Origin: a virus
DNA length: 43,124 bases
IMG/VR virus record: IMGVR_UViG_3300042691_042807
Coordinates: 1-43,124 of that record
Direction: 5' to 3' (one strand)
A program made the position numbers and the translations under genes. Below the pieces are notes generated by a model. It was not told the DNA's origin. It was given only the letters and a program-made list of their open reading frames with translations, and made no database searches. Every line of letters starts with the position of its first letter. Position 1 is the first letter of the stretch. Below, one piece after another: positions 1 through 43,124 of this stretch.

Positions 1-69
1 AATTTACAAGAAGAGCAGTACAGAACTAAGAAATATCAAGGATATGGTATATTATATCCAATCCCATAG
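1..69 (+). CDS. C-terminal tail of an upstream gene (partial)
   Basis: Frame 1 is open from the window edge for 22 codons and ends at TAG 67-69; the last residues read KYQGYGILYPIP. It has no start in the window. The strong promoter downstream suggests this is the last gene of the preceding transcription unit. Function cannot be assigned from 22 residues, and it could also be a chance open stretch. Confidence 0.35.
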   Translation, partial: NLQEEQYRTKKYQGYGILYPIP

Positions 70-169
70 ATTATTACTTCACTCCCTGCATAATAATATA
101 GATTCTCAATGAGTTGTCAAGCAAAAAAATTTTTATCAAAACTCCATAGTCTGAGAAATATGGGGCCAC

Positions 170-198
170 TTGACATTCGGTTTTTTCTGAGTTATGAT
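170..198 (+). promoter_or_regulatory. sigma70-type promoter (early-like)
   Basis: TTGACA (170-175) and TATGAT (193-198) are separated by a 17-base spacer, so the -35 box is perfect and the -10 box is one base off consensus. The gap from 70 to 227 otherwise holds an A7T5 run (about 123-135) and a weak 7-bp hairpin (142-165) just upstream. Transcription would begin near 205, about 20 bases before the first gene at 228. It presumably drives the small-gene/macro/glycan operon with host RNA polymerase. Confidence 0.75.
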
Positions 199-227
199 AG
201 TCACGATACTAGAGGTTAAGGAAAAAG

Positions 228-419
228 ATGAAAAACGAATCAGAGTTTTTTGACAATAAAAAAATAAATAGATTTGAAGACAAAAAGAAGGGCAGAAACT
301 TTATCAGTGAAGAAGCACGAGATCAAAGTAGGCTCAAAAAAGTTTTCAAAAAGAAAAAAGATCAATTAAGGGCGGAAGAAATATGGCAAGATTGGGAAGA
401 TAACGATGAAGTATATTGA
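228..419 (+). CDS. small charged hypothetical protein
   Basis: 63 residues, very rich in Lys, Glu, Asp and Arg, with no hydrophobic segment; it looks like a soluble, possibly nucleic-acid- or protein-binding polypeptide. AAGGA precedes the ATG at a good distance, and this is the first gene after the promoter at 170-198. First position behind a strong host-type promoter is typical of early phage proteins that act on the host, but that is inference. It overlaps the next gene by 14 bases. Family not recognised. Confidence 0.6.
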   Translation: MKNESEFFDNKKINRFEDKKKGRNFISEEARDQSRLKKVFKKKKDQLRAEEIWQDWEDNDEVY

Positions 420-639
420 AGAATTAAAATCAGGAGAATGTTTTGTATCAGAAAATAATTTTTTCTTATTAACATCTGATTACAAAAAAAATGGACAAAG
501 ACTTTGTTATAGTTTAAATGATGGTTATCCAAAATGGTTTGATAGTAATTTTACAGTAATCGCTGAACCTATTTATTGGTTAGATAAAGAGAATAATGTT
601 ATTGCTGTTAGACCGACTCAAAAAGAAAATGATAACTAA
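406..639 (+). CDS. hypothetical protein
   Basis: 77 residues with a compact alternating hydrophobic/polar pattern that suggests a small beta-rich fold (segments ENNFFLLTSDY, RLCYSLNDGYPKWF). No catalytic motif, signal peptide or membrane segment is visible. It overlaps its neighbours on both sides, so it is translated as part of the operon begun at 228. Family not recognised. Confidence 0.6.
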   Translation: MKYIEELKSGECFVSENNFFLLTSDYKKNGQRLCYSLNDGYPKWFDSNFTVIAEPIYWLDKENNVIAVRPTQKENDN

Positions 640-877
640 AATAAGAACTTTCCTAAAATCTTTATTTTTTCACATTAGTAGAGGACTACCTAAAAGTACA
701 AAAGAAGAAATATTGTATAGATATAATATATGTATTAATTGTGAAAGTTTTTTAAATAATGAATGTTTAGAGTGCGGATGTAATATTAGTCAAAAAAGTA
801 TTTTTTTAAACAAGTTAGCATGGGCTGATCAAAAATGTCCTTTAAATAAATGGAATATAATTATTAGGAATAAATAA
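629..877 (+). CDS. small cysteine-rich zinc-binding protein
   Basis: 82 residues. The start at 629 is preferred to the upstream in-frame codon at 596 because it gives a short overlap with the previous gene and begins MITKIRTFLK. A zinc-knuckle pattern fills the second half: CINC, then ECLECGC, then a final CPLNKW. This resembles small phage proteins with the arrangement CxxC...CxxCxC...CPxxKW (DUF6171-like). Such proteins are of unknown role and often sit near glycan genes. The N-terminus is basic and amphipathic. Confidence 0.6.
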   Translation: MITKIRTFLKSLFFHISRGLPKSTKEEILYRYNICINCESFLNNECLECGCNISQKSIFLNKLAWADQKCPLNKWNIIIRNK

Positions 878-1428
878 TGACACTTCAAAAAAAATATATT
901 AAATCATCAAATAATTCTAATATAATCTATGCTAAAGGTAATATTTTTGATATAGCAAATCAAAGAATATTTGCTACAAATAGTGGGTCTAGCGTTATAA
1001 TACCTCATGTATGTAATAACGTAAATGCTTATGGTGCTGGGTTTGCTTATGATATTGCACAAAATTTTCCAACAGCAAAAGCCAACTTTCATCTTTTGGG
1101 AACTAAAGCAAAACTAGGACACGTACAATTTGTAACAGTAAAAGAAGATCCAAGATCAAAAAATAAAATTATTGTTGCAAATATGATAGCTCAAAATGGA
1201 TTAATAAATAATAAAAATCTTAGACCATTAAACTATGCGGTATTAGTGTCATGTATGGCTTCTGTTAAAACACATGCTAAAAACATATTAAAAGAAGATG
1301 CTTCTGATAATATAGAAATACATGCTCCTAAATTTGGTAGCGGATTGGCTGGTGGAGATTGGAGATTTATTAGTGAATTAATAACAGATGTCTGGAACGA
1401 TCTATCTGTATTTGTCTATACCAAATAG
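877..1428 (+). CDS. macro-domain (ADP-ribose-binding) protein
   Basis: 183 residues. The order of motifs fits a macro domain: a VCNNVNAYGAGFA segment (ADP-ribose-binding loop 1), FPTAKANF, MIAQNGL, and a C-terminal HAPKFGSGLAGGDW (loop 2). Macro domains bind or hydrolyse ADP-ribose derivatives such as ADP-ribose-1''-phosphate, or remove ADP-ribose from macromolecules. In a phage this could process tRNA-splicing by-products or reverse host ADP-ribosylation defence (DarT-like); the choice between these is inference. TAATG coupling to the previous gene fixes the start. Confidence 0.85.
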   Translation: MTLQKKYIKSSNNSNIIYAKGNIFDIANQRIFATNSGSSVIIPHVCNNVNAYGAGFAYDIAQNFPTAKANFHLLGTKAKLGHVQFVTVKEDPRSKNKIIVANMIAQNGLINNKNLRPLNYAVLVSCMASVKTHAKNILKEDASDNIEIHAPKFGSGLAGGDWRFISELITDVWNDLSVFVYTK

Positions 1429-1432
1429 TATC

Positions 1433-2317
1433 ATGCGTCATTTCTGTACCGTTGCCGATTCTGGTTTTAGAAGCAGAGTATTAGCTTTAAATTATTCTTT
1501 AAAGAAATATTCTAATAACTATAAGCTGCATTTATTATGTTTAGATAATGAAATATATTCAACTATTTCTGATTCAAATATAAAAACATATCTGTTATCA
1601 GATTTATTAAATAATGATACTATTTTATTAGAATCAAAAAATAATCCTCCTTCTAGAGAAGCTTTACATAATGCTCAAGGAAATATTGATAAAGCAAAAA
1701 ATATTCAATTTATATGGTCATTAGCCCCATATTTCTCTAATTATTGTTTAAATAATAATCCTACTATTGATAGTATCCTATATATAGATAGTGATATTTA
1801 TTTTTTTAATAATTGGGAAAAAATATATGAGCATACTTCTAATATTAATATTGGTTTAGTAGAACATAGAATAAAACATTGCCATAATAATGGCAAATAT
1901 AATGTTGGAATAGTTTATTTTAAAAATAATGATATCGGACTAACTTGTTCAACACTATGGAAAGATCTTTTATTATATACTGATCATCAATTTTATAGTT
2001 CATATAGTGATTGTGGAGATCAAAAATATTTAGAATTATTTCCAAATTTATTTGATGGAGTAGAATCTTTTGATAAGTTTTTTGGACATTTAGCACCATG
2101 GAATTTTAATTATCATACCTATACTGATAATGAAATTATTTGGGAAGATAAAAAACAATATATTATGTATTGTCATTTTTCTAACTTTAATCCAAATTTT
2201 AAAGAAGATTCATACAGTCCTGCTCCAAGACATGGTATTATTAATATTTCTAAAAATCCACTATTAAAAAAAATATATGATGAGTATTATACAGTATTAA
2301 AGGATTTTGAACAATGA
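1433..2317 (+). CDS. family-8-like glycosyltransferase
   Basis: 294 residues from ATG 1433, which lies just after the previous stop; an upstream in-frame codon at 1388 would overlap the macro gene. The N-terminus (MRHFCTVADSGFRSRVLAL) matches the opening strand and helix of GT-A enzymes. YIDSDIYFF supplies the DxD metal/nucleotide-sugar motif, and NVGIVYFK and HFSNFNPNF follow in the expected GT8-like order. It would move a sugar from an NDP-sugar in the cytoplasm. First gene of the glycan cassette; the acceptor is unknown. Confidence 0.75.
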   Translation: MRHFCTVADSGFRSRVLALNYSLKKYSNNYKLHLLCLDNEIYSTISDSNIKTYLLSDLLNNDTILLESKNNPPSREALHNAQGNIDKAKNIQFIWSLAPYFSNYCLNNNPTIDSILYIDSDIYFFNNWEKIYEHTSNINIGLVEHRIKHCHNNGKYNVGIVYFKNNDIGLTCSTLWKDLLLYTDHQFYSSYSDCGDQKYLELFPNLFDGVESFDKFFGHLAPWNFNYHTYTDNEIIWEDKKQYIMYCHFSNFNPNFKEDSYSPAPRHGIINISKNPLLKKIYDEYYTVLKDFEQ

Positions 2318-3201
2318 CAAAAATTACTTTTGGTATGATTGTTTTTGAAAGTGACTTTGTTTTATATGAGTGTTTAAAACAAGTATATCCTATAGCCCAT
2401 CAGATAGTCATTGCAGAAGGCCCGGTATCGTATTGGCAATCTCAAGGACGTACAACATCAACCGATCTGACAAACAGTATAATAGATAATTTCCCTGATC
2501 CAGACAATAAAATTTCTATTATTCATAGCAAATATAATGAAAAAGACGATCAGTGCAGAGCATATATAGATCAAATTAAACCAGATACTGATTATTTATG
2601 GAATCTTGACGCTGATGAAATATACAAAACAGAAGATCTATATAAGATATCAGAGTTTTTATCGGAAGAAAATCCAACAAGTGTTGGAGTAAGAAGCATT
2701 TCTTTTTATGGTGGGTTTGATTATTATTTAACAGGATTCGAACTTAAGACCGATAATTTTTTAAGAATATTTAAGTATGAGCCAGGATGTACTTGGCTAA
2801 CTCATAGACCTCCAACTATTCAATATACAAGCAATATACTAAAAAAGCACATTAATAGTGACCAATTATATGATTATACTGGAGCACAAATGTACCATTA
2901 CTCATATGTGTTTCCTGATCAAGTATATAATAAGATAAATTATTATAAAACTAGTGTTAGTAAATCAAATTGTATAGATAATTATTTTAATAATATATAT
3001 CTACCATGGGTAAATGGAAACGATATTATAAAAAATCATATCGAGTATAAATACAAGGGTGTTCATGAATTTATACCAGAAGTAAGAGGTAGTTGTTATA
3101 CCGCACCATTTATGAACAAACATCCTGAATCAATACAAAATAATTTAAATCAATTAAAAGAAAAATTTAATATACAATTAGAAAAATATAATGCTAAATA
3201 A
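2314..3201 (+). CDS. GT2-like glycosyltransferase
   Basis: 295 residues. It begins TKITFGMIVFESDFVLYECL, the first strand of a GT-A fold, and carries LWNLDADEIYK (DxD-type motif) near residue 97-107, as in GT2-like transferases that begin with a GMIVxNE-type strand. A four-base overlap (ATGA) with the preceding gene shows co-translation. Acceptor and sugar donor cannot be deduced. Confidence 0.72.
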   Translation: MTKITFGMIVFESDFVLYECLKQVYPIAHQIVIAEGPVSYWQSQGRTTSTDLTNSIIDNFPDPDNKISIIHSKYNEKDDQCRAYIDQIKPDTDYLWNLDADEIYKTEDLYKISEFLSEENPTSVGVRSISFYGGFDYYLTGFELKTDNFLRIFKYEPGCTWLTHRPPTIQYTSNILKKHINSDQLYDYTGAQMYHYSYVFPDQVYNKINYYKTSVSKSNCIDNYFNNIYLPWVNGNDIIKNHIEYKYKGVHEFIPEVRGSCYTAPFMNKHPESIQNNLNQLKEKFNIQLEKYNAK

Positions 3202-4012
3202 TTTAGATGCTAATAATTTTATTAAAAAATCTTTAAATAAAAATAATTCATATTTAATTGGTAGATCAGGAATAGTTGAACTAAGATCATGTTTTTCTAT
3301 TTATTATTATCAAAAACTATCAAATCAATTATTATATTTATTACAGCATAATGCTGGGGTATATGGAGATTGTATTGAAGCATTTTTTTATGAATATACT
3401 AATAGTATAACAAATGCTGATATGAATGTTTTTTGGACACAATCAGATTTAAAAGAAGTTCAAGATATTTTATATTCAAAATTTTCTCCTTCCTCAATAA
3501 AATTTGAAAATAGAGCAGTAGAGCCATATTATTTTGACAATCCTTGGTCAAGTTGTTTGAAAGATAAAAAAGTATTAGTCATACATCCTTTTAGCGAATC
3601 TATAAAATATCAATACAAAAATAGAAATAATTTATGGACTCAGTATGATATATTACCAGAATTTAATCTTATAACATATAGATCTATACAATCTATAAAT
3701 AATATTGGCCCTCATAATTCTTGGATAGAATCTTTAAATATTATGGAAGAAGAAATATCTAATCTTAATTTTGATATTGCTTTAATAGGATGTGGAGCAT
3801 ATGGTTTACCTTTAGGTTCATTTATAAAAACAAAAATGAATAAAATTGCTATACATATGGGTGGGGCTTTACAAATATTATTCGGTATCAAAGGATATAG
3901 ATGGGATAATCATGAAGAAATCAGTAAGATGTATAATTCTTTTTGGATTAGACCAAAAGATAATGAAAAACCAAGTATGTATCAAAATATAGAAGGAGGA
4001 TGTTACTGGTAA
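3191..4012 (+). CDS. putative GT-D-like glycan protein
   Basis: 273 residues. An N-terminal IGRSGIVELR and NAGVYGD, then VIHPFSESIKYQY, IALIGCGAYGLPLG and HMGGALQILFGIKGYRW, resemble a family common in polysaccharide and phage glycan clusters that has features of the GT-D fold (IGRxGxxE replacing GDGE). No biochemical role is assigned with confidence. The position between two transferases and a methyltransferase supports a glycan role. It overlaps the previous gene by 11 bases and ends in a TAATG junction. Confidence 0.6.
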   Translation: MLNNLDANNFIKKSLNKNNSYLIGRSGIVELRSCFSIYYYQKLSNQLLYLLQHNAGVYGDCIEAFFYEYTNSITNADMNVFWTQSDLKEVQDILYSKFSPSSIKFENRAVEPYYFDNPWSSCLKDKKVLVIHPFSESIKYQYKNRNNLWTQYDILPEFNLITYRSIQSINNIGPHNSWIESLNIMEEEISNLNFDIALIGCGAYGLPLGSFIKTKMNKIAIHMGGALQILFGIKGYRWDNHEEISKMYNSFWIRPKDNEKPSMYQNIEGGCYW

Positions 4013-4608
4013 TGGAACCGTGGCAATTTAAACAGATAGATACACTAAAACAAATTTTAAATTCCAGTATGGTATATGCTGATATTGGCGCATGTAGAGG
4101 CGAACTACTAGGTTTCCTATCATCTTATTGCTCTAATGGATATGCTTTTGAACCAGAGCCCAATAATTTTAAATTTTTACAACAATATTTTAATAATCCA
4201 AATATTATATTAATAAATAAAGTAGTCTCAGATATCTCAGGCCCTTTGAAATTTTTTACACATCAAACTCATATGGGCAATATATTGGGTCATAATATGG
4301 ACTATATACCATTTAATGATTATACATATATTGAATCTATTAAACTTGATGATTTTTTTGAAAATATAAATGTAGATTTTATTAAGTTAGATGTTGAAGG
4401 AGCAGAGTGGAAGGTATTTGATGGTTCTAAAAAAATATTAGAAAATCGTAATATAGTATGGCAAGTAGAGTTTCATTTGGATGAAGATTGGCATCGTCGT
4501 ACTATATTATATGATTATGGATATAATATTTATGATCTAAGTTTAAATAAATTATCAAAAGATGATCCAAGACCATATCAAGGAATATTATCTAAAAATG
4601 ATCTTTAA
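4012..4608 (+). CDS. FkbM-family SAM methyltransferase
   Basis: 198 residues from ATG 4012 (TAATG junction). The alternative ATG at 4000 would place AGGAGG (3993-3998) directly against the start, so 4012 is preferred. Motifs: YADIGACRGE (SAM-binding motif I), AFEPEPNNF (acidic end of strand 2), NKVVSD, and FIKLDVEGAEWKVF, which is the FkbM signature. These enzymes methylate hydroxyls of sugars or small molecules. First of four methyltransferase-like genes in a row. Confidence 0.85.
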   Translation: MEPWQFKQIDTLKQILNSSMVYADIGACRGELLGFLSSYCSNGYAFEPEPNNFKFLQQYFNNPNIILINKVVSDISGPLKFFTHQTHMGNILGHNMDYIPFNDYTYIESIKLDDFFENINVDFIKLDVEGAEWKVFDGSKKILENRNIVWQVEFHLDEDWHRRTILYDYGYNIYDLSLNKLSKDDPRPYQGILSKNDL

Positions 4609-5350
4609 TACAAAGTGGGATACTAGAGATATCAAAAATTATATTGATGAGTTTCATAAATTATATCTATCAAAACCAATTATAGATAATACTGGTGGTA
4701 TGAAATCTGCTCATCTTTTTAATGCTTGGTATATAATTAAAAAAATGCAACCTAAACATATTATAGAAAGCGGTGTTTGGAAAGGTCTTGGTACATGGTT
4801 TTTTAAAGAAGCATCACCAGAATCACAAATTATTTCTATAGATCCATATCCAAATTTTAGAGAAATAACATTAGATTCTGTAAAATATATTACAAATGAT
4901 TTTTTATCTATTGATTGGAAAAATATTATTGATACTAAAAATACATTAGTTTTTTTTGATGATCATCAAGATGCTCTTGAAAGATTAAAATATTGTAAAG
5001 AACATAATTTTAAATATATTATGTATGAAGACAATTATCCATATGATCGTGGAGATGTTTATAGTATTAAAAAAGTAATATCTCAAAAACCTTTTGTCAT
5101 AGATCATGCTGGTACTCAAAGATGGTTTGATAATAAGCCAGAAGATTATCAGTATCTAATAAATAATATTAAATATTATCAAGAATTACCTCCTATCTTT
5201 AAAGATAAAATTACTAGATGGAATAGTCTATGGGATTCTGATGGATATGAAACTCCAGAACCATTATTTGATATTATAGATAAAGATAAATATTCTATAT
5301 TTTTTATAGAAAGATTTGATTATACCTGGATATGTTATTTAGAAATTTAA
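4598..5350 (+). CDS. class I SAM methyltransferase-like protein
   Basis: 250 residues from ATG 4598, with AAGGA at 4580-4584; the in-frame codon at 4562 would overlap the previous gene far more. IIESGVWKGLGTWFF is a motif-I-like glycine loop and IISIDPYPN the acidic strand-2 end, followed by LVFFDDHQ. This resembles cephalosporin-hydroxylase/CmcI-type and related methyltransferases in glycan clusters. The substrate is unknown; context suggests a sugar or glycan. Confidence 0.62.
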   Translation: MIFNTKWDTRDIKNYIDEFHKLYLSKPIIDNTGGMKSAHLFNAWYIIKKMQPKHIIESGVWKGLGTWFFKEASPESQIISIDPYPNFREITLDSVKYITNDFLSIDWKNIIDTKNTLVFFDDHQDALERLKYCKEHNFKYIMYEDNYPYDRGDVYSIKKVISQKPFVIDHAGTQRWFDNKPEDYQYLINNIKYYQELPPIFKDKITRWNSLWDSDGYETPEPLFDIIDKDKYSIFFIERFDYTWICYLEI

Positions 5351-5351
5351 T

Positions 5352-5942
5352 ATGAATATAGATTCATGGAAAAATAAAGATATTTTTAATAAACAACTTA
5401 TATTAAATATTAAAGAACTAGATAATTATCCAGATCACTGGAAAGATTTTATTCAATTAATATCTCCAATTAAAAATAATATAACATCAATATTAGATAT
5501 AGGTTGTGGATGTGGAACATTTTATGAATTATGTAAAAGACATTTTTCTAATTTTAAATATACTGGAGTAGACTATTCTGATGAGGCTATACAATTAGCA
5601 AAAAAATATTGGAAATATAATAATTTTTTTCAATATGATTTTTGGTCATTAACACCAGAATATATTTCTCTGTTTGATCTAATACATTGCGGCGCTCTTT
5701 TTGATGTTTTACCAAATGGAGATATTGCCTTAGAAAAATTGTTATCTTTTAAACCAAATAAGATCCTAATAGGAAGAATAAATATAACTAATAAAGATAG
5801 TTTTTTTACAGAATATTTAGCTTATGATTCTATTCAAACATATCAATATTATCATAATATCAATAAATTAAATGATTTATTTATAAAATATAATTATAAT
5901 ATAACAATAATTAATACTAGCATTTTATTAGAAACTAAATAA
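5352..5942 (+). CDS. class I SAM methyltransferase
   Basis: 196 residues. SILDIGCGCGTFYELC is a textbook motif I, YTGVDYSDEAIQLAKK gives the SAM ribose-binding acidic residue, and LIHCGALFDVLP corresponds to the post-motif region of methyltransferase type 11/25 domains. Starts one base after the previous gene's stop. Likely methylates a glycan or lipid-linked sugar by context. Confidence 0.8.
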   Translation: MNIDSWKNKDIFNKQLILNIKELDNYPDHWKDFIQLISPIKNNITSILDIGCGCGTFYELCKRHFSNFKYTGVDYSDEAIQLAKKYWKYNNFFQYDFWSLTPEYISLFDLIHCGALFDVLPNGDIALEKLLSFKPNKILIGRINITNKDSFFTEYLAYDSIQTYQYYHNINKLNDLFIKYNYNITIINTSILLETK

Positions 5943-5949
5943 TAAGTAT

Positions 5950-6423
5950 ATGTTTACAAGTAAAAATGAACAAAACTTTTTTTTATCTCATATTAAATCA
6001 AATCATTATGTATTAGAGTATGGATCAGGTATTTCAACAACAGAAATAGCTAAATTATGCTATAAACTAATTAGTGTAGAACATCAAAATGAATGGTATA
6101 TAAAACTTAAAGATCAATTACCAAATAATTGTACATTATTATTTCATCCTCCAGATAAAGAATATATCGAAGGATATGATTGTGGTACTATGGAACAGTT
6201 TTTCAGTTATGTCAATTCTCCTATTCCATACAAGCCATTTGATGTTATATTAATAGATGGAAGAGCAAGAGTATCGTGTGCTTCTATCTCAAAAAATATT
6301 GTTAAAGATAATGAAAGTATAATTTTTATACATGATTGGGATAGACTAGAATACCAAGAAGCCCTATTATATCTTGATCTAATAGATGTTTGTGAAACTA
6401 TGGCAAAATTTAAAATAAAATGA
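5950..6423 (+). CDS. small methyltransferase-fold protein
   Basis: 157 residues. VLEYGSGISTTEIAK (motif I) and LISVEHQNEWY (strand 2) followed by FDVILIDGRARVSCA and IIFIHDWDR outline a Rossmann-like methyltransferase fold. It resembles short proteins found beside glycosyltransferases whose activity is uncertain. It overlaps the aminotransferase gene by four bases. Confidence 0.62.
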   Translation: MFTSKNEQNFFLSHIKSNHYVLEYGSGISTTEIAKLCYKLISVEHQNEWYIKLKDQLPNNCTLLFHPPDKEYIEGYDCGTMEQFFSYVNSPIPYKPFDVILIDGRARVSCASISKNIVKDNESIIFIHDWDRLEYQEALLYLDLIDVCETMAKFKIK

Positions 6424-7343
6424 TTAATTTATTTCACATTAATAACTATAAAATAGATACTTATGACTATAGTAATATTCTACATGATAAAATTGTAACA
6501 AATTTTGAAAATACTATAGCCTCTTACGTGGGCGCTAAATATGCTGTTGGTCTAAATAGCGCAACAAGTGCAATCTTTTTATCTCTTTTAAATAAAAATA
6601 TTACTATTAATATACCTAGTATCATACCTCCAGTAGTACCAAATGCTATTCGAACATCTGGTAATGAATATAATTTTATAGATAATATAACTTGGGTAGG
6701 AGACTCATACGTTCTGCATAATTTTGCAGACTATAAGATAGTGGATTCTGCCCAAAAAATAGAACCAGAACAATTCATAAAAGAATGTAACGATAATGAT
6801 TTAATGATATTTAGTTTTTATCCAACAAAACCAATTGGTAGTTGCGATGGGGGAATGATCGTATCTAATGACTTTGATAAAATAAATTATATTAGAGAGA
6901 TGTCGTTAAATGGTATGACTTTTGCATCTAATAATTGGGAAAGAAAAAATAAATATATTGGCTATAAAATGTATATGAATAGTATTCAAGCTGATATAGG
7001 TTTTAAAAACTATAAAGAATACTTCATTAAAAGAAATACATTAAAATTTATACAAGAATACTATAATAATAAATTAAATCTTAATAATACATCATATCAT
7101 TTATATAGAATATCTGTAGATAATAATATAAAATTTATTGATTATATGAAATCAAATGGTATAATTTGTGGTATACACTATAAATGTCTACATAAAGATC
7201 CTGTTTACTCAGAGAATAATGAGAATCTTCCACTTTCTGAAGAAGAATCTGAAACAACAGTCTCTATACCATTTCACCATAATCTAACAATAGAAAATAT
7301 TAAATATATAGTATCTAAAATTAAGGATTATAAAAATGTCTAA
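6420..7343 (+). CDS. DegT/DnrJ/EryC1-type sugar aminotransferase
   Basis: 307 residues, shorter than the usual 360-400. N-terminal FENTIASYVGAKYAVGLNSATSA is typical of PLP-dependent NDP-ketosugar aminotransferases; DSAQKI and FSFYPTKPIGSCDGGMI carry the PLP cofactor site, with Lys137 (YPTK) as the Schiff-base lysine. It probably aminates an NDP-keto-sugar. The adjacent FdtA/QdtA-like isomerase suggests a 3-amino-3,6-dideoxyhexose (Fuc3N/Qui3N-type) product, as in FdtA-FdtB pairs; the exact sugar is inference. Confidence 0.85.
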   Translation: MINLFHINNYKIDTYDYSNILHDKIVTNFENTIASYVGAKYAVGLNSATSAIFLSLLNKNITINIPSIIPPVVPNAIRTSGNEYNFIDNITWVGDSYVLHNFADYKIVDSAQKIEPEQFIKECNDNDLMIFSFYPTKPIGSCDGGMIVSNDFDKINYIREMSLNGMTFASNNWERKNKYIGYKMYMNSIQADIGFKNYKEYFIKRNTLKFIQEYYNNKLNLNNTSYHLYRISVDNNIKFIDYMKSNGIICGIHYKCLHKDPVYSENNENLPLSEEESETTVSIPFHHNLTIENIKYIVSKIKDYKNV

Positions 7344-7713
7344 TAATATAATAAAATCAGATCGTGGAGATTTATATGAAATTAACTTTGAAAATGCCCC
7401 ATTTCATGTTAATAGAATTTTTATTGTAGACAATGTTGCTATCGGAGAAAAACGTGGCGAACATGCTCATTATAGTGAAAAACAATTAGTAATATGTATC
7501 AAGGGAGAAATAGAAGCTAACTGGATAACTCCAGACAGTAGTGGATCTGTTGTACTTTCCCAAGGAGATGAATTATATTCTCACCCATTAACTTGGTTAA
7601 CACTTACTTTTATGAAAGAGAATTCATCTTTTGCATGCCTATGTTCTGATCATTTTAATGAAAATGATTATATAAGAGACTTTTCTAAATTTCAAGAAAT
7701 AATCAATCAATGA
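7336..7713 (+). CDS. FdtA/QdtA-type sugar 3,4-ketoisomerase (cupin)
   Basis: 125 residues, a single cupin. DRGDLYEINFENAPFHVNR and GEKRGEHAHYSEKQLVICIKG match the RGxHAHxxxxQ signature of dTDP-4-keto-6-deoxyglucose 3,4-ketoisomerases. It would supply the 3-keto substrate for the aminotransferase immediately upstream; the genes overlap by 8 bases. No glucose-1-phosphate thymidylyltransferase or 4,6-dehydratase is in the window, so the host or another part of the phage must make the precursor. Confidence 0.85.
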   Translation: MSNNIIKSDRGDLYEINFENAPFHVNRIFIVDNVAIGEKRGEHAHYSEKQLVICIKGEIEANWITPDSSGSVVLSQGDELYSHPLTWLTLTFMKENSSFACLCSDHFNENDYIRDFSKFQEIINQ

Positions 7714-9266
7714 AAAACTATAGATGTTCTAGCTTTTGTTCCTTCTATAAGGGAGGAAAATTTATACAAAAATATATAGAGAATATGCTGGAACAAAGTA
7801 TTTTTAATGATGTAGAATTTATTTTTTTAGATTGTGCATCACCAGATAATGAAGCTACTTATATTAAACCATTATTATCTAAATATGATAATATTAAGTA
7901 TTATCGATTAGAAAAAGATCCAGGATTATATTCTTGTTGGAATATTGCAATTAATAAATGTTCTTCTAGTATAATAACAAATTGGAATATAGATGATAGA
8001 AAAAATAAATATGGATTAGAAATTCTTGTTAATGAACTAGAAGCAGATGAATCATTAGATATGATATATGGACTAACTTTTATTAGTAATATACCTAATG
8101 AAACTTATGACGAAAATCAAAAACTAGAATTATTTAAAAGTCATGAACACTCATTTTCTGAATTAATAAAACATAATTCTCCTCATTGTATGCCAATGTG
8201 GCGAAAAAATATTCATCAAAAATGTGGATATTTTAATGAAAATTATAATAGCATTTCCGATGCTGAAATGTGGCTTAAACTTACGTTAGTAGATGGTAAG
8301 ATTAAAAAAATAAATAAACCAGTAGGATTATATTTTTGGAACCCACAAGGTAGATCAACAGATAAAGAGTTATCTGATCAAAATTATAATGATCTTAAAA
8401 AAGCTAAAATAGAAATTTTAGCTAATATGAATGATATTGAAAAATTATTACCACCAATAAAAGAGTATAAAAATACTTATGATGAGTATAAAGATATTGG
8501 TTTTGTAGAAATGAAAAATACTAAAAATATTTTTATATCAATAGTAAATAATATATCACAAATTCCAATAAATATTAAAAAAATAAATACTCTACTATCT
8601 AATTATAAAGATTCAAAACTGGTTATATATAACTGTGGGTCAACAGATAATTCAGAAACTATATTAAATAATTTAGCTAAAACAAATAAAGATATAATTG
8701 TACTATCTGATAATTCTAAAACTAATCTATTATTATTTGGATATAATTATTATTATAATCTATTAATTAATTTAGTTAAAGAAAAATTTTCTAATTATGA
8801 TTTTTTAACTTTTATAGATATTAATTTTATTGATATAAGTATTAATGGAATAGCTAATTCTTTTGGATATTTATCTAAAAATGAATCAACTTTAATGATT
8901 TCAGGATTTAATATACAAAAAGAAATATATGAAGCTGTTAATCAAATTTTCTTAATAAATAAAAATGCATTATCATATAGATTAAATTATTGGTCATCTC
9001 CATCAGAACTAAAACATGATTATACTTATGATATAAGTTTTTCTTACCAGATGTTTACTCCTGTTGTTGGATCTCCACCAATACCAGTTTATAGTAATTT
9101 TGGAGGATGCGCAATATATAGAAATAAATTTTTAGATAATATACGAGGAGATAATAATATAAATGATAATTATTTTGTTTCTTTAAATAAAAAATTATTA
9201 TCTGAATATAAAAACCATAATATACTAATAAACCCTTCACAACTAATGCTTTCATACCATGAATAA
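7710..9266 (+). CDS. two-domain GT2 glycosyltransferase
   Basis: 518 residues. Residues about 1-235 are a GT2 domain (CSSFCSFYKGGKFIQKYIE, IFLDCASPDN, NWNIDDRKN, SPHCMPMWRK, ISDAEMWLK). Residues about 270-518 form a second GT-A-like unit (FISIVNNISQIP, VIYNCGSTDNSETIL, FLTFIDINFID) that looks degenerate because the metal-binding motif is not clear. The first domain is a close paralogue of the next gene. Soluble; probably elongates a glycan. Four-base overlap with the isomerase gene. Confidence 0.8.
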   Translation: MKNYRCSSFCSFYKGGKFIQKYIENMLEQSIFNDVEFIFLDCASPDNEATYIKPLLSKYDNIKYYRLEKDPGLYSCWNIAINKCSSSIITNWNIDDRKNKYGLEILVNELEADESLDMIYGLTFISNIPNETYDENQKLELFKSHEHSFSELIKHNSPHCMPMWRKNIHQKCGYFNENYNSISDAEMWLKLTLVDGKIKKINKPVGLYFWNPQGRSTDKELSDQNYNDLKKAKIEILANMNDIEKLLPPIKEYKNTYDEYKDIGFVEMKNTKNIFISIVNNISQIPINIKKINTLLSNYKDSKLVIYNCGSTDNSETILNNLAKTNKDIIVLSDNSKTNLLLFGYNYYYNLLINLVKEKFSNYDFLTFIDINFIDISINGIANSFGYLSKNESTLMISGFNIQKEIYEAVNQIFLINKNALSYRLNYWSSPSELKHDYTYDISFSYQMFTPVVGSPPIPVYSNFGGCAIYRNKFLDNIRGDNNINDNYFVSLNKKLLSEYKNHNILINPSQLMLSYHE

Positions 9267-10005
9267 TAAATATCTTTGTTCGTCTTTTTGTTCTTTTTAT
9301 AACGGTGAAATATTTATTAAAGAATATTTAAATGATATGATCAAACAAACACTTTTTGATCAAATTGAATTTATCTTTTTAGATTGCGCATCATCTGAAA
9401 ATATAAAAAAATATATTGAACCATTTATGAATAAATACGATAATATAAAATACCATCATCTGGAAAAAGATCCTGGATTGTATGCAGCATGGAATATAGC
9501 TATTAAATTTTGTTCTTCAGATATTATTGGTAACTGGAATATAGACGATAGAAAAAATACACATAGTTTTGAAATACTATTAAAAGAATTTAATCAAGAT
9601 CCAGAACTTGATCTTAGTTATGGTATTACATATGTATCATTAAAAGCTAATGAAAAATATGAAGAAAATAATTATAATCTTGTTTATCCATGTTTACAGC
9701 ATTCATTAGAAAATCTATTAAATAATAACTCTCCACATTGTATGCCTTTATGGAAAAAGAGTTTGCACGATAGATATGGTTTCTTTAATGAATCTTACAA
9801 ATCAGCGGCTGACGGAGAAATGTGGTTGCGTTGTGCTTTCCAGGGCGCTAAAATGAAAATGGTCAATCATCCAATTGGACTATATTACCACAATCCAAAT
9901 GGTCGATCAACAAATCCTGAAACTTTACAAGAAATGTTGCAAGAAGTTAGGATTAGTAGACAGCCATATATTCAGATACTACAAAAATTAAAGGAAAATA
10001 AATGA
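9259..10005 (+). CDS. GT2 glycosyltransferase (paralogue of upstream domain)
   Basis: 248 residues. It matches the first domain of the preceding protein nearly end to end: CSSFCSFYNGE, FIFLDCASSEN, LEKDPGLYAAWNIAI, GNWNIDDRKN, NSPHCMPLWKK, DGEMWLRCAF and NPNGRSTN all have direct counterparts. NIDD is the likely DxD-type motif. The pair looks like a tandem duplication followed by divergence of acceptor or donor use. The start overlaps the previous stop by 8 bases. Confidence 0.82.
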   Translation: MNNKYLCSSFCSFYNGEIFIKEYLNDMIKQTLFDQIEFIFLDCASSENIKKYIEPFMNKYDNIKYHHLEKDPGLYAAWNIAIKFCSSDIIGNWNIDDRKNTHSFEILLKEFNQDPELDLSYGITYVSLKANEKYEENNYNLVYPCLQHSLENLLNNNSPHCMPLWKKSLHDRYGFFNESYKSAADGEMWLRCAFQGAKMKMVNHPIGLYYHNPNGRSTNPETLQEMLQEVRISRQPYIQILQKLKENK

Positions 10006-10142
10006 TTATTGCTCTTTCATTTGCTATTATATTTGGAATTATACAAGGTATAAATTCATCATATAACTACAATAGAGCAAGACCACAACCAGTACCTCAT
10101 ACTGATAATTTACTAGAATATATATTTAATACTAAATATTAA
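10002..10142 (+). CDS. 46-residue single-span membrane protein
   Basis: ATG 10002 overlaps the preceding stop (ATGA) and the frame runs to TAA 10140-10142. It begins MIIALSFAIIFGIIQGINSS, a hydrophobic helix or signal anchor, followed by a polar, proline-containing tail (RARPQPVPHTDN). AAGGAAA precedes the start. The coupling and codon use like its neighbours suggest it is real. Function unknown. Confidence 0.55.
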   Translation: MIIALSFAIIFGIIQGINSSYNYNRARPQPVPHTDNLLEYIFNTKY

Positions 10143-10152
10143 TAAATAAGAA

Positions 10153-10683
10153 ATGAATAGATTAAAAAATCAAAGAGTATATCTTGCTGGTGCGATGGAC
10201 AGGGTTGCGGATAGAGGAAATGGATGGAGAGACAGTATAACTCCATTTTTAGAAGATCTTGGTACAATAGTATTCAATCCTATTAAAAAACCTTCTGCCA
10301 TAGGGATAGAGGATACTGAGACACACAATCTAAAAAAAGAACTCAAAAAAGAAGAAAAGTATAACGAATTATCTCAATTAATGAAAGTTATACGCTCTGT
10401 TGATTTAAGACTAGTTGATATTAGTGATTTCTTAATTGTTAATCTTGATTTAGATATTCATCCTTGTGGAACATATGAAGAAATTTTTTGGGCAAATCGT
10501 CAAAAAAAACCTATTATAATACATATGGTTCAAGGTAAAGAAAATGCTCCTGATTGGCTATTTGGAACTATTCCTCATGAAATGATTTTCTCATCATGGG
10601 ATGATATAAAGTCTTATCTTGATAAAATTAATTCAATAACAGAAATAGATACCTATAATAGATGGTATTTTTTTAATATATAG
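10153..10683 (+). CDS. nucleoside 2-deoxyribosyltransferase-like protein
   Basis: 176 residues. VYLAGAMDRVADRGNGWR and DFLIVNLDLDIHPCGTYEEIFWANRQKKPI match the phage/bacterial deoxyribosyltransferase-like family, where the GTxEE glutamate is the candidate nucleophile and the N-terminal loop binds the nucleoside. Family members exchange bases on deoxyribonucleosides or hydrolyse dNMPs. It lies two genes before GMP reductase, suggesting purine (deoxy)nucleotide remodelling; the exact substrate is unknown. Confidence 0.72.
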   Translation: MNRLKNQRVYLAGAMDRVADRGNGWRDSITPFLEDLGTIVFNPIKKPSAIGIEDTETHNLKKELKKEEKYNELSQLMKVIRSVDLRLVDISDFLIVNLDLDIHPCGTYEEIFWANRQKKPIIIHMVQGKENAPDWLFGTIPHEMIFSSWDDIKSYLDKINSITEIDTYNRWYFFNI

Positions 10684-10684
10684 T

Positions 10685-10888
10685 ATGGCAAAATATTATG
10701 TAAAATCGGGACAGATCAGATTTATAATAGACTGTACTGATCATATTTGTGCTATTATAGCAGCATTGACTCATTATAAAGGTAAAGGTATAATAACGGG
10801 GCCAAAAATTTGTGTTAGCGAACAAGGATTTGAAGATTTTAGAAAATGGAAATGCTACGATACTGATAAATATCTGAAAGAAATATAA
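10685..10888 (+). CDS. small conserved phage-type protein
   Basis: 67 residues beginning MAKYYVKSGQIRFIIDCTDH, followed by a short helix (AIIAALTHYKGKG). The YYVKSGxxxxIID opening is seen in small phage proteins of unknown role. One base separates it from the previous gene, and one base separates its stop from the GMP reductase start. No catalytic motif is seen. Confidence 0.65.
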   Translation: MAKYYVKSGQIRFIIDCTDHICAIIAALTHYKGKGIITGPKICVSEQGFEDFRKWKCYDTDKYLKEI

Positions 10889-10889
10889 A

Positions 10890-12020
10890 ATGCAAAAAAT
10901 AATTAATGAACTAAAATTAGATTTTGATGATGTTCTTATTCGTCCTAAAAGATCAACATTAAATAGTAGATCAGATGTATGTATTCAAAGAGAATTTAAA
11001 TTTAAATATTCTCCAAGAAAATTATTAACTGTTCCTATCATGGTGGCTAATATGGATACTGTTGGTACATTTAATATGGCTAAAACATTATCAGAATATC
11101 AAGCAATAACTTGCTTGCATAAACACTATAAAATAAATGAATATGTTGCTTTTTATACTGACCCAAGCATCCCTAATAAAGATTTAGTCTTTTATTCAGT
11201 AGGCACTGGACAAAAAGATATAGAAAAATTAATTGATGTATTTAATCAAATTAAAAAATATAATTTTCAAACACCTAATATTTGTTTAGATGTTGCAAAT
11301 GGTTATACAGAACAATTTGTAAAAACATCGTCTCATATTAGAAAACTATTTCCAGACTCTGTTTTAATGGCCGGAAATGTTGTTACTCCAGAAATGACAG
11401 AAGAACTTATTATTCATGGTCAGGTTGATATAGTTAAGGTCGGTATAGGTTCTGGTAGTGTATGTACCACTCGTTTAAAAACAGGCGTTGGATACCCCCA
11501 ATTGAGTGCTGTAATGGAATGTTCTGACGCTGCTCATGGTCTTGGTGGACATATTTGTTCTGACGGAGGTTGTAAAGTAATCGGAGATATTTGTAAAGCA
11601 TTTGGAGGAAATACTGACTTTGTAATGCTTGGAAGTATTTTTGCTGGAACAGATGAGTGCGAAGGAGAATGGGCCTATGAATACTATGTAGACCCAGGAT
11701 CGTCTGCTCCAGGATTTTGGCAACCTATTGATCCAGGAAATGAAGGATCTATAAAAAAGAAAATATCTCTTAAGTATTATGGAATGAGTAGTGAAAAAGC
11801 AATGAATAAACACCATAATGGGGTTGCTAAATATCGTACAGCAGAAGGTAAGTGTGTCACAATTCCATATAAGGGCAAGGCTAAAGAAATTTTACAAGAT
11901 ATTTATGGTGGGATAAGAAGCGCATGCACTTATATTGGTGCAAATAAAATAAAAGATTTTGGCAAAAAAACAACATTTATACAAGTTAACAATACTCACA
12001 ATAAGGTATATGAAAAATGA
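10890..12020 (+). CDS. guaC: GMP reductase
   Basis: 376 residues, slightly longer than E. coli GuaC (about 347). It follows GuaC closely: DDVLIRPKRSTLNSRSDV, ANMDTVGTFNMA, KHYK, CLDVANGYTEQFV, VKVGIGSGSVCTTR with catalytic Cys192, GYPQLSAVMECSDAAHGLGG, and RSACTYIGA. A roughly 30-residue insertion (PGSSAPGFWQPIDPGNEG) precedes YGMSSEKAM. The enzyme converts GMP to IMP with NADPH in the cytoplasm. It is not an IMP dehydrogenase: the CBS domain is absent and the sequence is GuaC-like throughout. For a phage this would move host guanylate toward adenylate. Confidence 0.93.
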   Translation: MQKIINELKLDFDDVLIRPKRSTLNSRSDVCIQREFKFKYSPRKLLTVPIMVANMDTVGTFNMAKTLSEYQAITCLHKHYKINEYVAFYTDPSIPNKDLVFYSVGTGQKDIEKLIDVFNQIKKYNFQTPNICLDVANGYTEQFVKTSSHIRKLFPDSVLMAGNVVTPEMTEELIIHGQVDIVKVGIGSGSVCTTRLKTGVGYPQLSAVMECSDAAHGLGGHICSDGGCKVIGDICKAFGGNTDFVMLGSIFAGTDECEGEWAYEYYVDPGSSAPGFWQPIDPGNEGSIKKKISLKYYGMSSEKAMNKHHNGVAKYRTAEGKCVTIPYKGKAKEILQDIYGGIRSACTYIGANKIKDFGKKTTFIQVNNTHNKVYEK

Positions 12021-13132
12021 ATAATTTAAATATGATGTGTCCAATAGGTGGAACTGGTTATGGTATTACTTCTTTAAATATTTTTAAAGAACTATATAAA
12101 CTTAATAATAAAATTTCATTATTTCCAGTAGGGAATAATCTAAGCTATAACTCTGAAAATGAAAAACCTATATTACAAGAATGTATGGTTAATAGTAGAT
12201 TTTTTGATAACAATGCTCCTATTCTTAAAATATGGCATCAAAATGATCTTGCTATTAGACCAGGAAAAGGTAGATACTATGTTTTTCCATTTTTTGAGCT
12301 TGATACATTATCAGATTTAGAAAAACATCATCTTAAATGCGCAGATGAACTATTTGTTGCATCAGAATGGGGAAAAGAAGTTTTAATTAATAATGGTATA
12401 GATAAAAAGATAACAGTGTCTCCATTAGGGGTCGATCTTGAAATTTTTAAGAAACCATTAAAAATAAAGATAGATAATCCCAATTATGTCTTTATGCATA
12501 TTGGTAAGTGGGAAAAAAGAAAATCCCACGACTTTTTAATTGAAGCTTTTGATAAAGCCTTTAATATTGATGATAATGTAGAATTATGGTTAATGCCATT
12601 TAATCCATTCTTAACTAAAGAACAAGAAGAAGAATGGGTAAAATTAGTGCAGAAAGCTAAATTATCTTCTAAAATTAAAATATTCAATAGAGTAGAAACA
12701 CAACATCATTTAGCAGAATTTATTGACCATTGTGATTGTGGTATCTTTTTATCTCGCGCAGAAGGATGGAATAATGAAATTATTGAAACTATGGCGCTTG
12801 ATAAGCCAATAATAGCAACAAATTATTCAGCCCATACTGAATACTGCACACAAGATAATAGTTATTTAGTAGATATAGATACTTTAGAAAAAGCATTTGA
12901 TAATAAATGGTTCAATGGTGAGGGTAATTGGGCCAAATTAGGGGATCGTCAATTAGAGCAAAGTATTAATCATATGAGATTTGTGTATAACAATAATATT
13001 AAAAGTAACCCTAATGGTTTGGAAACAGCTAAATTATATAGTTGGAAAAATACTTCACAAATTATTTCTTCACAAATTTTTAATAAAGAAACAAACAATG
13101 CCTATTCCAGAAAAAAGAGAAAAAGAAGATAA
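12017..13132 (+). CDS. GT4 (group 1) glycosyltransferase
   Basis: 371 residues. PIGGTGYGITSLNIF is the glycine-rich N-lobe opening, FVASEWGKEVL and VSPLGVDLEIF lead into the C lobe, FMHIGKWEKRKSHDFLIEAF is a GT4 hallmark, and IFLSRAEGWNNEIIETMALDKPIIATNY contains the ExxxxE NDP-sugar motif. A GT-B enzyme acting in the cytoplasm. It starts by ATGA overlap with guaC and its 3' end overlaps the next gene by 35 bases. Confidence 0.88.
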   Translation: MNNLNMMCPIGGTGYGITSLNIFKELYKLNNKISLFPVGNNLSYNSENEKPILQECMVNSRFFDNNAPILKIWHQNDLAIRPGKGRYYVFPFFELDTLSDLEKHHLKCADELFVASEWGKEVLINNGIDKKITVSPLGVDLEIFKKPLKIKIDNPNYVFMHIGKWEKRKSHDFLIEAFDKAFNIDDNVELWLMPFNPFLTKEQEEEWVKLVQKAKLSSKIKIFNRVETQHHLAEFIDHCDCGIFLSRAEGWNNEIIETMALDKPIIATNYSAHTEYCTQDNSYLVDIDTLEKAFDNKWFNGEGNWAKLGDRQLEQSINHMRFVYNNNIKSNPNGLETAKLYSWKNTSQIISSQIFNKETNNAYSRKKRKRR

Positions 13133-13763
13133 GCAAGAATTCGTTGCTCGTTGTATGGGTAGTGAAATAATGAAAAAAGACTATCCAGATAATAAACAAA
13201 GAATAGCCGTGTGCCTAAGTCAAAGTACAAAAACAAAAAGTAATTTTTTTGATCAAGTACTTGATATTTTAGGTTTTTCTTTATCGTATAATGACTGTGA
13301 ATCTTGTGGAGATTCTGAAGAAATTACTTCTTCAAATATAATAATACCAAAAAATACTGATTATTTAGACTATCATGATACTGATACAGAAGAAATAGAT
13401 GCTGAATTAATTATAGCAAAATATGAATACGAAGATCCTGTAACACATGAAGTTTTTTACTTTAATAAAATTGGTAATTATAAAAAAAATAATAGATATT
13501 TAGTATTTCAAGGTAAAGCATCAGAATATCAAAATCGTAAAGTAACCTTGAACAAACCTTTTAGAACACCAAAAGGGCCAAAAAAGTTTAGTGTATATGT
13601 TAAGAATGAGAAAGGTAATATTGTTAAGGTGAACTTTGGTGATCCTAACATGAAAATTAAAAAATATATACCAGAACGCCGTAAAAGTTTTAGAGCAAGA
13701 CATAATTGCGATAATCCTGGCCCAAAATGGAAAGCAAGGTACTGGAGCTGCAAAGCTTGGTAA
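13098..13763 (+). CDS. virion-associated-type protein with RCM/RHNC motifs
   Basis: 221 residues from ATG 13098; in-frame codons upstream (from 12981) would overlap the transferase heavily and encode low-complexity residues. The N-terminus MPIPEKREKED..FVARCMGSE..DYPDNKQRIAVCLSQ is a recurrent motif on phage head/protease-type proteins. The C-terminus has RRKSFRARHNCDNPGP and ARYWSCKAW, a second recurrent phage motif with paired Cys/His. No protease triad is evident. Likely a structural or assembly protein. Confidence 0.65.
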   Translation: MPIPEKREKEDKQEFVARCMGSEIMKKDYPDNKQRIAVCLSQSTKTKSNFFDQVLDILGFSLSYNDCESCGDSEEITSSNIIIPKNTDYLDYHDTDTEEIDAELIIAKYEYEDPVTHEVFYFNKIGNYKKNNRYLVFQGKASEYQNRKVTLNKPFRTPKGPKKFSVYVKNEKGNIVKVNFGDPNMKIKKYIPERRKSFRARHNCDNPGPKWKARYWSCKAW

Positions 13764-13769
13764 ATTAAT

Positions 13770-14108
13770 ATGAATTATCATCAAATACTAAATAGCCTTA
13801 AAGACTCCATTAAAGCAAGTGATCTTGTAATGGATACAGATGGACCAGATTACATAAATAGTCCTTCTGATAACTATGAAAGAATAACTAGATCTGTTTT
13901 TAAAACTGGTGATAAAGTACAAAATATTAATAAATCATGTAAGCACTATGGTAGTGAAGGAATTGTGGAAGGTTTAGAAGAATTACCTGAATATATGGGA
14001 AATGTTGTTTTGTATAGAACAACAAATTCTGGACCAAATTGGAAAAAAGGAGAGGTTCTAAAAAAGACCGAAGTTCAACTTAAAAATCTTAGTTGCGTAC
14101 AAAAATAA
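13770..14108 (+). CDS. KOW/SH3-like small protein
   Basis: 112 residues. A helical N-terminus (MNYHQILNSLKDSIKASD) precedes a beta region: GDKVQNINKSCKHYGSEG, then VVLYRTTNSGPNWKKGEVLKKTE, a pattern resembling KOW/SH3-type proteins in phages. The conserved K-H-Y-G-S-x-G is the turn of the barrel. The N-terminal helix resembles those of its neighbours. Role unknown, perhaps virion-associated by position. Confidence 0.6.
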   Translation: MNYHQILNSLKDSIKASDLVMDTDGPDYINSPSDNYERITRSVFKTGDKVQNINKSCKHYGSEGIVEGLEELPEYMGNVVLYRTTNSGPNWKKGEVLKKTEVQLKNLSCVQK

Positions 14109-14123
14109 GAAAGGCTCATAAAT

Positions 14124-14651
14124 ATGTCAGAAATTAATAAGTTATTAGAGAATCTTGATTCTTCAAAAAGTCAAGAAATAACAAATTATTCATCACAAAA
14201 TGTTATTGAATTACTTAAAAAATCTTTAAATATTCACTGGCAACAAACAACGTCGCTATCTGCACAAGCAATTCATCTAGAGCGTTGGGGCTATAAAAAA
14301 TTATCTGATATTATTAGAAAAGACGCAGAGGAAGAACATCAACATGCTATTATCAATATAAAAAGATTAGAATTTTTTGATGTAGATTATCAGCCACTAG
14401 TTATAGAGCCACCATCTTGGAAAAGACATGATATGGTTGCTTTAATACAATATAATCTTAATTCTGTAAGAGAAGCATCTGCTACTGAAAGAGCCACAAT
14501 AGTTGCGGCAAGAGCAGTTGGAGACGAAATAACAGCAAATATGATGATACCACTACTACAAGGTAGTGAAGATGGTATTGAGCTTTATGAAAGTTTCCTA
14601 AAACTAATTGATCAAATGGGTATTGATGACTTCTTAACTTTACAGGTTTAA
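14124..14651 (+). CDS. ferritin-like (bacterioferritin-type) protein
   Basis: 175 residues with four-helix-bundle features: LERWGYKKLSDIIRKDAEEEHQHA resembles Bfr helices A-B with the ExxH pair, and GDEITANMMIPLLQGSEDGIELYESFLKLIDQMGI resembles helices D-E. By eye, several canonical di-iron ligands are not in register (the Bfr EExH of helix D reads SEDG here), so ferroxidase activity is doubtful. It sits among likely virion genes. AAGG precedes the ATG. Iron storage, DNA protection or a purely structural role are all possible. Confidence 0.72.
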   Translation: MSEINKLLENLDSSKSQEITNYSSQNVIELLKKSLNIHWQQTTSLSAQAIHLERWGYKKLSDIIRKDAEEEHQHAIINIKRLEFFDVDYQPLVIEPPSWKRHDMVALIQYNLNSVREASATERATIVAARAVGDEITANMMIPLLQGSEDGIELYESFLKLIDQMGIDDFLTLQV

Positions 14652-14652
14652 T

Positions 14653-14715
14653 ATGGATAAACTAAATAGTATTTTAAATTCTATACAAGCTGCTATAGAA
14701 TGTCCACTAACTTAA
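14653..14715 (+). CDS. 20-residue open frame resembling neighbouring N-termini
   Basis: ATG 14653 to TAA 14713-14715 encodes MDKLNSILNSIQAAIECPLT, a helix resembling the N-termini of the genes at 13770 (HQILNSLKDSI) and 14735 (YHFILNDISES). It may be a micro-protein or the remnant of a gene that lost its body. There is no clear ribosome-binding site of its own, though its start is only two bases after the previous stop. Confidence 0.3.
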   Translation: MDKLNSILNSIQAAIECPLT

Positions 14716-14734
14716 TATATAAGGTATAACTACA

Positions 14735-15622
14735 ATGGATAGATATCATTTTATTTTAAACGACATCTCAGAATCTGCTCAAAAAACATATAGAGATAAA
14801 AAAAGAAGCGAGCTTAAAGATAGTGACTTTTTATTTCCAGAAACAAGATCATTTCCTATAGTTAGTCCATCTGATGTTCCAGACGCTATAAGTAATTTTG
14901 GCAGAATGAAGAGCGGTATGAGTTATGATAGTTTTCTTAAAAAACTATATAGTATGTGTAAAAGAAAAGGAAAAGAGTTCATAGACGCTTTACCAGAAGC
15001 ATCTAAAGAAAAATTAGGTATTAATAAGAGTAAAAATTGCCAAATGGATAGTGGTCCAGATTTAATCTTATCTGGGGATCCAGAAAAAATTAAATATAAT
15101 GATATGGAAGAAGAAGAAGAAGAAGAAGATCCATTAGATATGGAAATAGAGAAATTAGAAAAAGAAATTGAACTAGAAATTTTAAAACAAAAATTAATAG
15201 AAATTAAAAAGACTAAAGGACAAGATTTTACACAAGTTGAGAATCTTGAAAAAGAAAATATAGAATCTGAAATGATGGAATACAAGAATGATTTTTATCA
15301 AATGAGTGTAGGATCGTTAAAAGCAATTATGACTCATAGTCAAGCGATATTAAATTCACTTGATGATGAAAAAATAAAAGAAAACTTGACCGAAAGCTGG
15401 CTACAAGGTAGAATTGCCATAACTGAAGACTACATGCGTACAATTCATGATTTTGTCATGTTTGTGTCTGATGATGACGATAATTCAAATGCTGGGTCAA
15501 AACCCGGATTATGGGATAATATTCGAAAGAAAAAAGAAAGAATGGGTAAAAAATATAAACCAGCTAAACCTGGAGATAAAGATAGACCAGATCCCGAAGC
15601 ATTTAAAAAGGCTCAAAAATAA
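14735..15622 (+). CDS. putative virion/scaffold protein with GLWDNI motif
   Basis: 295 residues. Residues 30-95 (DFLFPETRSFPIVSPSDVPD..SYDSFLKKLYSMCKRKG) resemble a DUF6582-like segment; residues 125-131 are seven consecutive Glu encoded by a GAA repeat at 15107-15127; a charged coiled coil follows. The C-terminal unit (SWLQGRIAITEDYM, then KPGLWDNIRKKKERMGK and KPGDKDRP) is a recurrent phage motif. The highly charged, helical build fits scaffold or internal head proteins. Function is inferred from context only. Confidence 0.62.
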   Translation: MDRYHFILNDISESAQKTYRDKKRSELKDSDFLFPETRSFPIVSPSDVPDAISNFGRMKSGMSYDSFLKKLYSMCKRKGKEFIDALPEASKEKLGINKSKNCQMDSGPDLILSGDPEKIKYNDMEEEEEEEDPLDMEIEKLEKEIELEILKQKLIEIKKTKGQDFTQVENLEKENIESEMMEYKNDFYQMSVGSLKAIMTHSQAILNSLDDEKIKENLTESWLQGRIAITEDYMRTIHDFVMFVSDDDDNSNAGSKPGLWDNIRKKKERMGKKYKPAKPGDKDRPDPEAFKKAQK

Positions 15623-15685
15623 GCTTTAATACAAAGCTATAATTATAGTTGGAAATAGGACTTAGGACTTTTACAAAGGAAAAAT

Positions 15686-16342
15686 ATGTTTTTACAATTA
15701 AGTGGTATTGGTAATCAGAAAATTACATACAAGGATCATTCTGATATTAAGTTTGAAAATCTCAATACGTATCTATTATTAGCTAAAAAAGCAATATCTA
15801 AATTTGCTAATAGTATATATAGTGGACTATCTACTAAAATGCTGAAAGATGAAGAAGCAATATCAAGTATAGCAAACGCTATAATGATGGCTGACTGGAG
15901 ATGGGACGATAATTACACTAACAGTAAGAATACAAAAAAAACCAAATATTCATATCGTAATCAATGTGCTATTTGGGCTATACAAACTTATGTTACAAAA
16001 AACTATAAACATCAAAATAAAACAAAAAGAAAAGTATATTCTTTAGATTTTGATATCAATAACGACGACTCTGCTTCAATTTATGAAATGGTAGAAAATT
16101 TTAGTTGCGATCCACCAGATTTGCAACTTATAGAAAAAGAAGAAAAAGAGAATTTATCAAATAATATTATGAATCTTTTATCTTCGGATCTATTAACAGA
16201 ACGTCAAAAGGAATATATCAAATTATATTATTTTGAAGATAAAACATTTGAACAAATAGGTAACCAATATGGTATTACTAGAGAAGCTGTTCGTCAAGGT
16301 TTAAACAAAGCAATAGAAACAATCAGACATCTATCAACATAA
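15686..16342 (+). CDS. sigma70-like RNA polymerase sigma factor
   Basis: 218 residues. The C-terminus (LTERQKEYIKLYYFEDKTFEQIGNQYGITREAVRQGLNKAIETIR) is a clear sigma region 4 helix-turn-helix that would contact a -35-type element. The middle (IANAIMMADWRWDD, YSYRNQCAIWAIQTYV) resembles region 2/3. AAAGGAAAAAT precedes the ATG. The 63-base gap before it holds a small hairpin (15622-15638) and an AT-rich stretch containing TATAAT. It probably redirects host RNA polymerase to phage middle or late genes. Confidence 0.85.
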   Translation: MFLQLSGIGNQKITYKDHSDIKFENLNTYLLLAKKAISKFANSIYSGLSTKMLKDEEAISSIANAIMMADWRWDDNYTNSKNTKKTKYSYRNQCAIWAIQTYVTKNYKHQNKTKRKVYSLDFDINNDDSASIYEMVENFSCDPPDLQLIEKEEKENLSNNIMNLLSSDLLTERQKEYIKLYYFEDKTFEQIGNQYGITREAVRQGLNKAIETIRHLST

Positions 16343-16344
16343 TT

Positions 16345-16743
16345 ATGAATAATACAAATCTACTCTATAAAATAGTTGCAAATTTAATCGTACTAAGTGT
16401 CAATATAAACTTAAATAAAAGATATATACTATCTCTTTCTAAAGATGATATTATATTGCCAACAATAAATTTTGATAAAAATAAAATATCAAATACTAAT
16501 CAAATGGTAATAGATTATTTAAAAGAATTAAATGTTAGCAATAATGATCTATTTCTTATTCCTCAGATAATATGTCTTGATTCTATATACATAAAATCTG
16601 ATAATAATACCATAAATCCTGTTTTTGGTTTGCTTGTAGACTATAATAGTAATATAAAAGATTGTTATTGGTATGAGTTTGAATACGGTATACCAAATCA
16701 ATATTCCGATATTATTATTGAGGTAGCGCAAAAATTACAATGA
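16345..16743 (+). CDS. hypothetical protein
   Basis: 132 residues, rich in Asn and Ile, soluble, with no recognisable motif. It starts two bases after the sigma-factor stop and overlaps the next gene by four bases, so it belongs to that operon. Unknown family. Confidence 0.6.
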   Translation: MNNTNLLYKIVANLIVLSVNINLNKRYILSLSKDDIILPTINFDKNKISNTNQMVIDYLKELNVSNNDLFLIPQIICLDSIYIKSDNNTINPVFGLLVDYNSNIKDCYWYEFEYGIPNQYSDIIIEVAQKLQ

Positions 16744-17126
16744 TATTTATCAAAAAAACTTTTACTAAAATAGTAGAGTACTTCAAGTACCACTATGGTC
16801 CTTTACCAGATAAAAATAAAAAAGATGATGAGATAAAAGAAAATAGTATATCTTTTAGAATAGATGAATGGAATAGATTCTATATAAAAATAAAATTAGA
16901 TCTAGATAATAATGCTTCTTGTGAAGAATTTGGTAAAATGTTATTTTTTCTTCAAGATGGTAGATACGAACAAAATATAGTTGATGCTTTTGTTGATATG
17001 GCAACTAAAAGATTGATAAAGACAGATAATGTTCAGAAAGTTATGTCCGGATGGACAGCATTATTAGCACAAAATCTGAATCATCAAACATCTCCATGCA
17101 TTAAGCCCACAGAAGTATTTAAATAA
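16740..17126 (+). CDS. hypothetical protein
   Basis: 128 residues. A basic amphipathic N-terminus (IFIKKTFTKIVEYFKYHYG) leads into ISFRIDEWNRFYIKIKLDLDN, a short strand pair, then helices (EEFGKMLFFLQDGRYEQNI, VDAFVDMATKRL). No enzyme motif. Four-base overlap upstream. The position between sigma factor and protease suggests a virion-assembly role, but this is only context. Confidence 0.6.
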   Translation: MIFIKKTFTKIVEYFKYHYGPLPDKNKKDDEIKENSISFRIDEWNRFYIKIKLDLDNNASCEEFGKMLFFLQDGRYEQNIVDAFVDMATKRLIKTDNVQKVMSGWTALLAQNLNHQTSPCIKPTEVFK

Positions 17127-17127
17127 T

Positions 17128-17592
17128 ATGTTTTCTAACAATTATAAAATCATATGGGAAAAATGGCATGATCCATTTGGTCAAGATATTGATGAAATAA
17201 AAGAAACTGATTATGATAATGAAATTGATGATATCCCATTCATTGAAGAAAAAGATCTTGAAGAAAACGAGAGCCAAAGTTCTCCTTTAATAAAAAAGAA
17301 ACCAATAAGAGTTATTGCATCACCAATGGGTTTGATTCCATATAATGAGCATACTGCTAGTGGTAAAATTTTTAATTTTTGGTTAGGACATTCAAACTTT
17401 GATATAACACAAGATATATGTAAAATTATTGAAACAACAGATGGAGTAGAAGTTCTAGATATTTTTACAAGATATAGATTTAGAATAGGCATTGGTAAAT
17501 GTTTTGGAGCAAGCGAAACTATGATTAGAATACAAGACAATATATATAGGTATTTAGATGAGCAAGACAAATGTCAATCCGGTACTGATTAA
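17128..17592 (+). CDS. conserved phage-type hypothetical protein
   Basis: 154 residues. The acidic first third (residues 18-50) is followed by a compact domain: VIASPMGLIPYNEHTASGKI, FNFWLGHSNFDIT, and DGVEVLDIFTRYRFRIGIGK. This last segment looks well conserved in character, but I cannot attach a function. It overlaps the ClpP-like gene by 35 bases. Confidence 0.62.
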   Translation: MFSNNYKIIWEKWHDPFGQDIDEIKETDYDNEIDDIPFIEEKDLEENESQSSPLIKKKPIRVIASPMGLIPYNEHTASGKIFNFWLGHSNFDITQDICKIIETTDGVEVLDIFTRYRFRIGIGKCFGASETMIRIQDNIYRYLDEQDKCQSGTD

Positions 17593-18238
17593 TCTAAATG
17601 ATATACATACATTTAATATAGATACTGAAAATAGAGAAATATATTTACATTCTCATATTAGTGATTCTGAAGAGCCCGGCGTAGATTATAGATCAGCAAT
17701 AACTTTTGAAAAAAATTTAAGATATCTAAATTTATTATCTTTAGATCCTATCTTAGTACATATGCATCTTCCTGGTGGAGATTGGCAAGATTGTTTAGGA
17801 ATATACGATAATATTAAAATTAGCAAAAGTAAAGTTTGTATTGTTGCGTATGCTAAAGTTGAATCTAGCAGTAGCGTTCTATTACAAGCGGCCGATCTCA
17901 GAATATTAAGTGCAAATACTAATTTTTTGGTTCATTATGGATCTCTAAGTATAGATAATGAACATAAAGCAGCTCTTAGTATGGTGCAATGGAGCGAAAA
18001 AGAAAGCGAGAAGATGATTGATATATTCACAGAAAGGTGTATGAATAGTAGGATTTGTAAAGAAAAAAATTGGAAAAGAATGATGGTACGAAAACATATT
18101 GTAACACAATTAGCAACAAAAAGAGATTGGATATTAACAGCAGAAGAAGCTGTTGATTATGGTTTTGCCGATGGTATTCTTGGTACTAAAAAATTTCCAA
18201 ATATAGAATATATTAAAAACTATATAAAAAAATTATAA
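17558..18238 (+). CDS. ClpP-like serine protease
   Basis: 226 residues with the ClpP/crotonase fold order: HMHLPGGDWQDCLGIYDNI (oxyanion-side glycines), AKVESSSSVLLQAAD with the nucleophile most likely Ser104, FLVHYG with His126, and TKRDWILTAEEAVDYGFADGIL with Asp190 in the place of the ClpP aspartate. All three catalytic positions are present. In a phage, the usual roles are head-maturation protease or modified host proteolysis. The gene is translationally coupled (TAATG) to the DeoC-like gene. Confidence 0.82.
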   Translation: MSKTNVNPVLINLNDIHTFNIDTENREIYLHSHISDSEEPGVDYRSAITFEKNLRYLNLLSLDPILVHMHLPGGDWQDCLGIYDNIKISKSKVCIVAYAKVESSSSVLLQAADLRILSANTNFLVHYGSLSIDNEHKAALSMVQWSEKESEKMIDIFTERCMNSRICKEKNWKRMMVRKHIVTQLATKRDWILTAEEAVDYGFADGILGTKKFPNIEYIKNYIKKL

Positions 18239-18897
18239 TGTATATAGATTACAAAATAACTGATCCAGACACAAATGAAGCAGAAACAAAAGAACTTGTA
18301 AAAGAATTGTGTTCTTTTAAGTTAGTTAATAGTATAACTGCTCCTCATTATTTATTAAAAAGTATCAAAAATACCATAGACACCAAAGACATAAGTCTTT
18401 CTTGTGTTATAGATTATCCACTAGGTTTTTCAGATCTAAGAACCAGACTAACTGCAATAGAGTCTGCGATTAAAATTGGTATTGATATGGTGGATATTGT
18501 TATGCCACAAAATTTAGCCGCAAATAGAAAATATGATAAAATTAGAGAAGATATAAAAAACTGTTTAGATATTTGTTCAAATAATAATATAGAACCTAGA
18601 TATATATTAGAATATAGAGTATTTGATCATCATTGTTTAAAAAAAATATGTGAAATATTAGATTCTTTTGGAATAAAAAAAGTGTTTCCTTCAACAGGAT
18701 ATTTTTTAGATAATTTAGCCGATAATTTAATAGCATCATCTTTTTTATATCAAAACTCTAAAGATCTAGAAATAATTTGTAGTGCTAATATATGGAATAA
18801 TAAACATTTTGAATTAATAAATAAGGCTAATATTTATGGTATTCGTATATCTTATATAGAAATATTAAGAAATTTTTTGAGTTATAATTTAAAATAA
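18238..18897 (+). CDS. DeoC-fold protein lacking catalytic lysines
   Basis: 219 residues, aligning with deoxyribose-phosphate aldolase (DeoC): IDYKITDPDTNEAE at the start, SCVIDYPLGFSDLRTRLTAIESAI, GIDMVDIVMP (the Asp102-type residue, here Asp83), and VFPSTGYF. The Schiff-base lysine (FVKTSTGF in DeoC) is Phe150 here and the second active-site lysine (VKASGG) is Ile180. It is therefore unlikely to be an aldolase; it may be a binding or scaffold protein built on a TIM barrel. It is coupled to the ClpP-like gene. Confidence 0.75.
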   Translation: MYIDYKITDPDTNEAETKELVKELCSFKLVNSITAPHYLLKSIKNTIDTKDISLSCVIDYPLGFSDLRTRLTAIESAIKIGIDMVDIVMPQNLAANRKYDKIREDIKNCLDICSNNNIEPRYILEYRVFDHHCLKKICEILDSFGIKKVFPSTGYFLDNLADNLIASSFLYQNSKDLEIICSANIWNNKHFELINKANIYGIRISYIEILRNFLSYNLK

Positions 18898-18900
18898 TTT

Positions 18901-18923
18901 GGTGTACTCTTAGATAGAGCATA
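18901..18923 (+). promoter_or_regulatory. RGTGTA element 1
   Basis: GGTGTACTCTTAGATAGAG lies 52 bases upstream of the structural gene at 18953. CTCT/AGAG around TAGAT can form a small hairpin. One of six similar elements in gaps between 18.9 and 28.5 kb; a candidate phage promoter or RNA element. Confidence 0.4.
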
Positions 18924-18952
18924 AACCTTTTTTATAGCTATGGAGATTTAAT

Positions 18953-19513
18953 ATGGCCACAGTTCAAATAGATGGTTCAACAGCAGTAACCAGTAGTTCA
19001 ACCAGAAATAATGGCGGTGCTGCTATTCAAACAGGATCAGCCGCTTCTGGTAAATTAGACAAAGTAAATGTTGGCTCCTATTATACTCGTTTAGGAGTTT
19101 TTGCATCAACACCAATTGATGGAACAGATACAAATGAAGCTAATAGTTCTGGCACTTTTGCTTATAATAACACTCGTCCAATAGCTAAGAGATATACAAC
19201 AACTCTTTCTGGCGTTAGCAACACAGTTCTTTTAAGTGGTGCGGCTAGACCAGGATTGAGACGTAAGGTTAATAAAACTGAAAGTACAACTAATAGGCTT
19301 GATACAACTCTAATTAGATCTGGTGGATTTAATATCTATACCGGTAAGTTTACAAATAACCAAACTGGTGCAGTTGTTAAACCAACAGTTCAAACAGATA
19401 GTTTTGGTCAGGATGATGCTGCAACACCAACATCAAGCGTTCCTGGCGAACTAACTTATACTCTTGGCGGCGCTCCTATTAATACAGAATATAAACCAAA
19501 GTATAATACATAA
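18953..19513 (+). CDS. probable abundant structural protein
   Basis: 186 residues, rich in Thr, Ser, Gly, Ala and Asn, with visibly higher G+C than its neighbours and a good GGAG site. No enzyme motif. The low-complexity N-terminus (TAVTSSSTRNNGGAA) and beta-prone body (FNIYTGKFTNNQTGAVV) fit a capsid-decoration, head or tail protein. It has its own upstream element and a strong downstream hairpin, so it is set apart as a monocistronic unit, as expected of a highly made virion protein. Exact role unknown. Confidence 0.6.
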   Translation: MATVQIDGSTAVTSSSTRNNGGAAIQTGSAASGKLDKVNVGSYYTRLGVFASTPIDGTDTNEANSSGTFAYNNTRPIAKRYTTTLSGVSNTVLLSGAARPGLRRKVNKTESTTNRLDTTLIRSGGFNIYTGKFTNNQTGAVVKPTVQTDSFGQDDAATPTSSVPGELTYTLGGAPINTEYKPKYNT

Positions 19514-19529
19514 TTATTTAATATAAATT

Positions 19530-19542
19530 AGTGTATCTAATA
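19530..19542 (+). promoter_or_regulatory. RGTGTA element 2
   Basis: AGTGTATCTAATA, with TTAG/CTAA able to pair around TGTAT. It lies between the structural gene and the strong hairpin at 19545-19577, 82 bases before the next start. Confidence 0.35.
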
Positions 19543-19544
19543 AC

Positions 19545-19590
19545 AGGGCCAATGATACTTTTGGTGTCATTGGCTCTGCTTATTATATCT
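19545..19590 (+). terminator. strong hairpin, likely rho-independent terminator
   Basis: Bases 19545-19559 pair with 19563-19577 over about 15 bp (two or three G-T wobbles) around a 3-base T loop; the arms are AGGGCCAATGATAC and GTGTCATTGGCTCT. The downstream stretch GCTTATTATATCTCTTTCTT is pyrimidine-rich rather than a clean T run. It would end or protect the structural-gene transcript. Confidence 0.75.
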
Positions 19591-19611
19591 CTTTCTTAGA
19601 AAGAATAGTAT

Positions 19612-19935
19612 ATGAATGAAAATATAACTCATTTTTGGCAATCCCTTTCAACAGTAAGTATTGGAGTTATAGTAACACTAGTTGGATTTTGGGTTGGTAT
19701 TGGTAGAAAGATTATTACCAGAGAAGAGATAGGAGAAATGATTAAAAATGAATCATCGTATTCACAAGATAGACAATTTATTATGGAAAGACTAGCAACG
19801 AATAAAGAAAATCAAGCATTAATAACGAATATGTTACAGCGTAATACGGAAGTAATGAATGAGTTAAAAATTCAAATTGCTACATTAGGTAAAACTCTTG
19901 AGGCACTAGAAGAGAGAATAGAAAGAGCTAAATAA
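19612..19935 (+). CDS. membrane-anchored coiled-coil protein
   Basis: 107 residues. One hydrophobic span (VSIGVIVTLVGFWVGIG, about residues 15-31) is followed by a basic stop and a long heptad-patterned helix (residues 45-107). The layout, a single N-terminal anchor plus coiled coil, is that of an i-spanin-like or similar lysis accessory protein, but no lipoprotein partner is evident. First gene of the membrane-protein island. Confidence 0.6.
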   Translation: MNENITHFWQSLSTVSIGVIVTLVGFWVGIGRKIITREEIGEMIKNESSYSQDRQFIMERLATNKENQALITNMLQRNTEVMNELKIQIATLGKTLEALEERIERAK

Positions 19936-19951
19936 TTTAATTTTTATTGAT

Positions 19952-19966
19952 GGTGTATATAATATA
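19952..19966 (+). promoter_or_regulatory. RGTGTA element 3
   Basis: GGTGTATATAATATA lies 32 bases upstream of the gene at 19984. The TATAAT embedded here is also a fair -10 box, but I see no matching -35. Confidence 0.4.
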
Positions 19967-19983
19967 TATTCTGGAGAAAAAAT

Positions 19984-20205
19984 ATGGCCAATGATATTCA
20001 ACTTGCAATTTCTGGAAATCCTATAAAAAATGGTAGTATCGTTTTTTCGTGCGGAATGACAGGCTATCCATCTGGAACTATAGTGAATAATAGTTTTGTT
20101 AAAAATACTCCAACCATAAATACTATTCAATCAAAATATGATTTAAGATTTGATGATCCTAGTTATTATTATGGTATTGGTAGTGGTTTAATAGTGGGCG
20201 GTTAA
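19984..20205 (+). CDS. small probable structural protein
   Basis: 73 residues starting ANDIQLAISGNPIKNGSIVF, rich in Gly, Ser and Asn, with a predicted beta pattern and a GSGLIVGG end. GGAG lies 11 bases before the ATG. It is one base upstream of a jelly-roll-like protein, suggesting a small tail, neck or fibre component. Unrecognised family. Confidence 0.6.
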   Translation: MANDIQLAISGNPIKNGSIVFSCGMTGYPSGTIVNNSFVKNTPTINTIQSKYDLRFDDPSYYYGIGSGLIVGG

Positions 20206-20206
20206 A

Positions 20207-20794
20207 ATGCCAATACTCAGAATAGATCAATTTCCAGACGGAAGTGGTGCTGTAAGTAATGATGATCTTATATTATTTTTGGATAACCCAAGTGGTTCTT
20301 CAACGACTAAATATATGAAGATTTCTGATATGGCCGGTGCTACATATAAACATTATGGATCTTTTTATGATACCACTATTCAAACAAATGTTAATGTTTC
20401 TGGAATAAATACTATAAAAATTAATAGTACAAATATTTCTAGTGGAATTAGTATTGCTAGTGGAACACGACTTTTATTTGCTAATAGTGGAATATATAAT
20501 ATACAATTTTCAGCACAAATAGAAAAAACTGATGGCGGAGATGACACTATAGAGATATGGTTGTCTAAAAATGGTTCTGGAGTAGCCGATTCTAATACTT
20601 CCATCACGCTACATCAACAAGATGCAAAAACGGTTGCCGCATGGAATTTTCTAGTGTCTGCTAATTCTAATGATTATTATGAATTAAAATGGTATTCTAC
20701 AGACCCAGGTCTAATAATACTTGCTCAATCAGGATTAACTAATCCTAATAGGCCAGAAATACCATCTATTATATTAACAGCAGTACAGGTTTAA
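20207..20794 (+). CDS. phage structural protein with C1q/jelly-roll-like domain
   Basis: 195 residues. The N-terminus (LRIDQFPDGSGAVSNDDLILFL) is the kind of attachment segment seen on phage fibres. Residues about 65-195 look like a C1q/TNF-type beta sandwich: TIKINSTNISSGISIASG, GIYNIQFSAQIEK, TIEIWLSKNGSG, AWNFLVSANSNDYYELKWY. Such domains occur on receptor-binding or decoration proteins. Probably a virion surface protein. Confidence 0.7.
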   Translation: MPILRIDQFPDGSGAVSNDDLILFLDNPSGSSTTKYMKISDMAGATYKHYGSFYDTTIQTNVNVSGINTIKINSTNISSGISIASGTRLLFANSGIYNIQFSAQIEKTDGGDDTIEIWLSKNGSGVADSNTSITLHQQDAKTVAAWNFLVSANSNDYYELKWYSTDPGLIILAQSGLTNPNRPEIPSIILTAVQV

Positions 20795-20798
20795 TTAA

Positions 20799-20822
20799 GG
20801 TGTATTCTAATTTATTAGAATA
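20799..20822 (+). promoter_or_regulatory. RGTGTA element 4 with perfect inverted repeat
   Basis: GGTGTAT runs into TATTCTAA/TTAGAATA (20803-20810 and 20815-20822), a perfect 8-bp inverted repeat with a TTTA loop, followed by a T-rich stretch. It could be a weak terminator of the upstream gene, an operator, or a 5' UTR hairpin for the gene at 20847. Confidence 0.45.
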
Positions 20823-20846
20823 TTGTCTTTATATTTGGAGATATAA

Positions 20847-21185
20847 ATGATTAAACCTGGATATAGAACTAGCGAATTTTGGTTTACACTAGTTAGTTTT
20901 TTATTTAGTGGATTATATTTATTAGGTATTATTAATGATAATGGTCAGAAAGAAGATCTGATAAGAGATGTTAGTCATGGCGTAGAATCAGCTATATTAA
21001 TTGGTGGTCAATTAGCTATTTTATGGAAATATATTAATAGTAGAAAACAAATTAAACAAACTTGGTGGAGCACAGCAAGTCCAGAAGAAAGAATAGAAGC
21101 GAATATTAAAAATAGTAAAGGTACTAAAAATGAATCTGTCAGAAGCACTAAAACCAGAGCTAGAAAATCTAGTAAAAGAAAGTAA
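20847..21185 (+). CDS. holin-like membrane protein
   Basis: 112 residues. Two hydrophobic segments (FWFTLVSFLFSGLYLLGII, about 11-29, and AILIGGQLAILWKYI, about 49-63) are followed by a basic hydrophilic tail (RSTKTRARKSSKRK). The YRTSEFWFTLVS opening and the two-span, charged-tail architecture are those of small phage holins. GGAG lies before the ATG. The last 56 bases overlap the next gene. Holin assignment is by topology only. Confidence 0.6.
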   Translation: MIKPGYRTSEFWFTLVSFLFSGLYLLGIINDNGQKEDLIRDVSHGVESAILIGGQLAILWKYINSRKQIKQTWWSTASPEERIEANIKNSKGTKNESVRSTKTRARKSSKRK

Positions 21186-21516
21186 AAAATCTTTAGGAGA
21201 AGTTAAATCTGTAGCTATTGCTCAAGCATGGAAAATATTACAGTTAACAATTGCTGCACTTATACAAAAGATAGAAGTATTAGGTGATGGAGTACCAGGA
21301 AAAACTAAAAAAGAAATAGCCATGGATCTATTAAGTAGATTCTATGATAGTGTTTTTATTATCATAGATATTCCTTTTGTTGCTCCTATTTTTGAGTCTA
21401 TTATACATAAGTATGTGAAAATATTTCTTATGATACTTGTTGGATCAACCATAGATGCTATGGTAACAACTTTTAAAGAATTAGGGATTTTTAATAAACC
21501 ATCAATTAATACTTAA
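21130..21516 (+). CDS. membrane-associated hypothetical protein
   Basis: 128 residues: an amphipathic N-terminal helix (residues 1-50), then hydrophobic stretches SVFIIIDIPFVAPIFE (about 75-90) and YVKIFLMILVGSTIDAMV (about 94-111). AAAGG precedes the start, which lies inside the previous gene. It may act with the holin-like protein (holin/antiholin pair is one possibility). Family not recognised. Confidence 0.55.
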   Translation: MNLSEALKPELENLVKESKKSLGEVKSVAIAQAWKILQLTIAALIQKIEVLGDGVPGKTKKEIAMDLLSRFYDSVFIIIDIPFVAPIFESIIHKYVKIFLMILVGSTIDAMVTTFKELGIFNKPSINT

Positions 21517-21530
21517 AGGAAAATAATACT

Positions 21531-21911
21531 ATGAATTATACTGAAACCTTTGATCAATTTGCTAGCAGACTCAGTGGAACAGATCTTGCATTATATGCTG
21601 GAGCAGGATTAATTCTGTGGGTTTTGTTTAAAGATAAATTAAGTCCAGTTCAACAATTTCTTAGTCCATTCTTTGAAAAACTAAAAAATTCTACAGCTAT
21701 TAAACCAAATACTTCTAATCTTATCACAATTCCTACTGTTAAGCCAAATGTACAAAAAGAAGATATATTTTTTAAGTTAATAGCATCATGGAAACAAACA
21801 AGAGACTTGGCATCAGAATGTGGATGCGTAGCAGCAGTTAAGGCTGCTGATGAAATGTTTCCTTATTTAAGTCCTGTAGTATGTACAAAAGAAGAGGTTA
21901 AACCACTATGA
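21531..21911 (+). CDS. single-span membrane protein
   Basis: 126 residues. A span at about 21-38 (LALYAGAGLILWVLF) and a C-terminal soluble domain with paired cysteines (SECGCVAAVKAADEMFPY). AAAGGAAAA precedes the ATG and it overlaps the next gene by four bases. Part of the membrane-protein series before the papain-like peptidase; function unknown. Confidence 0.58.
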   Translation: MNYTETFDQFASRLSGTDLALYAGAGLILWVLFKDKLSPVQQFLSPFFEKLKNSTAIKPNTSNLITIPTVKPNVQKEDIFFKLIASWKQTRDLASECGCVAAVKAADEMFPYLSPVVCTKEEVKPL

Positions 21912-22408
21912 ATTTAAAAATATTATTGTTATTAATAGGATCAGTATTATTAGGAATTGGTATACTTAAACCAAATATTAATTTATTAAATAATCCTAAT
22001 CCATCTCCAGCGGTAATTGTAGATGGTTCAGATTTATCAGAACCAACAGATGAAAAACTTAAATCAAGGGCTAAAGATGTTATTAAAGCATTATCTAGTA
22101 ATAATGATAGAAAAACAGACGGTAAGAGATTAGCTAGTTTATATTCTGATCTTGCTAATTTAGTTTCTCTTGATGGCGAAGATCAAGTTATTAAAAATAC
22201 AGAAGAAATTAGACAAGCTAATAAATTAGTTGGTTTAATGCTACGTTTAGATATTAAGGGTAAATATGAAGACTTACCTGAAGCAGCACAAGCTTTGATG
22301 TTAGAAGCCATTGGAGACGATCAAGTTTTATTAAGCACACAATTAAGGGCTAAAGCAGTAGATGGTTTTAAGGCTTTAGCATGGTCATGTTATGAAGGAA
22401 GTAAATAA
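21908..22408 (+). CDS. exported or membrane-anchored helical protein
   Basis: 166 residues. LKILLLLIGSVLLGIGIL at the N-terminus is a signal anchor; the rest (about 35-166) is hydrophilic and helical (KSRAKDVIKALSSNN, RLASLYSDLANLV) and would lie outside the cytoplasm. No lipobox is visible. Its one-base overlap with the peptidase gene (TAATG) suggests tightly linked expression, possibly as partner or inhibitor. Confidence 0.6.
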   Translation: MNLKILLLLIGSVLLGIGILKPNINLLNNPNPSPAVIVDGSDLSEPTDEKLKSRAKDVIKALSSNNDRKTDGKRLASLYSDLANLVSLDGEDQVIKNTEEIRQANKLVGLMLRLDIKGKYEDLPEAAQALMLEAIGDDQVLLSTQLRAKAVDGFKALAWSCYEGSK

Positions 22409-23337
22409 TGCCAAGATATTCTCCAGAAGAACTATATAATAATTATAAAAAAGGATACAGTGGTTGTTTATGGGAACAACACGTATTCGACCATTTAATG
22501 GAAATTAGTAAATATCCATTATTTGGCGATGCAATAGGAAAAAGATTTGTTAATAGCGGAAAAGGTAAACTGTCTACTCCTTTTAAAAGCGTATTAAAAT
22601 TTGATAAAAGAGCTTATGAAGAAAGACAAACTACTGGTGATTGTGTAAGCCATGGAACAAGAAATGCATGCGATATTAGTAGAGCAGTAGAAATAGATAT
22701 TAATGGAGAAAAAGAAGCATGGATAGCAAGAGGAGCAACAGAAGCTATTTATGGAGCCAGAGGTCATGGTGGTCAAGGAATGAGTTGTGCTAGAGCGGCA
22801 GAATTTGTTAGTAAAAATGGCGGAATAGTATTAAGACAAAACTATAAAGGTGTCGCTGATTTTACCAAGTATAATGGAAATCTTGGTGCCGGTTGGGGAG
22901 GAAGAGGATTACCTGATCCTGTTATAGATTTAGCTAATGATCACCAAATCAAAACCGTAAGCCTTATTAATACAATAGAAGAAGCTAGAGATGCTTTAGC
23001 TAATGGTTATGGTTTAGCCGTATGTTCTAATTATGGCTTTAGTAATAAAAGAGATAAAAAAGGCATATCAAATGTTAGTGGTAACTGGGCTCATTGTATG
23101 GCTTGGATAGCCTGTGATGATACTGGTAGCGAACCATTATTTTTAGTACAAAATAGTTGGGGTAAGTGGAATGATGGTGGACATCCGGATTGGGGTCCAA
23201 TACCAGACGGCTCTTTTCTTATACGAGCAGATGCTGCTGCTGGAATGTTAGCAGCAAATGGTAGTTATGCTTTTAGTAATTTTGATGGATTTCCTGTTCA
23301 AAAACTTCCTTCATATGGTTTTGAGGATTATTTATGA
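22408..23337 (+). CDS. papain-like (C1 family) cysteine peptidase
   Basis: 309 residues. The papain triad is visible in order: Cys79 in TTGDCVSHG, His229 in GNWAHCMAWIA, Asn249 in LVQNSWGKWND, with Gln74 a likely oxyanion residue. GYGLAVCSNYGF lies in the expected strand. There is no signal peptide, so it would act in the cytoplasm or be carried in the virion; an N-terminal 70-residue extension is not a classic propeptide. The surrounding genes are membrane proteins. Possible roles: virion protein processing, host protein cleavage, or lysis. Confidence 0.85.
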   Translation: MPRYSPEELYNNYKKGYSGCLWEQHVFDHLMEISKYPLFGDAIGKRFVNSGKGKLSTPFKSVLKFDKRAYEERQTTGDCVSHGTRNACDISRAVEIDINGEKEAWIARGATEAIYGARGHGGQGMSCARAAEFVSKNGGIVLRQNYKGVADFTKYNGNLGAGWGGRGLPDPVIDLANDHQIKTVSLINTIEEARDALANGYGLAVCSNYGFSNKRDKKGISNVSGNWAHCMAWIACDDTGSEPLFLVQNSWGKWNDGGHPDWGPIPDGSFLIRADAAAGMLAANGSYAFSNFDGFPVQKLPSYGFEDYL

Positions 23338-23498
23338 GAATTATTGATAAGATTGCTATGAATAGATTAATCGGTATTATAAGTAATTTTATATTAGGAT
23401 TAATCAAAATTTTTGCACCAAAAGCTGTTGATGATATAGAAATTCCAAAACCAGTAAAACGCAAAAAAATATTACCATGGAGAAATAAAGATGAATAA
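23334..23498 (+). CDS. 54-residue amphipathic/membrane protein
   Basis: ATG 23334 overlaps the peptidase stop (ATGA); the frame ends at TAA 23496-23498, overlapping the next start. MRIIDKIAMNRLIGIISNFILGLIKIF forms an amphipathic or membrane helix, then a basic tail (KPVKRKKILPWRNKDE). Coupling on both sides makes it credible. Unknown function. Confidence 0.55.
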   Translation: MRIIDKIAMNRLIGIISNFILGLIKIFAPKAVDDIEIPKPVKRKKILPWRNKDE

Positions 23499-23808
23499 AT
23501 TTTTTGGATTATTATTAATTGCTTCAATTTTTTCTTTTGGTTCATATAAATATACTGGGTCAACAACAGCAGCAGTAACTTTAGCTGGCGGTATTATAAA
23601 AGCACAGCATGTTAATATTGATAAAAAGTATAAAAGAAAAGATTGTCCAGTTTGCAAAGGTAAAGGATACTATATTAGTGGAGATGGAATTAGTAAAGTA
23701 GATTGTGGATATTGTGAACCAGAAACAAATAATGCAAAAGTAGTAACACATCCTGGTCCATATATTACTGGAACCTGTTCATCAAATAACTGTAGAACTA
23801 TTAAATAA
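23491..23808 (+). CDS. exported zinc-finger (DnaJ-type CxxCxGxG) protein
   Basis: 105 residues. NKFFGLLLIASIFSFGSYKY is an N-terminal signal or anchor. A cysteine-rich module follows: CPVCKGKGYYISGDGISKVDCGYCEP, split as CPVCKGKG and CGYC, resembling the DnaJ central zinc finger. The C-terminus has two more Cys (GTCSSNNC). An exported zinc finger next to a cysteine peptidase is unusual. Function unknown. Confidence 0.65.
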   Translation: MNKFFGLLLIASIFSFGSYKYTGSTTAAVTLAGGIIKAQHVNIDKKYKRKDCPVCKGKGYYISGDGISKVDCGYCEPETNNAKVVTHPGPYITGTCSSNNCRTIK

Positions 23809-24023
23809 TGATAACTATTAATTTAACACAATATCTTATTAAAATTTATGGAGATAATATTGATAATATAATTAATGAAGATCTTATTAATATATTAGAT
23901 ACTAAACAATATCCAAGAGAAATTTTAGAAGAACTAGAAACTAATCAAGAAATAAAAAATATAGAAATATTTACTGTAGATGGAGAAACTTTACTATTAA
24001 ATAGTCAAAAAGAAATCGAATAA
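23808..24023 (+). CDS. small acidic hypothetical protein
   Basis: 71 residues, Ile/Asn/Glu-rich, soluble. TAATG coupling to the zinc-finger gene. No motif recognised. Confidence 0.55.
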   Translation: MITINLTQYLIKIYGDNIDNIINEDLINILDTKQYPREILEELETNQEIKNIEIFTVDGETLLLNSQKEIE

Positions 24024-24029
24024 AGCAAT

Positions 24030-24044
24030 AGTGTATTTAAATTA
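24030..24044 (+). promoter_or_regulatory. RGTGTA element 5
   Basis: AGTGTATTTAAATTATA lies 27 bases upstream of the gene at 24057, in a 33-base gap. Same core as the other elements. Confidence 0.38.
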
Positions 24045-24056
24045 TAAAGGTAATAT

Positions 24057-24443
24057 ATGAAAGAAAAATTAGAAAAAATAGCACAAAAAGTTCTTGATCA
24101 AGCAAACATACCAAAAGATGAAAACTATGGTAGTGTTATAGCTATTTTAATGGTCATTAGTATAATTTTAACTTGTATTAGAGTTCTACAAGAATGTAGA
24201 AAAAGTAAAGATAGTAGTTTATCTCAATCTCAACTAGGAGATTCTTATGGTCAAGAAATTAGATTACTGGGCAAAAAAAGAGGAATGTTTACTAAATTAA
24301 GATTGCGTAAAATTATAAAAAGAAATCTTAGTCCGGATCAATATAATACATATGGTGAAAACTTATTAAATAGTATTCTATCAATAGGAGAAAATATCAC
24401 GGATGATGAAACAATAACTTTACTGGAGGCAGCAAATGTTTAA
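24057..24443 (+). CDS. single-span membrane protein
   Basis: 128 residues. The span VIAILMVISIILTCIRVL (about 27-44) is followed by a basic cytoplasm-type domain (RLLGKKRGMFTKLRLRKIIKR). GGTAA lies before the ATG. It overlaps the next gene by 8 bases. Unknown family. Confidence 0.6.
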   Translation: MKEKLEKIAQKVLDQANIPKDENYGSVIAILMVISIILTCIRVLQECRKSKDSSLSQSQLGDSYGQEIRLLGKKRGMFTKLRLRKIIKRNLSPDQYNTYGENLLNSILSIGENITDDETITLLEAANV

Positions 24444-24690
24444 TATTTTAGTATGGTGCGTATACGGACTATTTGTTGGAAGCATAGCCAAATCAATAGT
24501 TCCTGGTGAAGAAAATTTTGGGTTTGTTAAAACTGTGGCTCTCGGCATAGCAGGATCTTATATGGGCGGCGCCATACTCTACCTACTCGGCTCATATAGC
24601 GCAGTATCACCAGCAGGAATAATGATGGGAGTGGCTGGTGGAATATTAACCTTAGTTCTATATAACAAGCTCATCGAAAAAAAATCTTGA
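24436..24690 (+). CDS. GlsB/YeaQ/YmgE-type membrane protein
   Basis: 84 residues, nearly all membrane: VYGLFVGSIAKSIVPG, LGIAGSYMGGAILYLLG, and IMMGVAGGILTLVLYNKL. The glycine pattern matches the small transglycosylase-associated (GlsB/YeaQ/YmgE) family, whose function is unsettled although linked to envelope stress. G+C is higher than in neighbouring genes, which suggests acquisition from a bacterium. ACTGGAGG precedes the ATG. Confidence 0.7.
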   Translation: MFNILVWCVYGLFVGSIAKSIVPGEENFGFVKTVALGIAGSYMGGAILYLLGSYSAVSPAGIMMGVAGGILTLVLYNKLIEKKS

Positions 24691-24715
24691 CTCTCGTACT
24701 CAGTCAACCTATAAT
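24687..24715 (+). promoter_or_regulatory. sigma70-type promoter for the dNTP operon
   Basis: TTGACT (24687-24692), 17-base spacer, TATAAT (24710-24715). The -35 box overlaps the stop codon of the preceding gene. The -10 box ends only six bases before the dCMP deaminase ATG at 24722, so the expected start of transcription falls on or next to the start codon. Confidence 0.72.
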
Positions 24716-24721
24716 AGCTCC

Positions 24722-25189
24722 ATGCGACCAACATGGAGCGATTATTTTCTAGGACTAGCTAAAGTAGCTTCTAAAAGAAGCCACGATATCCATACGCAGC
24801 ATGGTTGTGTAATAACAGATCAATATAATAGAATTTTAGGAGTAGGATACAACGGTTTTCCAAAAGGACTTGATGATTCTGTTTTACCATTAACTCGTCC
24901 AGAGAAATATGACTGGATGATTCATGCTGAACGAAATGCTCTTTCTAATTGTGTTGTTCGTCCTGATAATGGAATAGCGTATGTTACTGGACAATGTTGT
25001 TGTGATTGTATAATGGCCCTATGGCAAGAAGGAATTATAAAAGTAATCATGTCTGACACTCATGGAACTCATAAATTTACAGAAGAAGATCAAAAACGTT
25101 TTGATACTTTTGTATCACACAGTAAAATACAAATAGAAAAAATAAACCCGAATCTTTCTTGGATCAAAGGTATAGGTGGTGTATTATGA
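24722..25189 (+). CDS. dCMP deaminase
   Basis: 155 residues. It opens MRPTWSDYFLGLAKVASKRS like standard dCMP deaminases (RPSWDEYF), which supports this start. Zinc and catalytic residues: His68-Ala-Glu70 (IHAERNA) and Cys93..Cys96 (CCCDCIMAL). It deaminates dCMP to dUMP, feeding dTMP synthesis. First gene of the nucleotide operon with RNR and dUTPase. No ribosome-binding site is available within the expected transcript. Confidence 0.92.
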   Translation: MRPTWSDYFLGLAKVASKRSHDIHTQHGCVITDQYNRILGVGYNGFPKGLDDSVLPLTRPEKYDWMIHAERNALSNCVVRPDNGIAYVTGQCCCDCIMALWQEGIIKVIMSDTHGTHKFTEEDQKRFDTFVSHSKIQIEKINPNLSWIKGIGGVL

Positions 25190-25356
25190 TAAACACTATA
25201 GTTGAACTTTGTTTTTATCTTTCTGTGATTAAATATTATTATGTTTATTTTTTTGATAACATAGAAATTAATCAACAGTATTTACAATTTCAATTTTATA
25301 ACTCTACAATACTAGGGATATTCACAATATTGAATTATAAAAGGTATCAAAAATGA
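25186..25356 (+). CDS. 56-residue hydrophobic protein
   Basis: ATG 25186 overlaps the deaminase stop (ATGA), and its own stop overlaps the nrdB start. ELCFYLSVIKYYYVYFF and STILGIFTILNY are aromatic-rich hydrophobic stretches, probably one or two membrane helices. The upstream in-frame codon at 25159 would overlap the deaminase more. Unknown function; coupling on both sides supports translation. Confidence 0.5.
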   Translation: MINTIVELCFYLSVIKYYYVYFFDNIEINQQYLQFQFYNSTILGIFTILNYKRYQK

Positions 25357-26327
25357 TTTTTAATGAACAAATAACTAGAAAACCTGATCACTATCCTTGG
25401 ACACAAGAATTTATAGAAGCTATGCATAATGGCTTTTGGACACATAGAGAATTTAATTTCCAAAGCGATATACAAGATTTTAAAGTAAATTTAAATGATC
25501 AAGAACAAGAAATTATAGTTCGTGCATTATCTACTATTGGTCAATTAGAAATATCTGTTAAAAAGTTTTGGGCTAAATTAGGAGATAATCTTCCTCATCC
25601 ATCGTTGAACGATATGGGCTATGTAATGGCTAATGTTGAAGTTGTTCACGGAGATGCTTATGAGAGACTATTAGAAGTACTAGGAATTGATGATAATTTT
25701 GAAAAAATATTACAACTAGATATTATTAATGGTCGAGTGAACTATCTAAGAAAACACTTACACAAGTTTCACTCTGATAACAAAAAACAGTTTGTATATT
25801 CTTTGATACTATTTACATTGTTTGTTGAAAATATAGCATTGTTTTCTCAATTTTATACTATCAGTTGGTTTGGTCGTTATAAAAATGTTTTAAAAGACAC
25901 AAACAAGCAAGTAGAATATACTTCAAGAGAAGAAAATTTACATGCTATGATTGGTATGAAAATTATTAATGTTATTCGTGAAGAATATCCAGAACTTTTT
26001 GATGAAGAACTAGAGAATAAAATACTTCATGAGTCTAAGGAAGCAGTCAAGTATGAATGTGAAATAATAGAATGGATAGTAAATGGTTATGATGATGATC
26101 ATTTAAATACTCCACTATTAAAAGAATTTATAAAGAACAGAATGAATATATCATTACAAGAAATAGGATACGATCCAATTTTTGAGGTCGATACCGTATT
26201 GTTAAGAAAAACCTTCTGGTTTGAAGAACAGGTTCTTGGTAATAATATGTCGGACTTCTTTCACTCTAGACCTGTTGAATATCAAAAATCTGCTATGAGT
26301 TTTGCAGAAGAAGATTTATTTTCTTGA
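25353..26327 (+). CDS. nrdB: ribonucleotide reductase class I small subunit (R2)
   Basis: 324 residues. Di-iron ligands by alignment with E. coli R2: Glu66 (GQLEISV, replacing Asp84), Glu96 and His99 (NVEVVH), Glu159 (FVENIALF), Glu194 and His197 (EENLH). Tyr103 lies four residues after His99, the position of the radical Tyr122. It makes the tyrosyl radical that R1 uses to reduce NDPs. It precedes nrdA, 20 bases away. Confidence 0.93.
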   Translation: MIFNEQITRKPDHYPWTQEFIEAMHNGFWTHREFNFQSDIQDFKVNLNDQEQEIIVRALSTIGQLEISVKKFWAKLGDNLPHPSLNDMGYVMANVEVVHGDAYERLLEVLGIDDNFEKILQLDIINGRVNYLRKHLHKFHSDNKKQFVYSLILFTLFVENIALFSQFYTISWFGRYKNVLKDTNKQVEYTSREENLHAMIGMKIINVIREEYPELFDEELENKILHESKEAVKYECEIIEWIVNGYDDDHLNTPLLKEFIKNRMNISLQEIGYDPIFEVDTVLLRKTFWFEEQVLGNNMSDFFHSRPVEYQKSAMSFAEEDLFS

Positions 26328-26347
26328 TTTATCACTAAAGGATAATT

Positions 26348-28000
26348 ATGTCTCATAAAAAATATTATTGGCTCAATTCTCATAGTCGTTTATTCTTAGA
26401 AAGAGGATATTTAGCTGATGGGCTTAGTCCAGAAGAAAGAATCAGACAAATAGCAGATAGAGCAGAAGAACTACTAGGAATCCCAGGATTTGCTGATAAA
26501 TTTGAGGACTATGTTAGTAGAGGATTTTATTCATTATCTACTCCTGTATGGAATAACTTTGGTAATCAAAGAGGACTGCCAGTTAGTTGTTTTAATAGTC
26601 ATATTAGTGATACTATGCAAAGCATACTATATAAAGTTGCTGAAGTAGGAATGATGAGTAAATTGGGTGGTGGTACAAGCGGATATTTCGGTGATCTTAG
26701 ACCAAGAGGATCAAAGATAAGTGTTGGTGGAGAATCTAGTGGACCTATTCACTTTATGGAATTGTTTGATAAAGTAGCAGATGTTGTTAGTCAGGGTTCT
26801 GCTCGTAGAGGATCGTTTGCAGCATATATGCCAGTTGAACATCCAGATATTGAAGAGTTTTTACAAATTAGATCCGAAGGACACAGTATTCAGAATATGA
26901 GTATTGGCATAACAATCAGTGATTCTTGGATGAAGAGTATGGTAGATGGTGACAAAGAAAAACGAAAAATTTGGGCAAAGATTATTAAAAAACGTTTTGA
27001 AACTGGCTATCCATATTTAATGTTTGTAGACACTATTAACAATAATAGTCCAGAAGTCTATAAAGATAAAAATCTAAAGATCAATAGTTCTAATTTATGT
27101 TCAGAGATTACACTATCTTCAGATGAAAGTAATTCTTTTGTTTGTGTACTATCATCATTAAATCTGCTTCATTGGGATGAAATAATACAAACAGATGCTA
27201 TTGAAACTTTGATTTATTTTTTGGATGCAATAAATGAAGAATTTATAATCAAAACTGAAAATATTAAATTTATGGAAAGCGCATATAATTTTGCAAAAAA
27301 TCAAAGAGCGCTAGGAATGGGTGTTCTTGGATGGCATTCATATTTACAAAGTAAAATGATACCGTTTGAATCTCTAAAAGCTAAAACATTAAATAATACT
27401 ATATGGAAACAAATTAGAGAAAAATCCGATAAAGCAAGTATAGAGCTAGCTAATAAATTTGGAGAACCACCTTTATTAAAAGGATATGGTAGACGCAATG
27501 TTACTACACTAGCTATTGCCCCAACAACATCTAGTTCATTTATTCTTGGGCAAGTTAGTCCAAGCATAGAACCATTGAATAGCAATTATTTTGTTAAAAA
27601 TTTAGCAAAAGGTAAATTCACATATAAAAATCCATATCTCAAAGAACTTCTAAAAGGCTATGATAAAAATGATGATGAGACATGGAAGAGCATTTTAATA
27701 AGAGGAGGATCTGTTCAACATCTATCATTCTTATCCAAAGAAGAAAAAGATGTATTCAAAACATTTGGTGAAATTTCTCAAAAAGAAATTGTGATTCAAG
27801 CATCTCAAAGACAAAAATATATAGATCAATCACAATCGTTAAACCTAATGGTTGGTACAGACGTTTCTCCAAAAGAAGTTAGCACTCTACTAATAGAGGG
27901 CTGGGAAATGGGAATCAAAACATTTTACTATCAAAGATCAGGTAATCCTGCTCAGGAATTAGCTCGTAATATTTTAACTTGTTCATCATGTGAGGCTTAA
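26348..28000 (+). CDS. nrdA: ribonucleotide reductase class I large subunit (R1), short form
   Basis: 550 residues, well under the 760 of E. coli NrdA. Active-site residues are present: Cys81 (PVSCFNS), Asn249-Cys251-Glu253 (NLCSE), Cys266, the YY pair in FYYQRSG, and the C-terminal Cys545/Cys548 pair (LTCSSCEA). The N-terminal ATP-cone is absent, so dATP activity inhibition through that domain is expected to be lost. AAAGGATAA precedes the ATG. Confidence 0.93.
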   Translation: MSHKKYYWLNSHSRLFLERGYLADGLSPEERIRQIADRAEELLGIPGFADKFEDYVSRGFYSLSTPVWNNFGNQRGLPVSCFNSHISDTMQSILYKVAEVGMMSKLGGGTSGYFGDLRPRGSKISVGGESSGPIHFMELFDKVADVVSQGSARRGSFAAYMPVEHPDIEEFLQIRSEGHSIQNMSIGITISDSWMKSMVDGDKEKRKIWAKIIKKRFETGYPYLMFVDTINNNSPEVYKDKNLKINSSNLCSEITLSSDESNSFVCVLSSLNLLHWDEIIQTDAIETLIYFLDAINEEFIIKTENIKFMESAYNFAKNQRALGMGVLGWHSYLQSKMIPFESLKAKTLNNTIWKQIREKSDKASIELANKFGEPPLLKGYGRRNVTTLAIAPTTSSSFILGQVSPSIEPLNSNYFVKNLAKGKFTYKNPYLKELLKGYDKNDDETWKSILIRGGSVQHLSFLSKEEKDVFKTFGEISQKEIVIQASQRQKYIDQSQSLNLMVGTDVSPKEVSTLLIEGWEMGIKTFYYQRSGNPAQELARNILTCSSCEA

Positions 28001-28002
28001 TA

Positions 28003-28428
28003 ATGATTAGAGTAATGAAAATAAATGATAATGCAACAATACCGACCAGAGCAAATATGTATGATGCTGGTGCAGACTTACACTCTGTTGAAAATATAAC
28101 AATACCACCATTATCAAGAGCGATAGTTAGTACTGGTATTATTGTAGAGTTTCCATCATATAATGTATATGGAAGAATTGCACCAAGATCTGGCTTAGCT
28201 GTAAAACATGGTATTGATGTTTTAGCAGGAGTAGTTGATAATGGATATAGAGGAGAAATAAAAGTAGTACTATTTAATACTGATAAAGATAATTCATTCG
28301 AGGTTAAAATAGGTGACAGGATTGCTCAATTAATAGTTGAAAATTTTTATATTGGTCCAGTAATGGAAGGTGAAATTGATTTAAATACAGAAAGATCCAA
28401 TAACGGGTTTGGATCAAGTGGGACATAG
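28003..28428 (+). CDS. dut: dUTPase
   Basis: 141 residues, the usual length of a trimeric dUTPase. All five motifs appear in order: DAGADLHS, GRIAPRSGLAVKHG, GVVDNGYRGEIKV, GDRIAQLIVE, and the C-terminal glycine-rich RSNNGFGSSG. It converts dUTP to dUMP, keeping uracil out of DNA and supplying dTMP synthesis. Starts two bases after nrdA. Confidence 0.95.
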   Translation: MIRVMKINDNATIPTRANMYDAGADLHSVENITIPPLSRAIVSTGIIVEFPSYNVYGRIAPRSGLAVKHGIDVLAGVVDNGYRGEIKVVLFNTDKDNSFEVKIGDRIAQLIVENFYIGPVMEGEIDLNTERSNNGFGSSGT

Positions 28429-28455
28429 ATATAACATATATATAAAATAGCTTTT

Positions 28456-28498
28456 AGTGTATATATTAAGTATTGTAGTACTTAACAGTATATATTAA
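28456..28498 (+). promoter_or_regulatory. RGTGTA element 6: hairpin flanked by direct repeats
   Basis: AGTGTAT at 28456 begins a structured gap. TTAAGTA/TACTTAA (28466-28472 and 28479-28485) is a perfect 7-bp inverted repeat around TTGTAG. GTATATATTAA occurs twice (28459-28469 and 28488-28498), 29 bases apart, about three helical turns. It lies between dut and phoH and could be an operator/promoter for phoH or a weak terminator. Confidence 0.5.
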
Positions 28499-28509
28499 AG
28501 GAATCAAAC

Positions 28510-29244
28510 TTGAAAAAAAATACCAGAAGTAAGAGTGGTAAAAAGAAAAAAGTAATAGATGCTACTAATAATATTCAAGTTCCAGCGATTAATAGAAATA
28601 GTCTTAAGCCAAGAACTCCAAATCAGATTGAATATATAAGAACAATATCTGAGAATGTTATTACGTTCTGTCATGGTGTTGCTGGTTCTGGAAAGACTCA
28701 TATCGCAATAGGTATGGCTCTAGAATATTTATTAGCCAATAAAATTAAAAAAATTATAATTACTAGACCAGTTGTTGAAAGTGGAGAAAAAATTGGATAT
28801 TTACCAGGAACAGCAGAAGAAAAATTACATCCTTATCTTCTGCCTATTCTTGATGAAATTAAATACTTCATATCTGTTGCAGAGTACTCAAGTTTAAAAA
28901 CGAACGACAGAATCGAAGTGGTGCCTCTTGGATTGATGAGAGGACGTAACTTTCATAATAGTTTTATAGTTGCGGACGAATGCCAAAATGCATCATACGA
29001 TCAATTAAAAATGCTATTGACAAGAATTGGAAATGGAAGTAAAATGATATTGACCGGTGACCATACTCAAAGTGATCTTAGTCGTAATTTACGCGGAGGA
29101 TTCTTCGATATAATCAACGCTCTTACGGGTACTGATGGAATCGGTTTTTCACAGTTAGAACACAAGGATATAGTTCGTAATCCTATTATACCAAAAATAC
29201 TTGTTCGTTTAGAAAATTTTGAAAATGAAAGCAGAAAACAGTAG
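28510..29244 (+). CDS. phoH: PhoH-like ATPase
   Basis: 244 residues. The start is TTG 28510, chosen because AAAGGAA (28498-28503) is well placed and no ATG precedes the conserved core. Walker A is GVAGSGKTHIAIGMA and Walker B SFIVADECQNASYDQLKML, followed by MILTGDHTQSDL, the PhoH/RNA-helicase-like core. A basic N-terminus (KKNTRSKSGKKKK) may bind RNA. PhoH proteins are common in phages; the proposed role is RNA or phosphate-stress metabolism, not settled. Confidence 0.92.
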   Translation: MKKNTRSKSGKKKKVIDATNNIQVPAINRNSLKPRTPNQIEYIRTISENVITFCHGVAGSGKTHIAIGMALEYLLANKIKKIIITRPVVESGEKIGYLPGTAEEKLHPYLLPILDEIKYFISVAEYSSLKTNDRIEVVPLGLMRGRNFHNSFIVADECQNASYDQLKMLLTRIGNGSKMILTGDHTQSDLSRNLRGGFFDIINALTGTDGIGFSQLEHKDIVRNPIIPKILVRLENFENESRKQ

Positions 29245-29809
29245 ATGCTTATTATTAAATGGTGATTATTCTCCATTAGCCATTATAAGTTGGAAACGAG
29301 CACTTATACTATCTATTAAATATGAGGAGAATAATATAAGAGGTGTTGAAATAATAGATTTTTATAAATCAGATTTTATTCAATGCTCTAATGATAAACG
29401 GATGCCTATACCAGCGGTTGCTAAGACTAAAAAGTTTTTTAGACTACAAGATCAACAAGCTACATTTTCTAGAAAAAATATATTTATAAGAGATAATTAT
29501 ACTTGCCAATATTGTGGAAATAAATTTGATACTAATTCGTTAACATATGATCATGTTATACCGAAATCTGTACTTAAAAATTCTGGATCTCCACCAACTT
29601 GTTGGACAAATATAGTAACGGCTTGTGTATCATGTAATAGAAAAAAAGGCAATAGAACACCTAAACAAGCTAATATGCCATTAAGAACTATACCTATTAG
29701 ACCAAAACAAAATGGTAGGAGCTTGTCAATCACGCATCAGCTGTCTAAAATAAGAACAGCCGTGCCAAGTGAATGGCTGTTATATATCCCAGAATCATAT
29801 TTATTATAA
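29225..29809 (+). CDS. HNH endonuclease
   Basis: 194 residues from ATG 29225 (the in-frame TTG at 29219 is less likely). The HNH core is RDNYTCQYCGNKF, LTYDHVIPKS with the catalytic His, and TACVSCNRKKGNRTPKQANM, with two CxxC zinc pairs. The N-terminal LLLNGDYSPLAIISWKRAL is typical of stand-alone phage/bacterial HNH nucleases of this type. It overlaps the end of phoH by 20 bases. It may be a homing or genome-processing nuclease. Confidence 0.88.
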   Translation: MKAENSRCLLLNGDYSPLAIISWKRALILSIKYEENNIRGVEIIDFYKSDFIQCSNDKRMPIPAVAKTKKFFRLQDQQATFSRKNIFIRDNYTCQYCGNKFDTNSLTYDHVIPKSVLKNSGSPPTCWTNIVTACVSCNRKKGNRTPKQANMPLRTIPIRPKQNGRSLSITHQLSKIRTAVPSEWLLYIPESYLL

Positions 29810-30162
29810 TGCCTCTATACTCCTATATCTGTAATAACTGTAGCAGCTTATTTGAAATGGTTTATTCTTATTCAGAATATGATGAATCTAAAAATAGCAC
29901 AAAATGTCCATCTTGTGGTTCTAAAAAAGTTGAACGAAATGTTGATGATATGAAAACATTAAGCTCTTCTGTAAAAAAATCTGACGGCGAACTTAAAACT
30001 ATTGGTGATCTTGCTCGTAGAAATACAGATAGAATGAGCGAAGATCAAAAAGAAGTATTGAATCAAAAACATAATGCATATAAAGAAGAAGTAATAGATA
30101 AACCATTACCAAAAGGTATGTCTAGAATGAAAAAAACTAAGGGTAAAACAAAATGGTACTAA
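29809..30162 (+). CDS. FmdB-type zinc-ribbon protein
   Basis: 117 residues from ATG 29809 (TAATG junction). MPLYSYICNNCSSLFEMVYS and CPSCGSKKVERN form the FmdB-family zinc ribbon; the remaining half is charged and disordered-looking. FmdB domains occur on small putative regulators; its role in phages is unknown. Confidence 0.78.
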   Translation: MPLYSYICNNCSSLFEMVYSYSEYDESKNSTKCPSCGSKKVERNVDDMKTLSSSVKKSDGELKTIGDLARRNTDRMSEDQKEVLNQKHNAYKEEVIDKPLPKGMSRMKKTKGKTKWY

Positions 30163-30554
30163 AAGAAGATAATATGGAAAATTATATTTATCAAAATAAT
30201 ACTGATAATAATAATATTGAAAGTGAATATTATACTTTAATAGGTCTTGAAGACTACATGGATTCAAATAATAGACCAAGGCTTAAAGATGAACAAGATG
30301 ATAATATTTTTGCTAAAAAAATTGTTAGAGACAATTCATCAGTAAGATATAGTGTCAGATTATCAAAAGATGGTAAAATTTTTAATCCAGTATCTATTTA
30401 TGGTAAAGAAAATAATTCTACATTTTTAGATAGAATTTGTAGAGCATCAGGGAAATTTAAAGATGTAAACTATAAAGCTTTTGATATGTATATTAATTTC
30501 TTAAAAACAAAAAATTCCGCATGGCTACATAACGCCGAAAGAGAGGCTGAATAA
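30153..30554 (+). CDS. hypothetical protein
   Basis: 133 residues. Start 30153 has AAGGG at a good distance; ATG 30174 is an alternative with a weaker site. Acidic and Asn-rich N-terminus, then VRYSVRLSKDGKIFNPVS and FLDRICRASGKFKDVNYKAF. No motif recognised. Overlaps both neighbours. Confidence 0.58.
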   Translation: MVLKEDNMENYIYQNNTDNNNIESEYYTLIGLEDYMDSNNRPRLKDEQDDNIFAKKIVRDNSSVRYSVRLSKDGKIFNPVSIYGKENNSTFLDRICRASGKFKDVNYKAFDMYINFLKTKNSAWLHNAEREAE

Positions 30555-30910
30555 TGGCAAAAATTACAAAGATTCAAAACTATGCTATATTATGGTTGAA
30601 CTATCAAGGAATAGAATCAATTAAAATAGCAGATGAACTCAAATTAACAGAAAAACAAGTCCTCTCTGTTTTAGAAAAAGGCATAGATTCTAAAGTATCA
30701 AAAGATTCAACTATTAAAACCGTTAAGTCATCAGTGAATAAAAGCAGATCAAAAGATTTGATGATAACGCAAACATCTGCAAAAGGAACAAAAAACGTAG
30801 CTATAATGACACAAGAGGCCAGTCAACTAAATGATGATTTAAAAAAAATTAATACTAGCACTTCATCTTCAAGAGCCAAAAATAATATAATCTATCGCCC
30901 AAATGGCTAA
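30554..30910 (+). CDS. helix-turn-helix-like small protein
   Basis: 118 residues. IQNYAILWLNYQGIESIKIADELKLTEKQVLSVLE (residues 7-41) has the spacing of a helix-turn-helix, followed by a long basic, Ser/Thr/Lys-rich tail. A DNA-binding regulator or replication accessory protein is possible. One-base overlap with the previous gene. Confidence 0.6.
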   Translation: MAKITKIQNYAILWLNYQGIESIKIADELKLTEKQVLSVLEKGIDSKVSKDSTIKTVKSSVNKSRSKDLMITQTSAKGTKNVAIMTQEASQLNDDLKKINTSTSSSRAKNNIIYRPNG

Positions 30911-31337
30911 TAAAAAATATCCATCGAAATATTCGAATGGTAAACTAGTATCTGCTGCTCAATATATCACAGAGATAATATGTGAAAATAGAGCTAAGAT
31001 GCTTAAAAAAGATTTACATTATCGTTTTTGGGTAAGTAAAGAATGGGCTTCTTACTATCGTAATCAAATAGGAACCGCTAATAAACTCTTAGAAAAATAT
31101 AGTGATACCGCTATAATAAAAGCATTGAATAATTCAAAGGCTTCAAAAATTTATTCTTTGCGAGCACCACACTTGTTGCCTATCATAGAACACGAAGAAG
31201 AAATAGTACAATCCCAAAATAAAATATTCACAAAAGAAATTGAAAGATTAGAAAATCCAAAATTTCAATCTGTGAATATAGGTATCAAAAAAAATAATAT
31301 ATTGTCAAAATTAAAGGATATAGATAATGAGTCTTAA
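30903..31337 (+). CDS. hypothetical protein of the recombination block
   Basis: 144 residues, basic, helical. MANKKYPSKYSNGKLVSAAQYITEIICENRAK, then LHYRFWVSKEWASYYRNQI. These aromatic and basic residues suggest nucleic-acid binding. It overlaps the RecA-like gene by 11 bases. Family not named. Confidence 0.6.
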   Translation: MANKKYPSKYSNGKLVSAAQYITEIICENRAKMLKKDLHYRFWVSKEWASYYRNQIGTANKLLEKYSDTAIIKALNNSKASKIYSLRAPHLLPIIEHEEEIVQSQNKIFTKEIERLENPKFQSVNIGIKKNNILSKLKDIDNES

Positions 31338-32340
31338 AGACGATGTTGTGAAAAATTTCGGTGATGATATTATCCTAAGTGGTAATGCTATAGTTGATAA
31401 AAAAAATGTGATAATACCAATTAGTCCATCATTAGACATAGTACTAAATGGAGGAATACCAGAAGGTAGCTTCGTAGTATTAACAGGACAACCAAAGTGC
31501 GGTAAAACAACAACCTCATTGGATTTTGCCGCTACTGCACAAAAACCAGAATATAAAGGAGCATTAAAAGATACACGAGAAGTGTACTACCTTAACATTG
31601 AAGGTCGATTAAAGAAACGCGATCTTGAAGGAATACCAGGATTAAATCTTGACAAATTCCATGTAATTGGTAGTCAGCAAGGCAAAATTCTTCATGCTGA
31701 GGAATATCTACAAATTGGTGAAAAAATTATTAATGAAATCCCAGGAAGTGTTGTTATCATAGACTCATATTCTGCATTATGCACAGAAGCAGAAATAACG
31801 AGTGAAATGGATAAGATGCAAAGAGCAGATGGGGCTAAATTATTAGCAAAATTTTGTCGCAAGGTCGCTAATGTTATTCCTGTTAATAAAAATATAGTAA
31901 TTGGTATTACCCATCTTATGGGTAATCCTACCGGCTATGGTGCAGAATTCAAGGAGAAAAGTGGTCAGGCTATCGCTTATCAAACTGATATTAAACTAAG
32001 AGCTAAAACATTTAAACCTTGGACATTAAGTGCAGATAGTACTCAGATAGGACAAGAGATAGAATGGCAAGTAGTATGCTCTGCTTTAGGTCCACCAGGA
32101 GGTAATATCACAAGCTATATTAGATATGGCCAAGGGGTTGACAAATATATGGAAGCGATTACACTTGCTTCTGATATGGGTATCATACATAAAGGTGGTG
32201 CATGGTATACTTTGACTAGTTTGTCAGATAAACCAAAATTTCAAGGTGCTGAAAAAGTAAGACAGTATTTGTTAGAAAATGAACAAGCCTATAAAGATTT
32301 AGTATCAAGTATTAAAACAACAATGGGTCTTAAATGCTAG
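31327..32340 (+). CDS. recA: RecA-like recombinase
   Basis: 337 residues, matching RecA/UvsX in length. Walker A is TGQPKCGKTTTSLDF; Walker B is VVIIDSYSAL; GITHLMGNPTGYG marks the L1-type region. It would form filaments on single-stranded DNA for strand exchange and recombination-dependent replication. The next gene starts inside its stop. It could be called UvsX; the sequence alone does not decide. Confidence 0.88.
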   Translation: MSLKDDVVKNFGDDIILSGNAIVDKKNVIIPISPSLDIVLNGGIPEGSFVVLTGQPKCGKTTTSLDFAATAQKPEYKGALKDTREVYYLNIEGRLKKRDLEGIPGLNLDKFHVIGSQQGKILHAEEYLQIGEKIINEIPGSVVIIDSYSALCTEAEITSEMDKMQRADGAKLLAKFCRKVANVIPVNKNIVIGITHLMGNPTGYGAEFKEKSGQAIAYQTDIKLRAKTFKPWTLSADSTQIGQEIEWQVVCSALGPPGGNITSYIRYGQGVDKYMEAITLASDMGIIHKGGAWYTLTSLSDKPKFQGAEKVRQYLLENEQAYKDLVSSIKTTMGLKC

Positions 32341-32738
32341 TAAAAGATTTGGATGGTAATAATCATAATTGGTTATTAACTGGTAATATGGCTAAGGGTA
32401 AAGTATCCAATAAGTCTTCTTATCATCTTTCCGCTAGAAATATTATTAATATTATATATCCAACATTACAAATTTTAGAAGAAGTACCAATACAGTTAAG
32501 AAAAAATGAAACCTTATATTTAGATTTTTATTTACCCTTAAAAAAAGTATGTATAGAAGTTCATGGCGAACAGCACTATAAGTTTATTGCATTTTATCAC
32601 AATACTATATTAAATTTTTTGAAAGCACAAAAAAGAGATAAAGAAAAACAAGAATGGTGTGAAATCAATAGTATAAAGCATATTATTTTACCATATGATA
32701 AAGAAACAGAATGGAGAGATATCATTGTCAACCACTAA
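32334..32738 (+). CDS. PD-(D/E)xK-like endonuclease
   Basis: 134 residues. NETLYLDFYLP followed by VCIEVHGEQHYKF gives a D...ExxG(E)QH arrangement as in Vsr/DUF559-type PD-(D/E)xK nucleases; KRDKEKQEWCEINSIKHIILPY completes the fold. A T-G mismatch (Vsr) or recombination nuclease role is possible next to recA. Confidence 0.68.
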   Translation: MLVKDLDGNNHNWLLTGNMAKGKVSNKSSYHLSARNIINIIYPTLQILEEVPIQLRKNETLYLDFYLPLKKVCIEVHGEQHYKFIAFYHNTILNFLKAQKRDKEKQEWCEINSIKHIILPYDKETEWRDIIVNH

Positions 32739-33213
32739 AGAACAAGTAGAGCATTGGGATAAAATTCTTGATGAATATGAAACATCTGTTGGTCTTGGTA
32801 AATATAGCGATATTCATAATTTTACTGAAGATGAACTTAATCAATATTTTACAATGAATCGTGATGTAATAGAGAAATTAACCCCAGAAGATTGTGCTCA
32901 AATATCTTATAGATTAGCACAGTATGCCTTTTTTATGCAAAGAACACTTAATAGAGAAATAGCTAGACATAACTGGGCTGAAGAAACAATAAAAGAAACT
33001 ATTGCTGATGAAATTAATAATTACAAAGGATATGGATTTGTTGAAAAATCTTTACAAGCAATTAAACATAATGAAAAAGCATTTGCTCTCAATAAAATTA
33101 AAAAATATGCTCAACAAAGAATGGATAGATTGAGCTATCTTGCAAATAGTATTAAAAATTTATCAGATATTCTTCTTTCTGTACAAAGAACAAAGGTGAA
33201 ACATGGATCTTAA
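32725..33213 (+). CDS. helical hypothetical protein, TTG start
   Basis: 162 residues from TTG 32725, which sits six bases after GGAGAG (32713-32718); an in-frame ATG at 32695 has no such site and overlaps the previous gene by 44 bases. Mostly helical: IEKLTPEDCAQISYRLAQYA, MQRTLNREIARHNWAEE. Its place between a nuclease, RecA and helicase suggests a recombination or replication partner. Family not recognised. Confidence 0.62.
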   Translation: MSTTKEQVEHWDKILDEYETSVGLGKYSDIHNFTEDELNQYFTMNRDVIEKLTPEDCAQISYRLAQYAFFMQRTLNREIARHNWAEETIKETIADEINNYKGYGFVEKSLQAIKHNEKAFALNKIKKYAQQRMDRLSYLANSIKNLSDILLSVQRTKVKHGS

Positions 33214-33604
33214 TAAATTATTCAGTGATTCTAATCCAAACGAAATCAAAAAATTGATCAGTTTATTGCAATCTATGGTTGACAATAGTTCATCAGATGG
33301 AGATAATGAATCTGAGGACAATGAAGATGAACAGATAATCAAAACCCGTTCACAAAAAACAAATACTAAACGATCAAAAAAACAAAACAATAAATTCTTA
33401 TCTATGCAAGAAATGAATATGCATAAAGAAGATATTGAATTTCAAAAAAGGGTTTCTAAACATCCTCCAGTACCAAGGAATAGAGGATTTGAACCATTAA
33501 GAGTAAAATGTAGAGTTTGTGGAAAAACAGAAGAAGTTAATGGAGCATTAGTTGATTCTGTTGAAAGATATAAATGTAATAATTGTGCATCATCCGCTGG
33601 TTAA
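33203..33604 (+). CDS. zinc-ribbon protein upstream of helicase
   Basis: 133 residues. The acidic, disordered middle (residues 30-65) is followed by a C-terminal zinc ribbon, VKCRVCGKTEEVNGALVD and KCNNCASSAG. AAAGGTG lies before the ATG. Similar small zinc-ribbon proteins precede phage helicase genes; function unknown. Confidence 0.65.
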   Translation: MDLNKLFSDSNPNEIKKLISLLQSMVDNSSSDGDNESEDNEDEQIIKTRSQKTNTKRSKKQNNKFLSMQEMNMHKEDIEFQKRVSKHPPVPRNRGFEPLRVKCRVCGKTEEVNGALVDSVERYKCNNCASSAG

Positions 33605-33616
33605 TCAAGGAATAAA

Positions 33617-35098
33617 ATGATATTATGTGATCCAGCAGCCGAGAGGGCTGTTTTAGCTGGTATTTGTTCATATGGTGAAGATGCCTATTTGGACATTATC
33701 GATATAGTTCAATCATCGACATTTACCATTGATAGTAATGGTATAATTTTTCAATGTTTAAAAAAAATCTGTGAAAGCGATAAAAAGCCCAAAATAGATT
33801 TGGCTTCAATATATTCTTCGGCACAAGAACTTGGATTTGCAAACATCTTATCCAAAAAAGAAGAAGCACAACATTTAAAAGCTGTTATAGATTTTCCAGT
33901 TAGTTTAGAAAATGTAAGAAAATTTGCAGCCAAAATACGCAAACTTGAAATAACAAGATTGCTTAGAAAACAATTAGAATCAGCACAAGATAAACTTTTA
34001 GATATTAATGGTAGTGAATCAATTTCTAGTATTCTGGGGATAGCAGAAGACACCATCTTTAATTTTTCTTCTTTATTAAATGATACTGATAATAATCCTG
34101 TTCATGTTGCAAAAGACATAGACTCTTACATCAAAAGTTTAGAAGAAAATAAAATTGATCAAATCGGCATACCCACCGGCTTTCCTGCTTATGATAGAGC
34201 GATAGGAGGAGGCTTTAGAAGAGGAACCGTTAATGTAATTGCTGCTAGACCTAAAACTGGTAAAACTTTATTAGCAGATAATATTGGATATTATATTGCA
34301 AATAAATTAAAAATTCCAGTTCTTAATATGGATACAGAAATGAGCACTCTTGATCATATTAATAGAATTCTAGCTATGAATACAGAGATTGAAATCAATT
34401 CAATTGAAACTGGAAAATTTGCAGAATCTCCAGATAAAAAGACAAAAATTATACAAGCATCAGAAACATTAAAAGAAACTCCTCTTTTCTATAAAAGTAT
34501 AGCGGGAAAACCATTCGAAGAACAACTAGCTATTATGAGAAGATGGATAGTTAAAGAAGTGGGTTTAAATGATGATGGTTCAGCAAAAGAATGCGTTATA
34601 ATATATGATTATCTAAAACTTATGGATAGTACCGGAATATCTCAGGATATGAAAGAGTATCAAGTTCTAGGCTTCATGATGACTAGTTTACATAATTTTG
34701 CCGTTAGATATCAGGTTCCAATATTATCATTTATTCAATTAAATAGAGATGGCATAACAAAAGAAAGTACAGATACTGCTTCCGGTTCAGATAGAATTAT
34801 ATGGTTATGTAGTAATTTCAGTATCTTTAAAAGAAAGAGCGATGAAGAAATAGCGGAAGATGGAATAGATAACGGTAATAGAAAATTATTACCATTAGTT
34901 AGTCGTCACGGTGGAGGATTAGACGATAATGATTATATCAATTGTCATATGAAAGGCTGGTGTGCCAAAATATCTGAAGGTAAGACAAGACTAGAATTAT
35001 TAAATAATACTAAAAATAAAGACGAAGGATTTATAATTGATGACAACTCAAACTTTAATGACGAAGATGAAGACGCACCGCAAATCCCATTTAAATAA
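33617..35098 (+). CDS. dnaB: DnaB-type replicative helicase
   Basis: 493 residues. N-terminal DnaB domain (PAAERAVLAGICSYGEDAY), linker, then RecA-like motor: TGFPAYDRAIGGGFRRGTV, Walker A AARPKTGKTLLAD, MDTEMS, IIYDYLKLMD (Walker B), FIQLNRDG. It would form a hexamer that unwinds the fork 5' to 3'. CAAGGAAT precedes the ATG. The primase gene begins inside its 3' end. Confidence 0.92.
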   Translation: MILCDPAAERAVLAGICSYGEDAYLDIIDIVQSSTFTIDSNGIIFQCLKKICESDKKPKIDLASIYSSAQELGFANILSKKEEAQHLKAVIDFPVSLENVRKFAAKIRKLEITRLLRKQLESAQDKLLDINGSESISSILGIAEDTIFNFSSLLNDTDNNPVHVAKDIDSYIKSLEENKIDQIGIPTGFPAYDRAIGGGFRRGTVNVIAARPKTGKTLLADNIGYYIANKLKIPVLNMDTEMSTLDHINRILAMNTEIEINSIETGKFAESPDKKTKIIQASETLKETPLFYKSIAGKPFEEQLAIMRRWIVKEVGLNDDGSAKECVIIYDYLKLMDSTGISQDMKEYQVLGFMMTSLHNFAVRYQVPILSFIQLNRDGITKESTDTASGSDRIIWLCSNFSIFKRKSDEEIAEDGIDNGNRKLLPLVSRHGGGLDDNDYINCHMKGWCAKISEGKTRLELLNNTKNKDEGFIIDDNSNFNDEDEDAPQIPFK

Positions 35099-36224
35099 TC
35101 AAGATAAATTAAAACTTGTTTGTGATGATTTATGCGATCATATTGATGAACTTTTAGATTTTCTAGATCTAAAGTATAGTATGAACAATAAAATGGTCTC
35201 AATGTGCTGTCCGATACACGATGGAGACAACCCATCTGCTATAAATATATATTATACTGGTGACTATTATAGAGGAAACTGGAAATGCAGAACTCATGGT
35301 TGCGATAAAATTTTTAAAGGATCGATAATAGGATTTGTTAGAGGCGTTATATCAAGTCAAAAATATGGATGGGTGAAAGACGGTGATCAAGGATGCTCGT
35401 TTGAAGAGGCTGTAGAATTTTGTCTAAATTTTTTGAAAAAAGATTTTAAAGACATAAAGGTATCAAAAACCGATAAAGAAAAAAAGCAATTTGCATCTAT
35501 CATAGAAAATATATTTGATGATCGAAAAATAGAAAATAATAAAGTGTTGCCATCAAGAGATGCTGTTCGCAAGTCTCTTATTATGCCATGCGATTATTTT
35601 GTTAACAGAGGCTTTAACAAAGATATATTAGATAAATATGATGTAGGTCTATGTAACAAACAAGATAAAGAAATGTTTAATAGGGCGGTAGCACCAATCT
35701 ATAATGATGATGCTACAAAAATGGTTGGATGTACTGCTCGTAGCATATTTGAAAAATGTGATCATTGTAAACATTTTCACGACCCTGTTTTAGAATGCCC
35801 AGATAAAGAAGATCTATGGAAATATTCAAAATGGAAACATAGTAATAATTTTAAGATAAATCATTATCTATATAATTTTTGGTATGCTAAAGAACATATA
35901 GCAAAATCTCATACGGCCATACTGGTTGAGAGTCCTGGAAATGTTTGGAAATTAGAAGAAAATGGTATACATAATAGTTTAGCTATATTTGGATCTTCAT
36001 TGAGCGATAGACAAAAAATCTTATTGGATTCTTCTGGAGCAATGGCTATAGTTATTATAACAGATAACGATGAGGCAGGAGACAGTGCTGCCAAACAAAT
36101 AGAATCAAAATGTAAAAATACCTATAGAATATTTCATTTTAAAATTTCTAAAAACGATGTTGCCGATATGACATCAGAAGAGATTCAAGCTGAAATTAAA
36201 AATAAATTAGAAAGAATAGTATGA
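35040..36224 (+). CDS. dnaG: DnaG-type primase
   Basis: 394 residues. ATG 35040 is chosen because AAGGA at 35025-35029 is well spaced; ATGs at 35058 and 35067 are alternatives. It has a CHC2-like zinc finger (MCCPIHDGDNP, KCRTHGCDKIF), and a TOPRIM domain with AILVESPGNVWKL and IITDNDEAGDSAAK (DxDxxGD). It makes RNA primers at the fork. It is shorter than bacterial DnaG and lacks an obvious helicase-binding domain. Confidence 0.86.
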   Translation: MTTQTLMTKMKTHRKSHLNNQDKLKLVCDDLCDHIDELLDFLDLKYSMNNKMVSMCCPIHDGDNPSAINIYYTGDYYRGNWKCRTHGCDKIFKGSIIGFVRGVISSQKYGWVKDGDQGCSFEEAVEFCLNFLKKDFKDIKVSKTDKEKKQFASIIENIFDDRKIENNKVLPSRDAVRKSLIMPCDYFVNRGFNKDILDKYDVGLCNKQDKEMFNRAVAPIYNDDATKMVGCTARSIFEKCDHCKHFHDPVLECPDKEDLWKYSKWKHSNNFKINHYLYNFWYAKEHIAKSHTAILVESPGNVWKLEENGIHNSLAIFGSSLSDRQKILLDSSGAMAIVIITDNDEAGDSAAKQIESKCKNTYRIFHFKISKNDVADMTSEEIQAEIKNKLERIV

Positions 36225-36811
36225 CTAAAATTATAGCATTTTCTGGTCGTAAACAATCTGGAAAAACTTCTAGTGGAGATTATTTACAATCATTATTAGA
36301 TCATGCTGGCTTATCACAAAAATATAAATTATATAGTTTCGCTGATCCTTTAAAAAACGATATTTGTATGAATATTTTAGGACTAACATATGAACAATGT
36401 AATGGTACCGATGTAGATAAAAATACTCTAACAGATATATTTTGGCAAGGAGAGCAATTAACTGCCAGAAGAGTGATGGAGGTTGTTGGTACTGATATAT
36501 TTAGATCACTTAAAAATGATGTTTGGGTAAGCTCTACAGTTAGAAAAATTCAACAAGAAAATTGTGATATTGCTATTATTTTAGATGTAAGATTTCCAAA
36601 TGAAGTAGAAGCTATAAAATCTATCGGTGGACACGTTCTAAGGCTAACGCTAGATCCATTTCATTCTGAATCATCTAGCGAAAGCGCATTGGATCAAAAA
36701 ATATATGATTGGAATAATTTTGATGCTATTATAAATAATATAAATATGTCAATTGAAGATAAAAATATTGCTATTAAAGATTTTTGTAAACATAAAAACA
36801 TTATACCATAG
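36221..36811 (+). CDS. deoxynucleoside monophosphate kinase
   Basis: 196 residues. P-loop FSGRKQSGKTSSGDYL, YSFADPLKNDICMNILGL, RRVMEVVGTDIFR, and ILDVRFPNEVEAIKSIGG match the T4 gp1-type dNMP kinase family. It would phosphorylate dNMPs to dNDPs, complementing dCMP deaminase, RNR and dUTPase. ATGA overlap with the primase gene. Confidence 0.85.
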   Translation: MTKIIAFSGRKQSGKTSSGDYLQSLLDHAGLSQKYKLYSFADPLKNDICMNILGLTYEQCNGTDVDKNTLTDIFWQGEQLTARRVMEVVGTDIFRSLKNDVWVSSTVRKIQQENCDIAIILDVRFPNEVEAIKSIGGHVLRLTLDPFHSESSSESALDQKIYDWNNFDAIINNINMSIEDKNIAIKDFCKHKNIIP

Positions 36812-36824
36812 AAATAAAAATAAT

Positions 36825-37865
36825 ATGATAATAACTTATTTAAGAAGTTCTAGTTATGGCACTCATTCTATGTGTGAGCAGCAATATTTTATAGAATATG
36901 TTCTTGGATTAAAAAGTCCATCAAATAAAAAAGCAGACAAAGGCACAATATGTCATAAGATATTAGAAATTTTAGCAGATATTAAGCTAGCTATTCAAAG
37001 CGATAAAACAATAATTAATGATGATATTGTTGGTAAATTAGATATTAATAATTATGATCTAAATAAAATTTCAGAACAAGTATATAAATATTATACTTCT
37101 CAATTTACTCACCATAAATGGGAATCTAAAGATCAAAAAGATTGTATTAATTGGGTTAATAAAGCTTTAACTTATAATAATGGTATGTTTGATCCTCGCA
37201 ATAGAGAAATAGTACAATCTGAACAAAGATTTGATATTGAAATTAAAAAAGAATGGTCAAAATATGAATACGATTTGAATGGTGAGATAATCAAAGGTAA
37301 TCTTGCTATAAAAGGAACTATCGATTTAATAACTAAGGTTAATGATTCTACTTTAGAAATAATTGACTGGAAAACTGGTCGTAGATTAGATTGGGCCACT
37401 GGAGAAGAAAAAACTCATGAAAAATTACAGAATGATCCACAGTTAAGAATGTATCATTATGCTGTTAGTCATATCTATCCTCAATATGATCATATAATGG
37501 TAAGTATTAATTTTATTAATGATGGTGGAGTATTCTCTATATGTTATGATAAAAGCGATTTACCAAAAACCGAAATGATGTTGTGTAAAAAATTCGAAAC
37601 AATCAAAAAGAGTAATCGTCCTATTTTAAGTAAATCATGGAAATGCAATAAACTTTGTCATTTTGGTAAAACTACTTTCCAAGATTCTCACGTTCTTCCT
37701 ATATTAGAGTATAGAGAAAATCAATTAGTACCACAAGGTAATTTTATGACCAAGTGCGAACAAATAAAGCATGATATCGATCTCAAAGGTATAAAAAGCG
37801 TTGTTGACGAATACACAACTCCGGGCTATACTGTAGGACACTACAAGTCTCCGGGAAGCACCTAA
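36825..37865 (+). CDS. Cas4/RecB-like PD-(D/E)xK nuclease
   Basis: 346 residues from ATG 36825; the earlier in-frame codon at 36753 overlaps the kinase and is not supported. Motifs: GTICHKILEILA (His), IKGTIDLIT (Asp), LEIIDWKTGRRL (ExxDxK core), QLRMYHYAV (QxxxY). Cysteines near the N-terminus (SMCEQQYF) and C-terminus (KCNKLCHFG) fit a Cas4/AddB-type iron-sulfur cluster. Probably a 5' or 3' exonuclease for recombination; this is not a CRISPR locus. Confidence 0.85.
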   Translation: MIITYLRSSSYGTHSMCEQQYFIEYVLGLKSPSNKKADKGTICHKILEILADIKLAIQSDKTIINDDIVGKLDINNYDLNKISEQVYKYYTSQFTHHKWESKDQKDCINWVNKALTYNNGMFDPRNREIVQSEQRFDIEIKKEWSKYEYDLNGEIIKGNLAIKGTIDLITKVNDSTLEIIDWKTGRRLDWATGEEKTHEKLQNDPQLRMYHYAVSHIYPQYDHIMVSINFINDGGVFSICYDKSDLPKTEMMLCKKFETIKKSNRPILSKSWKCNKLCHFGKTTFQDSHVLPILEYRENQLVPQGNFMTKCEQIKHDIDLKGIKSVVDEYTTPGYTVGHYKSPGST

Positions 37866-37870
37866 AATTT

Positions 37871-39745
37871 ATGAATTATTCAGTACTACATTGTCATTCT
37901 ATGCATTCTTTATTGGACGGGTTAAGTAAACCAAGTTCTATAGCAGATAGGTGCGTAGAAATTGGTGTTAAAGCATGCGCATTAACTGATCATGGAAATA
38001 TTTCAGGCGCTGTTAAATTTTATTCGGCTATGAAAAAAGCAGGAGTAAAACCTATCTTAGGATGCGAATTATATATTTGTGATCAAGATGCATCAATTAA
38101 GGACGCATCCAATAAAAAACTAAGCCATTTTTTAGTATTGGCCAAAAATCTTCAAGGATGGAAAAGTCTGGTCCGTTTAGTTTCAGAGAGCAACAACCCT
38201 GATCTTTTTTATTTCAAGCCACGCCTCAATCTGGAGCGCCTAGAGAAGTATTGTCGAGGTAATCTGATAGGAGTCTGTGGTCATCTTGGGTCATACTTGG
38301 CCGATAAGATTTTGGATGATAAAAATGAACTAATTCCAGATTATCTTACCGTTGGTATTGAAGCAGTTAAAAAATTGCATTCTATATTTGGACCAGAAAA
38401 TGTATTCTTGGAATCACAACTTATTGATCAAGAAAATCTTCCTTGTCAGGTTATTTTAACAAATGCTATTAGAGAAATTGGTAAAAAGACAAATACCAAA
38501 ATTATAGCAACTCCAGATGCTCATTATGCTAGGCGTAGTGATGCTGTTGATCAAAGAATTTTATTATGTACTAATCTCAAAACCACATTACCAGAAATTA
38601 GTAGAAAAATCAGCAATAATGAAGATGTTCCAATGGGATGTTTTTTCTTGTCAGATAACTATCATATTCCATCTTATGATGAATTGATAGAGCTGCACCC
38701 TGCTGAAGAATTAGAGAATACTAATTTGGTAGCCTCTATGATTGAAGACTATAATATTTTAAGTAAACCAAGGCTACCGCCATTTTCTTGTCCAAAAGGC
38801 TACGATCCTGATACATACTTAAGACAACTATGTAGAAATGGTTGGAAACAAAAAATAGCTAATATAGTACCAAAACATGATCATCAACAATATACTGATC
38901 GTATCAAATACGAATTAGAAGTTTTACAAGGTGCGGGATTATCTAGTTATTTCTTGATTGTACAAGATGTTGTTGATTATGTTCGTAAACAAAATTGGCT
39001 TCCCGGTCCTGGAAGAGGAAGTGCTGCTGGATGTTTGGTATCTTATTTGATAGGTATAACAAGCATTGATCCAATAAAATACGGATTAATTTTTGATAGA
39101 TTCTATAATGCTGGTAGAAATACAGCTGATCATATTTCTATGCCAGATATTGATGTTGACGTTCCTATTAATAAAAGAGAATATGTAATTGAATATATTA
39201 AAAATAAATACGGGGCAGATAAAGTCTCTCAAATGGTTACATTCAATACGATGAAGGGAAGAGGCGCTCTCAAAGATGTTTTAAGAGCATATGGAAATAT
39301 TACATTTGATGAAATGAATAAAATAACTAAAAATATTCCTGATGAAGCTAAAATTGCTGATGAACTACAAGAAATGAAAGAAGAAACCGGGGAAGCATCT
39401 ATTATTAGATGGGCATTAGAAAATAAGAGCGATGACTTAAGAGAATGGTGCTATATAGATGATAATAATGAATTACAAGGACCACTTGCAAAACGTTTCG
39501 AACAAGCTATTAGATTAGAAGGCACAAAAACAAACCAATCTAAACATGCTGCTGGTATTGCGATCAGTAGTATGCCATTGGGAGAATGTTGCCCCATGGT
39601 TTACGATACAAAAAATGATAAACCTATTGCAGGAATGGAAATGCAAGATCTAGAAAGTATCGGAATTATTAAGTTTGATATACTCGGCGTAGCAATGTTA
39701 GACAAAATTATGTTTATTGAAGATTTACTTTTACAAGGAGCTTAA
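37871..39745 (+). CDS. dnaE: DNA polymerase III alpha, N-terminal half (PHP, palm, thumb)
   Basis: 624 residues. The PHP domain is at about 1-230 (LHCHSMHSLLDG, TDHG, GCELY, ATPDAHYA), with most metal ligands apparently kept. The palm contains GPGRGSAAGCLVSYL and PDIDVD (first two catalytic aspartates), and the protein ends shortly after IKFDILGVAML, which supplies the third. The reading frame stops where the fingers would begin. It must act with the second half at 40611. No intein motifs are visible at either edge. Confidence 0.92.
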   Translation: MNYSVLHCHSMHSLLDGLSKPSSIADRCVEIGVKACALTDHGNISGAVKFYSAMKKAGVKPILGCELYICDQDASIKDASNKKLSHFLVLAKNLQGWKSLVRLVSESNNPDLFYFKPRLNLERLEKYCRGNLIGVCGHLGSYLADKILDDKNELIPDYLTVGIEAVKKLHSIFGPENVFLESQLIDQENLPCQVILTNAIREIGKKTNTKIIATPDAHYARRSDAVDQRILLCTNLKTTLPEISRKISNNEDVPMGCFFLSDNYHIPSYDELIELHPAEELENTNLVASMIEDYNILSKPRLPPFSCPKGYDPDTYLRQLCRNGWKQKIANIVPKHDHQQYTDRIKYELEVLQGAGLSSYFLIVQDVVDYVRKQNWLPGPGRGSAAGCLVSYLIGITSIDPIKYGLIFDRFYNAGRNTADHISMPDIDVDVPINKREYVIEYIKNKYGADKVSQMVTFNTMKGRGALKDVLRAYGNITFDEMNKITKNIPDEAKIADELQEMKEETGEASIIRWALENKSDDLREWCYIDDNNELQGPLAKRFEQAIRLEGTKTNQSKHAAGIAISSMPLGECCPMVYDTKNDKPIAGMEMQDLESIGIIKFDILGVAMLDKIMFIEDLLLQGA

Positions 39746-39746
39746 A

Positions 39747-39929
39747 ATGGCAACGGTAGAATTCAAAGACTTGGCAGAAGGAGCAGAGTTTATTTACAAT
39801 AGTATACAGTATAAAAAAATTCCTGTTATCAAAGTAAGTTGTTGTACATCCTTGAATGCAGAGAATATTACTGATTCTAATAAAAAAATTATGATTAGAC
39901 CACTAGAAAAGGTTGAAGTTAATGAATAA
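39747..39929 (+). CDS. 60-residue small phage protein in the polymerase gap
   Basis: ATG 39747, six bases after AAGGAG (39735-39740). FKDLAEGAEFIYNSIQYKKI, VSCCTSLNAEN, and MIRPLEKVEV form a small beta protein known in character from phages but without a function. It sits between the two polymerase halves and overlaps the exonuclease gene. Confidence 0.65.
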   Translation: MATVEFKDLAEGAEFIYNSIQYKKIPVIKVSCCTSLNAENITDSNKKIMIRPLEKVEVNE

Positions 39930-40611
39930 TAACAAAATTTGCGTTTTTGATTTCGAGACAGATGGATCAAATCCAGATTTCTGTAGTCCTGTACAAATAG
40001 CTGCTGTAATGATAGATCCGGTTAGTTTAGAAATTATTGATGGTTCAGAATTTAATGTAAACTTTAAACCAGAAGTGATAGAACAGAATGAAAATTATGA
40101 ATATACAACTGATATCTTAGATTTTCATGCTAAAGTTAGAGGATGTTCAAAAGCCGATATTCTAAAACAGTGGCAACAATATCCTAAACAAGAATATAGT
40201 TGGCAATTATTTATTAATTATTTACAGAATTATCATACTAGAAGTAGTCGCAAAAGTCAATTTAGCGCCCCTATTGCCGCTGGATATAATATACATAGAT
40301 TTGATCTTCGTATTATAGAAAGACTTAGCTCAAAATATAATAATCTAAATAAAGAAAATCGATCAGATATCTTTTATCCTCGTGATACATTAGATATAAT
40401 GGGACTAATGTTTTATTGGTTTGAAGCAAGTAATGAACTCAATAGTTATTCTTTAGATACTGTGAGAGAATACTTTGGTATTAGTGGAGAGGGTGCTCAT
40501 GATGCACTAAAAGACGTTAAAGATTGTGCGGAAATATTAACGAGATTTATGAAACTACATCGTAATCTTTCATCGAAAGTAAAATTTAAAAATTCATTTT
40601 TGGGAAAATAA
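39922..40611 (+). CDS. DEDD-type 3'-5' exonuclease (DnaQ-like)
   Basis: 229 residues from ATG 39922; AAAAGG lies at 39907-39912. ICVFDFETDGSNP (DxE, Exo I), AAGYNIHRFDLRI (Exo II Asp), and GAHDALKDVKDCAEIL (Exo III, HxxxxD, DEDDh type). Likely the proofreading subunit for the split polymerase, given its place between its halves and the one-base overlap with the second half. Confidence 0.88.
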   Translation: MNNNKICVFDFETDGSNPDFCSPVQIAAVMIDPVSLEIIDGSEFNVNFKPEVIEQNENYEYTTDILDFHAKVRGCSKADILKQWQQYPKQEYSWQLFINYLQNYHTRSSRKSQFSAPIAAGYNIHRFDLRIIERLSSKYNNLNKENRSDIFYPRDTLDIMGLMFYWFEASNELNSYSLDTVREYFGISGEGAHDALKDVKDCAEILTRFMKLHRNLSSKVKFKNSFLGK

Positions 40612-42221
40612 TGTCTAAAAATTTACAATTTAATTGTGGATGTTCTTTTAAAATCAATGATAATAGTATCGAATTTAATCCTAATATTGAAACTATTAAT
40701 TTAGATTGTCAAAAAACTTGGGATTTAATTAGCGATGGTAATACTAAGGGATGTTTTCAATTAGAAAGCAGACTTGGTAGGTCGTATGCTAAAAAACTTA
40801 AACCAGAAAATGTAGAACAGCTTTCTGCATTAATAGCAATTATTAGACCAGGATGCTTGGAGTCTTTTAAAGACGGTAAGAGTATTACCCAGCATTATAT
40901 AGATATTAAAAATGGACAAGAGTCTATTGATTATCTACATCCATCATTAGAGCCAATATTAAAGACAACATATTCTCAAATGATTTATCAAGAGCAGGCG
41001 ATGCAAATAGCAAAAGATATCGCGGGATTTAGTTTGCAAGATGCTGATTCTTTAAGAAAAGCTATCGGTAAAAAACTTCCAGAAGAAATGGCAAAAATTA
41101 AAACAAAATTTTTAGAAGGATGCAAACAAAGTAAAGTTGTTGACGAAGCAACTGCCGAACAAATATTCGGCTGGATTGAAAAAAGTCAAAGATATAGCTT
41201 TAATAAATCCCATTCTGTATCATATGCGATGAATGCTTATTTATCAGCATATGCTAAGGCCCATTTTCCGAAAATCTTCTTCTCCTCTTATTTGTCTTTT
41301 GCTAAAGATAAAGTAGATCCACAAGATGAAATTAAGGAATTAATCCAAAATGCAAATGAGATGGATGTTGATGTAAGAACGCCAGATCTTAGAAATCTAA
41401 ATAGATTTTTTCTATTAAAAAATGATAAGATTTATTTTGGACTAACAGATATAAAAGGTGTTGGTCAATCAGTTTTTGATAAAATAGTTTCAATTGTTAA
41501 AGAGTCCCATATTCATCTAGATACTGCCTGCTGGTATAAAATACTATTTAAATTATTGGTTAATATTAATTCTACAGCAGCAAAAGCATTAATACAAAGT
41601 GGTGCCTTGGACTATCTTAGTAAACCAAGACAAACAATGCTCTATGAATTTAATACTGTCAGCAATCTTACAAAGAAAGAAATAGAACACGCTCTTAATT
41701 ATACCGTAGAAAATACTAGCCTAATAATTATTCTAAATAAATTAATAGGAAATAGTAAGATTAATAAAAAACGTAAAGAAAATCTTGAAAATTTGATTTA
41801 TAATCTTCAACATCCTCCTCATTCGTTGAGTGATCAAGCTGAATGGATATCTGATTGTGAATATACTTTATTAGGATATTCTATATCTTGTAGTAAGGTT
41901 GATCTTTATGATATAAGTATGACAAATACTTCTTGCCGTGACTTTAAAAATGGTATTAATAATCAAAAATTAATTATGGGTGGAGAAATAACTGGTTGTA
42001 ATGTTACCCAAACCAAAACTGGTAAAACAAAAGGATCAGATATGGCTTTTGTAACATTACAAGACAATACTGGTGCTGTAGACTCAGTAATATTTTTTCC
42101 AGAAACATATAAAAAATATCGTAATATTTTATTTGCAGGACATGTTATTATAGTGCAGGGAGCACGATCAAAAACTGGAGACTCGTTCATTGTTGAAAAA
42201 GCTTATGTGGCAAGATCTTGA
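40611..42221 (+). CDS. dnaE: DNA polymerase III alpha, C-terminal half (fingers, HhH, OB)
   Basis: 536 residues. After a novel 35-residue leader it enters DnaE sequence at WDLISDGNTKGCFQLES, continues with AIIRPGCLES, MIYQEQAMQIAKDIAGF, RKAIGKK, FNKSHSVSYA, then a helix-hairpin-helix (FGLTDIKGVGQSVFDKI) and a C-terminal OB fold (GGEITGCNVTQTKTGK, VFLP-type VIFFPETYKKY). Together with the first half, the length (1,160) matches full DnaE. The stop overlaps the next promoter. Confidence 0.92.
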   Translation: MSKNLQFNCGCSFKINDNSIEFNPNIETINLDCQKTWDLISDGNTKGCFQLESRLGRSYAKKLKPENVEQLSALIAIIRPGCLESFKDGKSITQHYIDIKNGQESIDYLHPSLEPILKTTYSQMIYQEQAMQIAKDIAGFSLQDADSLRKAIGKKLPEEMAKIKTKFLEGCKQSKVVDEATAEQIFGWIEKSQRYSFNKSHSVSYAMNAYLSAYAKAHFPKIFFSSYLSFAKDKVDPQDEIKELIQNANEMDVDVRTPDLRNLNRFFLLKNDKIYFGLTDIKGVGQSVFDKIVSIVKESHIHLDTACWYKILFKLLVNINSTAAKALIQSGALDYLSKPRQTMLYEFNTVSNLTKKEIEHALNYTVENTSLIIILNKLIGNSKINKKRKENLENLIYNLQHPPHSLSDQAEWISDCEYTLLGYSISCSKVDLYDISMTNTSCRDFKNGINNQKLIMGGEITGCNVTQTKTGKTKGSDMAFVTLQDNTGAVDSVIFFPETYKKYRNILFAGHVIIVQGARSKTGDSFIVEKAYVARS

Positions 42222-42245
42222 CAACTCACTCCACCATGATATAAT
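42218..42245 (+). promoter_or_regulatory. sigma70-type promoter for ssb
   Basis: TTGACA (42218-42223) overlaps the TGA of the polymerase gene; TATAAT (42240-42245) follows a 16-base spacer. Both boxes are perfect. Transcription would begin near 42252, leaving a 40-base leader with AGGAG (42283-42287) before the ssb ATG. Confidence 0.8.
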
Positions 42246-42295
42246 ACGTTACAAAGTGTTTGGTTTTGGTTTTAACTTTTTTAGGAGATAATTAT

Positions 42296-42679
42296 ATGAA
42301 TTTAGTTATTTTAAAGGGTAATTTGGCTAGAGATCCTGAATTAAGGATGGTTGGTGGCGAAAAGCAAACAGCCGTTGTTAATTTTTCCATTGCTGTTAAT
42401 CGTGAATTTATACGAGCAAATGGAACTCTAGATAAGATTACAAGTTTCATTTCTTGTGAAGCCTGGGATAGCGGAGCAGAAGCGATTGCAAAGGCTTTAA
42501 AGAAGGGTGATCTAGTTCTAGTTGAAGGATCACTAAGAAATGATAGCTGGGAAAAGGATGGAGTAAAGCATAGTACTATTAAGGTTAGGGTAAATAATTT
42601 TGCTCCATTAGCAAAAGCTCGCAGCAAATCAGCGTCAAGCGAAAGCGATGCTGATGTAGAAGAAACAGTATCGTTCTAA
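42296..42679 (+). CDS. ssb: single-stranded DNA-binding protein
   Basis: 127 residues from ATG 42296, eight bases after AGGAG; the in-frame codon at 42260 lies in the leader and encodes non-conserved residues. OB fold: NLVILKGNLARDPELR, FSIAVNREF, FISCEAWDSGAEAI, LKKGDLVLVEGSLRNDSW, STIKVRVNNF. The tail ends in the acidic DADVEETVSF, a variant of the DDIPF-type tip that recruits partners. Has its own promoter and terminator. Confidence 0.93.
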   Translation: MNLVILKGNLARDPELRMVGGEKQTAVVNFSIAVNREFIRANGTLDKITSFISCEAWDSGAEAIAKALKKGDLVLVEGSLRNDSWEKDGVKHSTIKVRVNNFAPLAKARSKSASSESDADVEETVSF

Positions 42680-42680
42680 T

Positions 42681-42694
42681 TAATCAATTGATTA
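42681..42694. repeat. 14-bp perfect palindrome after ssb
   Basis: TAATCAATTGATTA reads the same on both strands and begins two bases after the ssb stop. It could be a protein-binding site or part of the termination region. Confidence 0.4.
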
Positions 42695-42708
42695 TTATTC
42701 TAGCAGTT

Positions 42709-42736
42709 AGGACATATCCATTGGTATGTCCTTTCT
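42709..42736 (+). terminator. rho-independent-like terminator of ssb
   Basis: AGGACATATC (42709-42718) pairs with GGTATGTCCT (42723-42732) around a CATT loop, 10 bp with one G-T pair, followed by TTCT. A short T tail makes it moderate in strength. Confidence 0.7.
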
Positions 42737-42763
42737 GTTATGAATATCAAAATAGGAATACTT

Positions 42764-43124
42764 ATGAAGAAAAGAATATTTATTTGTAATGAAGCTAGTT
42801 TTATAGCAAGTGGTTATGGTATACACGGTAAAGAACTTTTAACTAGACTTCATAATAGTGATAAATATGAGGTTGCAGAATTAGGCTGCTATTCAACAGT
42901 AAATGATCCTAGGATTCAAAATATACCATGGAAATTTTATCCTAATCTTCCTAAGCCTGATGATACTGAAAAGCTAAACGAATATAAAAGCAATGGAAAT
43001 AACCAATTCGGTCTTTGGAGATTTAATAAAGCTATAATAGATTTCAAGCCGCACATTGTTTTCGATGTTAGAGATTACTGGATGTATGCTTATCAAGAGA
43101 CTAGTCCTTTACGAAAATATTTTA
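42764..43124 (+). CDS. GT4-like glycosyltransferase (partial, right edge)
   Basis: ATG 42764 begins MKKRIFICNEASFIASGYGI, then GKELLTRLHNSDKYEVAEL and HIVFDVRDYWMYAYQE, the N-terminal lobe of group-1 transferases (compare the GGTGYGIT opening at 12017). The frame is open through the window end (120 codons). TAGGAA precedes the start. The catalytic lobe lies beyond the window. Confidence 0.75.
   Translation, partial: MKKRIFICNEASFIASGYGIHGKELLTRLHNSDKYEVAELGCYSTVNDPRIQNIPWKFYPNLPKPDDTEKLNEYKSNGNNQFGLWRFNKAIIDFKPHIVFDVRDYWMYAYQETSPLRKYF

Follow-up and report, generated by a model that had tools for sequence, protein, structure and literature searches.

A DnaE carried by two genes

The DNA analyzed here is a viral stretch of 43,124 nucleotides taken in full (IMG/VR record IMGVR_UViG_3300042691_042807; the window), in which the alpha subunit of DNA polymerase III (DnaE) is spread over two genes, dnaE-N and dnaE-C; between them lie a gene for a 60-residue protein (orf60) and one for a DnaQ-like exonuclease, as an earlier note on this DNA had read from the open reading frames (Table 1). 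The genes are closely packed: dnaE-N and orf60 are 1 nt apart, orf60 and the exonuclease gene share an 8-nt overlap, and the exonuclease gene meets dnaE-C at TAATG. With the alternative start TTG at 39913 the exonuclease would have 232 residues. The two halves sit amid helicase, primase and SSB genes.

Table 1. Coordinates of the polymerase genes and their neighbors in the window
Feature	Positions	Strand	Description	Basis
dnaE-N	37871-39745	+	624 aa; PHP, palm, thumb of Pol III alpha	ORF list
orf60	39747-39929	+	60 aa, conserved, S-C-C motif	ORF list
exonuclease, DEDDh 3'-5', DnaQ-like, putative proofreading subunit	39922-40611	+	229 aa from ATG	
dnaE-C	40611-42221	+	536 aa; fingers, helix-hairpin-helix, OB fold of Pol III alpha	
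dnaE-C N-terminal beta-hairpin	40611-40676	+	C-G-C-x-F, residues 1-22	
single-strand binding protein	42296-42679	+	directly 3' of dnaE-C	SSB profile 4e-25
upstream replication genes	33617-37865	+	DnaB helicase, Toprim primase, dNMP kinase, PD-(D/E)XK nuclease	profile matches

Domain assignments from Pfam, PDB sequences and structure comparison agree with the earlier proposal that the first gene holds PHP, palm and thumb and the second fingers, HhH and OB. DnaE-N matches PHP (9e-36) and PF07733 (1.5e-72), and DnaE-C matches PF17657 (5e-47) and HHH_6 (5e-9); the OB match of DnaE-C (1e-5) is under the Pfam curated cut-off, and the OB region is covered by the structure alignment. In PDB sequence comparisons, DnaE-N residues 6-614 align with positions 9-566 of E. 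coli alpha and DnaE-C residues 25-519 with 585-1054. The AF2 model of DnaE-N (pLDDT 89.7) has 2hpi as its top PDB match (TMq 0.78), and that of DnaE-C (pLDDT 88.6) aligns with residues 572-1074 of 5fku_A. These alignments put the break at the junction of palm and fingers, after residue ~566 and before residue ~585 of E. coli alpha, where it had been placed before. The claim that the halves together match a full DnaE stands insofar as their domains tile alpha; the pair falls short of a complete E. coli-type subunit, since the extreme C-terminal part of E. coli alpha found no counterpart in either half.

The motifs PDIDVD, KFDILG and FNKSHS are all present where they had been reported. The aspartates D426 and D428 (PDIDVD) and D603 (KFDILG) are kept in 176 of 176 distinct DnaE-N homologues, and FNKSHS is intact at DnaE-C residues 197-202; the PHP metal ligands are not kept in every homologue. 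All the domains of a C-family DnaE are present and in order over the two proteins, and the single polypeptide that otherwise characterizes the family is absent from all 172 distinct loci of the group described below.

Conservation of the break across a phage clade

Among the matches listed, the halves are fused in 0 of 172 distinct IMG/VR loci and the exonuclease gene lies between them in all 172, so that the gene order which the earlier note had suggested seeking in other phages is indeed kept; tblastn of INPHARED with the exonuclease gave no match at 1e-5. The loci come from IMG/VR scans with the window's DnaE-N, DnaE-C (best 80 of 236 relatives kept) and exonuclease, from an IMG/VR scan with a DnaE-N alignment (best 80 of 581 kept), from the window itself and from five further loci; 24 of the 289 sequences collected were removed for lacking DnaE-N or DnaE-C and 93 as exact junction duplicates. 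The exonuclease-led scan is blind to loci without an exonuclease, which the scans led by the polymerase halves were able to find. Near-identical contigs are counted separately among the 172, and we therefore also give clusters: the 138 loci with both halves complete form 79 at 80% identity. The clade appears to be a large, deep group of uncultured aquatic phages, and no description of it was found in the literature searched (open-licence papers).

Controls behaved differently. Bacterial DnaE was fused in 80 of 80 loci (the best 80 of 586 from a genome scan), and a scan led by the DnaE of Rossellomorea phage phiT1 returned phage DnaE that was fused in 72 of 78 loci, five of the six exceptions being clade members; one clade member already counted (L290) was omitted from the 79 loci of that scan. 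Another 14 INPHARED records were inspected, chosen partly for their broken look, and these yield no rate.

All three proteins are under purifying selection, with median dN/dS of 0.08 (DnaE-N), 0.11 (DnaE-C) and 0.08 (exonuclease) from 349, 375 and 256 of 784 pairs, respectively, the remainder being dropped for dS missing or outside 0.05-2.5; the highest-value outlier is one DnaE-N pair at 1.47. Pairwise distances of the two halves correlate at 0.945, a correlation that linkage alone could produce. The window is a metagenomic fragment, for which an assembly join, a frameshift or a decaying gene might come to mind; recurrence of the split in 172 distinct loci, with low dN/dS and intact catalytic residues, refutes this and reduces its probability to almost nil, and the assembly join that the earlier note had named among the possible refutations of its reading is excluded.

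The halves might instead be joined after transcription or translation, by an intron or by a trans-splicing intein that escaped notice. Such a mechanism does exist in the clade: split inteins interrupt its dnaE genes at two other sites in some members (L057, L063, L153 and L198), and the intein N-terminal model TIGR01445 matches L057 and L153. At the palm/fingers break, however, the DnaE-N tails past KFDILG are 16-27 residues long (172 of 176 scored; 4 missed by the count), too short compared with the ~90-residue intein N-halves elsewhere, and the intein C-end motif H-N-[CST] occurs in 0 of 149 DnaE-C heads, which together argue against an intein at this site; TIGR01445 also matches neither half in the window. 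Nor is there a sign of an intron at the break: an Rfam search of positions 36000-43124 gave no match. We regard splicing into one chain as highly improbable, in line with the earlier statement that no intein links the halves. The distinction drawn there from the cyanobacterial split-intein site likewise holds: FNKSHS lies inside DnaE-C, the break is not near it, no intein halves flank the break, and the cyanobacterial site maps inside the region corresponding to DnaE-C. Cyanobacterial DnaE, which is also spread over two genes, is rejoined by a split intein (PMC3919608).

Exonuclease, orf60 and the CGC hairpin

The exonuclease matches PF00929 (2e-7, Pfam) and phrog_192, DNA polymerase exonuclease subunit (5e-22), and its residues D10, E12, D128, H193 and D198 are kept in 172 of 172 distinct homologues, identifying it as a DEDDh enzyme. 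Its stop codon lies 15 nt or less from the dnaE-C start in 136 of 147 junctions, with overlap in 104; the gap exceeds 100 nt in 8 and reaches several kilobases in some. From gene order and family, we consider it a putative proofreading subunit that would bind the polymerase. That it is instead a mere neighbor in the cassette is unlikely, though it deserves more weight than splicing: the tie consists of gene order, family and correlated distances, and the NCBIfam matches are weak throughout, all under cut-off. Against this, the gene lies between the halves in every clade locus, and of 93 other phage loci only 5 have its profile near DnaE, each of these being a clade member.

A homologue of orf60 was found by tblastn in 109 of 135 junctions, and the gene is absent from some clade members (L039 and L046, for example). 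All 30 aligned rows share F15, C32 and C33. At a threshold of 0.1 the window protein matches neither a Pfam nor a PHROG family, and 10 of the 30 homologues weakly match phrog_2183 (unknown function); no relatives were found in the PDB and none convincing in Pfam or PHROG.

At its new N-terminus DnaE-C carries a short hairpin, whose strands are residues 3-6 and 12-16 in the AF2 model. C9, C11 and F13 are present in 137 of 149 distinct DnaE-C homologues and fall in a gap in the other 12, so the hairpin is not needed everywhere. C-x-C-x-F occurs in 0 of 71 fused DnaE, these being the sequences scorable for the pattern out of 173 loci; judged by this pattern, the CGC hairpin has so far been seen only in this clade.

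A probable two-chain replicase and its relatives

Each of 12 clade contigs of 77-244 kb carries one palm and one fingers domain. PolA, PolB and a second family C polymerase were found in none of these contigs, which may be incomplete. The beta clamp PF02768, the sole clamp family searched, is absent from all 12, and no canonical clamp motif was seen by eye in DnaE-C; both results speak against the replicase reading, as they offer no source of processivity. The T4-like capsid PF07068 gave zero matches, controls included, and this search carries no weight.

Because the halves are complementary and no second family A, B or C polymerase is present in the 12 contigs, an obligate heterodimer would be the natural reading of these sequences. 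Alternatively, the halves could act separately, or the pair could be an accessory polymerase while the host replicase copies the genome; the lack of a PF02768 clamp gene accords with this, as does the fact that PHP domains can show activity of their own. We think it improbable, given that palm and fingers motifs are both retained under purifying selection, that the neighboring genes encode helicase, primase and SSB, and that no other family A, B or C polymerase was found in the 12 contigs. The four genes very probably encode the phage's replicative polymerase, whose alpha would be assembled from two polypeptides docking at palm/fingers and which has its own proofreader. With less assurance, though still on balance, we favor the fuller model in which alpha is an obligate heterodimer split at the palm/fingers hinge and served by a dedicated DEDDh proofreader from one cassette, the fingers being a non-covalent subunit of a three- or four-protein core replicase that includes the SCC protein, orf60, in most members.

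In this heterodimer, DnaE-N and DnaE-C would be expected to associate through the palm/fingers contact by which the domains of ordinary DnaE are kept together, with activity solely in the pair. Bacterial epsilon binds the PHP side of alpha; the phage exonuclease should provide proofreading and is probably attached to DnaE-N in the same way. The CGC hairpin may stand in for the lost covalent link. Close spacing and gene overlap point to coupled translation, with the parts supplied in balance. Assembly of the halves, coupled translation, the exonuclease contact, the role of the hairpin and any role of orf60 are features that we infer. If the model is true, split family C polymerases offer a natural model and a tool, and if the fingers are separable, the catalytic cycle, in which fingers close on the palm, would become open to experiments in which the parts are mixed. 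Given the depth of the clade, which is not rare in IMG/VR, aquatic phages may commonly copy their DNA in this manner. The locus further provides a clear instance of a gene that was split at a domain hinge and has stayed split, in genes that inteins also interrupt.

The clade shares its domains, catalytic residues and separate DEDDh exonuclease with bacterial DnaE and epsilon (DnaQ), while bacterial alpha is one chain (in every locus of the control above) and clade alpha is encoded by two genes. The closest known systems are the split T4-like PolB 43A/43B and the split minimal Pol III alpha of jumbo phages. The exonuclease of T4-like PolB is a domain within the polymerase. 43A/43B likewise spread a phage replicative polymerase over two genes; they are family B, whereas the clade polymerase is family C with an exonuclease gene in the gap. 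The two parts from T4-like Aeromonas phage 25 co-purify and polymerise, and the space between their genes is occupied by a seg homing endonuclease in phage 25 and by untranslated sequence in 44RR (PMC2988022). In group 2.2 jumbo phages, two genes for a minimal Pol III alpha are expected to reconstitute one enzyme, reduced to its core catalytic and template-binding parts; these genes are distant and PolB is also present (PMC7824862). The clade too would build a family C polymerase from two phage genes, yet it retains PHP, thumb, HhH and OB in one cassette with the exonuclease, and PolB is found in 0 of 12 contigs; none of the jumbo-phage hallmarks (other domains missing, distant genes, PolB) applies. 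The marine OM43 phages MEP401/402 and most of their relatives divide their polymerase between two ORFs that flank a small unknown one; this polymerase is family A, unlike that of the clade, its exonuclease domain is in the first half, and an intron was considered by the authors (PMC10580990).

DnaE is broken at the same palm/fingers junction in phage phiT1 (gp20/gp19/gp18) and in IMG/VR contig 2868238732 (L302). Neither has an exonuclease between the halves, where phiT1 has a 49-aa ORF and L302 a 4-nt overlap, and both lack the CGC hairpin; their halves show 29-36% identity to those of the window. A further scan, with phiT1 DnaE-N as its sole query, gave zero relatives. In a quick tree the split needs three state changes. 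The AU test rejects a grouping of L302 with the clade (p 0.011), does not reject one of phiT1 with the clade (p 0.37) and gives a borderline result for phiT1 plus L302 (p 0.07). Long branches weaken the tree, from which the palm/fingers break would have arisen at least twice, and not surely three times.

The divided DnaE and its gene cassette

The two DnaE genes of the window, with a short ORF (orf60) and a DEDDh exonuclease gene between them, form a run of four consecutive ORFs separated by 1 nt or overlapping slightly, flanked by helicase, primase, dNMP kinase and nuclease genes on one side and by an SSB gene on the other.

Features of the split dnaE cassette in the window
Feature	Position	Strand	Description
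dnaE-N	37871-39745	+	ORF; PHP and Pol III alpha palm/thumb domains (domain search)
orf60	39747-39929	+	ORF of 60 aa
exonuclease	39922-40611	+	ORF; RNase T/DEDD exonuclease domain (domain search)
dnaE-C	40611-42221	+	ORF; fingers, HhH and OB domains (OB below curated cut-off)

By sequence comparison, DnaE-N matches E. coli alpha as far as residue 566 and the DnaE-C match starts at residue 585; both AlphaFold2 models are good (pLDDT 89.7 for DnaE-N and 88.6 for DnaE-C), with 2hpi the best structural match of the DnaE-N model and the DnaE-C model aligned to residues 572-1074 of 5fku_A. These sequence limits and structure alignments place the break at the palm/fingers junction, where the earlier note had put it; its further claim that the halves add up to a full DnaE holds for all other domains, but the halves lack the very C-terminal end of E. 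coli alpha. Elsewhere in this IMG/VR virus record of 43,124 bases, PHROG matches (25353-28000, 28510-29244, 31327-32340, 15686-16342, 2314-13132) include a ribonucleotide reductase pair, PhoH-like, UvsX-like recombinase and sigma-factor-like genes, and scattered glycosyltransferase-, methyltransferase- and aminotransferase-like genes.

Conservation of the split across the clade

Relatives were gathered by three IMG/VR scans (DnaE-N, DnaE-C and exonuclease queries) and one alignment scan, and pairwise identity within the resulting clade falls as low as 44% for N, 37% for C and 32% for the exonuclease. Among the IMG/VR matches listed, DnaE is split, with the exonuclease between its halves, at 172 of 172 distinct junctions, so that the gene order first read in the window, including the DnaQ-like exonuclease, recurs throughout; the 138 loci with both halves complete fall into 119 clusters at 95% identity and 79 at 80%. 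In the first set, none of 135 junctions had a fused DnaE, and orf60 was detected in 109. The split is no accident. The aspartates D426, D428 and D603 are kept in 176/176 DnaE-N, the DEDDh residue set in 172/172 exonucleases, and the fingers motif FNxSH is invariant (149/149 DnaE-C). Retention of the PHP ligands is high but incomplete (e.g. H7 and H9, 151/176 each, gaps counted as not kept). In two loci, L196 and L193, ligands such as H41 are replaced; the PHP site, largely retained in other members, may be inactive in these two. Median dN/dS is 0.08 for N, 0.11 for C and 0.08 for the exonuclease, and the distances of the three correlate at 0.94-0.95, as expected of linked genes; the three genes travel together.

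Inteins in the same genes

Judging from sequence, the palm/fingers break is very probably not spliced. The N tails run for 16-27 residues after KFDILG and the C heads for 17-59 residues before FQLES, with no H-N-[CST] in the DnaE-C heads of the clade; an Rfam search of the window region around the break gave no match, and neither window half matched the NCBIfam intein N-terminal model. The earlier statement that no intein joins the halves is thus borne out by tails too short for intein halves, by heads free of the motif and by a model silent in the window. The clade's own split inteins are a positive control for this search, the same model matching L057 (1.5e-8) and dnaE-C of L153 (1.7e-7). 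Four loci, L057 (2050-5126), L063, L153 and L198, have a second DnaE-N break at PGPGRG/SAAG that reads as a split intein (by profile for L057, by eye from the ORFs for the other three); in 3 of the 4, the intein halves flank a free-standing ORF. L153 (6696-9644) has a further break in dnaE-C, where a second split intein, its parts flanking a LAGLIDADG ORF (7631-8587), sits at FNK/S; DnaE is therefore encoded by three genes in L057, L063 and L198 and by four in L153. In dnaE-C of L036 (8736-10997) and of L041, a whole intein of ~700 bases lies in frame at RPG/CLEA (PF14890 in L036, 5.5e-9). Inteins thus do enter these polymerase genes, but the break between palm and fingers differs from them in kind. 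Separately, a LAGLIDADG ORF interrupts dnaE-N just before ISMPDIDVD in L121 (3353-5133), and L125 has a comparable insert; searches recognised neither an intein nor an Rfam intron.

Other broken polymerases and a proposed working

Bacterial DnaE is fused in 80/80 loci (best 80 of 586). An alignment led by Rossellomorea phage phiT1 gave 79 loci, 72 fused, 6 split and 1 without the C part; the 6 are five clade members and L302. Those five are exactly the loci in which the clade exonuclease profile found a relative when run on 93 phage loci not in the main set (14 from INPHARED, 79 from IMG/VR), and tblastn of the exonuclease against INPHARED gave no match at 1e-5. A quick tree of 53 DnaE places the 19 clade rows in a single group (SH-aLRT 100) on a stem of 1.04 changes per column. 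DnaE of phiT1 (L209 3489-6771; gp20, the 49-aa gp19 and gp18) and of L302 (4986-8260; 4-nt overlap) is broken at the same palm/fingers junction as in the clade, but without an exonuclease between. Placing L302 with the window group as one clade was rejected (AU p 0.011); a common origin of phiT1 and the window group was not rejected (p 0.37). In phages Karate, ChewyVIII, Jayan and vB_BpsS-140, the break in DnaE falls close to the border between PHP and polymerase or within N. Taken with phiT1 and L302, these breaks mean that phage DnaE broke at domain borders more than once. In Bacillus phage KLEB27-3 (L211 3926-8296), an HNH endonuclease gene interrupts DnaE inside the fingers.

We class the window system with the split replicative polymerases, a known kind. 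The portions available of earlier reports describe, in jumbo phages that also have PolB, a minimal Pol III alpha whose two genes lie far apart (PMC7824862); intein splits and frameshift fragments among about 2000 bacterial genomes surveyed (PMC3919608); and, in phages, a split PolB that has an intein (PMC6892783) and a split PolA accompanied by a small ORF (PMC10580990). The open-licence papers searched gave no description of a DnaE encoded by two genes that flank an exonuclease gene; what makes the system of interest is its enzyme family, the break site, the exonuclease gene lying in the gap and how deep the clade is.

Fingers of DnaE contact the incoming nucleotide and the template. Since these lie in DnaE-C and the metal-binding aspartates in DnaE-N, neither half alone should be able to polymerise, by analogy with known DnaE. 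Each of 12 contigs of 77-244 kb, which may be incomplete, encodes one palm and one fingers domain and no family A or family B polymerase, so the split DnaE is likely the replicase of the clade; a PF02768 search of these 12 contigs found no beta clamp. The halves would dock non-covalently along the interface present in ordinary DnaE, with a precedent in 43A and 43B of phage 25, which co-purify and polymerise according to the portion available of that report (PMC2988022). A C-G-C-x-F hairpin, two strands in the DnaE-C model, opens 137 of 149 DnaE-C and was found in no fused DnaE among the 71 that could be scored. This hairpin may have arrived together with the new DnaE-C N-terminus and may act as a clasp. 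The exonuclease, by analogy with epsilon, probably proofreads. Its gene ends no more than 15 nt before dnaE-C, or overlaps it, at 136 of 147 junctions, which suggests that their translation is coupled. In L248 (8830-12700), L092, L280 and L090 several kilobases with other ORFs separate the two, and tight spacing is therefore not strictly needed. Between orf60 and the exonuclease, L037 (8071-10662) carries an 863-aa ORF that, judged by eye, resembles RCC1-type repeats.
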